Both the position numbers and the translations under genes were made by a program. From Eunapius fragilis (Eukaryota; Porifera; Demospongiae; Spongillida; Spongillidae), in the NCBI GenBank assembly GCA_963681505.1, contig OY811984.1, positions 2,278,772 to 2,342,771 on the forward strand: DNA of 64,000 bases. Direction: 5' to 3'. The notes under the pieces are model-generated. The model was not told the DNA's origin. It was given only the letters and a program-made list of their open reading frames with translations, and ran no database searches. This document shows, piece by piece, positions 1 through 64,000 of the stretch (position 1 is its first letter; each line of letters begins with the position of its first letter).

Positions 1-2
1 AG

Positions 3-142
3 CTGATGACTCCCGAGGCCCTCACCATCCACTGGATGGGGATCAGCTCCTCCTACCTGGTCAACTATCTCAGACACCAGTCCCACTTCTCCCTAAAGGC
101 ATTGGTCAGTGACCACCTTAATGCTCTGAAGGATGATAAAAC
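3..142 (+). CDS. RNF213: RNF213-like gene, internal exon 1 (open at window start)
   Basis: Only frame 3 is open from base 3 to a GTAAGT donor at 143. It gives about 46 residues with a run of Leu/Val and HWMGISSSYLVNYL-type sequence. It leaves two bases (ac) that complete a Thr codon with the first base of the next exon at 206, so the two are one gene. The part upstream of the window must hold the N-terminal stalk and most of the AAA+ core of this giant protein. Assignment to RNF213 rests on the following exons; this piece alone would not be recognisable. Confidence 0.7.
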
Positions 143-205
143 GTAAGTGTAGCATATATATTGTGTTAATTATTTATCTGTAATGGTTGATATGTTAAAC
201 TCCAG

Positions 206-1445
206 GTACTGTCCAACCAAGCTTCTTTGCTACACCCGAACTTCCTCCCTTATACATAAGCTCCCGTTATCCTATTCGGGGGTAGGCTTCTTTGCTAGGG
301 GTGAGGAGGTGGCACATAAGGCCATCAAGGACCTTGTGCATGATGACTTGGGTGCTGTTGTGGTCCACAAGCTGTCCAATAAGCCCCAGAACAGCATCAG
401 GGAGCTCCTCAAGACCTTTGTGGGGTCCGAATGTTTCCAGGTCCTGCTCTTGGTTGCCAACATGGCTGAGGTGACAGGGCCCATGGTCAACCATCTTCGC
501 ATCATGATTGAGGAGGCAGAGAACCAGAACCAGAACCAGTCACCTCCCCTGCCTAAGCTGTTTGTTCTCCTACTCCACTTCCCTCCACACAACTTTCTAA
601 ATCCTTGCTACCCAACGCTGTACCTACGTGGGTGGGACCACTACTACCTGGACACTATAGGCCAGCACCATGGCAATGGTGTCATTGATGTAGAGGACTG
701 GTTCAGCCATTGCTTTTTACGTCAGGATAAGGACTCCGACATCAAAGATGACTCCGTGGTCCAAACAGCAATAGGTCTTCTGGAGGAGGCTATTCCTGTC
801 ATATCCTCACATGTTCCCTTCAGTTCCTATGCAGGATTTCCATTCAATGGACAGCTCACCATATCACAGCGTGATGGCCACCTCCGTGACCTCCTGATCA
901 CAAAGGGAGTGGGTGCGGTTCTGTGCAGGCACTTCAGGTCCTACTGGAAGCCCAGCATGATGTCTGGGTATTTAGAACAGGCGGCCAACCTTACCCACCA
1001 GCAGCAGTCCACCCTGAACATCACTGATACCATCCAGGCTGCCTTCAAGGTCACGTTCATGGACTTCATGGTCGTCATGGTGTCTAGGCTGAATGAGAAC
1101 TGCAACATTGATAGTGTATTTGTAGATGGTGGGTCCCCAGTGGTTGATGCCCTTTTCAGAGACCTGCTGGCTGTGTATCCATGTCCTTTGTTGGCTCAGC
1201 TGAGGGTGCTTAGCAACAACCTGCAGGCCCCGTGCAATCCGGGGTACATTCCCGTATTCCCGTTCTTCCATATGGTGATGACCCACATGGACCAGCTGAT
1301 CGACCAGTGCAGGAGGGATGCAAACGAAGGTGTTGACGTCCTTGGGAACGTTGCCACGGCTTCCAGCAGCCGAAATCACGACATGGGGGCGGAATTTAGA
1401 AGCTTTTATGAGAGGATGTTGTCTTCCCTCAAAGATAGGGCAAAG
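206..1445 (+). CDS. RNF213: RNF213-like gene, large exon 2 (end of AAA+ core / hinge)
   Basis: This 1,240-nt exon starts after tccag at 206, completes a split codon, and ends phase 0 at a GTGAGA donor. It encodes about 413 residues. The stretch around residues 110-145, KLFVLLLHFPP...CYPTLYLRGWDHYYLD, is the signature I know from RNF213/mysterin just after the AAA modules. RNF213 is a very large cytosolic AAA+ ATPase plus E3 ubiquitin ligase linked to lipid droplets and to coating of intracellular pathogens. No Walker motif lies in this exon, so the ATPase catalytic sites must be upstream. An apparent stop at 1488 lies in the intron, inside a palindromic element that begins 31 bases after the donor. 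Confidence 0.85.
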
Positions 1446-1475
1446 GTGAGAGCCAGTATGTGTTTATCCGAGAGG

Positions 1476-1920
1476 AAAAAAACGGCGTAATCGCGCGTTA
1501 TTGTGCGTGCATGAAAAACTGCCATAACAACGCCAAATAATTAATTTACGCGGTCTTCAAAACGCTGTATCTTCTTGATTGTGCAATATAGTAGAGCTAC
1601 ATTTTGCATATTTACAAAGCGGTCCTGTGTCTATAGAAGTCCAAAGATGGTTTAGTTCGCGATGCATCGTTCCGAATCAACTTAGAGCAAGATTTCGCGG
1701 GCTTCAAGTACAAAACCCCGCGAAATCAAGCCTTTTACTTGAATGTGAATCAATATCTTCGGAACGATGCATCGCAAACTAAATCATCTTTGAACTTCTA
1801 TAGACACAGGACCGCTTTGTAAATATGCAAAATATAGCTCTACTATATTGCACAATCAAGAAGATACAGCGTTTTGAAGACCGCGTAATTTGGCGTTGTT
1901 ATGGCACGCGCCGTTTTTTT
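1476..1920. mobile_element. 445-bp palindromic MITE-like element in RNF213-like intron
   Basis: The two halves are inverted copies. The left end (seven A, then acggcgtaa) and the right end (cgcgccg, then seven T) mirror each other. The inner arms, such as gcggtcctgtgtctatagaag and its complement, pair over about 200 bases with a few mismatches around a short centre near 1700. It has no coding capacity, so it is a non-autonomous foldback or MITE. It supplies the in-frame stop after exon 2 and is therefore only compatible with a spliced transcript. Confidence 0.75.
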
Positions 1921-1954
1921 CTCCCTGGTTAAATGCTTCTGGTGTACCCCGGGG

Positions 1955-1976
1955 CCCCCCCCCCCCCCCCCCCCCC
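1955..1976. repeat. Poly(C) run
   Basis: An uninterrupted run of 22 C between a GGGG and an A, just upstream of exon 3. It is one of about fifteen such G/C homopolymers in the window. Confidence 0.95.
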
Positions 1977-2058
1977 ACCCCGCCCCGATTACATATACAT
2001 GCACCTTCTCTTACGTTAACAGAGTGCTTCAAAGGAGTGTGTGGTTATATGTGTGCAG

Positions 2059-2727
2059 ACAGTTGCTAACAACCCTGAACTGTGGCCCCGATACTTCAAC
2101 AACTTCATCTCCTCAAAGCTCCATCTTGCGGGCCCTGAATCAACCATTGAGAAACAGATCATTCAAGAGGTGTTCCGTGACCTCGACATGTTTGAAATTA
2201 CTAAGAGGATTGTGTACCTCCACACCTACATGGCTGTGTACCAGCTGGACCTAGCCAATGTGGCAACCATCCTTCGCTCACTTGCTTTGCTCCAAAAGAT
2301 TAAAACTGTTTCTCCTGCAATTCTTTCACCTCCACTCCCACCTCCTACCAAGCACTCTGTCAGCCAATCAGGAAGTGCCCTCAGTGTCCAGCATTTAAGC
2401 ACTTTTGTCATCAATGCTCTATTTAAAGCCCTCCTTGGTTGCTTGTATGCAGGCTTATCTCAGACAGGTGCACTAGAGCAGCTGAAGCAGTGGTACAGGG
2501 CTTACCTGGACATAATGACTCTCCCCTCTCTTGCTGACATCATCAGTATGGGTCTGGCCATGTGTGATGAAGCTGCAGACATGGAGCAGGTGAGGGCCCA
2601 GTCAAACGTGATGCAGGCAACCTTTGCAGTCCTCCAGTGCAAGCCAGATTGTGACAGTGAGGTGCTTAATGTGGGGCAGAAAGTGTTCCGTATTCTGTTT
2701 AACAGGCACTTCAAGGAGAATGGAGAG
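2059..2727 (+). CDS. RNF213: RNF213-like gene, exon 3 (linker before E3 shell)
   Basis: The exon is phase 0 at both ends (gtgtgcag | aca ... gag | gtactt), 223 codons, opening with TVANNPELWPRYFNNFISS. It is mostly helical in composition, with a Ser/Pro-rich loop (SPPLPPPTKHSVSQSGS) around residues 95-115. It continues the reading frame of exon 2. In RNF213 the RING finger would be expected after this section. The only cysteines here (CKPDCDSE near the end) do not form a C3HC4 pattern, so I see no RING in this exon. Confidence 0.8.
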
Positions 2728-2964
2728 GTACTTGTTACATGTATATTTGTGTGGGCAAATAATGTACATACCTGTACATGTGTGTACTTATGTGCCTACT
2801 AATATATTTATTACAGCTTTGCTTGCGAATTGTGTGCGTGTAAATGTATTGTGTGCATGTGTGTATGGAGAGAACATTTTTGGTATGTTATTGCACCTGT
2901 GTGAATAGTACCTGTGCAAATTGAGTGCATTGTGCATATACAAAGGGTTTAAAGGGCTGTTGGC

Positions 2965-2989
2965 GGGGGGGGGGGGGGGGGGGGGGGGG
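2965..2989. repeat. Poly(G) run
   Basis: Twenty-five consecutive G in the intron between exons 3 and 4. Confidence 0.95.
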
Positions 2990-3086
2990 ACCATTATATA
3001 GATGTATGTGTGTGTCTGATTGTGTGTTGTGCGAGGATGGCCATGGGTGCATTGCAGGAGGTTTTTAATTATGACCCTATTTTCAG

Positions 3087-3464
3087 CTGAATGGCAGGTG
3101 TCCCCATCTTATAGAGGTGTGCCGGGTGGTGATGGTGGAGGCCATCGTGGAGGCCACACCCTCATATGATGGCCAGGTCCACACACTCATGGAGAGGATA
3201 TTCAGTCACTACTTCCCGGCACACCGCACGTGTTTCCACCGAGAGGGCTGTTGTTGGTTCCTGCAATATGCCAACTGTCATTTATCACTTGCAGCTGAAA
3301 CAGATGCTAGCAAACTGACCAAAGAGTTGTCTCAAAATGACTGGAGTGGAGATTTGCAGATGTCCAAGCTTTATCTGTCCCGTATGCTAGGTGAACAACA
3401 AGTTGGTGGTAGCCCAAGTTCAGAAAAGGATCCCCAGGACCCACTAGCACTATATAATAGCAAG
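3087..3464 (+). CDS. RNF213: RNF213-like gene, exon 4 (start of E3-shell region)
   Basis: The exon runs from ttttcag to a GTCAGA donor, phase 0 at both ends, 126 codons. LIEVCRVVMVEAIVEATPSY and the later NDWSGDLQMSKLYLSRML resemble, from memory, the segment that follows the RING in human RNF213 and the segment around its NNDWHRVYLVRKL. If that alignment is right, exons 3 and 4 join directly where the RING should be, and the RING is missing. The rest (DPQDPLALYNSK) is an ordinary acidic linker. Confidence 0.78.
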
Positions 3465-4055
3465 GTCAGATTATTCCAACTACATACCGTTATTATATAT
3501 ATATATTTCTATGCTTGCATGTTGGAGGAGTAATAAAAATGTAATAAAAAATTTCATAATCACATGTGTATGGACTCAAGCAAAATTGCCCTTCTGTGGT
3601 TGTAATTTTACGTAAATCTGTATATCTGCAACCTTACAACTCTTTCATTTTAAATCACCTATACTCCACACCTAAACAGCTTTTAGTACTAGTTGGTTTC
3701 TTCTGCAAAGTTTGCCAGCCCATCCAATTGGAATTGCACATATCTCCAGGTACAAATGCCTCATGCTGATCAAATCTGGTAAATATATAGAGGAGTCCTG
3801 TAACTATTTAGTTCTCAGAACATTGACTTGAATATTATCAGTTGCAAGGATATAGCACTGTAAAGTAAGTACATTTTCCCACTCAATAATGTAGGCACAT
3901 GCCCCTGTACATTGAATGTAACATGGTTTGCTTTTAAATCATTAGTGCAAATCAAGTGGGAAAGCCTGCACACAAATTGTACACAATATCTCCATAACAA
4001 ATAAAATCCAAGTTAGCAGTCCAAAAATTTAAATAGCAACAGGACTCCTCTATAC

Positions 4056-4235
4056 GCAAAGTAACTAAAAACATTCTCTCTGAGAAAGTTGGTGGTATGT
4101 AGGATTTGAAGGCAATAGTGGTGTAAAAAGCATAGAAACAAGGTCTTGTCAGAAGGAAAAATGTAATAGTCCTATATTTAGCACACAAATGACATATTCC
4201 CTAGAGAATGTGTTTAATTACTTTAGTTACTTGTT
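4056..4235. mobile_element. Partial MITE, ACAAGTAAA family
   Basis: It contains the left-end block gtaactaaaaacattctctctgagaaagttggtgg and the internal marker tcctatatttagcacac that mark the palindromic MITEs at 8581, 10266, 11424 and 20719. The right arm is mostly missing; it ends near ttacttgtttc. Confidence 0.7.
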
Positions 4236-4303
4236 TCATTGATTTTTTTTCACACCCAAATCACTGATATCACTGTGAATATTATATATCGCTGCTTCCG
4301 CTG

Positions 4304-4324
4304 CCCCCCCCCCCCCCCCCCCCC
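4304..4324. repeat. Poly(C) run
   Basis: Twenty-one consecutive C inside an intron of the RNF213-like gene. Confidence 0.95.
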
Positions 4325-4587
4325 AGCACGTAGCAGTGATGTAATCCATAGAGCTAGACATCCATCGATCTGGGTACCAAGATATCAAATTATAAGTATT
4401 ACACAAACCGTATAGTTGATTGTTAAATCATTTGTTACTGCTCCTGTCGTTTTCTGGTTTGGTATCGATAATTCTCAACTTGTCAAGATTCTGCCATAAT
4501 GATACGAGTAGCATTTAGTACGGCCCAAATCTAACAATGCATTGAAACATCAGGAGTGCTTGGTCCTTTTTCCATGATCTTTCTCAG

Positions 4588-4719
4588 AGAGCTAGGTCGC
4601 AGGCTCTCAGCCACAACTGGTGACACCAAACGCTACAGCTACCTGACCCAGCGCCTACCAGTGGTGGTACAAAAGGGAAAAGCAGCCTCCATCTTAGGAA
4701 CTACTACTGTCTCTTAGCG
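4588..4719 (+). CDS. RNF213: RNF213-like gene, exon 5 (E3 shell)
   Basis: After tttctcag the open frame reads RELGRRLSATTGDTKRYSYL and then TQRLPVVVQKGKAASILGTT, ending at a TAG at 4717. The QRLxVxVQxGxAxSxLGT pattern is very typical of RNF213 just before the RZ finger region. The 3' boundary is not clear: a strong donor is absent and a GTCTCT just before the stop is the only nearby candidate. Either the donor is weak or the exon has decayed. The 5' boundary is also approximate. Confidence 0.6.
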
Positions 4720-4854
4720 TGGTTGTTTTTTTAGGGGTTTAGTTTATTGTTATTACCAAAACATACCATCAACTATTTGATCACAGAAGGCACTGATTGG
4801 CAAACTTTGTACTGTCCCATGCACAGTATAATGTACATGTACAATTTATTATAA

Positions 4855-5390
4855 CAAGAAACTTAAAGCATTCTCTATGAGAAAGTTGGTTGGGCGTAGC
4901 CCGACCTTTGCGTACTGGCAGAAAGTCGAGTACCAAACCCGAACAGTTTGTGTACAAGCTGCAACAGGATTGCAGTTCAATCAGACTGCAGCATTTTGAT
5001 ACGGGCATTTATCACCTAATCAACATACGCAAGTGTTTATCATACAATGTACAGCTGTTGCAAGAGGTGAGAACCGTATTGCAGTGTGTGATCGAGGTGG
5101 CCATGGAGCTAGACTACTCTTCAATAAAGCCTGAACAGGTAGAAATAGCTGTGGCTCTGATTGAAGGCGGGGACGTATTTGCTATTCTACCCATGCTTTT
5201 TTGGTAAAAGTCTCTGTTATGATTGCTTGCCAGTGGCGTTTAAAAAAGGTCAGAAAAAAGAGCGGGGCTATTACATTGTCGTTGTAGTTTCCCCTCTAGT
5301 GGCCATCATGAAAGACGCTGCTTTATTCAGAAAACATTTAATCTTAATTTATACATTAGAACAGGTTTCTTCCTATTCCATTAATTAGAG
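4855..5390 (+). pseudogene. RecQ-like DNA helicase relic inside RNF213-like intron
   Basis: From about 5069 the sequence reads LQCVIEVAMELDYSSIKPEQ, then VALIEGGDVFAILP. After a frame change near 5200 it reads KSLCYDCLPVAFKKGQK and YYIVVVVSPLVAIMKD. This is the N-terminal helicase domain of a RecQ-type helicase: Q-motif, a Walker A region (normally PTGxGKS) and the following VVVSPLVALMxDQ. The Walker A itself is destroyed (PMLFW plus a stop, with KS in another frame), so no ATPase can be made. Preceding bases 4860-4895 are a scrap of the ACAAGTAAA MITE family. It is an inserted, decayed copy, on the same strand as the host gene. Confidence 0.75.
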
Positions 5391-5853
5391 GCCTAAAAAC
5401 CACCTATGTCTCTGGTGAGGTTACTGACAGAACTTCTTTTGCAACTGTCATCCTATTTTTTCTTGCTACAGCCTTTGCCATACAATTACGTATAAGAGTT
5501 ATTTTGTACTTCCTAGGATCTGATTGTCAGGAGTCTTGTTATAAATGGGTCGCGTGTTTTCAATGATATCCAATGTCGGGGTCAAATCCTATGGGAACAT
5601 TGTCCAGTAAAACGTAAAATCACTCTTGTGATACTTATATCAAATTTTCCAGAACAAGCAAACCAAAGTAACGCTCGTAATTCAGTGCCTAATACCTTTA
5701 TGATGGATAATCCATTTTAGGATGTGTATGGACCATTTGATAGAGCTTCGGAGTTAATGGAAAATTTGAAAACTTGATAAACTATCCAGAATGGTGATTT
5801 TGCGGACACTGTCCCATATATGTGGGGAATTATAATTAGACCGTGACGGTGGT

Positions 5854-5936
5854 TAGTCTCGTCCCCAGACCCTATACTGAGTGTGTTTATACATTATGCG
5901 ATAAACATGCATCATATTGGTCTGGGAACGAGACTA
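5854..5936. mobile_element. 83-bp palindromic MITE, AGTCTCG-CCCAGACC family
   Basis: The ends are tagtctcgtccccagacc and the inverted ggtctgggaacgagacta, with a short AT-rich middle. The same ends bound the larger palindromes at 40,820-40,949 and 54,911-55,290, so this is a minimal member of that family. Confidence 0.8.
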
Positions 5937-5986
5937 GATGGTGGTATTGTTCTAATGGTTTAATTGACCACCCTTTTCAAATCCAG

Positions 5987-6103
5987 CCTCGTGCACTTGT
6001 GGGTGAGGTACTAATGGCAGCTCCTGACCTGGGACCTCCTGCTCACTACATCCCTACGTTTTACCAACAGTCAACATTCATTACTCTTGTAGGACAAGCT
6101 AGT
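5987..6103 (+). CDS. RNF213: RNF213-like gene, exon 6 (probable)
   Basis: The exon lies between aaatccag and a perfect GTGAGT donor, 39 codons, phase 0 at both ends: PRALVGEVLMAAPDLGPPAH then YIPTFYQQSTFITLVGQAS. It has no zinc-binding residues. Its place between exon 5 and the next exon corresponds to the part of RNF213 that precedes or includes the RZ finger (a CxxGHxC-type zinc site needed for the ligase). That motif is not present here. Confidence 0.6.
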
Positions 6104-6305
6104 GTGAGTGGATAAGAAGTATTCATCGTATTGAATGTGGTGGCACTAATTCTCTTCACACATGCCACGTCATTCCCCTCCCACACACCATACCTTCCCA
6201 TGTACACCCTCACACACCACACCTTTCTCGTCACATACACACTATTTCTCTATCCTCCATCCACCCTTATAACAATGGTGATGTCTTCAGAGTACACGCA
6301 TGCAG

Positions 6306-6407
6306 CAGCCACTGGCCCATCTCTACTTCCTGACAGTGATGGAACACCTCTCTGGCAAGCACTATTCTCTGCCTCATCTGCTTAGCAAGTACTTTGCCAT
6401 CCAAGGG
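6306..6407 (+). CDS. RNF213: RNF213-like gene, exon 7
   Basis: The exon follows catgcag and ends at a GTGCGT donor; 34 codons, phase 0 at both ends, reading QPLAHLYFLTVMEHLSGKHY and on. The LYFLTVMEHLS segment resembles the FLTRLLTHLA region of human RNF213 C-terminal to the RZ finger. The preceding 200 bases are CA/CT-rich intron without any C/H zinc motif. Confidence 0.65.
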
Positions 6408-6423
6408 GTGCGTGTACTTCATA

Positions 6424-6494
<71 letters not shown>
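6424..6494. repeat. (CA)n microsatellite
   Basis: About 35 CA units without interruption, in the intron after exon 7. Confidence 0.95.
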
Positions 6495-6496
<2 letters not shown>

Positions 6497-6564
6497 CACT
6501 TGTGCATACATTAACATCCTTTATCCCTATTCTCTTTCACACACACACATGCTTATCCATATAG

Positions 6565-6885
6565 CTGTGTACATTGGCCGACACCAATGATCAGCAGAAG
6601 GTACTTCTGTTCATTGAGCAGCAGGCTACAGTACAGGTCACAGTGCAGCAAGTGGCCCTTGACCTTGACCCATCTAAGCTTGCTATCATCCTTAATGAGG
6701 TCAACACTATTCTCGATGATCCAGCAACAGGAGGTGGGGCCTGCAAGGGCCACGCCCTTGTTCTTGCTTTGCACCTCCTGAAACGTCTAAAGAGCTTCAG
6801 AAAATTTATGGATCTGTTGACTGTGCAGTTTGAAGTAGTTTGTCGAGGCATAACCTGTCTGGAACAGTTTTGTGTGAAACTGAAG
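6565..6885 (+). CDS. RNF213: RNF213-like gene, exon 8 (E3 core)
   Basis: The exon follows ccatatag and is 107 codons, phase 0 at both ends, with a GTTGTG donor that runs into a GT microsatellite. VALDLDPSKLAIILNEVNTI and CKGHALVLALHLLKRL match in layout the human RNF213 segment with VQDPQGFLQQHIQRDLEQLT and HVVHLILSSLL. This belongs to the E3 core, C-terminal to the zinc finger. Confidence 0.8.
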
Positions 6886-6951
6886 GTTGTGTGTGTGTGT
6901 GTGTGTGAGTGTGTGTGTGCGTGTATTAGTGTGTGTGTGTGTGTGTGTGTG
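6886..6951. repeat. (GT)n microsatellite at splice donor
   Basis: A GT repeat with a few interruptions (gagtgtgtgtgtgcgtgtattag) begins exactly at the exon 8 donor, so several alternative GT dinucleotides are available to the spliceosome. Confidence 0.9.
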
Positions 6952-7107
6952 CGACAGTGCCAGTGCCATTATATTCTCTTCAAAGTTCACGCATGTGGTG
7001 GGAGGTATTGTTTCTTGATTATCACATCCATTTGTACATGTCATTCATGTGTCACATGACTTCATTCATAAAGCAATGATTTACATGTTTATTATTTACA
7101 CATGCAG

Positions 7108-7256
7108 GCAAAGCCAAAGCCGCACCTATTTCATTTTATAGCAGAATATCCTTGTTCACCTTTGCGTACCATCTATGACCGTGTTCGTACTACCATGATG
7201 AATATACATGATGGCAAGGGCATTGTTGACGACCTGAACAATTTAGCCACTGAATG
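7108..7256 (+). CDS. RNF213: RNF213-like gene, exon 9
   Basis: The exon follows catgcag and reads AKPKPHLFHFIAEYPCSPLR, TIYDRVRTTMMNIHDGKGIV and so on, ending near GAATG|GTAATA. The outgoing phase (2) does not agree with the phase-0 start of the next exon at 7470, so one boundary is wrong, an exon is missing, or this allele carries a frame change. The human counterpart would be the stretch after RELKHLDKNLPAINALI. Confidence 0.65.
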
Positions 7257-7469
7257 GTAATAATGAGCAGTGAGTTGCATATACATGTATTTTCATTTTT
7301 GATCACTCCCTCATCAGCGTAAAATCACAAAAAGGTACTGAACAAACCAGCGTGGGTGCATTCAGGATGGCTGTCTGGCTAACTGTGTACTATGATTTCT
7401 TTGATAATAATGTAAGGTACCCTCTCATGCCTGGCTGCTCTATTTAAAACCTTATTTTTCCTGTCACAG

Positions 7470-7695
7470 GTAAAGTCAGAGGTGCTACACAATACGATTG
7501 GTGGAGACAAGATATCTCATTTCTTTGAAGAAGGTCACATAGCCATCATTCAACAATTCCTTAATCCAGATCTGATGTTGGATAATCCTGAGCTGCCAAA
7601 CCCACTTCCTGAACAGACAAGGCCAAAGCCAAAGAATGGAAAGGAAGAAGATCCTCTTGTAAAACTATTCAGACCTTCGGAGTCCCAATCTTTAG
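7470..7695 (+). CDS. RNF213: RNF213-like gene, exon 10
   Basis: From tgtcacag, frame gta aag tca gag: VKSEVLHNTIGGDKISHFFE, then IIQQFLNPDLMLDNPELPNP and a Lys-rich loop RPKPKNGKEEDPLVKLF. It ends with one leftover base (g) that joins the next exon to give Asp. The incoming boundary has the phase problem noted for exon 9. Confidence 0.72.
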
Positions 7696-7761
7696 GTACA
7701 TTTGTATATGTTCTCATCCTCCTAAGCTGTGCTTACTCATGTATTCTTTCAACAAAAATAG

Positions 7762-7901
7762 ACCAATCAGATGCAGATCTTTGCCACGCCCTGGTTAATA
7801 TGGTTGCTGTGGTGATGGCATCTCCCAAGGCCAGCAATCATCTTTGGTACCACATGTTTGCCCCTGGTGATCTTGTGGATACATATATGACTGGCTTCAT
7901 G
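7762..7901 (+). CDS. RNF213: RNF213-like gene, exon 11
   Basis: From aaaatag to ATG|GTAACA. It completes the Asp codon from exon 10 and reads QSDADLCHALVNMVAVVMAS, PKASNHLWYHMFAPGDLVDT and so on, leaving phase 0. Consistent phases on both sides support the model here. Confidence 0.78.
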
Positions 7902-7959
7902 GTAACATGTGTAGTGTAAGTGTACTGTCTGTTGATGTAGTCCTTTTCTCCCTGCACAG

Positions 7960-8313
7960 TATGACACTAAGGTTAACCCCAAAGGCCTCCACTATGATTG
8001 TGGAGTTGAGCTATCCTCTGAAGGCCTGTTTGGTCGTCAGGACTACCTGAAGCATGCATGCAGGGGCACCTACACCCTCCACTCCCTCTACCTACTCCTG
8101 TGGGCCAACTTTGGGGCCTTCTGTGTCGCCCTCCTCACACAGCCCAATGCTGACAAGGAGCTCCAAGGGACCATCATCTCTGACCGGCTATCCATTCGCC
8201 ATTACTGTGTGTCCCAGCTGAGGACAATCTGGCTCTACATGAGGAACAACCTTAACATATCTGATGAGGAAAGGTCATTCTTCATTATGAAGTGCATGAA
8301 GAGGTTCTATGAG
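7960..8313 (+). CDS. RNF213: RNF213-like gene, exon 12
   Basis: Phase 0 at both ends, 118 codons, GTATGT donor. It reads YDTKVNPKGLHYDCGVELSS, then GLFGRQDYLKHACRGTYTLH, a hydrophobic helix LYLLLWANFGAFCVALL, and NNLNISDEERSFFIMKCMKR. It continues the frame of exon 11 without a break and fits the C-terminal helical region of the E3 module. Confidence 0.78.
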
Positions 8314-8580
8314 GTATGTATTTGATGTGTGCATGTGAATGACTAGTAAGTACATGTAATTAGTGAATTGGCAAAAATATTTTTGGGCTATGGAAAAATT
8401 ATTTTCTCTATTTAAAGTGTTCATTTATGAATATCAATCTCCCTGATATTACTACCCCATTCAGTATTGGAACCTGTGTGTGTGTGGTTAATTACCTAAA
8501 ATTATTCTGGTTGTAGAGTATTTCAGAGCACTTGAGTAAAAATTAGGTAACTTCATTTGTAAATCCAGGCCCATACCTTT

Positions 8581-8829
8581 ACAAGTAAAGAAAAACATTT
8601 TCTAACGAGAAGATTGGTGGGATATAGGAATTGGAGGCAAAGGTGGTGTAAAAGGAAGGGAATAAAAGGAAAATGAGACAAAAAATCCTATATTTAGCAC
8701 GTAAATGTAACAGAACCAAAAGAAGTGTAAATATAGGATTTTCCTTTCTCAAAACCTTGTTCCCCTCCTTTTTACACCACCTTTGCCTCCAATTCCTATA
8801 TCCTTAGAGAATGTTTTTCTTTACTTGTT
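8581..8829. mobile_element. Palindromic MITE, ACAAGTAAA family, copy 1
   Basis: The left end acaagtaaagaaaaacatt and right end aatgtttttctttacttgt are inverted. Both arms pair almost throughout (ggaggcaaaggtggtgtaaa against tttacaccacctttgcctcc). The centre carries tatatttagcacgtaaatg. It is directly followed by a 300-bp block that also follows the copy at 44.8 kb. Confidence 0.85.
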
Positions 8830-8844
8830 TCCTCTTTATTTAAT

Positions 8845-9160
8845 TATTTTAGTGTCAATGATTAATATGGCAAGTGCCCCCCCCCCCCCCCCCCCCCCTC
8901 TCCCACTTCAATTACCGTCACGAGCAGACGCCCGCTTTTGTTTGGGGATCACTGTACGGAACGCTAACTCGTCGTCTCGTCTTTGGAGGTATATGTATTC
9001 CTCTTGTTGTTTAGCTCTCCTCTTTTTTTGACGCGTGAAGGCATTTTTTAAAAATCAACATTGCTAGCCAAAAGTTGTGAACACAACCGCAATCCCACCT
9101 GTTTGGCTGCATAATTCTAAATATACGTGAATGTCGCCATGGGAACAGTCACTCCATATC
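8845..9160. repeat. Dispersed 300-bp repeat, copy at 45.08 kb
   Basis: Shares tagtgtcaatgattaat, a poly(C) run, taactcgtcgtctcg, tttggaggtat, gtttagctctcctctttt, gctagccaaaagt, aatcccacctgttt and cgtgaatgtcg, in the same order, with 45,080-45,380. In both places it adjoins an ACAAGTAAA MITE, so the pair may move or be duplicated as one unit. Confidence 0.8.
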
Positions 9161-9545
9161 GGAACCTACGCGAGTAGGTTCCATATAGGAATCCTGCAGT
9201 ATCATGAATGTCATTATAAAAACGTCACTCACGTCTAGCGGGACATTTATGAATCGGGTCACTTCGCTCTTAGTGGCAATCAAGCAATTACAAAAAGGAG
9301 AACATCTCTGCGCTGTATATGTGTCATAAGACGGTGTAATTCCAGAGAACAAAAATACTCGTCCCCATCGTCCGTACCCAGTCCCACCTAAAAATTTCCC
9401 TCCGTCGGCTTCTTCTTTATATTCTTATTCTTATTCTTCTTCCTTCGGGATAGTATAACTCACGACAGGAACGTTTGTAAAGCACGCCAAGTGTACCAAT
9501 CGCTTCAGGACGCGTCCACAGGTTATCTTCGGGTGTCTGTTAGAC
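9156..9545 (-). repeat. Stem-loop-tailed dispersed repeat (minus-strand copy)
   Basis: Read on the - strand it has tgaagcgattggtac, a gagttata...gaagaagaagaa stretch, and ends in ctatatggaacctactcgcgtaggttccgata. The same order of blocks is found on the + strand at 10,690-11,072, 11,705-12,093 and 45,405-45,690. A conserved stem-loop followed by YGATA closes most copies. It resembles a SINE or a Helitron end; I cannot decide which. Confidence 0.65.
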
Positions 9546-10265
9546 GCCTAACCGATCGGGCAATTAACTAAAGCGAGTAGTTCCTTATTTGGTGTTGATC
9601 TACAAATAGCACATTACATCAGCTATCACAATGGTCATGACGCACCGGTATAAATTAACCAGCATTATCAAATTCGACGGATTTAATTTTACCATGCAAT
9701 CTCAAGGACAATTCGAGCATCTAAATGTGGAAAGATCCATGCAGATGCTGCCAGATCTGCCAAACCTGTGCATGTGATGCGCGTACCGAAAGGACCAACA
9801 AAACAACCACCAAAGGTACGTTACAGCATCGATAAATGTTGGATCCATAAATTATGAGCATGCATGGTATATCACTAAAATGGAAGGAATAGTTTCTGTA
9901 GTTACAGCGATAGATACTGCATCTCTCTCCGCTTTATAGTATAGTATGCACTGCCAAAGTTGCTTATGTCAATTTGGTAATGGGCTATTCCATTATTTAA
10001 TTGTACACCCCTACAGATGACAATAATTGCAAACGTACCCCCCCCCCCCCCCGGGACAATATATAAAAGCATCCCTGGACAAGCTTATATTATATCTCCA
10101 CCTCCCCAGGACAGACTTGTACATGCCCCCTGGACAAGCTTCTGTCTTGTTCCACCCCCCTGGACAAGCTTCTATGTTGTTCCCCTCCCCCTGGACAAGC
10201 TTCTATTATGCCTTCTAACCCCCCAGGACAGGCATTTAAATGACCACCCCCAAGACATATTCCTT

Positions 10266-10558
10266 ACAAGTAAATAAAAACATTCTCTCTGAGAAAGTTG
10301 GTGGGATATAGGTTTTTCAGGCAAATAGTATACTGGTGTAAAAAGCAAGGAAACAAGTTTCATCAGACGGGAAAATGTAATAGTCCTATATTTAGCACAC
10401 TTCGACTAAGGCATATGCTGTTTCTGTGCTAAATATAGGACTATTACATTTTCCCGTCTGATGAAACTTGTTTCCTTGCTTTTTACACCAGTATACTATT
10501 TGCCTGAAAAACCTATATCCCACCAACTTTCTCAGAGAGAATGTTTTTATTTACTTGT
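10266..10558. mobile_element. Palindromic MITE, ACAAGTAAA family, copy 2 (near perfect)
   Basis: A 293-bp element whose arms are almost exactly complementary, e.g. ctctgagaaagttggtggga against tcccaccaactttctcagag. The loop is about 30 bases near 10,400 (cttcgactaaggcatatgctgt). The near identity of the arms suggests a recent insertion or gene conversion between arms. Just upstream (10,055-10,240) is a minor tandem array of cccctggacaagcttcta units. Confidence 0.9.
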
Positions 10559-10689
10559 TTCCTTAATTTTTCTAACACCCAAATCACTGTTGCATCTCAG
10601 GTTTCCCCCCTTTCATTTAACCGATTTAATTCAATCCAGACGTATTGTGAAAATTTTCTAGGTACCTTTGCTTAATTAGAATTGGTAAG

Positions 10690-11072
10690 ACCGTATATAG
10701 GCTTTTAGGCGTTTTTGTATCAAAGCGAGTCCTCCAGCAAATTCTAAAGCTATTGGTGCAATTTTCATTGCCTAAAAGTGTTCCTGTCCCGAGTTATGAG
10801 TTCTCAAGAAGCAGAAGAAGCAGACGACCCGCCCATTATTTTTGGAAGGGGAACGAGGACAGCAGTATTTTTCGTTCTCGACAACCACGCGGTTCTACGA
10901 CGTGAAACAAAAACGAAACTACTCAGTTTTGACTTCTAGATCGATTGCCGCAACAAGTTAGACGATCCGATAGTCGGGAGCGAAGCTACGGTAGGGTCGA
11001 TGGATTTTAATTAAATTCATAGTCTGGGTCAAAACCTATATGGAAGTCTCTAGCGAGACTTCCGATACCCCC
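10690..11072 (+). repeat. Stem-loop-tailed dispersed repeat
   Basis: Blocks attctaaagctattggt, gagttatga, aagaagcagaagaagcagacgac, gatcgattgc and the 3' hairpin ggaagtctctagcgagacttccgatac are in the family order. It is diverged from the copies at 11.7 and 45.4 kb. Confidence 0.65.
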
Positions 11073-11311
11073 CTGGACACCATTTATTGTCATCTGTAGG
11101 GGTGTATAATTAAACAATGGAATAGTCCAATGTATTGGGTGCATGGTTTATCTGATAATAGCGTGAGATCAGTTTACTTAGGGTGTATTTATCCTATGTA
11201 TTATATGGATCCTATGTATTATATGGCTTCGCTTTTGCTAACCTTTATCACCCTTTGGTCCTCAATGGAGGTAGGCTGGGGACTAGTATAATGGATCACT
11301 TCATCAAAATT

Positions 11312-11427
11312 GCAGATTCAAAAATAAATCTGTCATGATCACACAAGTTGACGTTTTTGCTACCTGGGTCTATATGTTTCAAGAACTAAATGCAATACCA
11401 AATCCACCAGAAAAATTTAGGAAACAG
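11312..11427 (+). CDS. Possible RNF213-like exon adjoining a MITE (doubtful)
   Basis: After attgcag an open frame reads KNKSVMITQVDVFATWVYMF and ELNAIPNPPEKFRKQ to a GTAATA at 11,428. It leaves phase 0, which suits the next exon, but its start phase does not suit exon 12. The last residues and the donor are made by the left end of the MITE that begins at 11,424. It could be an exon whose donor was replaced by the MITE, or simply chance. Confidence 0.3.
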
Positions 11428-11700
11428 GTAATAAAAACATTCTCTATACGAGAAGGTTGGTGGTATATAGGAATCAAAGGTGATGGTGGTGTAAAAAGCA
11501 AGGGAACAAGGTTTCTGATTGAAAAGGAAAAATGAAATAGACCTATATTAGCAAGCACATGACAACTTGTTGCTAATATAGGTCTATTTCATTTTTCCTT
11601 TTCAATCAGAAACCTTGTTTTTTGCTTTTTACACCACCATCACCTTTGATTCCTATATACCACCAACCTTCTCGTATAGAGAATGTTTTTATTACTTGTT
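11424..11700. mobile_element. Palindromic MITE, ACAAGTAAA family, copy 3
   Basis: Ends acaggtaataaaaacattctc and gagaatgttttt attacttgt; arms pair closely (gtatataggaatcaaaggtg against caccttt gattcctatatac). A stem-loop-tailed repeat follows it directly. Confidence 0.88.
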
Positions 11701-11704
11701 ACAT

Positions 11705-12093
11705 AATGATTACTATATCAGTTTTATGCTTTATTCATATATCTGATACCTGAAGATGTCCTTCCAGGAGATTCTAAAGCGATTGGTATAACTTGCGCTC
11801 TTTAAAACCATTCGTATCCGGAGTTATGCTTACCCGAGAAGAAGACGACAACGATGACAGAGAAGAATTGGTCTGGGAACGAGAACAAACATGAGCTTTT
11901 TTGTTCTCTTAAAGCAAACAGTTTGAAGACTGGAATAAAACATTTAAATGACCATCTTTGCCTTCTGGTTCGATAGCAACAAAAGCTAAACTATCCGTTT
12001 CTTGGTACGCGAGTTATACGCGGGTCGCGTTTTAAAAAATGATTTCACGACTCGGGTCAATTCCTATATAGGAACTACTATCGTAGTTCCTGA
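11705..12093 (+). repeat. Stem-loop-tailed dispersed repeat
   Basis: Best preserved copy together with 45.4 kb: both share gatgtccttccaggagattc, taaagcgattggtataactt, tctggttcgatagca and gtttcttggtacg. The 3' end is cctatataggaactactatcgtagttcctgata, a perfect 8-bp stem with a TATC loop. Confidence 0.75.
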
Positions 12094-12161
12094 TAATATC
12101 ATATTACGGTTTTATGCTCTATTGCAAGTTTGGCTTCAAGAAATTACATCTTCCACTTTAG

Positions 12162-12281
12162 TTGGGCACTGCTGCCAACATACAGCAAGGTAAATTCCTA
12201 ACCAGGGATGAGCTGGACAGCTATGAGAGGATGTGGCATACACAGATCTACCAACCATCATGGTCTGAGCTTAGGAATGCG
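12162..12281 (+). CDS. RNF213: RNF213-like gene, exon 13
   Basis: From ccactttag to a GTATGT donor; 40 codons, phase 0 at both ends: LGTAANIQQGKFLTRDELDS, YERMWHTQIYQPSWSELRNA. Composition is ordinary for a helical cytosolic protein. Phase 0 would let it join exon 12 directly, making the doubtful 11.3-kb exon unnecessary. Confidence 0.65.
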
Positions 12282-13955
12282 GTATGTACTTCTGTAAAAT
12301 AAGGAATGTATGCTCATGTATACTGTTATTTTGCTAAATATTCACTTTGAGAAAGTTGGTGGTTTGTGAAGTAAGTAATATTGGACTAAAATAATGAGAC
12401 AATTTAGGACATCCTGAATATGGGTACACTTTTATGTCTCAATTTTAATCCTGTACTGTGTTCTCTCTGATGCATGTTTAAGTACTGCTTTGTGTGGCAG
12501 CATTAAACTTTTGCCACTTTTGTGCATACCAACATCAACCTATAAAAATAAAGATCTATTTCCTATTGTTCCTACTCATTCCGTTTATAATACATGTACA
12601 AATGGACGTCGAAGCACAATATTACCTGAGTTAGCAATAGCTTGTACATCATCGTTACACTATTTCACCCTCCAAGCCAAATTCGAAGCAGCACATGCAT
12701 GTAGTATGTTACAATGTACATGTAGCCATAGCACACATTCAGATTTTCTCATTTTTGGGGGGTGACGCCGGGAAGGGTTAAAAGATGGAAGCAAAAATTC
12801 AATACCTTTTTAATAGTCATACTGTATTTTAATGCTTTATCAATAAATACACAACTTTTTAATTTCTGTTATGCTTCTTCAATACTCTCCTGTCTATTTA
12901 AAGGCAAAATTGAATTATTGAGCAAAAGGTATGTCCCCCATGGAGTACACACATCCCCATGGGAACACACATGCGTTAAAGTTCATAGCTAGTTTGGTAT
13001 GATGTAGTGATGAAGGGAACAAAGTGGAGCAAAATAATACATGTATTCGTAAAGTTGACTAGATCTGATGTTTTTTTTAAATTTAAAAAGTCTTATATTG
13101 ACCACGTAAATATGTGTGCAAACCCTGATAGACTTAAGTATATGTACAGTACCACAGCAACTGAAAGTCACCTCGCAACAACAAAATAAGGCATTTCCTC
13201 CTAGAGTTGGGAAAGCTTAGCACGACCATACTGCTTTCATCTATCTATATTGATTCATCTGGCCTGGCCTTCACCAAATGAATTTTACTTGATGAAAGTG
13301 GTATAGTTGCGCGCTGAACACTAACAGCTTTTCCAACTCCACGATGAATGTGCCTTATTTTCTGTTGTTGCGAGTCGGTACTGTAGCTGCATCATTTAAG
13401 GTTAAACCTTATGACAAATTTGACTACCGGTCGACTGGTACCAGTCAAGTAGTTGTAAGAATTTATAGCTTACACCAGTCATCAGGTGTCTGTCCTGGTC
13501 CAACTGATCGAAATTCCGAGTCAAGCAATTGGTCATTTAATCTGTGCAGTTGTAGCTGTGGGTAGCAGTATGATAGAACTTTGCGAGACATGGAGACACA
13601 CAATAGTAATTACAGATCTTACAGCGGATTGGGTTCTGGTCTCCAGCCTCATTCTTTTGCCTCAACACACCTCCCTATGCCTGGAGCCAATGGTGTCTCG
13701 AAGTCTGGACTGCAGAGTACTGGAAATAAAATAGTATGCACCTTAGCATGGACCCTGATAATCTTTCTCACACTCATTCAATCTATGGATAGCTGTTATC
13801 ATCATCCATAATCCATAGGCCTTGCCTGAATAGCTCTACTGCTCAGAATCTCTACATGTAGGTAATTCTGTATGGGTTTGGGGGCTCTTAAATAATTACA
13901 TCATAGTACGAAATGGTGGGACGCTACAGGAGAACCAAAAGAATAATCCGGTTAC
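12282..13955. other. Intron sequence, weak MITE scrap, no clear gene
   Basis: A decayed ACAAGTAAA MITE scrap lies near 12,345 (ctttgagaaagttggtgg). An inverted-repeat element occupies 13,172-13,374. Open frames at 13,486-13,734 are not recognisable and are probably retroelement debris or chance. Confidence 0.5.
13172..13374. mobile_element. 200-bp MITE with CTCGCAACAACA ends
   Basis: Left end ctcgcaacaacaaaataaggc and right end gccttattttctgttgttgcgag are inverted; the inner pair tttcctcctagagttgggaaagct / agcttttccaactcc also matches. No coding frame. Confidence 0.75.
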
Positions 13956-14039
13956 ATGGACACCCTCGGAAAACTACCTGGAAAAGCTATTATGTCTAGG
14001 CATGTTTATAAGTATTTAAACTTGCGTTCAGAAGTGTGT

Positions 14040-14830
14040 CAGATTGTGCGCCTACCATCAAATGGTTCAGTATATATCCTCAGTAAAGGATATTGCCCAA
14101 GCCGCATCACGTCTGAGCCCTTGGAGATCTTTATTCTCTCAGCCATTTCACCATGTCATGTTGTTTGTAGCAAACAGCACGACATTTGTTATTATGTGTA
14201 TGTATTCATAATTGGAAGGGGGTGTAGTACGTGCCCTAAATGTGCCTTAAGAAAACACCATCACAAAGAAACAGAGCACCTCTTTGTGGCGTTAGTACCG
14301 GGTACCCTATACAAATAGTAGCCGTAGATATAATGGGACCTATATCTCCTGGGGTTAGGGTTTTGGTACATACTTGTGGCTTCAGATTACTTCACCAGGT
14401 GGGTGGAGGCTTACGCAATACCAACCAGGAGGCTGTAACGGTTGCAGATAAATTAATTGACAAGTTCTTTTGTGGACTTGGCGTAGTCGGCAGGATAGGA
14501 TACTGTAGCAATGTCAAAGCTCAGTGAAGAAGGAGTGGAGTGACTCCGAGAGAGGAGGGCACTGGGCTCTCAGCGAGGACCAGCCAACCCTTGGTTTCAC
14601 CGGACATGTATTCTGGCGTACAGAGCTGGAGCGACTGGGTGGAGCATTTTGAGGCCACAGCTAGTGTCAATGGCTGGAGCGAGGCGACCAAGCCGCTATG
14701 GCTACCAGTTAGACTTTCAGGAAAGGCGCAGACTGCCTGGAAAAGACTCACACCAGATGCGAAGAGTTCCTATGCCACAGCAAAAGAAGTCATTCATACA
14801 GTTACATATATATGCACCGGAGATCACATG
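14040..14830 (+). pseudogene. Ty3/Gypsy retroelement debris (integrase and gag pieces)
   Basis: 14,230-14,510 holds an integrase scrap: CPKCALRK (rest of the zinc site) and, in changing frames, VAVDIMGPISPG followed by NQEAVTVADKLIDKFF. At 14,600-14,760 a different piece reads MYSGVQSWSDWVEHFEATAS and LSGKAQTAWKRL, typical of a Gypsy-type gag. Gag lying downstream of integrase means two elements or a rearrangement, not one intact copy. Many frame breaks; not functional. Confidence 0.65.
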
Positions 14831-14936
14831 AGTTTCAGCCCGGCTGGTGGCAGCGCATACACGCATGTGCATATACAAGTAACAATAAGTGCGCTAAAAT
14901 AGTTATATATGTCATTCACAACACTGGGTAATCTCT

Positions 14937-15970
14937 CAGAGGCGTAGGAACATATTTAAAATGGGGGGGCTGAAGTGAACTTGATAAAGTGGGCGTGGTC
15001 ATTTTATGTGCCATGACGTATATTACGTCATGGCCCGCGAGACTGACAAACCGTGTATAGTCGCATGGCCGTAGACAACTTTCAAAGTTTTTGGGGGGGA
15101 GGGGGGGGGGGGGGGGCTATAAAAACTGGGGGTGCGTGCAGCAGGGGGCGTGCCCCCTCCTGCCCCCAGATAGAGGGTTTGGGGGAGCGCGCTGTTATAT
15201 TAAGCTTCCCCAATGGGGTCTGGGGCGAAGCCCCAGCCGCTTTAACCTTTTCCTTATTTGTTATTAGCAAAAACTTAACATTAAATGCAGAAATTGACCC
15301 GGCTCTATACGGTATTGCTATATTTTTTAGTTAGTTCACCTTGTCAAAAATCACTTGCCGCCGCGGAGATTTTTTGATCAGCTTTGTCATTTCTTCGATA
15401 GTGTCTAATGTATCACGAAGGATTATATTTGCCTTGAACAGCTAAGTTCAGAGCATGGCCATAGCAATGGGTATACAAAGCTCTATGCTCTTTTCGAAGT
15501 ATAGTAGTTGATACACCTGTTTTACAGCCTGCCATTGAACTAGCCCACTGTCACGACAATTCTTAAGTGAAAGGGATAACCTCAGCAAAATGTCTTCTAT
15601 TATTCGGATGATGCTTTCTGCAGAGATAGAGTCCATGCTGTGGACTATACTCTACTCACGATCGACCGCTATAAATGATTACAGCTGTAAGTAGTTAATT
15701 CTAATTATACGAGATACGGTTAACATTTTTATATTTTCTCTCAAGGAAAATTTTGGAAGCCCTCCCTTGTCTACGGCCTTGATATTATTACGTGCCCGTT
15801 ACTATCTTTCGCTTTGTCACCATGAAGCACGTGTCACATGTACATATACCGCAATAATTAATTATTCATACTCAATAATAAAAGTGGGGGGGCTTAGCCA
15901 CCGCACATTTAAAAGTGGGGGGGGCTATAGTCCCCTCAGCCCCCCCCCCCCCCCCCTCCCTACGCCTATG
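14937..15970. mobile_element. hAT-like non-autonomous element with TCTCT duplication
   Basis: The left end CAGAGGCGTAGG and right end CCTACGCCTATG are imperfect inverted repeats. TCTCT flanks both sides (14,932-14,936 and 15,971-15,975). Next to each end are atttaaaatggggggg-type G runs. 1,034 bp, no transposase frame found. The 5-bp duplication and CAG...GGCG ends recall hAT-type elements with 5-bp target sites. Confidence 0.6.
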
Positions 15971-16190
15971 TCTCTATGTGGAGTACGCTATGTGCCTTCA
16001 TTTGCAATATGTGTTTTTCACCGATTGTTTTTGCCTCTACATCTTTCAGTTCACTCAACAGTGGAACGATCCTGTCTTCCAAAGCATCAGGTAAGGTTTA
16101 GTCTGCTTTTAAATACAAACCTATTGTATTAATAAGCAAAATTTATATTGGTTCTGTAATTAACTTGTGAAAGAAATCATGAAATTACAG

Positions 16191-17598
16191 TGAAATATAT
16201 GGGACAGTGTCCAGAATAGCTTTATTCTATCACTATATATATATATAATTATATATATATATATATCTTCACATTCGTACTGTAGAAATGTTCCCACACC
16301 ATTTTTCTCTATTCACATCGATTTTGGATAACAATTGAATAAACAATCTGAGCAATTAAATAGCTACAGGACTTCTATATAAACATATGATGAGCTTAAA
16401 AGACAATCGTACCTGGAATTCTAACTGGATGGGTTGATGGGCTTTGTACTCATACCACAGCAACTATAGCTGTGTGAAGTACATGAACATTTTCCCACTT
16501 GTTATGTAGGTACATACCTCCCATACACTGAATAGAATGAAGTTTGCTTAAATCATTGCATGAATCGAGCAGGAAAGCATGTACTCAATTTGCACAGCAA
16601 TATGTACGTAAGGTCATGCAAAAATTGATTATTAGTTCCTCATCTGTCTATGTGGGTTCATGATTATAATGTTCATTTTATAATAGGCTATATTTTTCAT
16701 CCATTTATAAATGCAATACAAAAGGACAAAGTTATGGCAAACTTATGGGATGCAGTGTATTTTGGCCATGCAAATCCTTCCTATGCCAATATAAAACTTC
16801 TCTAGGAATAATTGCGAAGGTTCTTATGGTTTCAACTGCAATAAACAACAGAGTCAAATAAGTTTCGTGCACCTTTATTATCTCATTCAAGTCTTAGGCA
16901 AAATAGACATTGGAAATCAAAAACTGTGAATAAAAAGTCAGACCTGTCTCTTCATTATTTAACTTTCCATGCCAAGTATTAGTCTCGGCTTCATTAAGAA
17001 CCCTTCACAGCATCAATGGATTACATCACTGCTGTGTGAAACCTACATCACCGCATCATTAAATTCATTCAAGTAATCCATCCTGTGCTGTGAATGAGTC
17101 AGAGAGTAAGACTAGCCAGGGAATATCAGAGATCTGGGAATATGGTATAATACTATGCAAAATAGATTTTTAGGTTCTCATTCCCACTTGCATGTTTTTT
17201 GCATGCCCACACTGAATTCCATTATTCTTATCACATGATACTACTTTAAACACAAGGGGACTAATCGATTTGACAGGTTAATGGATAAAATTCAAATCGA
17301 CAATCTGGACTACATAGCTACAGGACTCCTCTATAAATACATCGAATTTGACATAGGTACGACACTTGTACCAGGAGATGCTTGGAATTCTAGCCCAATG
17401 GGTTGGTGAACTTAGTATTGTTGGTAAGGAAAATAGCTAAAGCACCAAAAATGGTTTAATAGTGTGGGAACACGTGTACGTGATTTGAAATGAAAACTTT
17501 ATACAGTTGCTAAGATATACAGATTAACAATATTTATAGTGGTAAATTATAACCACAGAAGCCCAATTCTGTTGGACACTGTCTCATACATTTCATTT
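16191..17598. mobile_element. 1.4-kb DNA element with GGGACAGTGTCC ends
   Basis: The left end gaaatatatgggacagtgtcc and right end ggacactgtctcatacatttc are inverted copies. Internal blocks (gctacaggact..tctataaa, tggaattctaac/gccca-tgggttg) occur twice, near 16,370-16,440 and 17,315-17,410. The same terminus appears alone at 5,795-5,811 (ggacactgtcccatatat) and internal parts at 3,640-4,055. I found no transposase frame. Confidence 0.6.
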
Positions 17599-17760
17599 TT
17601 TAACATGAATATAGCAATGGTTTGTGACAAGGTCAAAGGGAATGTTTTGACAGTCCATGTATTACCAATTATTTTACAAATTGATGCAGTTCCTAATTGT
17701 GGCTAAATTACCTTATGTAATAAATTACTCCTAACCAGTATCAATTGTTATATACCTCAG

Positions 17761-18089
17761 AACCTTGAGTGAGCAGTACCCTCAGCTTCCTACGGAGAAG
17801 GACTTCACCCACACCCTCCTGAGCTCTGCAGACATATCTCTTCAGAAGCAAGGGGGAGAGCTGTCTATGCTCACACAGTTTGTTTTGGAGCGCCCTAAGC
17901 TCCAGGCAGGGGAGCACCTCCTGCCTGACCTGATGGAGTTCTACCGTTGGCTGCACACACAACTTACCTATGTTGTGTCCTATGACATGGCCAAAGAACT
18001 GAAGATAGGCCAAGTGGTAGAGCGAGCTGTGGAGAGATATTCCAAGGATTTTGGGAAGGATGTGAAGGATCTCTATGAAAGGGTCAAAG
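17761..18089 (+). CDS. RNF213: RNF213-like gene, exon 14
   Basis: From tacctcag; reads TLSEQYPQLPTEKDFTHTLL and further ERPKLQAGEHLLPDLMEFYR, WLHTQLTYVVSYDMAKELKI. The last part fits the human RNF213 segment KEAELRLVKFLPEILALQRDL...IRGFIHSH. One base (g) is left over and makes Glu with the next exon. The start phase needs two bases from an upstream exon I have not found, so an exon may be missing between 12,281 and 17,761. Confidence 0.8.
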
Positions 18090-18195
18090 GTTAGAGATTT
18101 AATGGGAGTGTGTTATGTAGTTATTTCTCCTTGTATTTGCCTCTTTCATCACGTCTCGTTTTCTCCTCTACCCTCCTCTCCACACACACATACAG

Positions 18196-18303
18196 AGGGC
18201 TACAATATTTATGTGGATATTATAGGTCATGCCATTGGGTGTCATGGGAACAAGATATGCACCCCCATATCTGACAATACGCCCCTCCTCCACTTCCTGT
18301 CAG
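18196..18303 (+). CDS. RNF213: RNF213-like gene, exon 15
   Basis: Completes the Glu codon and reads GYNIYVDIIGHAIGCHGNKI, CTPISDNTPLLHFLS. Ends with one base (g) before GTTAGC. Phase matches on both sides. Confidence 0.75.
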
Positions 18304-18363
18304 GTTAGCCTATCAGCATGTATACATATGTCCTCCCCTTCATTATTGCTACCATATCACCAG

Positions 18364-18565
18364 ACACCGTAGAGGAGGAGGAAGGCTATGACTGGCTGTA
18401 CACTGTAATAGCCGATATTGTCAACACCCATAACAACTTCATAGAGGGCCTGTACACTATGGTGAGGTCTAAGTCTCTCCCTGTGGGCCACCTGCTGCCA
18501 TCAGAACCTTCTAAGATTCCTTTGTCTGAGTTCACACAGAACAGCTGTATTATGAGGAGGACTTG
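18364..18565 (+). CDS. RNF213: RNF213-like gene, exon 16
   Basis: Reads DTVEEEEGYDWLYTVIADIV, NTHNNFIEGLYTMVRSKSLP and on to CIMRRT plus two bases before GTATGT. The layout (hydrophobic helix, THNNFI, then a Ser/Pro loop) corresponds to human ALVSYLISLHNNMVYTVQKF. Phases agree with both neighbours. Confidence 0.82.
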
Positions 18566-18692
18566 GTATGTTGGGTGCTAGATACATCATATCTACTTGT
18601 ATGTAAGGCAGCTCAAGGGTTGGATGCTATGTATGCCTCGTATAGTCTTACGTACTAACGTTTGCTGTGCATGTCACCTTTGCCACATCCAG

Positions 18693-18977
18693 TCTCCATG
18701 ATGTTGACAACTTCTTACAACTGGTACGCAGTCGATACCACCCTCAGGGAACCATTTGTGTACCAGATGGTACCTCTAAAGCAGAAAAGAATCCATGTGC
18801 ATCTGTATCAATCAGTGCAATGCAACCAACAGTCTGCCAGTTCAACTTCCATCTGCTCCAGGAAGACATGATAACAACTTACCTTGCAGGCAAGCCTCTG
18901 TTGGAGGGTTGTGGCTCCATCAGGACACACTTCAAGTTCAGAAATTTGGCCCAGCAGTCTTCCTTACATCTAGCAGA
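18693..18977 (+). CDS. RNF213: RNF213-like gene, exon 17
   Basis: Completes a Cys codon and reads LHDVDNFLQLVRSRYHPQGT, then FNFHLLQEDMITTYLAGKPL. The latter resembles the human stretch FDLEKIQRQISSRFLQGKPRL closely. Ends at a GTAAGT donor with two bases (ga) left, completed to Asp by the next exon. Confidence 0.85.
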
Positions 18978-19029
18978 GTAAGTGATATGGAGAAAATGGA
19001 GTCATTGTCATTCACCTTCTTGTATACAG

Positions 19030-19093
19030 TGTTGCCACCTCTGTTGTTGGTGATATTCACATCCTAAGAGATCAGCTGCCTGACTCCCTCAAG
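19030..19093 (+). CDS. RNF213: RNF213-like gene, exon 18
   Basis: Short exon, VATSVVGDIHILRDQLPDSL plus K, between tatacag and GTATGG, phase 0 out. Corresponds to the human LAISTISGQLQSYSDAC area. Confidence 0.75.
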
Positions 19094-19148
19094 GTATGGT
19101 TGTCATGCATCATTGTTGCTGAATGTATGACTTTAAACAAATGGCCAG

Positions 19149-19271
19149 GCCCCATATGATGACTCTACTAGGAGGAAGTTGGAGTTAAAGTTCCATTCAG
19201 CTAGCTACCTGACCCTGCTTGAGGTTGTGCAGGCCATGAAGAATGTTCTGTGTCTCCTCATCAGGAACAAC
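19149..19271 (+). CDS. RNF213: RNF213-like gene, exon 19
   Basis: 41 codons, phase 0 both ends: APYDDSTRRKLEFKFHSASYL-type start (the codon is Leu at position 13), then TLLEVVQAMKNVLCLLIRNN before GTTAGT. Helical, with no cysteine motif. Confidence 0.75.
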
Positions 19272-19364
19272 GTTAGTACTTCCTATATAGCAATTGACTC
19301 AGGTTGTATGAGCTGTGCTTAGCAAGTCTCCAAACTAACAGACAGCATTGGTTGTGGTAGAAAT

Positions 19365-19540
19365 TGAACAAGGGGTTGTGGGGAAACAAGGTTTTGGGGA
19401 AAGGAAAACAAGACAAGAATGAATCATATCCAAAACTGTGATACATTTTCTTTCCCCAAATCCTTATTCCCTTCCTTTTTACACCAACTTTGCCTTCATT
19501 TTCTATATTCCACCAACTTTCTCATTTTCTTTACTTGTTA
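19365..19540. mobile_element. Partial MITE, ACAAGTAAA family
   Basis: The right half is recognisable (tttttacaccaactttgcct...ccaccaactttctcattttctttacttgtt); the left end is eroded. Confidence 0.65.
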
Positions 19541-19606
19541 ACCTCATGAAGGTTTTGGAGATGGTGGTGTAAGTGATTATTACCATTTTCTCCCTATCCA
19601 CTGTAG

Positions 19607-19910
19607 GAGGGTAAGGAGCTGGGTCCAGTATGCACACAGACTGTTCGCCAGTTCATGGCTACTCTAGACAGCCAGATAGATCAGAACATGCTGGTATTTT
19701 CCAAGGACTGCACCCCCACCCTGTCTCCACCACAGTTGAAATTTTTGGAGGACCTTCCAATAACCATAGTGTTCTCTTGTCTCCAACTATTCATTCAATG
19801 GCTGAAGGATGGCATGTATGACTTCCACACTTTGTCCTTCACACTGAAGACCCATCTGTCCCCAAATGACCAGGAGGCATTGGGTCTGATTCCAGCGACA
19901 TGGAAAGAAG
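19607..19910 (+). CDS. RNF213: RNF213-like gene, exon 20
   Basis: Reads EGKELGPVCTQTVRQFMATL, then SPPQLKFLEDLPITIVFSCL, QLFIQWLKDGMYDFHTLSFT and QEALGLIPATWKE. This matches in layout the human VLRMCDQTAQVLKAFSRCQLRHIIALWQFLS region near the C-terminus. One leftover g joins exon 21 (Asp). Confidence 0.82.
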
Positions 19911-21261
19911 GTATTGCTGCAGTGTATGGAGCAACATTTGCATCCACTAGTTTTGTGTGTGTTTGGTTTCATGTATCCAAGTTGTTGGGAGATTTTCAGC
20001 TTATGGGTGCTTAGTGATCTTTAATTTTTTATTGTGTGCTTTGCCATAAATCCATAAAAGTTAATTCTCATTTATATGCATAAATCGTTATACAAGTGTT
20101 CTGCATTTGAATAGTGATAACCTCCAAACGATTAACAATGGATCCGTGAAAATCGAATACCATTTTTTTCGAACCAACATTGTGAAAATTAGTTGGAAAA
20201 GCATCCATTGCTGGGTAAAGTAAATTGCTATAGAGTTCCATCATCGCCAAGAAGCTTGGCATTGTTTCCTGCCTACTGGACCTAAGTTGTATGCATTCTA
20301 AGTGACGTGGTTCTAACTTTATCGATCTCGAAGCGTCATTGGGTACACTTTTTTCCTGGGCCATTTTGAGCAAGTTTTTATATAAATTTCAATTTCTCTA
20401 CAGACAACTTATTACTATAGGGCCACAATAAGAGTTACGCTCCCAGTAGGCTTAGTTAATGTTTAAAACTCACTTGCAGCTGTTTTTGCCTCGTGCACAG
20501 ATGAGAAGCTAGTGACTGTAATTGATTTCAGCCTGGGTACTATCACGTCGGGGTACAGGACTAATGGTTCTTAAGTAGCATGTGAAGGCTAACACACTTA
20601 GTTTACATGCAAAATCAATATTATGTTATGCGTCGGATTTATAACGTCTTGACAAGATATATAATGACCTTGGTTGAATCAGTTTTTTTCGCAAACTTTA
20701 CCATTAAAAATACAGGAAACAAGTAAAGAAAAACATTCTCTAACGAGGACGTTGGTGGGATATAGGAATTTGAGGCAATGGTGTTGTAAAAAGGAAGAGA
20801 ACAAGGGTTTGGGAAAAGAAAAATGAGACAAAAATCCTATATTTAGCACATGTTAATGTAACAGAACCAAAAGAAATATAGGATTTTTGTCTCATTTTTC
20901 TTTTCCCAAACCCTTATTCTCTTCCTTTTTTAAAAAACCACAATTGCCTGAAATTCCTATATCCCACCAACTTGTTAGAGAATGTTTTTCTTTACTTGTG
21001 TAATTAGAACACATACTAGTCCCTGTACAATTTGCTTGACATATTTACTTGTCTTGGTGTTATAGCCCATTATTTCTATTTTAGAACATATTCATGTAAT
21101 ATTTGATGGCAGTGAATACATTCATAACCAGAAGAACGGTGTGTTTGCAAACCTTGTCTCATTCAGTAGTCATGCAGCAGGTCCTATTAACAAAAATCAC
21201 AATTAATATGTTAAAATCAGCTAAGATGAACACCTTATGGGTTGTATATTTTTATTAATAG
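19911..21261. other. Intron with a palindromic MITE
   Basis: Long intron. The ACAAGTAAA MITE at 20,719-20,999 is its only recognisable content; the rest is AT-rich without coding signal on either strand. Confidence 0.6.
20719..20999. mobile_element. Palindromic MITE, ACAAGTAAA family, copy 4
   Basis: Ends acaagtaaagaaaaacattctc and gagaatgtttttctttacttgt; arms pair with a few changes; centre tatttagcacatgttaatg as in copy 1. Confidence 0.85.
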
Positions 21262-21356
21262 ACAAGAAGAAACTTCTTGATGAGCTCAGAGCATTGACTG
21301 ACAGTCTAGTTCATTCAGAGGCCTGCTTCACCAACAATACTAATGACACACTGCAG
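21262..21356 (+). CDS. RNF213: RNF213-like gene, exon 21
   Basis: Completes Asp from exon 20 and reads KKKLLDELRALTDSLVHSEA, CFTNNTNDTLQ, phase 0 out. Corresponds to the human stretch RLLGTFLNEAGLDAFLLELHEM. Confidence 0.78.
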
Positions 21357-21411
21357 GTTGAGTGGGCGTATGTGATAATTCATTCCATATCATTCACTCA
21401 ATGTTATGTAG

Positions 21412-21521
21412 GTACCAATGATCAAATACTTGAAGGATTTCCCCAAAAATGGTATCCTCACATTCATACCTCATACGATCTGTGTGCGGCATTATGTAGC
21501 CTTCCGTGTTGCCCTGAGACG
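21412..21521 (+). CDS. RNF213: RNF213-like gene, exon 22
   Basis: Reads VPMIKYLKDFPKNGILTFIP, HTICVRHYVAFRVALR plus two bases (cg), before GTATGT; phase matches exon 23 (Arg). By position this is close to where other RNF213 proteins end. Confidence 0.78.
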
Positions 21522-21599
21522 GTATGTTCACCAGTGCTCTAACTGATGAGGGGCAGTGTTATATTAGTGTCTACATTACATCTTCTTCTTTTGCTCTAG

Positions 21600-21961
21600 C
21601 CTGGTTGCAATTGTCCAGCCTTGTGTCACTGATGATGCAAGGGTTATTCAATGGCAGGAGTGTGTTGGAGACATTTGGAACAAGAAACTTCCTCACTTCA
21701 AATATTCCTCTGGAGGTGAAGGGAAGTTTTCGTATACTAAACCATATGGATTTGAAGAATCAAAAGTGAATGATGATCGGTCACTACCTGAAGTTTTGGA
21801 TGATGATGCAGCAGCCACTCAAAGGCCTGAGGACTGTGGTGATACTGATGACACTTGGCACCATGAGGATGATGAATATGACATGCCAGGAGAGGATGCA
21901 AAACATAACAGTGACATAAAGGCAGTCAGTTCAAAGGTTGATGCCACTTCCATGAGAAAAT
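21600..21961 (+). CDS. RNF213: RNF213-like gene, exon 23: end of E3 module plus acidic linker
   Basis: The first 50 residues (LVAIVQPCVTDDARVIQWQE, DIWNKKLPHFKYSSGGEGKF) look like the end of the RNF213 C-terminal domain. The next 65 are strongly acidic and low in complexity (LPEVLDDDAAAT, DTDDTWHHEDDEYDMPGED), a flexible linker. The exon ends with one base (t) before GTAAGT. Instead of a stop, the frame goes on into the SAM exons. Confidence 0.8.
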
Positions 21962-22020
21962 GTAAGTTATCATTAATCGGCTGAATTGTTCTTATGTTCC
22001 TTGTATATCTAATTGGACAG

Positions 22021-22071
22021 CAAAAAAGGAAATACAGATGTTGCCATCATTGCCTCTTGCTATTGAAAAAG
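22021..22071 (+). CDS. RNF213: RNF213-like gene, exon 24 (mini-exon to SAM part)
   Basis: 51-nt exon, (S)KKEIQMLPSLPLAIEK plus one g, between ttggacag and GTATTT. Phase 1 at both sides, the same phases that border the two SAM exons. This is the symmetric phase that allows exon duplication or shuffling. Confidence 0.72.
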
Positions 22072-22127
22072 GTATTTGTGTAAACTTGTACATCATTTTA
22101 ATTTTTATTCTATTCATTTCCGAACAG

Positions 22128-22586
22128 AAGCTGAATACCTTAAGGAACTGGCCAAGAATCACTCTGTAGATGATGTAGCTGATTTCTTGCACACAAACAG
22201 AATGGACCAGTACATTGGTAGCTTCAAAGAGGAAGAGATTGATGGAATTATGCTTGTGGAATATGCAGATGATATACTAAATGACCTGGGAGTGTCAAGT
22301 CCTCTCCATTGTTTTAAGATCCAGTACCTCTTCAAGCGTTTGCTCCAGAAAACTCCAACCACACATTCTCAGGCCATTGTAAATGAATTCTTAGCTGAAA
22401 ACAAGATGGATAAGTATGGACAAAAGTTTGTTGATGAAGGTATTGATGGAGACATGCTGCTTGAGATCCTTCAACTGGACACTAAAGTTAGCGCTCGCAT
22501 TCTTGATGAGCTGGGAATAAAAAGGAATATAGATATTCTCAGGATCAGGAAGAAGTTCATACCATCAGCTCATGCTATTGATGAAG
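22128..22586 (+). CDS. RNF213: RNF213-like gene, exon 25: SAM-like modules 1 and 2
   Basis: Symmetric phase 1-1 exon. Module 1 (HSVDDVADFLHTNRMDQYIG, EEEIDGIMLVEYADDILNDLG) has the SAM pattern: W/V..V..FL, M..Y...F....IDG..L, D.L..LG, K.......L. Module 2 starts at AIVNEFLAENKMDKYGQKFV and has DEGIDGDMLLEILQLD and ILDELGI. SAM domains form homo- and hetero-oligomers and sometimes bind RNA or ubiquitin-pathway partners. At the C-terminus of an RNF213-like protein they would offer a new oligomerisation surface. Confidence 0.82.
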
Positions 22587-22638
22587 GTATTTGTGTAAAT
22601 CATTTTAAATTGATTCTATTAATTTTATTTCCTAACAG

Positions 22639-23069
22639 AAACTGCACTGGCACAGAAACATTCTGTTGATGACATAGCTGAATTCCTGCACAAAAACAGA
22701 ATGGACCAGTACATTGAATGCTTCAAAAATGAAGGGATTGATGGAGTTATGCTTGTGGGAGCTGCAGATGATGTACTAAACGACCTGGGAGTGTCCAGTC
22801 CCCTCCATTGTTTTATGATCCAGTACCTCTTCAAACGTTTGCTCCAGAAAACTCCAACCGCGCATGTTGTAAAAGACTTCTCAGCTGCAAACAAGGTGGG
22901 TACGTATGTACAAAAGCTTGCAGAGAAAGGTGTTGATGGAGACATGCTACTTGAGATCCTTCAACTGGAAACTAATGTTGGTGCACGAATTCTTCTAGAG
23001 CTAGATATTAAAAGAGTAGATGCACAGAAGATTAAGAAGTGGCTCAAACCATCGGACAATTCCAAGTAA
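22639..23069 (+). CDS. RNF213: RNF213-like gene, last exon 26: SAM-like modules 3 and 4, stop
   Basis: A second copy of exon 25. HSVDDIAEFLHKNRMDQYIE and EGIDGVMLVGAADDVLNDLG mirror module 1; VVKDFSAANKVGTYVQKLAE and KGVDGDMLLEILQLETNVGA mirror module 2. It ends IKKWLKPSDNSK and TAA at 23,067. The preceding introns of both SAM exons also begin alike (gaaggtatttgtgtaaa), so exon and intron were duplicated together. Phase from exon 24 onward is unbroken. Confidence 0.85.
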
Positions 23070-23605
23070 TAATATTGGACATTTGTTCACTCTACAAATT
23101 GATTTTTGTACTCCAATATGGAATAAAATTAATGAGGCTGTGCTTTGTAAAGCAAAAACTACACTGTATATTGAACATACGTATGTGATAATTTTGCACA
23201 TGCAACTCCATGTAAAAATAGAAATAGGCACATATTTATGTACATGCATATTTTTCAATATATCGTTGCATAAAAGGACATTGATGTTGTTGGTCCTTAC
23301 AAACGTAGGCAGGTCACCCTTGCCGCTGTCACATTATTCTCCATCAACCTCAAGTCTGATGTGTCCACAAGCAACAAAGCACATTTCCAATACCTCACAA
23401 CACAGAGATACAGCTCATGAAGGTAATTGGCAACAAGGGCACAGAGTTAGCCAGTTGGGACTGCCCTCACTCATTCAATTATTGACCAAAATCTTTGTAT
23501 TACTCATCATCACAAACACACGAGCATGCAACTTTTATAAGCATCCACGAACTACGGTAGTAGTTCCTATATAGGAATTGACCCGGGTCGTAAATTTAAA
23601 AACGC
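23070..23605. other. Intergenic, stem-loop repeat scrap at the right edge
   Basis: No recognisable gene. At 23,548-23,590, read on the - strand, is the 3' end of the stem-loop-tailed family (acccgggtcaattcctatataggaactact, then gtagtt). It abuts the kinase fragment. Confidence 0.55.
23122..23127 (+). promoter_or_regulatory. Poly(A) signal AATAAA of the RNF213-like gene
   Basis: AATAAA 53 bases after the stop at 23,069, followed by AT-rich sequence. It is the first canonical signal downstream and supports the gene ending after the SAM exons. Confidence 0.6.
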
Positions 23606-23882
23606 GCCATGAGCTTGAAGAACCCATCATCCACAGAGATGTGAGTTCAGCTAATGTACTTCTGAAGGCAATGGCCAACAACAGGTGGAAAGCCAAACTA
23701 TCAGACTTCGGGTCTGGCCAATTGGGCCAAGGAAGCTGTTACCATGGGGGAGGGTGCCATAGTGTACACAGCCCCAGAGGCATACCCTGTTCACACAACT
23801 TCTAGTGTCAAGCCACCACCACAGACCACGAAAATTGATGTGTATAGTTATGGTCAGGTAGTGATGTATGGTACAGTTGCCT
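23606..23882 (+). pseudogene. Protein kinase catalytic-domain fragment, frameshifted
   Basis: The frame reads HELEEPIIHRDVSSANVLLK, NRWKAKLSDFGS, i.e. the catalytic loop (HRDVxxxNVLL) and the DFG magnesium site. After a one-base shift near 23,711 it continues ANWAKEAVTMGEGAIVYTAP, EAYPVHTT, ...KIDVYSYGQVVMYGTVA with the APE and DxYSxG motifs, then a stop. No N-lobe, no VAIK lysine and no C-lobe end are present. It looks like the tyrosine-kinase-like families abundant in sponges. A retrocopy or gene scrap, not an active kinase. Confidence 0.72.
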
Positions 23883-24373
23883 AAAATGCTTATGAGATTA
23901 TTGTAGACCTCTTCTATAATGAGGGTACCTGTTCATTCTCTGTTAATACATATGCAACTAAGGGGTCATTTTGATGAGTTGGCACTCTAAATGTTTCAGA
24001 ATCTAAACAAATACTGATTGCTGATGCAGTGTGCCAACATATCCAACAAACATGTGCAAATCAATGTGTATAGTGGATGCAACATTATGTTGTACTGTGC
24101 AAATTGGTACATGTATAAGCGATTAGAATTATTCTCACCTCGATCAATTCCCCAAGTCCTTCCCAACAATATGAAGTCATAGTTGCACAAGGTTTCATCA
24201 GTGCTCTTTCAGTAGCATGTAGCCTAATCTAGCTACATTTGATCATTGAGAATAAGGAGGAATCAAGCTTTAAAATACAGGGCATACTAGCACCATATCA
24301 CAAGCATAAAATATTGGCATTCAAAGAGGTAATCCCTGTAAGCTAAGTATGCACACCTCCCCTCACTCTATAG

Positions 24374-24954
24374 ACAAAGAGAAAAATCCAGCGAAGCAAC
24401 AAGTGATAGAACTGGATCCTCCGATTGAATTGGTGTTCAGAGGTGGGCATTAGCACCTTCTTTGTCCTTTCAGTTCTTTGCAATAAGGGGAGAGGATCAA
24501 CAGGATTTGGAGAAAACTAAATTCTAAAAATGATATCTTGAACTATGCACAGGTCCCTTCACCAATGTAGTCACCTCCTTGCTGAAACTTAAGAACCCAA
24601 AAACAAACACAATTCTCTACAAAGTGAAGACAACAGCACCAAAGCATTATTGTGTACAACCAAACAGGGGTGTTCTGAATGTTGGAGAAGAAGCTTCAGT
24701 TTCTGGTAATGACAGTCCTGTGTTTGTATGGTGTTTCCTTTTGTCTTGGAACACAGTGTTCCAGGTTTTAAAATCAAACACTCTGTTAATAGTGAGGCTA
24801 CAGCCTATTGACCTGTCCCTAACTGGCCCGGAGAGGATCAAACACAAGTTCATGGTGCAGACAATGTTTGCACCATTGGATTTCATGCCAGAGCAGTTAG
24901 ATGCTGCAGTGAGTTGATAAATACACGTTGTGCTGAATCACACACGCACACACA

Positions 24955-25025
<71 letters not shown>

Positions 25026-25458
25026 TTTATTGTTATCCCGCTGTACCCCTTTTCTTCCCCTTTAGGCTATATATACACCACCTTAACACATCCTTGAAAT
25101 GGCCTCTAACCCTAACCCTTTGCTCTGGGCAAACTAGAAATATAAGTAAATTTGTTTTAATGCATCACAAACATGCATGGGCTGTTGGATTTCTGCACGG
25201 TCGAATTTCTGTACACCGGTGTGTACATGTACAAGGACATTAGACATTAAAGGGATAGAAGCACATGTTTCTATTCCCAATCAGCATTGTTACACTGGCT
25301 AAAGAGTAAAGTTGTCTTAGTGAGCTCTCTTCCTAAGTGATGATGATTTTTTTTTGTTTGCCTCAGTGGAAGTCAGCTTGCAAAGATGTTCTGATGGACT
25401 GAATTGCGTTTTTGATGAACCACCTGCTATGGCTGGAAGTTATGAGACCCCTGTCCTG
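24374..25458 (+). pseudogene. VAP: VAP (VAMP-associated protein) MSP-domain exons with a stop
   Basis: Four exons with matching phases: 24,374-24,442 (QQVIELDPPIELVFRG), 24,553-24,705 (PFTNVVTSLLKLKNPKTNTI, YKVKTTAPKHYCVQPNRG), 24,793-24,908 (LQPIDLSLTGPERIKHKFMV, QTMFAPLDF) and 25,367-25,458. The KVKTTAPxxYCVxPNxG and KHKFMVQxMFAP strings are diagnostic of VAPA/VAPB, the ER tail-anchored proteins that bind FFAT motifs. In exon 4, WKSACKDVLMD runs into a TGA at 25,400; the family's SKLxCVF continues in another frame (NCVFDEP). Neither a start exon nor the coiled coil and C-terminal membrane anchor were found. Either a broken copy or a local sequence error. Confidence 0.75.
24955..25021. repeat. 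(CA)n microsatellite
   Basis: CA repeat with one early interruption, in the intron before the last VAP exon. Confidence 0.95.
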
Positions 25459-25489
25459 GTAAATACACACAGATACATGTATTGGTTGT

Positions 25490-25622
25490 GGAAGGGATGA
25501 GGTGGAGGTATAGGATGTGGAAGGGATGAGGTGGAGGTATAGGGTGTGGAAGGGATGAGGTGGAGGTATAGGTATGAGGTGGAGGTATAGGATGAGTAAG
25601 GGATGAGGTGGAGGTATATGGG
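25490..25622. repeat. Minisatellite, about 29-bp unit
   Basis: Four to five tandem copies of ggaagggatgaggtggaggt plus atagg/tgt, the third shortened. It lies just after the VAP exons. Confidence 0.85.
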
Positions 25623-26258
25623 GTTGGGTCAATTCACACAAAATTGTACCACCCTGAATGAATCATGCTCTCATATTGACATACCACTTACATAAAATAT
25701 GCTCAACAAAATTCCCATACATGTTTATATAACATGGCTTGCTGAATAATTAATTATTTTGGTGAACTTTGTCAACTGATACATGTGTAGTTTGAGTCCT
25801 AACATGCTCAAGTTTGGGCCTTTTGCACACAACAAAGCAGGTTATAGAGTGGCTATTGCAAGTAAACTTAGTTTAATTAATGTTAATACGTTAATGTTGT
25901 TATGAATTTTTCATGAGTTTTGAAGGTAGCAAAAACTAACATCCTCCATTTCTCACCATTTGTGCTATTACCCTTAAGGCACTTAGCTTGACAGCTTTTG
26001 GGGGGATCAACTACTGGACTGTTATACCAGTTAAATGACTAGTAGCCATTCTGTTTCTTTGTTGGTAGTTTGCATAGTCACTGTACGATTTGAAGGGTTA
26101 CAGAATTAAGTGGGGATGTGGTACAAAGATCAATTGCTGCAGACCTACCCAACTCAGTTAGGGATAAGGATATCGGCAGACGTGTTGCCGTGCTTTGCAT
26201 AAATTTTAATAACCTTTATTAACTAAGCATATGTTTTTCAATATTTAATTCTTCACAG
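25623..26258. other. AT-rich spacer, nothing recognised
   Basis: No coding, repeat or RNA signal that I can support on either strand. Confidence 0.5.
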
Positions 26259-26406
26259 GAAACACCCATAGAAGGATGTACTGATGGTGTGAGCTTACAA
26301 GATGGGACACGCTTTTTTCCCCGTGGACCAGATAAAGGTTACTTCTGCCTGCTAGAACACCTGGTGCCTGACCAAAGGATGATGCCAGACAACAAAAGTA
26401 ACAGTT
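26259..26406 (+). CDS. CYLD: CYLD-type CAP-Gly C-terminal half exon (orphan copy)
   Basis: 148-nt exon with the same boundaries as 29,474-29,621 (cttcacag | gaaa..., ...aacagtt | gtaagt). It reads EGCTDGVSLQDGTRFFPRGP, DKGYFCLLEHLVPDQRMMP. GCTDG...RYF..G..KG.F is the second half of a CAP-Gly domain of the CYLD kind. The first half that should precede it is not found upstream, and the usual aromatic/Cys (RYFTC) is changed to RFFPR. Likely a duplicated, orphaned exon. Confidence 0.65.
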
Positions 26407-27296
26407 GTAAGTTGTGTCATTATTGCACTCGTTGCTAGAGGCCATTCATAGTGCTGGAAAACTAGTTTTAAAAAAAGGCTATTAGGATGAATAAAACTAG
26501 GTTTCAATGTGAAAAGGCACATGTACCTTTTAGCGTGCCCCGGGTGTAGCTTTGCAATGCATATTGTAGTGATAGTATAATTGACGAATGGACAATGACG
26601 TGTTGTCACGTGACTAGGGACATTGCAATGCTCGCTAGCTAGTGTGTTAACTGTTATTGCATCATTGTACCATTGAGTGTAGATATATTAGACATGGCAA
26701 CATGTACTACTGCACATATTGGTAAACTCTTACTATCCAGTCAGTATCATCCATAGGCTACAAATGCATTCATGGCTTGAATGTTATGAGCTATGTGCAC
26801 AACTTTCTGGCATGGCAATGTAAATTGTTACATTGGAGTCATATGCACTACATTTCTTTCTCTTTTTTGCATCACTACAGTCTTTAAACTTGTCTAAAGC
26901 TAACTCCTCTTTAGTTTACTAGTTTCCTGGGTGTCATCATATGTGTTCCTATTGTTTCAGTAACGTACATATACAGTATAATTAGTACAATCAAATATTG
27001 GGGACAGTTATCGACAAAGTGAAGTTATAAAAATGTTTTGTTTGAGTCATTGTAACTTTGGAATGATTAGTGTTATCAACTTCCTATTTTCAACATGTCG
27101 TATACCATACCGTTTCTCTGTGTATAATTTTTATTTGTCCCTTAATATACCTATTCTGCCACATGCAATCCCTTATGATCTTTTTCAACTAATAGAGCAA
27201 GCAAAGGTCCATTAGCATAACCAATTCTTAGGGGAAGTTTTTTAAAATCAGGAAGTGTTAGTGGAGGAGAGGGATTGGTACATACATCCTGCTTAG
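26407..27296. other. AT-rich spacer, nothing recognised
   Basis: Intronic or intergenic. The stretch gcacatgtaccttttagcgtgccccgg...gatagtataattgacgaatgg is similar to 28,115-28,150 (gtagtgatagtgtaattgacgaatgggc), again showing local duplication in this region. Confidence 0.5.
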
Positions 27297-27670
27297 CATT
27301 TGATGCAAGTCAGATACTTCACCTGTCCAGATGACAATGGTCTGTTTTTGTCACTGGCTGCAGTAGCCAAACAGCCAGATTGGTTGAAGCTTCAGTACCA
27401 TCCAAAGAGAGATACTCCTAAACCTACAGAAGGAAAGCAAAAAGATCAGGATATTGCTCCCATACCAGCAAAGAGAGCTATCAAAGAACAATTTCATGCA
27501 TCATCATCAGTAGTACTAATGGTGGCATTAACCAGCTGCCTAATGGAACCAGGGTGGTCATTATGTCAAAGGTTGGGAAGAAAGTCAAAGGGACAGTCAG
27601 GTGGGCGGGACATCTTCCTCTTGAAAATGAAGGCCCAAAGGAGACGATACCTGTATATGGTGTAGAAACT
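27297..27670 (+). CDS. CYLD: CYLD-type exon: end of one CAP-Gly and start of another, frame break inside
   Basis: The first part, HLMQVRYFTCPDDNGLFLSL, AAVAKQPDWLKLQYHP, is the end of a CAP-Gly domain. After a Lys/Pro linker the frame shifts between about 27,485 and 27,530. It then reads LPNGTRVVIMSKVGKKVKGT, VRWAGHLPLENEGPKETIPV, YGVET, the first half of a second CAP-Gly, to a GTAAGT donor. CYLD is a Lys63/Met1 deubiquitinase with three CAP-Gly domains before its USP domain. No USP catalytic domain is visible in the window. Confidence 0.65.
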
Positions 27671-28966
27671 GTAAGTTATTGCTGATAGTCCAGCTAATTG
27701 TGATTCTCCATTTTACTCCATTGGTTTATAGCTCAAGGCCATTGTGGCCCTTACCCATCTAGCTAGTAGTTTATTTAAAAAGTGAGAGAGCAAAGGCTAA
27801 TATCAATGATATTGCCAATTATGACTCATTACTGAGACATATCCCACCTGTGGGCTTAGAACGTGCTAGTGTTGTGAATACAATATTAGAGAGCGAAGGC
27901 AAGTTGCAGGCTATTTCTTCAACTAATGCATGGCCCAAAGTGGTCATGCCAGTGAGATGGGAGAACAGGCCAAAGCATTCAATATTGATGAGATGAGTGC
28001 TCTAAGAGGCTTCCCATTGGTTATGGAAGTGCTTAAGGGGTGGGTAATTATAAAACTACTTAGCAGCCATCTATCAAGATGAGCCACCCACATCAGGAGT
28101 GAAGTTATACTGTCTCCTTTGTAGTGATAGTGTAATTGACGAATGGGCTGTGGTGTGTAATCATGTGACTAATGACATCGTGATGCTGGCTAGAGTGTTC
28201 ACTTTATCACTGCACAATTGAGTGTACCAATGTATTAAGAATACTAGACACAACAACGCGTACAACAACATGGCAATATTACCTACATATACAAGTGACT
28301 CACTTGTCTTCACAAATTATGATTTGCATGATAAGGATATAAGGATTAAACATTTTCAATACTAAATAGCTGTTATAGTTATGTGTGTGTGTGTGTGTGT
28401 GTGTATGTGTGTTTGTTGGGGTGGGGTACTTCAGACATGCTATAGATTTCAGGAATATACACTCGCTTGATTGTACATTGGATTATGATGGTCTCATGAA
28501 TGCACTTGATAGCCACCTGCTGACCTCAGAACTTTCCTTCCTTAACATATCCCCATGCCCCTCCTCTTAATGACCTCAATGTTATCTGACATGGTCCATC
28601 CAGAATGCCTGTTACAAGTGTGAAACTACTTAAGTAGTGCTAGACATTTAATGAATACAAATTTTTACCAGTACATAATTAGTAATTCAAACGATTTGTG
28701 TAAAAAGGTGCATAATTAGTCTTGAAATGAGGATGTCCTTGTCAGTTAGTGAAACTTGAAGCTTGTTTGGCATACCATATTATTTTAACCGCCGTCTGGT
28801 CATGGAAAAGGTTTTATTCCCCAAACAATGGTAGAGCTAGATGAGCCAACAAACGATTCTAACATTAGCGCCAAAAGCACACCATGTCCTACAGATGTCA
28901 TGTGTGTGGAGTGAAATAAAAAGTGGCATAGCTCTGTGCATAATTTTATTCTTGTATCTTTATCAG
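27671..28966. other. Spacer with partial duplication of the next exon
   Basis: 28,800-28,900 (gtcatggaaaaggttttattcc...caatggtagagctagatgagc...) repeats 29,040-29,130 of the following exon with substitutions, so a partial exon copy lies just upstream of it. A short (GT)n sits at 28,383-28,405. Confidence 0.6.
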
Positions 28967-29398
28967 GATGTCTATGTCAGCAGTAAAGACTTTGAACCTG
29001 CTATTTTTCTGATAGGCAGACCACACTTCACCACTAGTACTGGTCATGGCAGAGTTTTTATTCCTCAAACAATGGTAGAGCTAGATGAGCCAATAAAACA
29101 TTCTGACATTAGTACCAAAAGCACAGCATGTACTACCGATCAACTTAAGGAAGTTGGGGTGGATTATAAGGAAAGCAGACGAGCAGCTTTGGAGTATGAA
29201 AAGCAAAAGTCAGCTGCAGCATTGGCCAAAGACCTGGGACCAGAGGTAGCAGGACAGACCAATACTAAAGGACCAATACCACAACTAGGAGTTGGATCTG
29301 CTGTCACGATTCCTAATATCAGTCCTCCCATGTGTGGAATCATTAGATGGATAGGTACGATACCACAAGTACAAGGATATGTAGCAGGTGTTGAACTG
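28967..29398 (+). CDS. CYLD: CYLD-type exon with first half of a CAP-Gly domain
   Basis: 144 codons, phase 0 at both ends (tatcag | gatgtc ... gaactg | gtaagt). A charged, Ala/Lys-rich linker (YKESRRAALEYEKQKSAAAL) is followed by LGVGSAVTIPNISPPMCGII, RWIGTIPQVQGYVAGVEL. The G.I.WIG..P...G...GVEL string is the first half of a CYLD-type CAP-Gly. The following exon supplies the second half. Confidence 0.75.
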
Positions 29399-29473
29399 GT
29401 AAGTCACCTATAAAATGCTTGAACACATGTATAAATTTGTAATAGCCTACAATAAATGTTTAAGTCTTCACAG

Positions 29474-29621
29474 GAAATACCCATGGAAGGATGTACTGAT
29501 GGTGTATGGTTACAAGATGGGATACGTTATTTTACCTGTGGACCACATAGAGGTTACTTCTGCCTGCTAGAACACCTGCTGCCTGACCAAAGGATGATGC
29601 CAGAAACCAAAAGTAACAGTT
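29474..29621 (+). CDS. CYLD: CYLD-type exon with second half of the CAP-Gly domain
   Basis: From ttcacag; EIPMEGCTDGVWLQDGIRYF, TCGPHRGYFCLLEHLLPDQR. It joins 28,967-29,398 in phase 0 to give a full CAP-Gly. It is better conserved than its copy at 26,259 (RYFTC kept). One base is left before GTAAGT; no further exon is found before the LTR element at 30.5 kb. Confidence 0.72.
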
Positions 29622-30484
29622 GTAAGTTGTGATATTATTGCACTCATTGCTACCTTTCCAACTGAGGCCATTCATTGCGGGGGAATACATGTACTATTGG
29701 GATTATTTTTAAAAGGGAAAAGGAAAAATTAGTGTATCAATCTATTAGTGTGCCCCAGGCATAGCTTTGCAATGGCATGTTGATGTAAATGAAATCCACT
29801 CCCACTGTGATATCCAGAGGTCGTGACCTTTCAAGAAGCTTGTATACTGTCCCAGATGATGGAATGTCCATTGCATTGATGGTTTAGTAGTTTGCATCTG
29901 TGTTCATTAGACATTTTGAACCTCTGTTGGATGAATTTCTGAGTGAGCTGTCACAGCTATGCCATGACACGTGTACATGTGTCTGCTAGCTATCACACCC
30001 ATCATCCTCACATTATTCAGGTGTCTTTATATCTGGCCTGCGTGGACAGTGTTCAGCAGTGCATAAGCATGTAGAAGTAATGGCTGCTTGTCAAGTAAAC
30101 TATTCGCTCATTTAGGTCTTTCTACACATATGCTGCAGTGTACACCAATCACATCGGTCCCAAAAAAAAGGTATAAATAAATCTAAATGGGATTGTTGCA
30201 GTGAAAAAGGACCTAACGCAATATTATAAACTTTTCCAGCATGGAGCATCAAAGGTGATGCGTGCAATTCAAATGTATGCACAATTCATAGATGTCTCTT
30301 AGAATATCATATAATTTGATATGTCTTAGGGCCCTTTTCACTGTAGCAATCTCAAATGTTTTACTGGTAAGAGTTCATTGTGCAGCTGGGGGCCTAATAA
30401 TTCCTTCCAGCAGCATGCAATTGGCACAATTCCACTAAACAAATGTTGTAATATATCGAATTTTGAACACGCACAAGAGTTATA
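29622..30484. other. Spacer, nothing recognised
   Basis: AT-rich; no coding frame or repeat that I can support. Confidence 0.5.
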
Positions 30485-30684
30485 TGTAACAACAGATGAC
30501 CAAGTCCAGAATCGAGTAGTGAAGTGTGAACCTTGATAATCCAGCTTTTCGGGTTGCCAAAATCTGCCTGATACTTACAATTCCAACACTATATAAGAGT
30601 CTGTCTCACATGCCTGTTAATTCATTGAGAAGGCTCTATTGCAGCTCCGTAGTCTACCGTTAATAATCAATTACAATTCCTGCA
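30485..30684 (-). repeat. 3' LTR of LTR element A
   Basis: About 190-200 bp, direct copy of 32,455-32,643: both contain gtccagaatcgagtag, gaagtgtgaaccttgat, tgcctgatacttacaattcc and actatataag. Read on the - strand it starts TGCAGG after a purine tract (gagggagaag) and ends GTTACA. Confidence 0.75.
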
Positions 30685-32467
30685 CTTCTCCCTCATTAGC
30701 CATAATGCTCTGGGGTTTGGTGAGGACGAATAGAGTTCGGAGCGGGAAAGGGACAGCTTCAAGACTGACCACTGGAGGAGTCTTGTCTACAACGGGGTCA
30801 GGATCCGGCTCGACTTCTGCAATGACAGGGTCTGGTTCCTGTGGTAAATCAGCTTGTCCATCTGCAGTAGTTGATATGGTTGGCAGAGGGTCCAATTCTG
30901 GCTGCAGGAATGTTCCAGAGTCCCTCTTTCCCCCAGCAATCTGCTCTTTGACTTGGTCAACACGATAACGGGTTTCCGTGCCATCATCAAATGTTACAAT
31001 CAGTGACAATGGACCCAGCATAGCAGTAACTTTCCTGGGTGTCCATTTCAGCATCCCACTGTGATTTATGGCATACACTTCTTCACCGACCTGAAATGAG
31101 CGTTGTCTTGTGTGCACGTCATTGTTCTCCTTCTGCTTCCTTGATTTTTAGTCATGTGACGTTCCACAGATGGAAAAATGAAATCCAGATGTGAGCGCTT
31201 GTTTCCTCCCCAACAACAGCTCCACAAGTGATCTTCCTGTGGTAGAATGGGGTGTTATCCTGTACTGGAAAAGGAACTGATATAAACGTGTCAGTATCCC
31301 CTGATGTCTTCCTTAAGGCATTTTTCACACTTCACACTGCTCGTTCAGCCAATCCATTGGTGGCTGGGTGGTAGGGAGCACTGCTAATGTGTCTGAATCC
31401 ATTATGTTGAACAAAGGTTTGGAACTCAGTATTGGTGAAGGCTGTGCCGTTGTCAGACACCAAAACCTCTGGGAGACCAGGAACTGCAAATATATACTTG
31501 TCTAAGCACTCGATTGGTCTGCTGGGATGATGTGGAGGAAACAACAGCAGCCTCCAACCATTTGGAGTGAGCATTCACCAGGACAAAAATGATTTTGCCC
31601 AGAAAAGGGCCATAAAAATCATCATGGATGTAAGACCTGGGTTTTGCAGGCCACTCCAAGGACGCAGTAGGGACTTAGGTGGGGACCTACTATTTACTTG
31701 GCAAGCCTCATATGATTTCACCTTTGCTTTGAGTTCAGCATCAAGTCCTGGCCACCACACTGCACTCCTGGCCAGAGATTTCATTTGAGAAACCCCTGGA
31801 TGGCCATCATGAAGTATTTTGATTATTGGTGCCATTCCAGGTGGAGATACCACTGCACAACTTCCGCAAAGGATACACCCATCTTCCACACTTAGTTCAC
31901 TTCCTGCACTCGTAAGGCTTGAATTGTTCGTTCGCTGTGTCCTCCATCCATGAAGCACCATTCTCTTGACCACCAAGTGCACTGGGTCTGTCTATTCAAC
32001 GTCAAATAGATGTAGCTGTTAGTGTCAGAGAAGGCCTGCAGCATGAGTATTATATCCCCAGGTGTAAAGACCTCTTCGAGGGCCTCCGCTAAAAGCAATC
32101 TACTTAGCCCATTAGCATTGCCTAGATTCTTGCCTGCTCTGAACACCATCTGGTATTTGTAAACACTCAGTGTTAGTGCCCATCTTTGTATCCTGGAAGA
32201 GGCCATCATTGGCACTGGTTTTGTCTCACTAAAGAGAAACTGGAGTGGTTTGTGATCTGAGTACACAACAAACTGTCTACCATAAAGGTACTGGTGAAAC
32301 TGCTTAACACCCCATTCTACAGCCAAACCTTCCTTTTCTATTTGTGAATAGTTCTTCTCTGCAGGTGACAAAGACCGTGGCCATATACATGTATCTTTCC
32401 CATGTCGCCAGTGTTTGTGAACACACACAACAGTTTTACAAGCACAATATATAACGACACCATACAT
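30671..32467 (-). mobile_element. Internally deleted Ty3/Gypsy element A (RNase H and integrase only)
   Basis: On the - strand, from 32,467 down: an RNase H domain (SPAEKNYSQIEKEGLAVEWG, DHKPLQFLF), the integrase zinc region (ILHDGHPGVSQMKSLARSAV), catalytic core pieces (VLVSDNGTAFTNTEF, HPATNGLAERAV) and the C-terminal end (QVGEEVYAI). Frames change near 31,890, 31,650 and 31,450. Gag, protease and reverse transcriptase are absent: RNase H begins right next to the 5' LTR. A dead, deletion-derived copy. Confidence 0.82.
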
Positions 32468-32643
32468 GGGATGACCATGTCCAGAATCGAGTAGAGAAGT
32501 GTGAACCTTGATAGTCCAGCTGTCTACCTTTGGGTTGCCAAAATGTGCCTGATACTTACAATTCCAGCACTATATAAGAATCTGTCTCACGTGTTTGTTA
32601 ATTCGTCGAGAAGGTTACTGTTTCATCAATTACAATTACTACA
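32455..32643 (-). repeat. 5' LTR of LTR element A
   Basis: Starts TGTAGT on the - strand at 32,643; similar to the other LTR over its length with scattered changes (e.g. ctttgggttgcc against cttttcgggttgcc), implying an old insertion. No matching target duplication was seen next to the two outer ends. Confidence 0.7.
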
Positions 32644-32679
32644 AGTGTCATGTGCTAAAGCCGAATTTCTTACACATGT

Positions 32680-33048
32680 CTACACATTATACTCGCCAAT
32701 CTTCAGTGACTTGGGATCATATCCAGGCTGCAGCAGGAGGTGTGCATGACATAACTTCCCTCCAATGTCAACTTCGTAGTGTCCTGCCAGCAAATCATCT
32801 TGAGTGAGCATGCATGGAGCTCCATCCTGTCCACTCCTCCGTATAGCAGCCACACAAATATATTTCCCAAGGTAATGTCCATAGGCAGCAGAAGACAAGG
32901 AGCCAACTGCTCTCCCTGACTCATAGATGGTCTCATGACCCCAAGGTACTACATTCTCATCTCCCTTAGTAACAACTGCAAACACTCCAAGCAGTCTGCT
33001 GACACCATCTCTCTGTTGGTTTATGAGGGCTTCTCTGCCTTGGAAGGA
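32680..33048 (-). CDS. GCV_T-fold enzyme, last exon (SARDH/DMGDH/PDPR type)
   Basis: The - strand exon follows tcgtgcag at 33,049 and is in phase 0. It reads SFQGREALINQQRDGVSRLL, VVPWGHETIYESGRAVGSLS, SAAYGHYLGKYICVAAI, then GHYEVDIGGKLCHAHLLLQP, GYDPKSLKIGEYNV and TAG. This is the C-terminal barrel shared by aminomethyltransferase, dimethylglycine and sarcosine dehydrogenases and the pyruvate dehydrogenase phosphatase regulatory subunit: GREAL...G, PWG.E.I...G..VG...SA.YG, GEYEVDI.G, YDP...R. These are mitochondrial folate-linked enzymes. The stop lies only 37 bases from the LTR of element A. Confidence 0.75.
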   Translation of the reverse strand, partial: SFQGREALINQQRDGVSRLLGVFAVVTKGDENVVPWGHETIYESGRAVGSLSSAAYGHYLGKYICVAAIRRSGQDGAPCMLTQDDLLAGHYEVDIGGKLCHAHLLLQPGYDPKSLKIGEYNV

Positions 33049-33219
33049 CTGCACGAGGGGAGATGATGAGTGGGTGTAGGGATGAGGGTGAGGTGTGTGA
33101 AGAGGGACATAACATTTAATGGTATCCACTTCACTGTACTCCCACCCTTTACTTTCTGTGATAGTCTACAGCTACCTCCAAATAGCAGTAATTTGTACAA
33201 GTACCGGGTACTGGTATAC

Positions 33220-33281
33220 CTTTGTCATGTCAATGGTCTCCATGAGGCCAGCCTCACAGGGTGTCAGGTGGGTGCCTAGCT
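33220..33281 (-). CDS. GCV_T-fold enzyme, penultimate exon
   Basis: The - strand frame reads ELGTHLTPCEAGLMETIDMT plus K and ends at a GTATAC donor, phase 0, which joins the last exon. It matches the family stretch WG.DLTPDDTPLEAGLGW.VKLDK just before F.GREAL. The upstream edge (after ggggtag) is approximate. Earlier exons were not recognised between 33.3 and 34.2 kb. Confidence 0.6.
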
Positions 33282-33289
33282 CTACCCCC

Positions 33290-34148
33290 ACTATTTGTGT
33301 GACACATCTGCTCCATGCACTCCAACAGTTTACTATGGCAGCAGGTATTGTAGCTACCTGGTAGAGAACAGGAAATACATAAACTGTAATAATATCCCAG
33401 GTTTTGTTTTCATCCAGTCACCATTGATTGAGGTATATCTGCGAAAGCTATACCACCAACTCAAAGCTACAGGATGACGCCTAAATTTACAGCTAAATTC
33501 TGCAGCACCTTTCAGTGGTAACGCAGCCTACACCTGAGGAACAGATACACTTTCTTCAATTCCTGTGCTGACCATTTTTATGGGGTTAATCTCTTCCGTT
33601 CCGGGGTATACCCCGTAAATACGGTCATGTCAATAATCATCATGCATAATAATAGAATGCAACGCGTATAACATATAATCATGTCTTGTTGTGAGTCACA
33701 CTAGTGTGAATTCATGTAGCAAGCATCAGAACTAGTACTAATAAAATAGATATGTGTCATGCGTGTAATAAATGATCGTGTTCGTTAGGTTAAATACGAG
33801 CGCTAGCTAGTATAGTTTTGACATCTGTGGTTTCTTATAAAACCGCTGGACGATGAATATCCTTGTACAGATAAAGGTAGCGAAAATGTTCTACATGTTG
33901 TAGGAATATATTTATACTACAGTATTGTCTACCCTTATTATTCAACTATCCCTTCATATGTTGGTAGCAGCTGCAGAATATTTGCGATGCCCTAGAGCTG
34001 AATAAACCGCAAACAAATTAACGGGTAAAATCGCAAACAAATTAACGGGGTATACACGGGGTATACCACGTACTGAACTAGCACCATTAAGAGAAGGGTG
34101 CATTATTATGTGTGTGCGCTTGGTTTAATGTTTGCTTTCAATTGTATG
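33290..34148. other. Spacer, nothing certain
   Basis: May hide further short exons of the GCV_T gene on the - strand. I see no motif. From 33,640 to 34,140 it is AT-rich intergenic DNA. Confidence 0.45.
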
Positions 34149-34154
34149 CTTTAT
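34149..34154 (-). promoter_or_regulatory. Poly(A) signal of the Frizzled-like gene
   Basis: On the - strand AATAAA occurs about 100 bases after the stop of the receptor gene (ttaaataaagc). Confidence 0.6.
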
Positions 34155-34252
34155 TTAAGTAAAGCCCCTCGAAAGAATTATGCCCATAACAATGTATACA
34201 CAGTATAAAATGCAATTACGCACTACCTCACAATGTAAAGTTCATAAAGGTT

Positions 34253-34624
34253 TCATTCATAATGGTTGCCATGAGCAGTGGTGACCTTTGAGGCTTTAAG
34301 CATGTGACGGCAATATCGTTTCAGCTCTCTAAACTGTATAACATAGAGAAGGCTTACTGCTGGAAGAATGCCCAATAGAATGTAGGCTACAACAGAAATA
34401 GCTGCATTATTCAGAGATTGATAAGCTTTCTTTTCACTTTCACAATCTCGATTTGAATCACTTCCAGCTGCTTCACATGCAAAGTACTTTAAAACAGCTG
34501 AAACATATGCATCAATTGATTTAGCATTTAGGGAAAATGCTAAAAGGGCTTCTGATCCAAGTACAACGTAGTAGCTGAAGAGAATCAGTAGCTTTCTTTC
34601 AGCAGAACCAAAATGGATTTTAGT
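34253..34624 (-). CDS. Frizzled-like receptor, last exon (TM6-TM7 and short tail)
   Basis: From ttatccaag on the - strand, in phase with the previous exon. It reads TKIHFGSAERKLLILFSYYV, VLGSEALLAFSLNAKS, a Cys-containing loop (KYFACEAAGSDSNRDCESEK), then AISVVAYILLGILPAVSLLY and the short tail RELKRYCRHMLKASKVTTAH, GNHYE, stop. It supplies the last two helices. The tail is about 25 residues and lacks the KTxxxW motif that Frizzled proteins use to bind Dishevelled. Confidence 0.75.
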   Translation of the reverse strand, partial: TKIHFGSAERKLLILFSYYVVLGSEALLAFSLNAKSIDAYVSAVLKYFACEAAGSDSNRDCESEKKAYQSLNNAAISVVAYILLGILPAVSLLYVIQFRELKRYCRHMLKASKVTTAHGNHYE

Positions 34625-34712
34625 CTTGGATAATTAACCTCCTGTAGTAGCGCTGTGATGCTAAATGTGAAGAATGGCTAAGAGTATTGTTAGCAATGAC
34701 AAATGAACTTAC

Positions 34713-35047
34713 CTTGATAACTGTGATGAGGACCATGACCAATAGTGATGTACCAGTAGCCATAATAATGCTGATGGGAAGGGCAAGGGTATAGTAAGCA
34801 GCATCTCTGCTTCTTGACACACAAAGAAGAGGAGGATTATTGCTGGAGACAAAACCGCCTGTTGAAAAGCTAACAATGACAGGAATGGTAGGCACAAAGA
34901 GTGCCAGCAGCACAACCAGCAGGTGGATTATCCTGCTTTTTCCAAATCTTTTTGCATGAAATGGAAACTGTATTTTCCAGAATAGTGTAGTCACATGACA
35001 TATCCACCAAATGGGCAGTTGAAGAAGTGCATAGTAGTACACAGACC
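34713..35047 (-). CDS. Frizzled-like receptor, exon with TM3-TM5
   Basis: The exon is bounded by attacag and GTAAGT. It reads GSVYYYALLQLPIWWICHVT, TLFWKIQFPFHAKRFGKSRI, IHLLVVLLALFVPTIPVIVS, a Cys-containing loop, and ALPISIIMATGTSLLVMVLI, TVIK. The pattern (helix with WW, FPF, basic loop, long helix with PxxP) is that of class F receptors. Ends in phase 0. Confidence 0.78.
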
Positions 35048-35896
35048 CTGTAATGGTGGGATGAAATATTGTTTATGAAATGATTCAATCAGCAAAAGAA
35101 AAGTCTAATATTGCTACCATACATTCATAACGATTAATTAAAATAGCCATCCAGAGTAGTTTATGAATCAACACAAGTTTTGTTTTTTGGCACTTTGCAT
35201 CAGGATGATGAAGATGCAGTGGCAATATTCTCAATAGCAATATTTAGTAGTGACACACTGATCATTTAGATCTCCAAAAACGCTAGGGAGTTAATTTTAT
35301 ATCTCAATAGTATAGCCATGCTTAGTTAATACACAACATTGCCTACTTGTAAAATTTCGGTATCTGGATGTAAACCCATACAGAATTAATGACAGATAAG
35401 TGTACATTTCATGGCACACTACCTTTAGTAGGAAATATTGAGGTCATGGTATGACTGATGAATCATGTACCAATAAAATGTAAGCAAGAAAGATGAAGCT
35501 TAATTAATGAATCTATATAGGATCAACGAAATATCAAACATAGATTGCATTAACCCACCCCCCCCCCCCCCCCCCCCCCCCCCCTTTCTTTATATAAGTC
35601 TACATTACTTGTTTTAGCAACAGCTTCTAAGAAGTTTTTTCTTATAGAAAACAGTATATTGGTCAATTCTCTTTATGTTAGTGTATCCAAATGAATTGCA
35701 ATAGGCTCGTATTTTGGCAACCCATTTAGAATGGTCTGTTCGTTTTTGTGATCGCTGATGCTTAAAGAAAATTTTTAATCTTTGGCTATGTATGTACGGG
35801 AAGTTATAACAACAGTCTAGCACAGTGTATGTATGAATACAAAAAGGAAGCAGTCCAATTAAGGGTACATAAATTATCCTTGCTAGAGCAACTTAC
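35048..35896. other. Intron of the Frizzled-like gene
   Basis: AT-rich; contains a 27-base poly(C) run at 35,558-35,584. No exon recognised. Confidence 0.6.
35558..35584. repeat. Poly(C) run
   Basis: Twenty-seven consecutive C. Confidence 0.95.
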
Positions 35897-35997
35897 CACT
35901 AATTGAACAAAATACAGTTGGATTTTCCACTGTGTCAACCAAATTCTTTGAACTGCAGTATAGTGTTGTCCGGCCAGTAAATGACATTAGAATATAA
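35897..35997 (-). CDS. Frizzled-like receptor, exon with extracellular loop 1
   Basis: 101-nt - strand exon, YILMSFTGRTTLYCSSKNLV, DTVENPTVFCSISG, with two cysteines, between ccagacag and GTAAGT. In class F receptors the loop before TM3 has such a disulfide-forming pair. Confidence 0.65.
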
Positions 35998-36379
35998 CTG
36001 TCTGGAGCAAATATATTAATGACCACACTGCAAATGACTTAATCTACTAACAATACAAGGCTCATCATATTTTGGCACCCTACCTAGCTCCTCCTTATAC
36101 TACTTACTGGTTACCTTGCATTGTAGAAGTATTTGGTCATATAGCTAATCCGGTAGCAATATTTAATAGCCAGTACCTACAACTCATTCTCCTCTTTGCC
36201 AATTGAGATACCTATCAGCCTTTGTGATCCCAAAATCAAGTCTAAAATTCCCATATTAAAGTAATCACTTAGTTGTGTTCTTACTCATAGAGTTATTATA
36301 TGAAAAGCTGAGAAAATAACAAAGCAAAATACAGACAGAATGACAGTCTATAAATTTTCAGTGCACAATGAATTCTCAC

Positions 36380-36435
36380 CTAGAATTATCATGGTAACGC
36401 CCAAATAAACAATTATGACAGCAGGAAATGCAAAC
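36380..36435 (-). CDS. Frizzled-like receptor, mini-exon with TM2
   Basis: 56-nt - strand exon between cgttctcag and GTGAGA: FAFPAVIIVYLGVTMIILG, a single hydrophobic helix. FPxxx(I/L)xxx is the usual start of TM2 in Frizzleds. Confidence 0.68.
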
Positions 36436-36491
36436 CTGAGAACGTAATAAGAAGCTTTAAAGATGGAACAGACAGCATTATGCAATAATAC

Positions 36492-36705
36492 ATTTTCTTT
36501 CGCCAAATGCAAGAAAAGATTAGAATAAGGACTGCTGATCCAAGCCCTACAATAGCTGATAGGATAGCGATTATATCCACGGCTAATGATATTCTATCAT
36601 CATACTGCTTCCATATACCACACTGTGGTAGACATGTTCCATTACTGAGGAAGAATTGGTCTTTGCAGATTCTTTGTGTCGAATTAGCTGGCAGAACAAC
36701 CCTTT
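36492..36705 (-). CDS. Frizzled-like receptor, exon with linker and TM1
   Basis: The - strand reads RVVLPANSTQRICKDQFFLS, NGTCLPQCGIWKQYDD, then the first helix ISLAVDIIAILSAIVGLGSA, VLILIFSCIWRKK, before a GTATTA donor. The C...C.P.C.x(W) linker ahead of TM1 is characteristic of Frizzled/Smoothened. Confidence 0.78.
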
Positions 36706-36785
36706 CTAAAGAAATACTTGGTCCTGAATCTGATTTTGCAAATAAGCAAGCAGTAATTTCACTTGTTCAAGAAGACCAATATTAC

Positions 36786-37008
36786 CTTTGCAATCACTGG
36801 CGGTGGTCATAGTGAGACTTTCACAGTTAGGAAGTTGCTCCTTTACACTTGGGATGGCTAATGCCTTTTGCCACTCATCTTTGCAAACCACTGTGCTGAT
36901 CTCAATACACTGATCTCTGCTAGGTCTGGTCACTGTTCCATTACCATCACACAAAGTGAACAGGTACAGGCACATGAATGGTACAAAGGAGGATGTACAC
37001 GCCTCTGT
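36786..37008 (-). CDS. Frizzled-like receptor, CRD exon, 3' part
   Basis: The - strand reads EACTSSFVPFMCLYLFTLCD, GNGTVTRPSRDQCIEISTVV, CKDEWQKALAIPSVKEQLPN, CESL, then a donor GTAATA. This is the second half of a Frizzled-type cysteine-rich domain: C...F.C..Y.P.C......RP.R..C......C...W......LP.C. The CRD normally binds Wnt lipid or sterol. The 5' edge is not a normal exon edge: it is the insertion site of a 3.37-kb transposon (TSD TGT at 37,006-37,008). The other part of this exon is at 40,382-40,554. Confidence 0.8.
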
Positions 37009-37400
37009 CACAGTGCAAAAAGTTAGTTATACGATACTGTATTTTTTTGCGTATATTGAAGAATACTCAAAATATACGCGTGTGTAGTATATTTTAAGTA
37101 TACGACGGCGTATATTCAAGAATACGCATGTGTTAATTACGTCACTGTTTATATAGGCACCGCACTGCAAAAGGTTAGTTTTACGATACTGTATATTTTT
37201 GCGTATATTTGAAGAATACCCAAAATATACACCTGAGTAGTATAAGCCTGCGTATATTCAAGAATCCGCAAGTGTCGAATACGTCACTGTTTTTATAGGC
37301 ACCACAGTGCAAACGTTAGTTTTATCATTACCGTATATTTTTGCGAATACATGCACGCCGGAGTAGTATATTGTAATCCGCAAGCGTCACCGTTTATATA
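37009..37400. repeat. Subterminal tandem repeat of the 3.37-kb transposon
   Basis: Two full units and one partial unit of about 145-150 bp start with gcaaaa..gttagtt..acgatactg at 37,014, 37,167 and 37,309. Each contains ttgcgtatatt, gaagaatac and tcactgttt.tataggcacc. The right end has only one, shortened, copy (40,262-40,378). Confidence 0.85.
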
Positions 37401-40378
37401 AGCACGTTTTCGATACACCAGTGAGTATTTTTATATCGTACTACCAACCGTGCATATTCAAATTCTTGTGTGTATATACTTGTGGGAATTTTTCAAATCC
37501 TTACACGTTAATAACCTACACCGCCTTGCATCCGACAGTCAGCACATGTCAAAGACCGCGATTGATTTCATAATTGATTTAAAATCACTTGTAAAATGAT
37601 CGCATGATTGACAGAACAGTATCTTATACGCAGGTGTGCTTTAAGCATCTATGAAATCAAAAATTGATTTTGACCCTGCGCATGCAGTATAAACGGAACC
37701 CAACACGATGATTATTGACGATAACATACAGTGTATTTGCTGTGTGCCAAACGAAGGCCCCACTTTTCTTATCGGACCAGAAGCAGACAGCACCCCCCCC
37801 CCCCCTCCCAATTTTTCTTATATCAGGCCTGACCTGATATCCTGAACGCCACTGATTCAGTGTGGAATTCGATCGCAAAATCGAAGTCTAACTATACAGA
37901 TCGATATAACTTACAAATTCCCTTCGCACACACTACATCCTATATATCTATATACACACTGCTTATATTGACCCTGTGTATTTGTATCTTTCAGCATGCA
38001 GGAGTGCTGCTCCTGGCCCTCGTGTTTTCGAACATAGAAGCTACCACTCACTGTAGCACTTGTCATCAGAAGTATTCGCAACCAACTTACTGTAAGGTAT
38101 TGTAAAGTGAATGTATCACTATGTTATGGATGACAAAGGAAGTATTTATAAACACAAGTTTGGCTCTACACTATATGGAGAATGGCTCTGGCATTTTCTC
38201 TTATATTAAGCAAATGTGTTAGTCCTTGGAAGCTGGCAGTGGGCTCCTTCCCGATCATATAGCAGTCTCAAACTGCTGGATATCCTAGTGCAAAATTGGG
38301 GTCTTGGAAGGTCCGTATCCCTGAACATCACTGTTATTATGAGCTCACCACTAAATCCTACAAGTGGGAGCAATGGATGGTGCAGTCTTGATGCACTGGA
38401 GTGCAGGATAATCCAATGAAATGAGGCCTGGGATAGAGGTTTCTAATTATTAACCACTAGTGACTGCCAAACTCAAATGTATCTTTATTGCTAAATAGGA
38501 TCGAATGCAAGAGCCATCCTCCAAAGAGTAATTATATCTGGTTATTTTATTTTCAAGGTGCATCGTGGTGGTACTCCTTTCACTTGCCTTACATGCATGG
38601 TTATTGTTACCACATCCCTCTCCCTCTTGACCTTTGGTGCCAGCAACTATTAGCACATCAGCAGCATTACACTCCAACATAGAATACACAAACACAAACA
38701 AAAACCCATAACAGATTGTTCCACCTCTCCACCACCAGTAACCAGATCCTTGCAGCACGACAGCACTGTGTTCCACATAAGACCACACATACAACATACG
38801 CATATATAAGAGCAATGGGCATAAATAAAACCTAACTAACTCTATTTAGAACAGGTGAGCGCACCTGATCTCGGAAAGAACCCGTGGAAAAACCATCTGA
38901 AGGAAAAAACTGGCGCAAAAACCTTCCTAACTACACTGCTCATCATGCACAGGTTACAATGGCTTCTTCTGGTCAGATCCACCATCATCCGTATATACTC
39001 TGGACACACCATCACAAGGTAAATTGCAAGACACAACGTGCACTTAGAATGCTGACTCAATAACACCTTCACTCCTTTATAAATCTGCTGCCATGTGTAG
39101 CCACTAAATCTCACATTTAGGCAGGAGCTTATCTCCTGTCTTTCAACCGACTAGAACTATATGTGACATGTATACATGCGTACCATGTGTGTATGTCTGT
39201 GTCTATGCCTGTGTGTTGACACTTGTTTGTGTATGTGCAAGTGTGTGTGTCTGTGTGTATGGACATCTGTTTGTGTGCATGTATATGTGTGTCTGGGTGT
39301 GGAGCAGTCTATAAATACATGCTAATTGTGTGTGAATGTGTGTATTTATGGACGTATAAATGTGTGTCATTACTATTTTTAATTTGTACCATTTCCATTC
39401 TTACCATACTGTTTAAAGGTTTTTGATGCCACTTCAAGAATGCTTGATCATCTTACTTGTAAGTTCTCTGTTATCGGTGTAATTTACATGACAACCGATT
39501 TTTAATAAGTGCGCCAATTAGAGTATGCCAACATTAGCAATTGCACGTGATAGTAATTTTGGCGGGTTTCCGTGCAAGTGTGGCCTCGAAAGTGGAAAGG
39601 TACGTGTCTTTTATCATTTGAAGGATCCGATTGTGGTGTAGTAAACCAGCCCCTAAAGACAAGCCTAGTATACGGTAAGTACTTCTCAACCAATGTTGTG
39701 AGCAAGTGTCTGACTTTGAATAGCTTGTCATATCGCAATTTGTGCACTTTTTTGGTGGTCGATTCTGCTAAGGTAAGTGACGCAATGGCATTGCTGCTAC
39801 CTTTATTTTGCTTTTCTGCAGCGTTTCGACTCGAACTGGTAAGTATGCCCTGAGGCGCTAAAACTTTTTTTTTTTTTTGCCTTAGGACGAGAACTCAAGC
39901 ACGAGAACGCCAACGAGTCTATCCGAATTGGTAAGTATGGCAATATCAATTGGCGCCAAATGTTATTTTGTTCTCGTCTATCATCAGGTCACGTATGAAG
40001 TTAGTACGTGGGGACCGCTGTCTCAAGATTATGGTGTTTGTATCTGTTTGTAACTGTTGTTTTTGACGTTGTATCACTTATATGTACGAAGAAAATTTTT
40101 ATAGCCAACCAGAGGCAAGGGAAGGGGGAGGGGGAGTGCGGAAGGACCAGTTTACGGAAGATCAGAAACGAAATATACGATAGTGCACGGTTCAATAAAG
40201 CAGGTAACGTTAATGAAATTCAGAGGTTTGCTAGGATACCACAAACCACACGTGACTGACTATATTGCAATATACGCTCCTGCTTATATGGTTCTATAAG
40301 CAGGTGCTTATATTTTTTGCGTATATTCGAATATACGCTGTAGTATACAGTATCGTATAACACACTTTTTGCACAGTG
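37009..40378. mobile_element. 3.37-kb CACTA-like DNA transposon inserted in the CRD exon
   Basis: Left end CACAGTGCAAAAAGTTAG and right end, read inward, CACTGTGCAAAAAGTGTG; both then continue TTATACGATACTGTAT, about 34 bp of terminal inverted repeat. TGT is duplicated at 37,006-37,008 and 40,379-40,381. Removing the element and one TGT restores one open reading frame of the receptor. CAC ends, a 3-bp duplication and subterminal repeats suggest the CACTA/EnSpm group. Inside are only short frames: a possible first exon MPTLAIARDSNFGGFPCKCG at 39,525, and several GTAAGT sites between 39,670 and 39,935 suggestive of a spliced + strand transcript. No transposase recognised. A poly(C) tract is at 37,793-37,805. 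Confidence 0.82.
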
Positions 40379-40381
40379 TGT

Positions 40382-40554
40382 GGCACCCAGTAAGGGGAGG
40401 CCATTGACAATGAGCTGGGCTGTACTTTCACTGGCTTCTTGGTCAACATTTGCTATGATCACCACATTGCTGTTGTTCTGTTGCATTCCAGAGAGGCAAG
40501 CCCTGGCCTGAATTAATGCCTGCTGGCATGTTGATTTTGAGTAGTTAGCACAAC
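40382..40554 (-). CDS. Frizzled-like receptor, CRD exon, 5' part
   Basis: The - strand frame after tttcaaaag reads (G)CANYSKSTCQQALIQARA, CLSGMQQNNSNVVIIANVDQ, EASESTAQLIVNGLPLLGA and then meets the transposon end. It is in the same frame as the 36,786-37,008 part (next codons Thr-Glu-Ala-Cys). NYS...(A/S)......L.......C fits the start of a Frizzled CRD. Further 5' exons were not found; the next 4.8 kb is filled with mobile elements. Confidence 0.72.
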
Positions 40555-40604
40555 CTTTTGAAATCTATGGAGAAGAGTGATCATATGAACTGTATTTATC
40601 ATGT

Positions 40605-40642
40605 GGTCAATTCTTATATAGGAACTATATCTTAGTTCCCGA
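40605..40642 (+). repeat. 3' end scrap of the stem-loop-tailed repeat
   Basis: gtcaattcttatataggaac, then tatatcttagttcccga: the family's 3' hairpin, directly in front of a MITE half. Confidence 0.6.
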
Positions 40643-40690
40643 CAAGTGAAGAAAAGCATTCTCTGACGAGAAAGTGATATAGGAATTTTT
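40643..40690. mobile_element. Left piece of an ACAAGTAAA MITE split by LTR element B
   Basis: gaagaaaagcattctctgac, gagaaagtgatataggaatt equals the left 48 bases of the family. The sequence resumes at 44,837 (gaattggaggcaaaagtggt). GAATT is repeated at both edges. Confidence 0.8.
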
Positions 40691-40818
40691 TTTCTATAGT
40701 AAACTAGAGAGTTGGTTGGAAAACTCACCATTTACTCAAAGAACGATTAACAAAAAGGAATAAATATCACAATGCGCATGCGCATACAATACAGCTGTAA
40801 TCACATAATCAATACACT
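40691..40818 (-). repeat. 3' LTR of LTR element B (short, about 130 bp)
   Basis: Matches 44,717-44,836 base for base in most positions (actagagagttgg, atttactcaa, acgattaacaaaaaggaat, gtaatcacataatcaataca). Its 5' edge is replaced by a palindromic element inserted at the polypurine tract/LTR junction. Confidence 0.8.
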
Positions 40819-40819
40819 T

Positions 40820-40949
40820 CTAGTCTCGTACCCAGACCGTCTATGACGTAAGCGATTATCGCTGTAAACAGTATAATCACTACGTTCAGTGATTATACTG
40901 TTTACAGCGATAATCGCTTACGTCATAGACGGTCTGGGTACGAGACTAG
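40820..40949. mobile_element. 130-bp palindromic MITE, AGTCTCG-CCCAGACC family
   Basis: An almost perfect inverted repeat: ctagtctcgtacccagaccg...taagcgattatcgctgtaaa and its exact complement, with a loop of only eight bases (tacgttca). It lies between the polypurine tract (40,951-40,962, ctcctcccccgt on +) and the LTR of element B. Confidence 0.9.
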
Positions 40950-40971
40950 TCTCCTCCCCCGTTATCAAGAA

Positions 40972-41142
40972 CACAGGAAAAAAAATCGTGTTCCGGACCT
41001 TGGGTTTTAACCTATCGACCTTGGGATCTGTTCCATCAAACGTATTCAAAGTGCCTAAGACAACAGTGAATACATTTGATGGAACAGATCCCAAGGTTGA
41101 TAGGATAAAACCCAAGGTCCGGAACACGATTTTTTTCCTGTG
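40972..41142. mobile_element. 171-bp CACAGG palindromic MITE, copy 1
   Basis: Starts CACAGGAAAAAAAATCGTG, ends CACGATTTTTTTCCTGTG; arms of about 70 bases around a short middle (caaagtgcctaagac). GAA is duplicated on both sides (40,969-40,971, 41,143-41,145). More than 95 percent like the copy at 44,543. Confidence 0.9.
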
Positions 41143-44100
41143 GAACACTCTTCTATGTATCGCTTAGGAGGTCTTGACGGACGTGATGAGCGGCGCAAAG
41201 GTAAGGGAGATGCTGGAATGTTGTGTGATCTGGTGGGAATGTGGCTGAGTCGATCCATCGGTTGAACTACAGGCCTAGGCTCAACTGTCATGGTTGTTGA
41301 TTCCTCTGCAGGATCAGAGTTGATATTGATGGACATATCCTCAGGAGGAATACTGTAGTCCTTAGAGTTTGTCCCAGATATGCCCGAAGCAGCTGCAAAG
41401 CTTGGACCCTGTGGTTTATGGTGTTGGATGTCTCCTTCCGTCCAATATGGAATTTCTTTGTATGCCACTGCATCTGAGATCTCATCTGGCACCAAGGTCT
41501 CCTCTGGCACCATCACTCTTTTGCGAAGATGATCAAGGTGCACCTTCCTATTGTGTCCATTTGGAAGCACTGCCATATAAGTTAGGGCTCCCAGAGGTGT
41601 CTGTACAATTCCAGGAGCCCACTTACTTGGAGCGCTTGGACGAAAGTCCCTAACCCACACACCATCTCCTCCCTTAAATGCATGAACAGGTGTACCCTGG
41701 GGTGGGTGGAGCTTTTCCTTCATCCTTTCTCCCATGTTTGGCAAGACCATTGAGATGTGAGTACGCAGAGCCCTGCCAAAGATAATTTATCTCCGCTGGT
41801 GTCCGATTTGTTTCAGTGTGAGGGACATTCCGGTAAGTTCTAAGGAACTCTGACAAAGAAACCCCAACTTGTTACCCTTCATGTGAACAATTCCAATATG
41901 ACCATCATGTAACTCTTCTAGTAAACGAGGGCACAGACTATCTGGGATGACAACTCGGTGACCCCACAAGACACATCCATCCTGACAGCTCAACTCGTGT
42001 TGTCGTCTAACGTATGGTTTCAAAGGCTCTGAGGCCTGAAGAGGCCAATGATCGTGCCATACTAACTGTACTACTGTTGCAAGTGTTTTGTCCTTCTTAG
42101 TAACCTTAGCAATATCTGATGATGTGACTGGCAAGGCATGCAAACTCAATGCCAATACAGCCTTGTCTTCATCCAATGAAGATTTTACCAGTGGAAGTCT
42201 GGACATACAATCAGCGCAGTTGTTCTGCTCTCCGGGGATGTGCTGTATTCTATATTGGTAAGCACTGAGTATTAGTGCCCATCTCTGCATCCTGGCTGCT
42301 GCTAGGGGAGGAACACCTTGGTCATGCCCAAATATCTTACAGAGGGGTCGATGATCTGTCCACCAAAACAAACTCCCTCCCATAGAGGTATTGGTAGAAT
42401 TTCCGAACTGCAAAGACGATTGCTAGAGCTTCCCGCTCAATTTGAGCATACTTAGCTTCTACTTGAGACAATGTCCGTGATGCATACGCAACTGGCCTTT
42501 CCTGCCCATTCATGAGGTGCATCAGACATGCACCCACATCTACCGATGACGCATCACAGTAGACCTTGATTGGTTTGTTAGTGTCATAATGCACCAATGT
42601 TATTGCTTCGCTCACAAGCTTCTTAGTCTGACAAACTGCTGAATCATGTTCTGAAAGAAACGATATTTCGCCAGGTTTATTCTCAGTCCAAACTGCTGCA
42701 ACCGTTGGAACACCTTTCGAAGGTTGGCTTCATGCTCCTTTCTAGTTTTGCCAGTGACCAGGATGTCATCAATAAAGTAAACAACTCTCTCGCACCCCCG
42801 AAGAACAATCGACATGGCTCTCTGCCACATTGCCGGAGCTGTAGCCACACCAAAAGGCAGCCTAAAATACTGGAACAACCCAAGGTGAGGGGTAATAGTC
42901 AATAATGGTTGACTTTTCTGATACCTCCATCTGTTTAAATGCTCGAGCTAAATCCAACTTTGTGAACGATTCCCCCTGTGACAGAGTTGAGAACACATCT
43001 TCTGCAGTAGGCAGGGGAAACGTTTTAGGACGCAAATGTGGGTCGATAGTTGTTTTGAAATCAGCACAAATTCTGATTTTTCTTCTTGGCTATGACGATT
43101 GGAGCTGCCCACTCACTCTGCTCAACTGGTCTTAATTCACCTTCCTTCACTTGCTGATGGATTGTCTCTTCAACTTCAGTCCGCAATGCAAATGGTACTG
43201 GTCTACATTTGCAGAAATGAGGCCTTGCATCATTCTTGAGTTCAATCACTGCCTTGATTCCCTTATCCTTCCTTTACTACCTCTGGGAACTCATTTATCC
43301 AGTTTGCTGAATGCAGGGTATGTATCCTGGGATCCACCCCCTTGCAAGACCGCAACAATTGTGGCCAATCCAGTCGTAATCTGTACAACCAATCTCGTCC
43401 CAACAAGGGTAGCTGTGAATCAGCGTTCTTTACAATTGCAAAACGTCCTGAAACTGTTTGCTCCCGTTTTGACACTTGTGCCGCAATCTCACCCTTGATG
43501 GGTATAATGCTTCCGTCATACTGCCGGAGCACCACAGATGAGGCTAGAATAGGTGTTTTCTTCAATGCTTCTTTATATACCCTCTGGGGTATATATAGTG
43601 GACAATTCTGCTCCAGTGTCAACTTCAAATTCAATCAGACTGCCATTGATCTTCAACTGCGTCGTCAACTTTTTGTAATGGTCCTTGGAACCTACCTTGT
43701 GACCTTCTACATCTGACTCTTCATTACTATTTGAGTTGGTGTCACTGTTCTCCTCATATGCATCCATCTTGTGCATTGTCTTCCCTGTCTTGCCACCTCG
43801 TGCTTTTCTCCTACATACCCTTGTTAAATGGCCCACCTTTCCACATTCATTGCATTTCTTTCCCTTGTGATAACAGCTATCTGATGAGTGTCCTACACCG
43901 CCACAACGGTAGCAAGAACCTCTTGAGGATTTGAAAACCTTATGTGTGGCCCCACACTCCCCTTCTGGCTCTTCCATCCTGGTTGCAACTTCCTCTTGAT
44001 GCAGGTTCTGTGTTTCCATGAGCACAATTTCCTAGATCGACTCTTATCCAATGCTTGCCCCACTGTCAAATTCCTGGTACATAGTAGTCCTTGTTGTATC

Positions 44101-44533
44101 TTGCGGTCCTTCAACCCACATACAAATTGATCCCTCAAGGCGGTATCGAAGTAATTTCCAAAATTACATGACTTTGCCAAGGAACGTAGCTCTGACATAT
44201 ATTCAGTGACCTTCTCATCCGCCTTCTGTTGCCTTTTGAAAAAACGGTAACGCTCAGCGAGTTCCACCGTCTCTGGCAAAGTCCGGGCCTTTAGTCTAGT
44301 GACTATCTCATGCAATGAAAGGCCGCCAATGGAGGTAAGACTAACCCAAACCTTTAATTTGGTGTACATTTTCTGCCCTATTCTTGTCAAGAACAAGGCC
44401 TTCTTCCTTTCGTCAGCTATCCCATAGGCTGTACAATAGTAGTCGAACCTTTCCTTATAGTCGTCGATACTTTCCACGTCAGAGTCGAAAGGGTCTGACG
44501 AACGTGCCGTTTCCATCCCAACTCGTCGCCAAT
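41143..44533 (-). mobile_element. Ty3/Gypsy LTR element B, coding part (decayed)
   Basis: On the - strand from 44,530 down. After ttggcgacgag (typical sequence next to a 5' LTR) comes a gag frame (about 44,520-44,030: DPFDSDVESIDDYKERFDYY, LRDQFVCGLKDRKIQ). Two CCHC knuckles follow (CYRCGGVGHSSDSC, CNECGKVGHLTRVC) and a protease site (FEVDTGAELSTIY). Reverse transcriptase has FGVATAPAMWQRAM and YFIDDILVTG; RNase H has VYCDASSVDVGACL; then the integrase zinc region. The integrase catalytic core is deleted near 41,830-41,880, where ELHDGHIGI is followed within a few codons by the C-terminal FLRTYRNVPHTETNRTP. Frames break several times. Not autonomous. Confidence 0.85.
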
Positions 44534-44836
44534 TTTCTATAGCACAGGGGAAAAAATCGTGTTCCGGACCTTGGGGTTTTATCCTATCGACCTTGGGATC
44601 TGTTCCATCAAACGTATTCAAAGTGCCTAAGACAACAGTGAATACATTTGATGGAACAGATCCCAAGGTCGATAGGATAAAACCCAAGGTCCGGAACACG
44701 ATTTTTTTTCCTGTGTAGTAGACTAGAGAGTTGGAAAACTCGCCATTTACTCAAACAACGATTAACAAAAAGGAATGAATATCACAATGCGCGTGCGCAT
44801 ACATACACAGCTGTAATCACATAATCAATACACTAC
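44534..44836 (-). repeat. 5' LTR of LTR element B carrying a MITE
   Basis: The LTR proper is 44,717-44,836 plus 44,534-44,542. It begins TGTAGTGTATTG (- strand) next to GAATT, the target duplication shared with 40,686-40,690. The second CACAGG MITE is inserted in it; the uninterrupted counterpart is seen in the 3' LTR (tttctatagtaaactag). Confidence 0.8.
44543..44715. mobile_element. 173-bp CACAGG palindromic MITE, copy 2
   Basis: Inserted in the 5' LTR with a TAG duplication (44,540-44,542 and 44,716-44,718). The empty site is known from the other LTR, so end and duplication are certain to the base. Confidence 0.92.
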
Positions 44837-45066
44837 AGAATTGGAGGCAAAAGTGGTGTAACAAGTAGGGGAACAAGGTTTTGAGAAAAGGGTAATCAAA
44901 CAAAAATCCTATATTTAGCACTTGTAAATGCAACAGAACCAAAAGAAGTGTTAGATATAGGATTTTTGTCTCATCCTTTTCTCAAAACCTTGTTCCCCTC
45001 CTTTTTACACCACTTTTGCCTCCAATTACCAACTTTCTCGTCAGAGAATATTTTTCTTTACTTTTT
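44837..45066. mobile_element. Right piece of the ACAAGTAAA MITE split by element B
   Basis: ggaggcaaaagtggtgtaac...tatatttagcacttgtaaatg...tttttacaccacttttgcct, then tctcgtcagagaatatttttctttac. Together with 40,643-40,690 it makes one full family member. Confidence 0.85.
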
Positions 45067-45079
45067 TTTTTAATCATTT

Positions 45080-45380
45080 TTTATTTTAGTGTCGATGATT
45101 AATACTGGCAAGTGCCCCCCCCCCCCCCCCCGCTTCAGTTACCGTCACTACGAGAATTCTAACTCGTCGTCTCGACTTTGGAGGTATTCCTCTCGTTGTT
45201 TAGCTCTCCTCTTTTGTTGACGCGAAGGCACTTTGAAGAAAACAACTTCGCTAGCCAAAAGTGGTGAACAAAACTGTGCTCAAATGAAATCCCACCTGTT
45301 TATAACGCTGCTAAAATTCTAAATAAACGTGAATGTCGACATGAGAACGGTTAAATATAGCACTCCATATTACGCAATGA
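45080..45380. repeat. Dispersed 300-bp repeat, copy of 8.85-9.16 kb
   Basis: Same block order as at 8,845, including the poly(C) run (45,115-45,131), at the same distance from an ACAAGTAAA MITE. Confidence 0.8.
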
Positions 45381-45404
45381 GTACGTATATTAAAGTTATG
45401 CTTT

Positions 45405-45690
45405 AGTCATGTATCTGATATTTGAAGATGTCCTTCCAGGAGATTCTAAAGCGATTGGTATAACTTGCGCTCTTTAAACCATTCCTATACCGGGCGAGAA
45501 GACGAGAATTGGCCTGGGAACGAGGACTTTTTTGCTCTCATAAAGCAAGCAGTTATAACACTAGCTCGAACAAAACATTATAATTACCGTCTTTACTTTC
45601 TGGTTCGATAGCATCAAAGAGCTACACTATCTGTTTCTTGGTACGTGAGTTATACGCGGGAGGATTTCACGACAGGCGTCAATTCCTATA
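45405..45690 (+). repeat. Stem-loop-tailed dispersed repeat, tail interrupted
   Basis: Matches 11,705-12,070 (gatgtccttccaggagattc, taaagcgattggtataactt, gtttcttggtac, cgtcaattcctata). The 3' hairpin is replaced by the palindromic element that starts at 45,690. Confidence 0.75.
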
Positions 45691-45977
45691 GAGCTCTTTC
45701 ATCGCGTGACTTAATAGCATTCATCTTCTAATTAGTCCGCCATATTGGTGCTCGGAGAAGTATGGGATTACTTCAGAGTGTCGTTGAAACATATATTATT
45801 GTGGTCTAACACATGACTAACATTTGTAAAAAATACTTGTGCCCTCGGAGCGCGAGTTATACGTATCAGAAGTACCAAAACTATATTTGCGAGCACCAAT
45901 TTGGCGGACAATAAAGCAATTAACGCTATTAAGGCCCACGCGTCATGTGACCATGAAAGAGCTCTATAAACATGGGG
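45690..45977. mobile_element. 290-bp palindromic MITE with TATAGAGCTCTTTCATG ends
   Basis: Left tatagagctctttcatcgcg, gtccgccatattggtgctcg; right cgagcaccaatttggcggac, catgaaagagctctata. Inverted with diverged centre; nested in the preceding repeat. Confidence 0.8.
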
Positions 45978-46847
45978 TCGTGTCAGCGAAAAGGGACATT
46001 TATTTCATATTCAAAGAGGCACCTTTGTCCTCTACAACTACTTTCTTACGCACTGGAAATTAGTCTGTCAATCATGGATCGAGTGACAGTGCCCTGAATT
46101 TTGAATTAATTTTAATTGCTCGCGCCAACTTTGATACTCCTTCCTGTAAATTTTTTATAATATGGGCTAGGTCCCCTTTCGCTGCCACGATCCCATATAT
46201 GCAGTGTCGCACCCATGCAGCAATCTTTTACTCTGAATTCTGAAAACAAGTAAATAAATACAGCCAAATTTATTGAAAAGCGGAATGTTTTTATTTAAGC
46301 ATAGCCTGTAATTGGGAAATTGGGCCACATCAAACCAGGATCAAAGTTAGTGCCGAAAATGTTGGTCTGCCGGACCAAAATAACCTCAGTAAAATTATTG
46401 TCTGAGTTGAAAGGTTTGGTGTGATCGGTATTTGTAAAAATAGCCAACAATTTCACAGATTAGAAGTACACATATAACGAAAATGAAGAATTAATGCGTT
46501 TACTTATTATCCTAGAGCACATTGGTTTTTACTTTATTCGCTAACTAAATTTCAAATGATGATGTGGGATTTTTAGATACAGATACAGCTTCTCTTGCTG
46601 CAGCAGTAAAACTGTAACCACAGTTACAATCAGACGTAATTCACGATTCCATGTCACATGGACCGTTCTTTAATTTTGTGAAAAGTTTTGCCCCGGCAGT
46701 GGGATCTATATGACAAGTCAATGGTACCTACATCCTATCTCTTCTGCTTTGAACGTAGCAAAACCGCGCTCTAACATATGAGTACATATTGCGTATACGG
46801 GTTTACGGTGCAATGAACACTAAAACACATCCCATTAGTAGCAGTTG
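45978..46847. other. Intergenic, nothing recognised
   Basis: AT-rich; no coding signal above chance. Confidence 0.5.
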
Positions 46848-47616
46848 CAGTAGCGGATCCAGGGAGAGGGGGGGGGGGGGGGGGGGGGGTCTAGTGGGTC
46901 TAAAGACCACCCCCTCGCTTGAACTATGAATAATTAACCAAGTATGAATAATTAAAGCAATGTAAATTAATTTTATAAGCAATTAATTGACACACGTTCC
47001 AATGCTATGAAGCGTTCGAAGAGCACTATTCCGTTGCGAGGTGGCGAAATGCGTAAAGCGAGGAAAAAAGAGGGCGATTTAACTGATTATTTTAGTTTGG
47101 ATCGGTAAGTATCTCTCTGCACCATGTTTGCTTTTACTAAACCTGTTGATCATACATGCATGTAACTATTTACGCTATACTTGTGTACGTAGAGTCTCTA
47201 CGGGCACGGCCACGACCCCCACAGAGGGCCCGGCTCCGGGTGCCGATGTAGATCAGGCTAGTGGCTCTTCAAGCGAAACCTCAGATACACCCATGACGAT
47301 GGCTGTAACAGTTAGCGCTACCGCATTGCCAGCAGCTGTGGTCAACCATACGGTCGAGCATACGCAGGTAATCGAGCCACACGCTTGTTATAGAGATTCA
47401 AGAAACCGAGCAAATTTCTTTACCTGAAAACAGCGCGGGTATTGCACTCATTAAAACGCCAACCATACGTGGAAACAATGATGTAGACCCTGTTATTTTG
47501 ATATAGTAAAAAAGCGTTGGTTTCTGGGGCTCTGCCCCCCTTGTGAATATAATTATTAGATCTCCCCCCCCCCCCCCCCCCCCCCCCCCCCTTCCAAATT
47601 CCTGTATCCGCCCCTG
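46848..47616 (+). mobile_element. hAT-like element, 769 bp, with AGTTG duplication and a transposase start
   Basis: Ends CAGTAGCGGATCCAGG and CCTGTATCCGCCCCTG, inverted; AGTTG flanks (46,843-46,847, 47,617-47,621). G runs (46,868-46,889) and C runs (47,564-47,591) lie inside the ends. A first exon, MKRSKSTIPLRGGEMRKARK, KEGDLTDYFSLDR, ends at GTAAGT (47,107). A second, VSTGTATTPTEGPAPGADVD, lies at about 47,193-47,366. Short basic starts of this kind precede the TTF/BED finger in hAT transposases; the rest is deleted. Confidence 0.6.
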
Positions 47617-47621
47617 AGTTG

Positions 47622-48758
47622 CCTATATTATCATAAGCTCTCCGTCATTTTAAAATTGAAAATTTATATTACGACTCCTCATATACCCGGCCGCGACACC
47701 AGTGAATTAATGTATGAGAGGCGTGAAATCAAATTTCACGTGAAATACGATTTCCTGCCGAAAGATATGGCCAGTTCGAACCATCGGACGTTGCACCACT
47801 GGCATGAAGCTAATGCAAGACCCCAAAATCTATTTCACCTTATAGAAATGGTGCAGTATGAAGTGCTGAAAATAGGAAGTCAATAGCTTTTACCGTTCCA
47901 AAGTTATATATTATCTCTAGTACTGCGCAAGCGCAGACTAATATATCAGTCATTTCAGTAGTACATATATCAGTGATGTAATCATCTGCAGCTGCGAGAG
48001 TGGGTCTGCGTACGACATTATACCCCAGACAACCCCACCCTTTTTTAGTCTGGGGACCCGACTGATGGTTGTACTATCAGTCTGGAGCAGATTGTTTATG
48101 CAGTGAACTCTTCTACATGTACAGTATAACCTTAAGCATGAGTACTATTGTACCAACTTCTAATTGCGATGAATAATTTTACTCCCTAACCCACATGATA
48201 CGCTATCGGCATCGCAGCTGGTACACTGACCTCGGCACATTTTATATACCAACGTGGCAGGCTTTCCCCAAACTAGCTGGCAGACTTAGTACGCCTAGCT
48301 CTCCAGACTATAATTCACCCCTTCACCCCGGGAGGGATTTGACCTTTATTATGCAACCTATATTTATTGCTACTATTACTACTACACACTCTAGTTTGTG
48401 TCCGCATATAACGTACCTGCTTCGGTTCCCCTAGCCCACTATGAGGTAGGAAATAGAACACCGATGGTAGCGACAGCAGTCCCCAGACGATTTTGATTAT
48501 CGCTGTGGTTACTAGAACCTCTACCCAAAGTTTCCACCGACTTTTTGCTGGGGTATCTGTCTGAATAGTCAACTGGTCGGCCCGTATATATTGCATTTTG
48601 TAAAACGGACGCGGAGAAAGGTATATTTATATTTATAGATGGGGGAGGGGGCAATAATGGGAGTGTCTACAAATTTAGGGTGGTAGTGCAGCCCTTTTCT
48701 CCCCCGGCCTTACGTGTTTTGTGGAACTGAACACTGAATATTAAAGCGGGAGGTGAGG

Positions 48759-48791
<33 letters not shown>

Positions 48792-50130
48792 TCTCTTCCG
48801 ACTAAAGTGTGGGGGTAATGCCCCCACGGCCGCAGTGCTTAATACGTTACTGTAATAGCAACGACATTGTAGTCCCTATATGACTCGTACAGTATTTGTG
48901 ACATATCACGAAAAAGCGAACTGCTTCCATTCCATACCCTAAGCGTACAGCAGCAATTTCAAATTATACCCGCGTTTATTAATGTACTCAGGAAACCTTC
49001 TTGGCACGGTTGTTCCTAATAACAAAAGCCGTTCGTCCCAGAACGAAATGTTCTTTATAATGTAATTAATCATCAGCCCCTATATAGTTCGCAGAAATTT
49101 TTAGAACGCGAGAGTTTTCCATGCCAGTTGGGTTTTTAAAGGTCGTGCAAATTATTGTTGCCTTTGGAATACTGCGTCAAGTTCTGATCTGACTGACGCC
49201 ATAGTGCATTTACTAAGCTACTGATCTTGACGAATCTTTTTGACATTGAGAAGACTTGTGATATTATACAATCCAGTAGCCCTAGTCAGTTAGTTGAAAT
49301 GTACCTGGTTGCTGATGCAGGAGCATTTTTGGATTGTACAAGAATAATCTTTGTACATGGAATATTCTATCAACGCTTGATGGCATGATCCATTGCATGG
49401 AACCTCAGTGCATGTTCTCATAAGAAACAAGGCCTTAAATATAAAAAGTCACTGCACCCATATGTGAGTGAGCACACTTCACCTAGACCAGCTGTGCAAT
49501 TACATGCAATGGGTACACATTATAAATTTTATTCCTAGTCTGTCTTTACCCAGGCATTCAACGCAGGATCGTTAGCTCGCCTTACTTACCGGGTAAGAAG
49601 TGGTCTATAGCTTTATCCTGTATTGCTTGATGCACATTTATTTACATAGGTAACCAACCACATTGCTCACCCAGCTGGTACTACAATTCATTTTCACTGA
49701 AGCATACAAAAAAGACAGTACCAGGTAGTTAAATATGTTGGTTAATCGCACTGGGGTTAATATGGCAGAATATCATAATGAAGAGTGTGAAGTTGATAAC
49801 AGTATGATCACAAATCCTTGTCTACTTTAAATACCTTCTTTTGTCAAAAACCAACTGTTCTTCAGCTTACTACTCAATATTAGAGTGGAGCACAGAACAC
49901 TTGAGGTGGTCCCAACGGTTTCCACATTAGAGGGGCTCTACTGTTCCCATGTGAGCTACTCAGCATCTGCCATTCCTATACCTCCACTTCCATCTCTACC
50001 ATCTCTACACTCACCTCCACCTCACCACCCCAAACCCACCAAAATCCCGCCAAAACCTCTATCCCCACCTCCACACCATCCCCACTTCCACACCATCACC
50101 ACTTCCACACCATCCCCACCTCCACACCTC
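47622..50130. other. Intergenic, only simple repeats
   Basis: A frame at 47,656-47,886 is not recognisable. G run at 48,762-48,789. From 49,970 to 50,130 there is a C/A-rich minisatellite-like stretch of ccacctccacaccatcccc units. Confidence 0.5.
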
Positions 50131-50264
50131 TATCCCCACCTCCATATGGACAAATTAGTGACGTGTTACAAATGATATCAGTACTACTGAATGTATATAA
50201 TGACTGTGTTGACCCAGAACCCACAAAATGGCCAGCTACTGTTATCAAGCCCCAGCATAAAAAT
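50131..50264 (+). CDS. Unrecognised exon, Pro-rich start
   Basis: In the frame leaving the Pro-rich repeat: PPPYGQISDVLQMISVLLNV, YNDCVDPEPTKWPATVIKPQ, HKN, ending at a perfect GTGAGT in phase 0. The exon start is unclear because it merges with the C/A-rich repeat. No family recognised. Confidence 0.4.
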
Positions 50265-50367
50265 GTGAGTTAAAACCACAATAATGCAACAAACAAACAC
50301 ACATGACTTTTGCAATAATTCCAATTGCTGAGGGTGTATTGTTTCCATCTACATGTAATTCATTCAG

Positions 50368-50427
50368 CCAACAGAAACAGATGGAAACATGTATCTTTCT
50401 CTTGTCCAACTTCAGTACAACTGTTAA
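50368..50427 (+). CDS. Unrecognised last exon
   Basis: From cattcag, phase 0: PTETDGNMYLSLVQLQYNC, TAA. It joins the previous exon in frame. Two tyrosines (MYLSL, QYNC) near the end are of a type seen in cytoplasmic tails, but nothing else supports that. Confidence 0.4.
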   Translation, partial: PTETDGNMYLSLVQLQYNC

Positions 50428-50494
50428 GCAATGTTGCCATGCACATAGCCAGCTTGATAACGCATAGACACCAACCGCATATCCAGGATTTTAA

Positions 50495-50521
50495 GGGGGG
50501 GGGGGGGGGGGGGGGGGGGGG
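50495..50521. repeat. Poly(G) run
   Basis: Twenty-six or twenty-seven G after aggatttta; a second run of 21 lies at 50,806-50,826. Confidence 0.95.
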
Positions 50522-51464
50522 TCCAACCTGTTGTTAATTATATTCATAATTTGATAATTACTCATAACTATGCATACAGTAGTCTCAGCCCCATGCCCTA
50601 GTACAGTACCACGCAGTTGGATTACATCACTCACGTTTGAAATAGGCCAATAGGAGCATGCTTCAGCAGTGATGTTTATGGCCTGGGGCCAAAGACTAAA
50701 TTGGTACACGTAATGAGTATTTAATAAGTCAGTTGGTCTTGTTATGTTGTATATTAATTAACCTTGAAGGCGTCAATGGGACAGGAATGACCAATGCGGG
50801 TGGGAGGGGGGGGGGGGGGGGGGGGGTTCCATGTATAAACACAAGGACAGAACTCCTATACCTGACCTCTTTGAACATGCAGACATGTCTAGAACAAAAG
50901 CTTTGCTAACTTGTCATGCAGCATACTCCCTTGCATGTGCGTAGCTCAATCCACCATCTTCCATTAGCCTGCTTTAATGCACATTATACAAACACTTTTT
51001 TGGCTGATGAAGTTTGCGCCAACCCCAACATACGAAAATACATCTCCATCATTCCTATAGGACATATTAAAGTACCAGTGCAAACTATTGCAAAGGAACT
51101 ACCTTCCATTTACTAGTCAGTCTTGGTTAATGTTTACCCCATGTTCTGTTGATTAAAACTGATGTCAGCACAATATGTTTTAAGAACCCAATGCATCTCA
51201 AAAGTCTTGCAGTTGGATAACTGATGTTAGTGATGAGTTTTCACCCCCATGGACCTCAAATTGTCAGCAGTTTTAGGTTCAGTCTTTGAATTGGTTTTAA
51301 ATACATCATCAGGTGGCTTTACCAATAGCATTATATTGTCACTATTAGGAGACTGAACTCCTACCTCCTCTATAGCTTTCTTAGATTGTGTGGACTCACT
51401 CAGGTGTTGCATTATGTATGATACGATGTGTATGTCCTGTACTGAGGTAGGGACACTAGCCTCT

Positions 51465-52770
51465 GAACAGATCTTCCATCTTTTGAAAGACACCTGGACA
51501 CTTCCAGGTGATGTTGTCGGCCCTGTTCTGTAACACAACAGCATGTAGTGCTGCTCCAAGGTGGAGCTCTGGGTCCTCCAAGTTGCTCAGGAGGAACCAG
51601 TCTCCAGCTGAGAGCATGTGTGTGTGTGGAGGGGGAGGGGGAGAGGTATACCATGCTCTACAAGTGTCATTGGTATCTAATAAGCTGGTGGGCTATACTA
51701 TATGGATCACTCATTGCAACTCTCAATCTAATTGACCCAAAACAACACCTCAACCTTAGCTCATGCTTTAAGGTGGATATCTCTTGAGGAAACCTCAGCT
51801 GCTGTGTGCAACTGACAGTATTGCTGGAGCAGTTGGTACTAACATGCAGGTCCTGACTGCCATCAGTTAAGAGGTTACCACTCCGGAAAGTATCAAGTGC
51901 AATTGCCCTGAAAATAACATTTTCACACCAGGAGAAGTTGGTCTTGATTTTGTATACCATGGCAAGAACCTTTCAGGTGACAAATAAATTTTAAAGGCAA
52001 ATATGATGAACAAAGTCATACCATGGGCAAAAGATCCAAGGGCCTCAGTGAGAGGGAGGAGCCAGGTGATTGCCAAGCAACCAAACTGTGTGACCTCCCC
52101 CTTGGTGAGCTTATTATGACCATGTGACATCGACCTTTGTACTGTGTGGTACAATCCATTAGTATTGACCCAGTACCCAAGTGTACATAATGATGCTTGC
52201 ATGTTGAGGCTCCTTACAAATAACCTTAGTATGTGCTATGTTGTAGTATTTCTTGTACAGCCTATAGACCTACATAAGGAGATAGTTGATCTTCACATCA
52301 GCCAATCATCTCTGAAAGCAAAGGTCCATTGACATTATAAGATTTGCTTAGGTTCAGTACCTCTTTCCCATCAGTACTTGTATAAGAGTTAGTTTCACTC
52401 ATGCACCACAATGTGTTCTAAACAACAGTAACAAAGCTATGTGTAATAATTGTTTTGATCTGTTTTACCGGATCAATGTGTAGTATTCAGCCCATAGCTG
52501 GTGCAAAAGTCCAATTCTTCATGGCTCCAGCATGGGTTCAATAAGGTCACAATAATACAACCAATGAACAAGCCTGCACCTGTAGACACACATGCAGGGC
52601 TATATCCTAGATCCTGTTTTATGCTCATTGCATGAAGCATCGTGCAACACTTGGTATTGTGTACGATATGTTCACTATTGCACACAACAACTAACTTAAA
52701 AACTTTAGCAGCCGGTTGTATTTGTGAATCCCACATCCCTGTGTAAGGCATTAGGCTGTGTTTCAACTTA
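51465..52770 (-). CDS. Possible multi-exon membrane protein gene (unrecognised)
   Basis: Several - strand segments look like exons: 52,744-52,473 (acceptor cttacacag; ends with the hydrophobic stretch STGAGLFIGCIIVTLLNPCW, then SHEELDFCTSYGLNTTH); about 52,155-52,025 (KLTKGEVTQFGCLAITWLLP, LTEALGSFAH, GTATGA donor); about 51,907-51,780 (a Cys-containing, Ser/Thr-rich piece, HVSTNCSSNTVSCTQQLRFP); and 51,617-51,465 (GDWFLLSNLEDPELHLGAAL, HAVVLQNRADNITWKCPGVF, QKMEDLFRG, stop). Hydrophobic helices suggest a multi-pass membrane protein. I recognise no family and the exon joins are not proven. Confidence 0.35.
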
Positions 52771-53440
52771 AAGCAGTGATAGTATTCATATGTTGCAGTG
52801 ATCGGACTCTAACTCATTGCACCCAAATGCCATATTTGTACACGTGTATTAATGAGTTAACCATACATATTTTCACCTCTCGAGAAGCTCTGCAGATTGT
52901 GAACAGCAAAAAAATTCTAAGTGCAATCATTATTCAAAAATAAATAACAACACTTTAAAAACCAGGAACACATTAAATTAGGCCCCGCCTGTAAAATACA
53001 TGTATAATTGACACATGCTAGCAGCAATGTAACAACAATCTTTTAACAAAGGGGCAAGAACATAAAAACATGGCTGTAGCATATGTTCATGACAAACAAT
53101 TGAACCAGGCATCATCATGCCAACCCAGACACCATGTGTACCAATCCACGACCATGCATGTGGAGTGGGTATGAAGAAGTGTGTCTTTGTGTGAAATATG
53201 AAGTATTTACTGCACCTGTGTACACTATTGAGAAATGGTTTTGGCAAAAAAATGACAGATGGTTTGTCTAAAAGGCAGGGAATGAAATGGGACATGGTGA
53301 TGTCTTCATTTAGTTCTCATCATTACATTGCATGCTTACTGTTCTGACCTCCAAAGTGTCAGCTAGGTATTCTCTCTATCTCCTTCTCTCTCTCTGTGTG
53401 CGTGTGTGTATGTGTGTGTGTGTGTGTGTGTGCATGTGTT
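52770..53440. other. Spacer, nothing recognised
   Basis: May contain upstream exons of the - strand gene; none can be supported. Ends in a TG/CT-rich stretch before the pentanucleotide array. Confidence 0.45.
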
Positions 53441-53448
53441 TATTACAG

Positions 53449-53550
53449 GGAGGGGAGGGGAGGGGAGGGGAGGGGAGGGGAGGGGAGGGGAGGGGAGGGG
53501 AGGGGAGGGGAGGGGAGGGGAGGGGAGGGGAGGGGAGGGGAGGGGAGGGG
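53449..53550. repeat. (GGGGA)n pentanucleotide array
   Basis: About twenty perfect units of aggggg-frame GGGGA, preceded by a (TG)n tract at 53,395-53,433. The long frames across it on both strands are artefacts of the repeat. Confidence 0.95.
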
Positions 53551-53799
53551 GAGCTGGGGCAATACATGTAAGGCCATGTGATAAGCATTACATTTAGTAA
53601 TGGTAGCCCAACAGAGCTATAATAGTTAGACCATACAGCTTTTCACACCTTGACAATATAATACATTTGTCCACCCTTTTCATACAAGAGCTAAGACTTT
53701 CCCATTAGCAGTCTTTGGCAATTGTCTGTTTCTTACACTAAGTGCTCTGTCATTTCTTTTGGTTCTCATAGAAATGACCCTATTTCACCTAATTCACTT

Positions 53800-54520
53800 T
53801 CTGGTATTCGTATCGTCTGTGAGAGATCTTGGAGTGTTTGAATTCAGACTTTACACCAAGTATGCACTGCTCCAATATCGCTGCCATGGCTTTCAATAGG
53901 AGCTGTCTTCTCTTAAAAGGTTTTCGTTCAAATGATGTTGTGCGTCTGTATATGGTGTATGTGCGTCCCATACTTGAAAGTAATACCCCAGTTTGGAATC
54001 CCTGGTTTCATAAAGATATTGAATGTATAGAACGTGTTCAGAGATTTTTCACTCGAGCCATATTCAAACGTGCTGGTATACCACATTTGGATTACGGTGT
54101 TCGCCTTGCAAATCTGGGTTTACAATCTTTAGAGTACAGGAGAGTCTTTTTCGATCTTGTCATATGCTACAAGATATACAACAACCAGGTTGATTTACCT
54201 TTTGAGAGTTTTTTCACCAAACCGTACAGGCCTTATCCCATCCGAGGGCACTCGTGTATCCTGCGATCAAAACACTTACCTCATCATGCTTTCCGAGCGC
54301 ACTTTTCACTGAACGTGTGATATCTGTATGGAACCGCCTACCTAACGATGTTGTCATTTCACAGAACATTGCAGTCTTTCGTACCCGACTTAGATCTGTT
54401 GACCTCTGAGTATCACCATTTTGTATACTTTATCCCTTCCCATGTTTAGGCAGTTTGTAAGTGCACGTATATATTGTGCCATTACTTGCCTGTTTGCATA
54501 TTATGGTTTGTATGCAAATC

Positions 54521-54554
<34 letters not shown>

Positions 54555-54563
54555 CAATCAATG
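53800..54563 (+). mobile_element. 5'-truncated LINE (non-LTR) with (AATC)n tail
   Basis: The 3' end of a reverse transcriptase: VRDLGV, then after a frame change SDFTPSMHCSNIAAMAFNRS, LYMVYVRPILESNTPVWNPW, ECIERVQRFFTRAIFK. After another shift near 54,312 it reads WNRLPNDVVISQNIAVFRTR, LRSVDL, stop at about 54,408. The Y.yVRPILEY...VWnP and IE.VQRrftr motifs are those of the CR1/Jockey-like group. A short 3' UTR and an (AATC)n tail at 54,518-54,563 follow. Truncated and frameshifted. Confidence 0.8.
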
Positions 54564-54910
54564 CTTCAAGGCAATGTCAACTCTACTTGTTTTACATGGC
54601 GACAGAGATATATAGCCCCTATTTATAAGTGCTGTAAAATAGACTAAGTGTGCAATACATCATGCATATCCAGAAATGAGCGGTCAAAAGTTATATGCAA
54701 ATGTTGTGGTTAGTACATTTGCAAGATATTTCCGTAGAGCCGCATGTAACTTCCCCCACATAGGGTACCTCCAGTGGGCACATGCGTCTAAAAACTGGCT
54801 GTGCCCGGAAGACTATGTTACTTTTGGTCGTGCTAACACGCATGTGTAGTCGCTCAGATGGTGAACATGAGGTCTTGATATTAAAGTTTCCAATAATTAC
54901 GGTATTCTTT

Positions 54911-55290
54911 TAGTCTCGTACCCAGACCCTGACTCATTACGTAAGCATTATCGCATAATATTGTATAATGCTACGTAAAGGGTCTGGCGTGAAAGTCAAC
55001 CGAAGTCGTTTTGAGCGCCGGAATGTCGGCGGCACCAATCAGATTTCGTGGAATGCCAAATGATATGCTAATCGAATTACTATCTAGCTATCTATTAATC
55101 TATAGTTATTAAATCATTTAGCTTACCCGTAATTTGATTAGCATATCATTTGGCATTCCACGAAATCTGGGGTGCCGCCGACATTCCGGCGCTCAGAACG
55201 ACTTCGGTTAACTTCAACGCCAGACCCTTTACGTAGCATTATACAATGTTATGCGTTACGTAATGAGTCAGGGTCTGGGTATGAGACTAG
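54911..55290. mobile_element. 380-bp palindromic MITE, AGTCTCG-CCCAGACC family
   Basis: Arms of about 165 bases pair with few changes (tggaatgccaaatgatatgc against gcatatcatttggcattcca; cattccggcgctcagaacga against tgagcgccggaatg). The ends are the same as at 5,854 and 40,820. The middle is AT-rich (ctatctagctatctattaat). Confidence 0.9.
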
Positions 55291-56880
55291 TATTCTTTCT
55301 AATCATGACCCTTTTGTCCAGTACAATAGCCATGGGCTGAAAAATGTTATGTCATTTTTAATCAACCATGTAAATGACCGTTCACCGCGCTAGCGTACCG
55401 TCGCTCAGAATCACCGGGCTGAGTATGATTACCCTAGAGTATGCACCGCACTACAGCAGTACATGCCAATCACTAGTAATACAACGACTCCCTCACGAAC
55501 ACTCAAAAGGGGTTTTTTCTTGTGACTTGTCTTGTCAGAGATAATGTATAAAGGGATTGGAAGCTAGATAATTAACACCCAATTAACACGGGCAATCCTA
55601 GCCAGGGTATGGAATCCATACAAGTTAAGACATGCATACACTTCTGGATCTAAGTATTCAGTTTTTTTCTCAGTGGCTTGGCCTTCTGCAGGTTCTTCTT
55701 TTGTGCTAATTTGTATCGTTCTATCCATGCTGTGGCTTGTGAGAAACCTCGGATGCAAGCCCACATGTCAACAACCATGCCCAAGAGGTAAATGCAGTAA
55801 CCCATGGTGAAGGGAGAGCAATCTTCAACAGACGAGCACCAAGAAGCTCAGATGTTAACAATGTGCCACATGTGGAGGCTGAAATGGAAAAGGAATCTAT
55901 GGCATTCAACAATTCGGATTGGTTGCAATCACTAGTCCTGGATGTGCTGGGACAGGCAGTCGGGGCATTATCTTTGATCGGGGAGACTACTGAAAGTCCT
56001 GATGACACATGAATCACCAGCGCTTGCAGCGGAAGAGACACCACCAGACTTAGAGCACCACCCTTGCTGCATTTACGACGGCGACCAAGGCGAAATTTTC
56101 ATCCCATAGCGCACCTTTGGAAGAGCGTGTACAGCGCAAATATAGCTTGTTAGCTGTCAAAATACGCCTAAGCCACACTACCACCTTCACTCTTTCTTAT
56201 TACCCACCTTTCAAGTGTTTAGGTCCTCCAGAAACAACGCAAAAGGTGCAGCAAATGAGGACCCTCAAAATGGTATAACTACCCTTCCGTTCAACCGGCG
56301 ACGCTCAAACAATCACTACGCCACCTAGAAAAGAGTATGTAATGTACAAAGACAATAACGAAAGGCATAGGTAGCGGTAGAAAGATGCATATGATAAAGG
56401 TACAGAAAAAATAATTATTGCCTAAAATCCTATTAAAATTTGAAACATTGAAGCAAAGCAGATAGGACAATCGCTCAAAACGGTTTATTCAACTATTATA
56501 ACTGTCAAACAACACAGAGAATGCGTAAAAGTGGACAAAGCGTATGCGTACTATGGGGAAAAAGCGCTTCTTTCTGCCTTGGTCGACCCGAATCCACCCC
56601 TTTTGACAGGCTCAGAAGTGTGATTCACACTTGCACGCATAGCCCGCGGGCATACTATTGCATTGAATGGCGCACGTGATGAGTTTCCAATCCCTTTATA
56701 TATTATCTGGTCCCTCGCCGTGTTCACATGCTGTGCAGGCAGTCATTCAGCCTCTCGTTATCACACTGACGTGTCTCATCTCATCCCGTGACCTCTGGGT
56801 TCCGGCTGTAACTGGCTTCCCTGACAAACCATAATAGCCATAACTGAGGTTGATGAAATATTTGTGGTCAGAGATCATTT
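55291..56880. other. Intergenic, one unrecognised - strand frame
   Basis: On the - strand 56,044-55,564 holds overlapping frames (ELLNAIDSFSISASTCGTLL, ELLGARLLKIALPSPWVTAF) with hydrophobic character but no recognised motif. Upstream of the receptor gene at 56,700-56,880 there is no clear TATA box. Confidence 0.4.
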
Positions 56881-56904
56881 TGTGCTGATTATTGAAAAAT
56901 TATA

Positions 56905-57732
56905 ATGGCTGGATCTGCCTTCCTACTGATCGGCTATTTGATAGCTTACCTTCTCAGTACAAAAGCAGTCCTTTGTACGTCCCCGTTTCTAAAAACCACA
57001 CCAGGACTGGAGTGGAGAATGGTTGGCTCTTTGGACATGACCGATACAACACAGCAATGCCCCGACTCTTGGAAGAAAATCTCTTCTCCCAGACCATCGT
57101 GTGAAAAGAAAAGCAATGCGCCTTGTGATTCATTGAACATACCCACTGGTGGAGCCACCTATCAAGCGATCTGTGGACGATTTCGGGGCTATCAGGTGGG
57201 ATCAACCGATGGTTTCAAGAAATATAACGACAATATTAATACTAACATTGAAACTTACTACGTTGATGGAGTCACTGTCACTTACGGACCGCCCGGAAAG
57301 AGACGTCACGTGTTTACTTACGCTTCAGGATTCATAGAATCGATTGATTTATGTAGCTGTCCCTGCGCACAGGGGGCAGCACCCCCTTCGTTTGTCGGTT
57401 CAGATTACTATTGTGAGTCTGGGAACCCAATAATGGCTGTTCCTGGTGCAGAAGATGTCTTTTATTCCGATCTACTATGGGACGGACAGCAGTGCGGAAG
57501 AAATGAAAGCACTTGCTGCAATTCATCAAACCTCCCGTGGTTCTGCAAAAAGTTTCCAACTCCTATCACTGAGGATCTAGAAGTTAGAATATGTACTGAT
57601 GAAGAAATCGACAGTGAGAATGTAGCTATTGAGTTCTTTGAACTGTACATACAAGGTAAAACGTATAACGTCACCTTCTGGCAACTTTATAATCTCAATA
57701 TTTACGCTGAAATCAGCCCACTTCCGCTTTGA
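56905..57732 (+). CDS. Cysteine-rich receptor-like protein, copy 1, ectodomain exon (intact)
   Basis: ATG with a signal peptide (MAGSAFLLIGYLIAYLLSTK), then a Cys-rich ectodomain: LEWRMVGSLDMTDTTQQCPD, CGRFRGYQVGS, YVDGVTVTYGPPGKRRHVFT, FVGSDYYCESG, DLLWDGQQCG, CCNSSNLPWFCKKFPTPIT, DLEVRICTDEE, IEFFELYIQ. I know this pattern as a large family of secreted/membrane proteins in sponges and cnidarians without a named function. There are two ways to end it: a GTAAAA donor at 57,656 leading to the membrane exon at 58,214, or reading on 26 codons to a stop at 57,732, giving a soluble form. NVTF and NES are N-glycosylation sites. Confidence 0.78.
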   Translation: MAGSAFLLIGYLIAYLLSTKAVLCTSPFLKTTPGLEWRMVGSLDMTDTTQQCPDSWKKISSPRPSCEKKSNAPCDSLNIPTGGATYQAICGRFRGYQVGSTDGFKKYNDNINTNIETYYVDGVTVTYGPPGKRRHVFTYASGFIESIDLCSCPCAQGAAPPSFVGSDYYCESGNPIMAVPGAEDVFYSDLLWDGQQCGRNESTCCNSSNLPWFCKKFPTPITEDLEVRICTDEEIDSENVAIEFFELYIQGKTYNVTFWQLYNLNIYAEISPLPL

Positions 57733-57756
57733 GCTGTTATTGTAGAGTAACTGACT

Positions 57757-58135
57757 TTTCTTGGCGCATGTAATACATACATATTGTGCCTTTTAGCTCC
57801 CTTATGTAATACATATGGTGCCTCATAGCTCCCTTGTGTAATACATATGGTGCCTTATAGCTCCCTTATGTAATACATATGGTGCCTCATAGCTCCCTTG
57901 TGTAATACATATGGTGCCTTATAGCTCCCTTATGTAATACATATGGTGCCTCATAGCTCCCTTGTGTAATACATATGGTGCCTCATAGCTCCTTTATGCA
58001 TATGGTGCATGCCTCATAGCTCCATTATGTAATAAATATGGTACCTCATAGCTCCCTTATGTAATACATATGGTGCCTCATATAGCTCCCTTATGTAATA
58101 TATATGATGCCTCATAGCTCCCTTATGTAATATAT
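57757..58135. repeat. Minisatellite, about 31-bp unit, in the receptor intron
   Basis: About twelve units of ttatgtaatacatatggtgc + ctcatagctcccs, with small variants. It lies between the ectodomain and membrane exons; the paralogue at 62,960-63,155 has about half as many units. Confidence 0.9.
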
Positions 58136-58213
58136 TAGAAGCAATGCTCATTGGATTTTGGATTGAGTGCATTGCCATTCCCTATAATTATACATACATT
58201 GCCGTTTCTCCAG

Positions 58214-58458
58214 CCAAAATTACACCTGTGACTTCTTCTGACACTTTTGTTGCTGTTGGGATAACCATTGGAGTCTCATTTGTGGTGTTCTTCTTTCTGG
58301 GGGTGGTTATGACATCAATTATTGGCTGTATTTTGAAAAAGAAATCCAGTAGACCATCCTCCAACCCTACTTCGCAACCAGTAGTCAGTGAGACAAATGG
58401 ACATTCTGTTGAGATGAACACAGAGAGGAATTGTGCGTATGAAACTGTATATTACTAG
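58214..58458 (+). CDS. Cysteine-rich receptor-like protein, copy 1, membrane exon and Tyr tail
   Basis: From tttctccag; two bases complete an Ala codon with the donor at 57,655. It reads KITPVTSSDTFVAVGITIGV, SFVVFFFLGVVMTSIIGC (one membrane helix), KKKSS (stop-transfer), then a 45-residue tail with PTSQPVVSETNGHSVEMNTE and the end CAYETVYY, stop. YETV fits a YxxV-type SH2-binding site. Together with the ectodomain exon this gives a type I membrane protein of about 330 residues. Confidence 0.72.
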
Positions 58459-58528
58459 CAAGATGAAGCTGTAAAAGTTAACAATGCGATTCAAATGTCA
58501 ACAAAGACATATACTTATATAAATTAGG

Positions 58529-58534
58529 ATTAAA
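58529..58534 (+). promoter_or_regulatory. Possible poly(A) signal (ATTAAA) of copy 1
   Basis: ATTAAA 71 bases after the stop at 58,458. It is a common variant signal; no AATAAA lies nearer. Confidence 0.4.
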
Positions 58535-59690
58535 AGCATTGAATGATTTTATTGTGTTTTCTATTTCACCACCATCTGTAATGGATACATAATTTGTTCA
58601 TACTCGAGAATTTTTAAAAAATGTTGTATAATGTACGTTATGATGTAAAAATTCTGCAATACGATGTGTATAATTTGCATGGGTATAGTCTGCATGTATG
58701 TAAAAGTGCTGCAAAACAGTTAATGCATGCATGTACATGAAATAAGACATAAAAAGATTATTATGCACTTTTCTGATCCTAATTGTACGGCGTACATGCT
58801 CATTATTAAACTGCTACTGCGAGTATGATATCATGGCTGATAGATCTGAATGACATATAAAGATTTAAAAGTAGGTTTTGAATTATCATGTCCAGAAATG
58901 AGCGGTCGTGGTTTGTATATTCGCGACGCACGTCCGTAAACTTTCTCAAAATGTATGGAGTTTTCAAAAAATTGATTATTTCTAATAAACCAAGTAGTGG
59001 CTGCGCCTTGATTTTTAAAAGTTAGTTATTGTTGTACAAATATAGAATTTGATATAAACATTAACAAAACACTACCTTTGTATTGAAAGTTTTAGTTCCT
59101 GGAAGAAAAATATCATTTTCCATATACATGTACATAAACTCACTCTTTCACCCCTAATTTTTGTTATTCACATTTAGTTCTTAGATCATGTGAGTTTTTG
59201 AGTTTTTAAAGTTAGATTCTGTAAGGAAAATCAGTCTACTTGGTGCTGAGCGTAATAACAAACAAATACTGCAGGATTTAAATTTGTGTACGAGTCCATC
59301 TTTAAATCCTTCATAATGGTGGAGTAAAAAGCAATGAAACAAGAAAATATATAAACAAGAATATCCATAATAAATGATTTCTTTGTTTTAATGCCCTCTA
59401 GCTATATCGGTAAGAGTTCGCATCTGTATCATTTACAATGATGAATAGGCAGACGTGCATTTTGTTCATATGTTACATTTCAGTACATGCGCAGGGCACC
59501 TACTACCCACATGGATAGGGCTGTCTATCGGCTGGATAAATATATCATAGGAAGAAACGCTGTTAGTATAGGCCAACATGGCAGCATTGGCTCCCTCTGT
59601 TTAGATGCACCAATAGCTCTCCTTTCGTACTTTAGGTCAGGACGTGACAGGTGTATTACTTCATTCACACTTATACTACTTCCTGTAGAT
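58535..59690. other. Intergenic between receptor copies
   Basis: AT-rich. 58,888-58,910 (catgtccagaaatgagcggtc) is shared with 54,664-54,685, a small dispersed motif. No gene seen. Confidence 0.5.
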
Positions 59691-59736
59691 AAATACTTGA
59701 GGTCAGAAAATGTTTTGTGTAGATTATTCAAAACAT

Positions 59737-59890
59737 AATGGCTGGGTCTGCCTTCCTACTGATCGGCTATTTGATAGTCCTACCTTTTCAGTACAAAAGC
59801 AGTCCATTGTACGTCTCTGTTTCTAAAAACACGCCAGGACTTGAGTGGAGAATGATAGGCTCTTGGACATGACCGATACAACACGTAGAA
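59737..59890 (+). pseudogene. Cysteine-rich receptor-like protein, copy 2 (5' stub)
   Basis: Matches the first 150 bases of copies 1 and 3 (aaaacataatggctgggtct, gccttcctactgatcggcta, gtacaaaagcagtcc, ccaggacttgagtggagaatg) including the upstream 40 bases of copy 3 (ttttgtgtag). It breaks off after atgaccgatacaacac. It has lost frame within 25 codons. A truncated tandem copy. Confidence 0.8.
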
Positions 59891-61000
59891 GGGGGTAAAG
59901 ATCTCGCCCACGAATAATTGGCCTGGGCACTACACCACGTTCCAAATGCAAGTTCACTATCGCATTGTCTATCTGCAGTGTACTTCACTGGGAAAAAAAT
60001 TGAAAAATACGCCCACGCACGGTATATTTCTGTCTATATTGAAACTTTTATAAACAATAAACTTTCAATTTCAATAAAGAATCGACATTGGCCTTCAGCT
60101 CTATCTTTTGGTGCAAATGTTATCTCTTTTCGATTTTCCTAACTTGAGTTATGCGTGACGAAAGAAAGGAGAAGGGGAAAAAAATGGCGAATTCAAAAGG
60201 TCAACATTTGCGCGTTGCAAAAATGGCACATGCAGTTGCGTACGATGTGCGTTATACTGTAGATGTAGCATGTGTAGACAATAATGTTACATACAAACGG
60301 GCAAGTAGCCACGAAGCGTCTGTTTAGTTTTAGAACGCTCGTTCGAAAACCACGCCGATGGAGCCAATCCTACATAGGACCTGCTACCGCAGGTCCTGAT
60401 AGGTCAAACGGCTAGAAAACGCCGTGTTTAATTAGTCTACTCATCACATCACAAGTTACTCGACAACGCCCTTGCTTTGACTTCTCTGTGTGTTGCGCCT
60501 TGAACGAAGTACACAAGTCTTTCGTTGCATCTAATTAAACACTATTCAAACCATCGATCAATGCCATCTGATACGTCAAACTATCGTTTAATTACTTGCA
60601 AAGGATGTTGCGTCTTTATAATTAAGTCATTGGGTTCAAAGTTACGTACACCGTATCACACAATTAAATTTTTAATCCGGCTGTTTCATATGTATTCAAT
60701 TAACGAATTTCGCCCGCAATCGGTTAATTAAAACGCTCAACAATACCATTTATTACGCCTTAAATAAAATTTTAAAAATGGATCGATGAACATATGCTTA
60801 GAAACGCCTGAAAACTTGCATGCTATTCAAATCATAGCCCAATAACTTAATTTAAAGCATGAGGACAAAGTATTATGATTTAAATATGGGATGGATGACA
60901 ACTTCGTGTTAGGGAAACCTGTGATAGTATGGTGCAGTAAATATTTGTTTAATTCCCAGTGCTTATGCCAAGTGACTGTCAAGTTGACTTTTGAACAGAT
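59891..61000. other. Intergenic, stem-loop repeat scrap
   Basis: At 60,310-60,402 lies the 3' end of the stem-loop-tailed family (ccaatcctacataggacctg, ctaccgcaggtcctgata). Otherwise AT-rich and empty. Confidence 0.55.
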
Positions 61001-61983
61001 TCTATACTACGCCTTTCAGCAATTGACTCATGAAAAGAGAAGTACTCATTCCATGTTCCATTTGTTTTGACCAAATTCACATATTCTGCAGTGTAGTTTC
61101 TGATTTGAGGCCCGATTCCGCGAAATCGTGGCAGAAATTCATTGCAGCTTGAATGATTATTCATGGCTGTCATTCCTATTTCCACAACCTTTCCTCAGTC
61201 CATTTCAAGTAATGTTCGGTCTATAATCAATGCCTCCTGTTGATATCATAATCGATGGAAAGAATTTTAATGAGCCAAGAACAGCCAGTTGTCGACTTCA
61301 AGATAGAACAACGAAAGTAAAATTGAGGCTCAGATTACAATTATCATACTAATTGTCCCTATCAGAATTTTTATCTATCCGGGTATTCACATCTTTTCAT
61401 GGGCAGCATAAAGATCATATTTATTTTATATCTCATGCAAACACATTACCCGGATAAGTTGAGGCAGCGAAAAGTGATCACCAACTAAGTATTCGTGGAT
61501 TGACCTGCATAATGAAGCTTGTTTTCCCTTATTGGGTGTTTGTCAGCATGCATGCATGCATGCATGCAGCTCTCCTAAGGATCAGTAAGCATGCACATTT
61601 GTAAAACTGGTGAAATGGAGCCCCATTAGTACCATGTATTACTCTAGGATTATATGCTCATCGAAATAAACCCTTATCGAAGAGAAATTATACCTGGATA
61701 ACTTGTTGCAACCAAATGTGATCCGGTCGGATCTCTTTTTACCTGGATCAATTATTGCGTGACAGTCCTTGGACCCTATATTCACCTGCGAAATATACTT
61801 TAGCACCTTCCTCACAATTTGCAGCCATGTGCCGCCGCCTTCACACAGTACAGTGACATACAAGTGGCCTCCTATGTACACGTTTCGGAAATTACAATAT
61901 GAACAGGATGCGCACTGCTTCCATGGTAACGAATTGGACGAACCAGCCGATGTTTTTGGCAACAATTGTAAAAAAATTGCCAA
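60979..61983 (-). other. Two unrecognised - strand frames
   Basis: 61,185-60,979 (CNEFLPRFRGIGPQIRNYTA, EYVNLVKTNGTWNEYFSFHE) and 61,983-61,639 (WKQCASCSYCNFRNVYIGGH, LYVTVLCEGGGTWLQIVRKV) look more ordered than chance and the second has several cysteines. I recognise neither and cannot show that they are joined. Confidence 0.3.
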
Positions 61984-62096
61984 CGTAGTACACGATCAAA
62001 TGTGACAAGTCCATTTATCTCATTCACACGTATAGTGCTTTGTGTGAATAAATAAATGTGGTAAGAAAATATTTTGTGTAGGTTTTTCAAAACATA

Positions 62097-62838
62097 ATGG
62101 CTGGGTCTGCTTTCCTACTGATCCGCTCTTTTATAGTCTGCCTATTCAGTACGAAAGCAGTCCGTTGTACGTCCCCGTATCCCAGGACTGGAGTGGAGAA
62201 TGATCGGCTCTTTGGACATGACCGATACAACACAGCAATGCCCCGACTCTTGGCAAAAAAAACCCTTCGCCCAGTCCATCGTGTGGAAAGAAAAGCAATG
62301 CACCTTGTGATTCATTGAACATACCCACTGGTGGAGTCACCTATCAAACGATTTGTGGACGATTTCGGGGCTATGAGGTGGGATCACCTGATGGTTTCTA
62401 CAAATATAACGGCAACATTAATACTAACATTGAAACTTACTACGTTGATGGAGTCACTGTCACTTACGGACCGCCCGGAAAGAGACGTCACGTGTTTACT
62501 TACGCATCAGGAGTCTTAGAATCGACCCATCCAGGTAGCTATCCTTGCGCATATGGGACGGGACCACCTTCGTTTGTCGGTTCAGATTACTATTGTGAAT
62601 CTGAGAACACTGGATCAAGTTATTATGGAACACAGGTCTTTTATTCCGATCTGCTATGGGACGGACAGCAATGCGGAGGAAATGAAAGCATGCACTTGCT
62701 GCAATTCATCAAACCTCCCGTGGTTCTGCAAAACGTTCCCAACTCCTATCACTGAGGATCTAGAAGTTAGAATATGTACTGATGAAGAAATCGACAGTGA
62801 GAATGTAGCTATTGAGTTCTTTGAACTGTACATACAAG
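62097..62838 (+). pseudogene. Cysteine-rich receptor-like protein, copy 3, ectodomain exon with frameshifts
   Basis: Over 85 percent like copy 1 at the DNA level by eye. A deletion of about 16 bases after residue 27 (cccgtatcccaggactggag where copy 1 has the longer cccgtttctaaaaaccacac) shifts the frame. Extra A bases at 62,255-62,262 and an extra 4 bases (atgc) at 62,687 shift it again. CGRFRGYEVGS, YVDGVTVTYGPPGKRRHVFT and PWFCKTFPTPITEDLEVRIC are still readable. The GTAAAA donor at 62,839 is kept. Confidence 0.82.
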
Positions 62839-62959
62839 GTAAAACGTATAACGTCACCTTCTGGCAACTTTATAATCTCAAAATTTACGTTGAAATCAGC
62901 CCACTTCCGCTTTGAGCTGTTATTGTAGAGTAACTGACTTTTCTTGGCGCATGTAATAC

Positions 62960-63155
62960 ATACATATTGTGCCTTTTAGCTCCCTTATGTAATACATATG
63001 GTGCCTCATAGCTCCCTTGTGTAATACATATGGTGCCTTATAGCTCCCTTGTGTAATAAGTATGGTACCTCATAGCTCCCTTAAGTAATACATATGGTGC
63101 CTCATATAGCTCCCTTATGTAATATATATGATGCCTCATAACTCCCTTATGTAAT
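62960..63155. repeat. Minisatellite, about 31-bp unit, copy 3 intron
   Basis: Same unit as at 57,757 but six copies only. Confidence 0.9.
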
Positions 63156-63237
63156 ATATTAGAAGCAATGCTCATTGGATTTTGGATTGAGTGCATTGCC
63201 ATTCCTTATAATTATACATACATTGCCGTTTCTCCAG

Positions 63238-63359
63238 CCAAAATTACACCTGTGACTTCTTCTGACACTTTTGTTGCTGTTGGGATAACCATTGGAGTCT
63301 CATTTGTGGTGTTCTTTCTGGGGGTGGTTATGACATCAATTATTGGCTGTAAATTCTGA
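63238..63359 (+). pseudogene. Receptor copy 3, membrane exon without cytoplasmic tail
   Basis: Same start as copy 1 (tctccag | ccaaaattac) and same helix (one Phe fewer), but after SIIGC it reads KF and stops. The basic stop-transfer and the Tyr tail of copy 1 are gone; the following sequence is unrelated, so the duplication or a later break ended here. Confidence 0.75.
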
Positions 63360-63410
63360 TGCTTGCAATGCACTATAAAGAACACTTGATTCTATTGTGG
63401 AAATATAAAT

Positions 63411-63722
63411 TTAAAACGCTTCACACAATATTTGTGGGGATATGGTCACAGATGGACCAGACAGAATGCTAATCAGGCAAGGAAGTGCAACTCTGATAGG
63501 CAGGAATCCACCAACCATATCCATGAGAAAGAATAGTGGCAGTATAGACATATCACTTTGAGGACATACCATGGGCGCAAGTGTGGCTGCTCCATCAAAC
63601 GATTTGGAGTAACACTTCTCGCAAAATGCTGCAAGCATCTCACTGGTCACTCCACCTTGATCTATAGCTAACCCATTTTCAAATCTTATACGTATTGGAT
63701 ATTCTACCTTTCCGAATACATC
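63411..63722 (-). pseudogene. HECT-like ubiquitin-ligase fragment
   Basis: The - strand reads VFGKVEYPIRIRFENGLAID, QGGVTSEMLAAFCEKCYSKS, FDGAATLAPMVCPQSDMS, LPIRVALPCLISILSGPSVT. The I.F..GL..DQGGV..(D/E)M..AF(W)E..Y.K.FDG segment is the first part of the HECT-like domains of the G2E3-related kind common in invertebrates. It ends at a stop (ILCEAF) with no donor. The C-lobe with the catalytic cysteine is absent. A fragment, or the first exon of a gene that has been truncated. Confidence 0.65.
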
Positions 63723-64000
63723 TTGAGAACGTCATTGAATATGTTTATAGTCGTCTTACATAATGAATGCAGCCCAGTAATAATGGCAAAGACTGCATGT
63801 AAGCAATTCGTTCTATAAATTAAAAAAAACCAAAATACATTTATGTATGGTTTGAACATAGTTGTATGAACTGTATTTCAATTTCATACACAGGTATTGT
63901 CTAAAGTCATTATAATTGCATTCCATTACAAGTACTTTCTGTCATCATTCCTAATAAGAGTGTAGATGTGTATTCTGTAATATTCTGCTGTATAACAAAA
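63723..64000. other. Window end, nothing recognised
   Basis: AT-rich; no exon or repeat seen. Confidence 0.5.

Follow-up and report, generated by a model that had tools for sequence, protein, structure and literature searches.

A predicted RNF213-like AAA+ gene with an in-frame SAM tail in the sponge Eunapius fragilis

Human RNF213 coats bacteria and parasite vacuoles with rare initiation and cooperative incorporation, for which AAA activity is needed, and on Toxoplasma vacuoles a dead RZ finger does not prevent the coats from forming (both from an excerpt of PMC11549300). ATP-linked self-association of RNF213 is reported in cells and was not observed structurally, according to an excerpt of PMC12075652. 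Judging from the same excerpts, how RNF213 joins into coats, and to what extent ubiquitin transfer is needed, is still open (PMC11549300, PMC12075652). In part of a further paper, RNF213 is named once, as induced in Nematostella immune cells (PMC13319465). Among the matches listed from the open-licence PMC literature (titles and abstract openings), there was no description of a sponge or SAM-tailed RNF213, though one may be in print elsewhere. Proteins of this kind are already in databases, as uncharacterised or as 'RNF213'.

Here we analyze a window of 64,000 nucleotides from Eunapius fragilis (C14:2278772-2342771), together with genome-wide searches of 219 Mb in 24 contigs. We are highly confident of the predicted architecture, in which an AAA core and a C-terminal region are followed by a SAM tail. 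Our best explanation, to which we give a probability of roughly 0.6, is that a giant AAA+ gene from a sister family of RNF213 ends in the window and that its SAM tail would link molecules without ubiquitylating.

Thirteen exons between 17,761 and 23,069, spliced in silico, form one frame of 973 codons whose sole stop lies at its end, and all 12 introns are GT-AG (Table 1). This bears out the preliminary description, which held that all splice phases fit over this interval and that the C-terminal exons, an acidic linker and the SAM modules share one frame; the linker is indeed acidic, with 25 D/E versus 11 K/R in 88 residues. Spliced alignment of the distant Amphimedon protein to the DNA placed introns 1, 2, 3, 4, 6, and 12, half of the 12, at exactly the positions of our model. 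Because of this agreement, and because 10 of 12 other loci carry one stop-free frame as far as SAM (see below), the joined frame is more than chance. A poly(A) signal had also been placed only after the SAM exons. That is true of non-coding AATAAA, and the statement has to be limited to it because there are also an AATAAA at 22,516 and an ATTAAA at 23,007, both in coding exons, and an ATTAAA at 20,703 in intron 7.

Table 1. Predicted features of the RNF213-like gene, in window coordinates
Feature	Position	Strand	Details
Post-AAA stretch of this gene, resembling an E3 module	1..8313	+	Collinear with full-length Amphimedon A0A1X7VIM8; approximate exons 1-142, 206-1445, 2038-2750, 3098-3401, 6565-6841, 7074-7256, 7762-7910, 8041-8313, plus smaller ones
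C-terminal region, exons 1-7	17761..19910	+	17761-18089, 18196-18303, 18364-18565, 18693-18977, 19030-19093, 19149-19271, 19607-19910
C-terminal region, end	21262..21765	+	Exon 8 21262-21356, exon 9 21412-21521, start of exon 10 (21600-21961)
Acidic linker	21766..22071	+	Remainder of exon 10 (to 21961) and exon 11 (22021-22071)
Exon 12	22128..22586	+	SAM modules 1 (about 22160-22357) and 2 (about 22364-22573)
Exon 13	22639..23069	+	SAM modules 3 (about 22659-22856) and 4 (about 22857-23066), stop codon
AATAAA, likely poly(A) signal	23122..23127	+	53 bases after the stop

A Pfam search of the post-AAA part gave no match at E ≤1. The reading phase at 8,313 is incompatible with direct joining to 17,761, and between these two positions the Amphimedon protein is ∼60 residues longer than our gene model; the tiny exons that the spliced Amphimedon alignment placed there look like noise and were rejected. 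Long C or G runs recur in introns, near 1,960, 2,970, 4,305, 8,880, 15,100, and 15,940 of the window. Elsewhere in the window, a downstream neighbor with an MSP (VAP-like) domain (1.1e-23) lies at 23,600-24,920, in a stretch pieced together by eye, and is preceded by sequence that looks, also by eye, like kinase fragments. Retroelement-like ORFs occupy 41,055-44,750 on the reverse strand (an RNase H-like match below cut-off, the remainder by eye). Similar cysteine-containing ORFs are found at 56,896-58,458 and 62,222-62,915, and a Pfam search of the ORF at 56,896-57,729 gave no match.

Do the SAM exons belong to this gene? The same genome offers a comparison, with 12 other places that align, spliced and stop-free, with the window chain as query. 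The first intron (phase 1, residue 110) is common to all 12 of them, and the phase-2 intron at residue 540 is present in 9 of the 11 that extend that far. Of the 10 loci that reach SAM, three (copy 2, C14_2220, and C14_1101) share both introns of the pair directly preceding the SAM exon, at residues 661 and 678; C14_2012 retains half of the pair, and in the six more divergent loci, where the linker alignment is uncertain, it is shifted. Intron 7 ranges from 417 to 5197 bases across the five C14 copies retaining it. A near-identical copy of the C-terminal region and SAM tail (952/973 residues) lies 57.6 kb downstream, at C14:2354073-2359396; the AAA4 search found no core of its own there, and it may have arisen recently by duplication of part of the 3′ end, or else encode a short product with a SAM tail. 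Two further pieces were seen, the end of a C-terminal region plus SAM at C1:8385223-8386416 and a family-like SAM exon away from the main locus at C16:1894451-1894648.

Searching the genome with the AAA4 core gave 12 strong loci (E ≤2e-79) and 18 weaker matches at 10 loci. Every one of the strong loci has the C-terminal region, counted as one match per locus, downstream of it on its own strand at a distance of 7 to 33 kb, and SAM follows as well at 10 of them. For SAM, this comparison covered contigs with an AAA4 locus (leaving aside C5, C6, C7, C9, C10, C11, C18, C19, and C23); C12, C13, and C21 had no SAM match listed. At C14:4.44 Mb, the C-terminal region is complete and a search for SAM found none. 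At C14:6.88 Mb, the C-terminal region could not be traced past about query residue 303 in 3 kb of extra sequence, and the locus shows no SAM tail.

The architecture recurs in other sponges. The closest relatives found for the window protein are Ephydatia-type and Amphimedon proteins. The Ephydatia-type models P0003 and P0004 each contain the C-terminal region and SAM in one model, and Amphimedon A0A1X7VIM8 (P0005, 5315 amino acids) is collinear from the AAA core to two weak C-terminal SAM stretches, which are below Pfam cut-offs. A SAM HMM matched 11 of 122 homologs at <1e-3, all near the C terminus, including Amphimedon P0005-P0007, Oscarella P0011, P0012, and P0010. The preliminary description had proposed looking for RNF213 plus SAM in one sponge transcript; P0010 is named like a transcript ORF, in a style that we take to be that of a transcript-assembly ORF marked complete. 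The source name of P0012 (EukProt scpid215) is 'E3 ubiquitin-protein ligase RNF213', and an NCBIfam search of P0001, P0002, and P0004 gave no match. Among the best 120 of 138 homologs, the SAM tail is present in 4 of the 6 that are sponge-named and absent from Oscarella P0013 and Oopsacas P0014; these two absences, like those at 2 of the 12 loci, count against our best explanation. P0046, which groups with amoebozoan sequences in a 37-tip tree, has a C-terminal SAM too, either by descent or independently.

The introns flanking exon 11, directly before the first SAM exon, are only 59 and 56 bases long. It is conceivable that the frame is joined by accident, with the SAM exons forming a gene by themselves or an alternative 3′ end, given that the gene model is predicted from DNA alone, that intron 7 holds an ATTAAA, and that the introns just before the SAM exon sit at non-identical positions in divergent paralogs. 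However, such short introns leave little room for a promoter and none for a separate gene; moreover, 10 of the 12 other loci continue in frame as far as SAM, and single models in other sponges hold both parts. We therefore reject a separate SAM gene, which we consider very improbable. Together, the intron lengths, the frames of the paralogs, the loci with AAA cores, the Ephydatia-type and Amphimedon models, and the homologs with C-terminal SAM confirm, at the level of predicted gene structure, that the SAM tail is part of the RNF213-like gene.

SAM modules in other proteins are often self-assembly or docking parts; a SAM domain may also exist as a monomer or interact with other partners. On the 973-codon chain, Pfam SAM_1 scores 88.6 bits (cut-off 23; E 3.4e-25) in three stretches, two in exon 12 and one in exon 13, the last being module 3 (3.9e-10). 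Pfam gives no separate stretch for module 4, which was detected solely by an HMM built from the four modules themselves. Structure prediction, which had been proposed for the SAM exons and was run on exon 12 only, gave two SAM folds (AlphaFold2, mean pLDDT 85), so that the SAM assignment combines a Pfam score above cut-off for the chain with a SAM fold for exon 12. The top Foldseek match of this model is the tandem SAM of SARM1 (6qwv_E; E 4.9e-3, probability 1.00), with no match at <0.001. Module 1 of the model superposes on the SAMs of DGK-delta, Shank, SARM1, and tankyrase, and modules 1 and 2 together on liprin-alpha3. Exon 12 was duplicated in tandem, along with its intron, to give exon 13 (78.7% identity at the DNA level over 470 columns). 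By the four-module HMM, there are four modules in the window gene and four paralogs, two in four other paralogs and both Ephydatia-type models, and one in two other paralogs and seven further homologs, where weak second modules were missed. In a set of 41 modules that counts near-identical copies, 40 have an acidic N-terminal part and 37 a basic C-terminal part; this pattern is compatible with head-to-tail contacts such as the ML/EH self-association of polymer-forming SAM domains, though no control set stands behind the counts.

Comparison with four paralogs gives dN/dS values of 0.26-0.44 in the C-terminal region, 0.38-0.76 in the SAM exons, and 0.67-0.99 in the linker; significance was not assessed, and the ranges exclude copy 2, whose linker has no differences and whose C-terminal region gives 0.46. 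By these values, the modules look conserved as protein and the tether hardly so. The linker is acidic also in P0003, P0008, P0010, P0011, and P0012 but only weakly in P0006, and those of P0004 and Amphimedon P0005 are not acidic.

How close is this gene to RNF213 itself? Its AAA core lies immediately upstream of the window and was matched by phmmer to human RNF213 at an E value of 5.6e-59. The core is dynein-like and, as in RNF213, has ATP sites in AAA3 and AAA4, with the Walker A motifs GETGVGKT and GAPGSSKT, both located in the stretch directly upstream of the window (L068). A retroelement-like ORF, recognized by eye, lies between the AAA3 and AAA4 exons (L068 3385-5716). The C-terminal region resembles, as a predicted fold, residues 4745-4979 of human RNF213, corresponding to its post-RZ C-terminal fold. 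At the sequence level, phmmer against PDB sequences gave only SAM matches and no RNF213 for the 973-residue chain, and no RNF213 match for window 153-1490; an 8-row profile of the C-terminal region had no RNF213 match either, and a two-row profile matched RNF213 over the AAA part only.

A FastTree of 121 AAA cores (755 columns; the window and the best 120 of 138 homologs, a set drawn from one Amphimedon query and not an even sample) contains an edge of support 1.0 with 61 cores on one side, the window's among them, and 60 on the other, where bird RNF213 (P0113) lies. The same split appears in the 37-tip tree. With counts taken on unrooted edges, the window side includes sponge proteins plus bdelloid, amoebozoan, brown-algal, and haptophyte cores. 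Domain labels were taken from the Pfam lists of the homologs, with SAM also from the SAM HMM. On the window side, no RZ and, apart from a weak motif in P0007, no RING is listed for any of the 61 cores, and SAM is present in 9 of the 60 besides the window; on the RNF213 side, RZ is listed for 10, RING for 2, and SAM for 1 of 60. Since 50 members of the RNF213 side also have no listed RZ, absence of RZ does not by itself define the sister family. The AAA3 Walker A motif is GETGCGKT-like in 54 of 60 cores on the RNF213 side and 0 of 61 on the window side, and of the V/I form in 4 and 42, respectively. VWA domains are listed for P0016, P0018, P0019, P0020, P0022, and P0023 on the window's side (Ectocarpus, Prymnesium, and four without an organism name), possibly as another docking part on the same AAA scaffold. 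By its sequence, then, the gene is RNF213-like and belongs to an old sister family, and it is not an RNF213 orthologue. The preliminary description of an RNF213-like protein ending in SAM modules stands as to its type and its in-frame tail, with the restriction that its core lies across the support-1.0 edge from vertebrate RNF213.

Neither a RING pattern nor a strict RZ pattern was found in three forward frames from L068 to 23,069, and Pfam detected no RING and no RZ in 1268 concatenated post-AAA residues of the gene or 1300 of Amphimedon; a RING split by an intron, or in an exon between 8,313 and 17,761, could escape these searches. As controls, the RING pattern recovers bird and Amphiura RNF213, and the RZ pattern recovers two protist proteins besides those of bird and Haliotis. 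The strict RZ pattern overlooked six proteins for which Pfam reports RZ, making the Pfam model the better RZ test. That model (PF20173) matches 13 places in the genome; 8 of them are found downstream of weaker AAA4 loci, at distances of 8 to 33 kb, and none falls within 50 kb downstream of the 12 strong loci. Among the 10 weaker loci, RZ is found at 8 and SAM nearby at none; we provisionally call these loci canonical-type because of the RZ. A looser RZ-pattern match at 14,166 was discarded, as it lies in an ORF read as a retroelement integrase and the RZ model has no match there. In Amphimedon P0007 (3830 amino acids), whose source name is 'RING-type domain-containing', the last 60 residues, behind the SAM modules, hold a weak RING-like motif (zf-RING_2, 15.7 bits; cut-off 27.3), possibly a ligase finger regained at the tail.

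We therefore rejected a plain RNF213 orthologue with E3 fingers, given the tree split and the missing RING and RZ, and for the same reasons the earlier label of an "AAA+/E3 machine" is not upheld in its E3 half. Recognizable fingers are absent from the predicted sequence, and nothing shows E3 function. Could the protein still be a ligase, with its C-terminal fold binding an E2, a diverged or separate finger transferring ubiquitin, and SAM adding avidity only? The C-terminal domain of mouse RNF213 (4930-5148) binds UBE2L3, according to an excerpt of PMC12075652, and part of the neighboring fold is kept here; the name and terminal motif of P0007 and the uncertain exon structure between 8,313 and 17,761 also leave room for a finger. 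However, the pattern searches, the 12 loci without a nearby RZ, and the 61 window-side cores, P0007's motif aside, all point the other way, and we regard ligase activity of this kind as distinctly unlikely.

In our best reading, the protein would instead serve as an ATP-gated scaffold, with SAM as its means of assembly or docking and without ubiquitylation. An assembly machine is the simplest reading because motor and scaffold are kept, fingers are not seen, and SAM arrays have been added. As predicted, a protein of this kind retains both of the AAA units that bind ATP, together with a C-terminal scaffold resembling that of RNF213, and ends in a tether, acidic in the window gene, that bears between one and four SAM modules. 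ATP binding in the AAA ring would change the scaffold on a target surface, and the ATP state would control exposure. SAM arrays would then link neighboring molecules, the tether giving reach, and the resulting coat or cluster could wall off the target or recruit effectors without ubiquitylation, perhaps in an immune role.

The preliminary description had offered a polymerizing or docking role for the tail, and either fits the modeled fold and the known behavior of SAM modules. We put self-assembly driven by SAM at even odds; against our best explanation, the SAM exons are less constrained than the C-terminal region by the dN/dS ranges above. The main competing possibility is that the tail is a docking end that binds the SAM domains of other proteins and brings the AAA+ scaffold into signaling complexes, with no self-polymerizing. 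Possible partners are available, with at least 80 SAM_1 matches in the genome, and the structural neighbors include the heterotypic pairs CNK2/HYP, Ph/Scm, and liprin-alpha/liprin-beta. However, the module number rises from one to two to four while the charge pattern stays similar, for which avidity or self-association would account no less well, and we consider docking alone rather unlikely.

If the scaffold reading is true, there would be an RNF213-like coat without ubiquitin. A natural relative with no detectable ligase fingers and a likely assembly module would separate the building of an AAA+ coat from ubiquitylation, and since the genome has both types (12 loci with RZ at 0 and SAM at 10; 10 weaker loci with RZ at 8 and SAM at 0), they can be compared within one animal. 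More speculatively, early eukaryotes may have had two RNF213-type AAA+ giants, one of which gained or kept fingers and is RNF213, the other being a fingerless ATP-gated assembly scaffold; sponges would then have a multigene family of the latter, with SAM arrays polymerizing into coats or rings on intracellular targets.

Among known systems, the tandem SAM of SARM1/TIR-1, the top structural match to exon 12, is alike in having two consecutive SAM modules. The liprin SAM arrays and the SAMs of Shank and tankyrase belong to host proteins that differ from this RNF213-like AAA+ protein. Amphimedon A0A1X7VIM8, Oscarella P0011, and P0012 share with the window gene its side of the tree and a C-terminal SAM, but have one or two modules rather than four. 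In contrast to RNF213/mysterin of human and mouse, the window gene has a SAM tail, no detected RING or RZ, and a position outside the RNF213 clade, and its AAA3 Walker A motif is GETGVGKT, unlike the GETGCGKT-like form of the RNF213 side (54/60).
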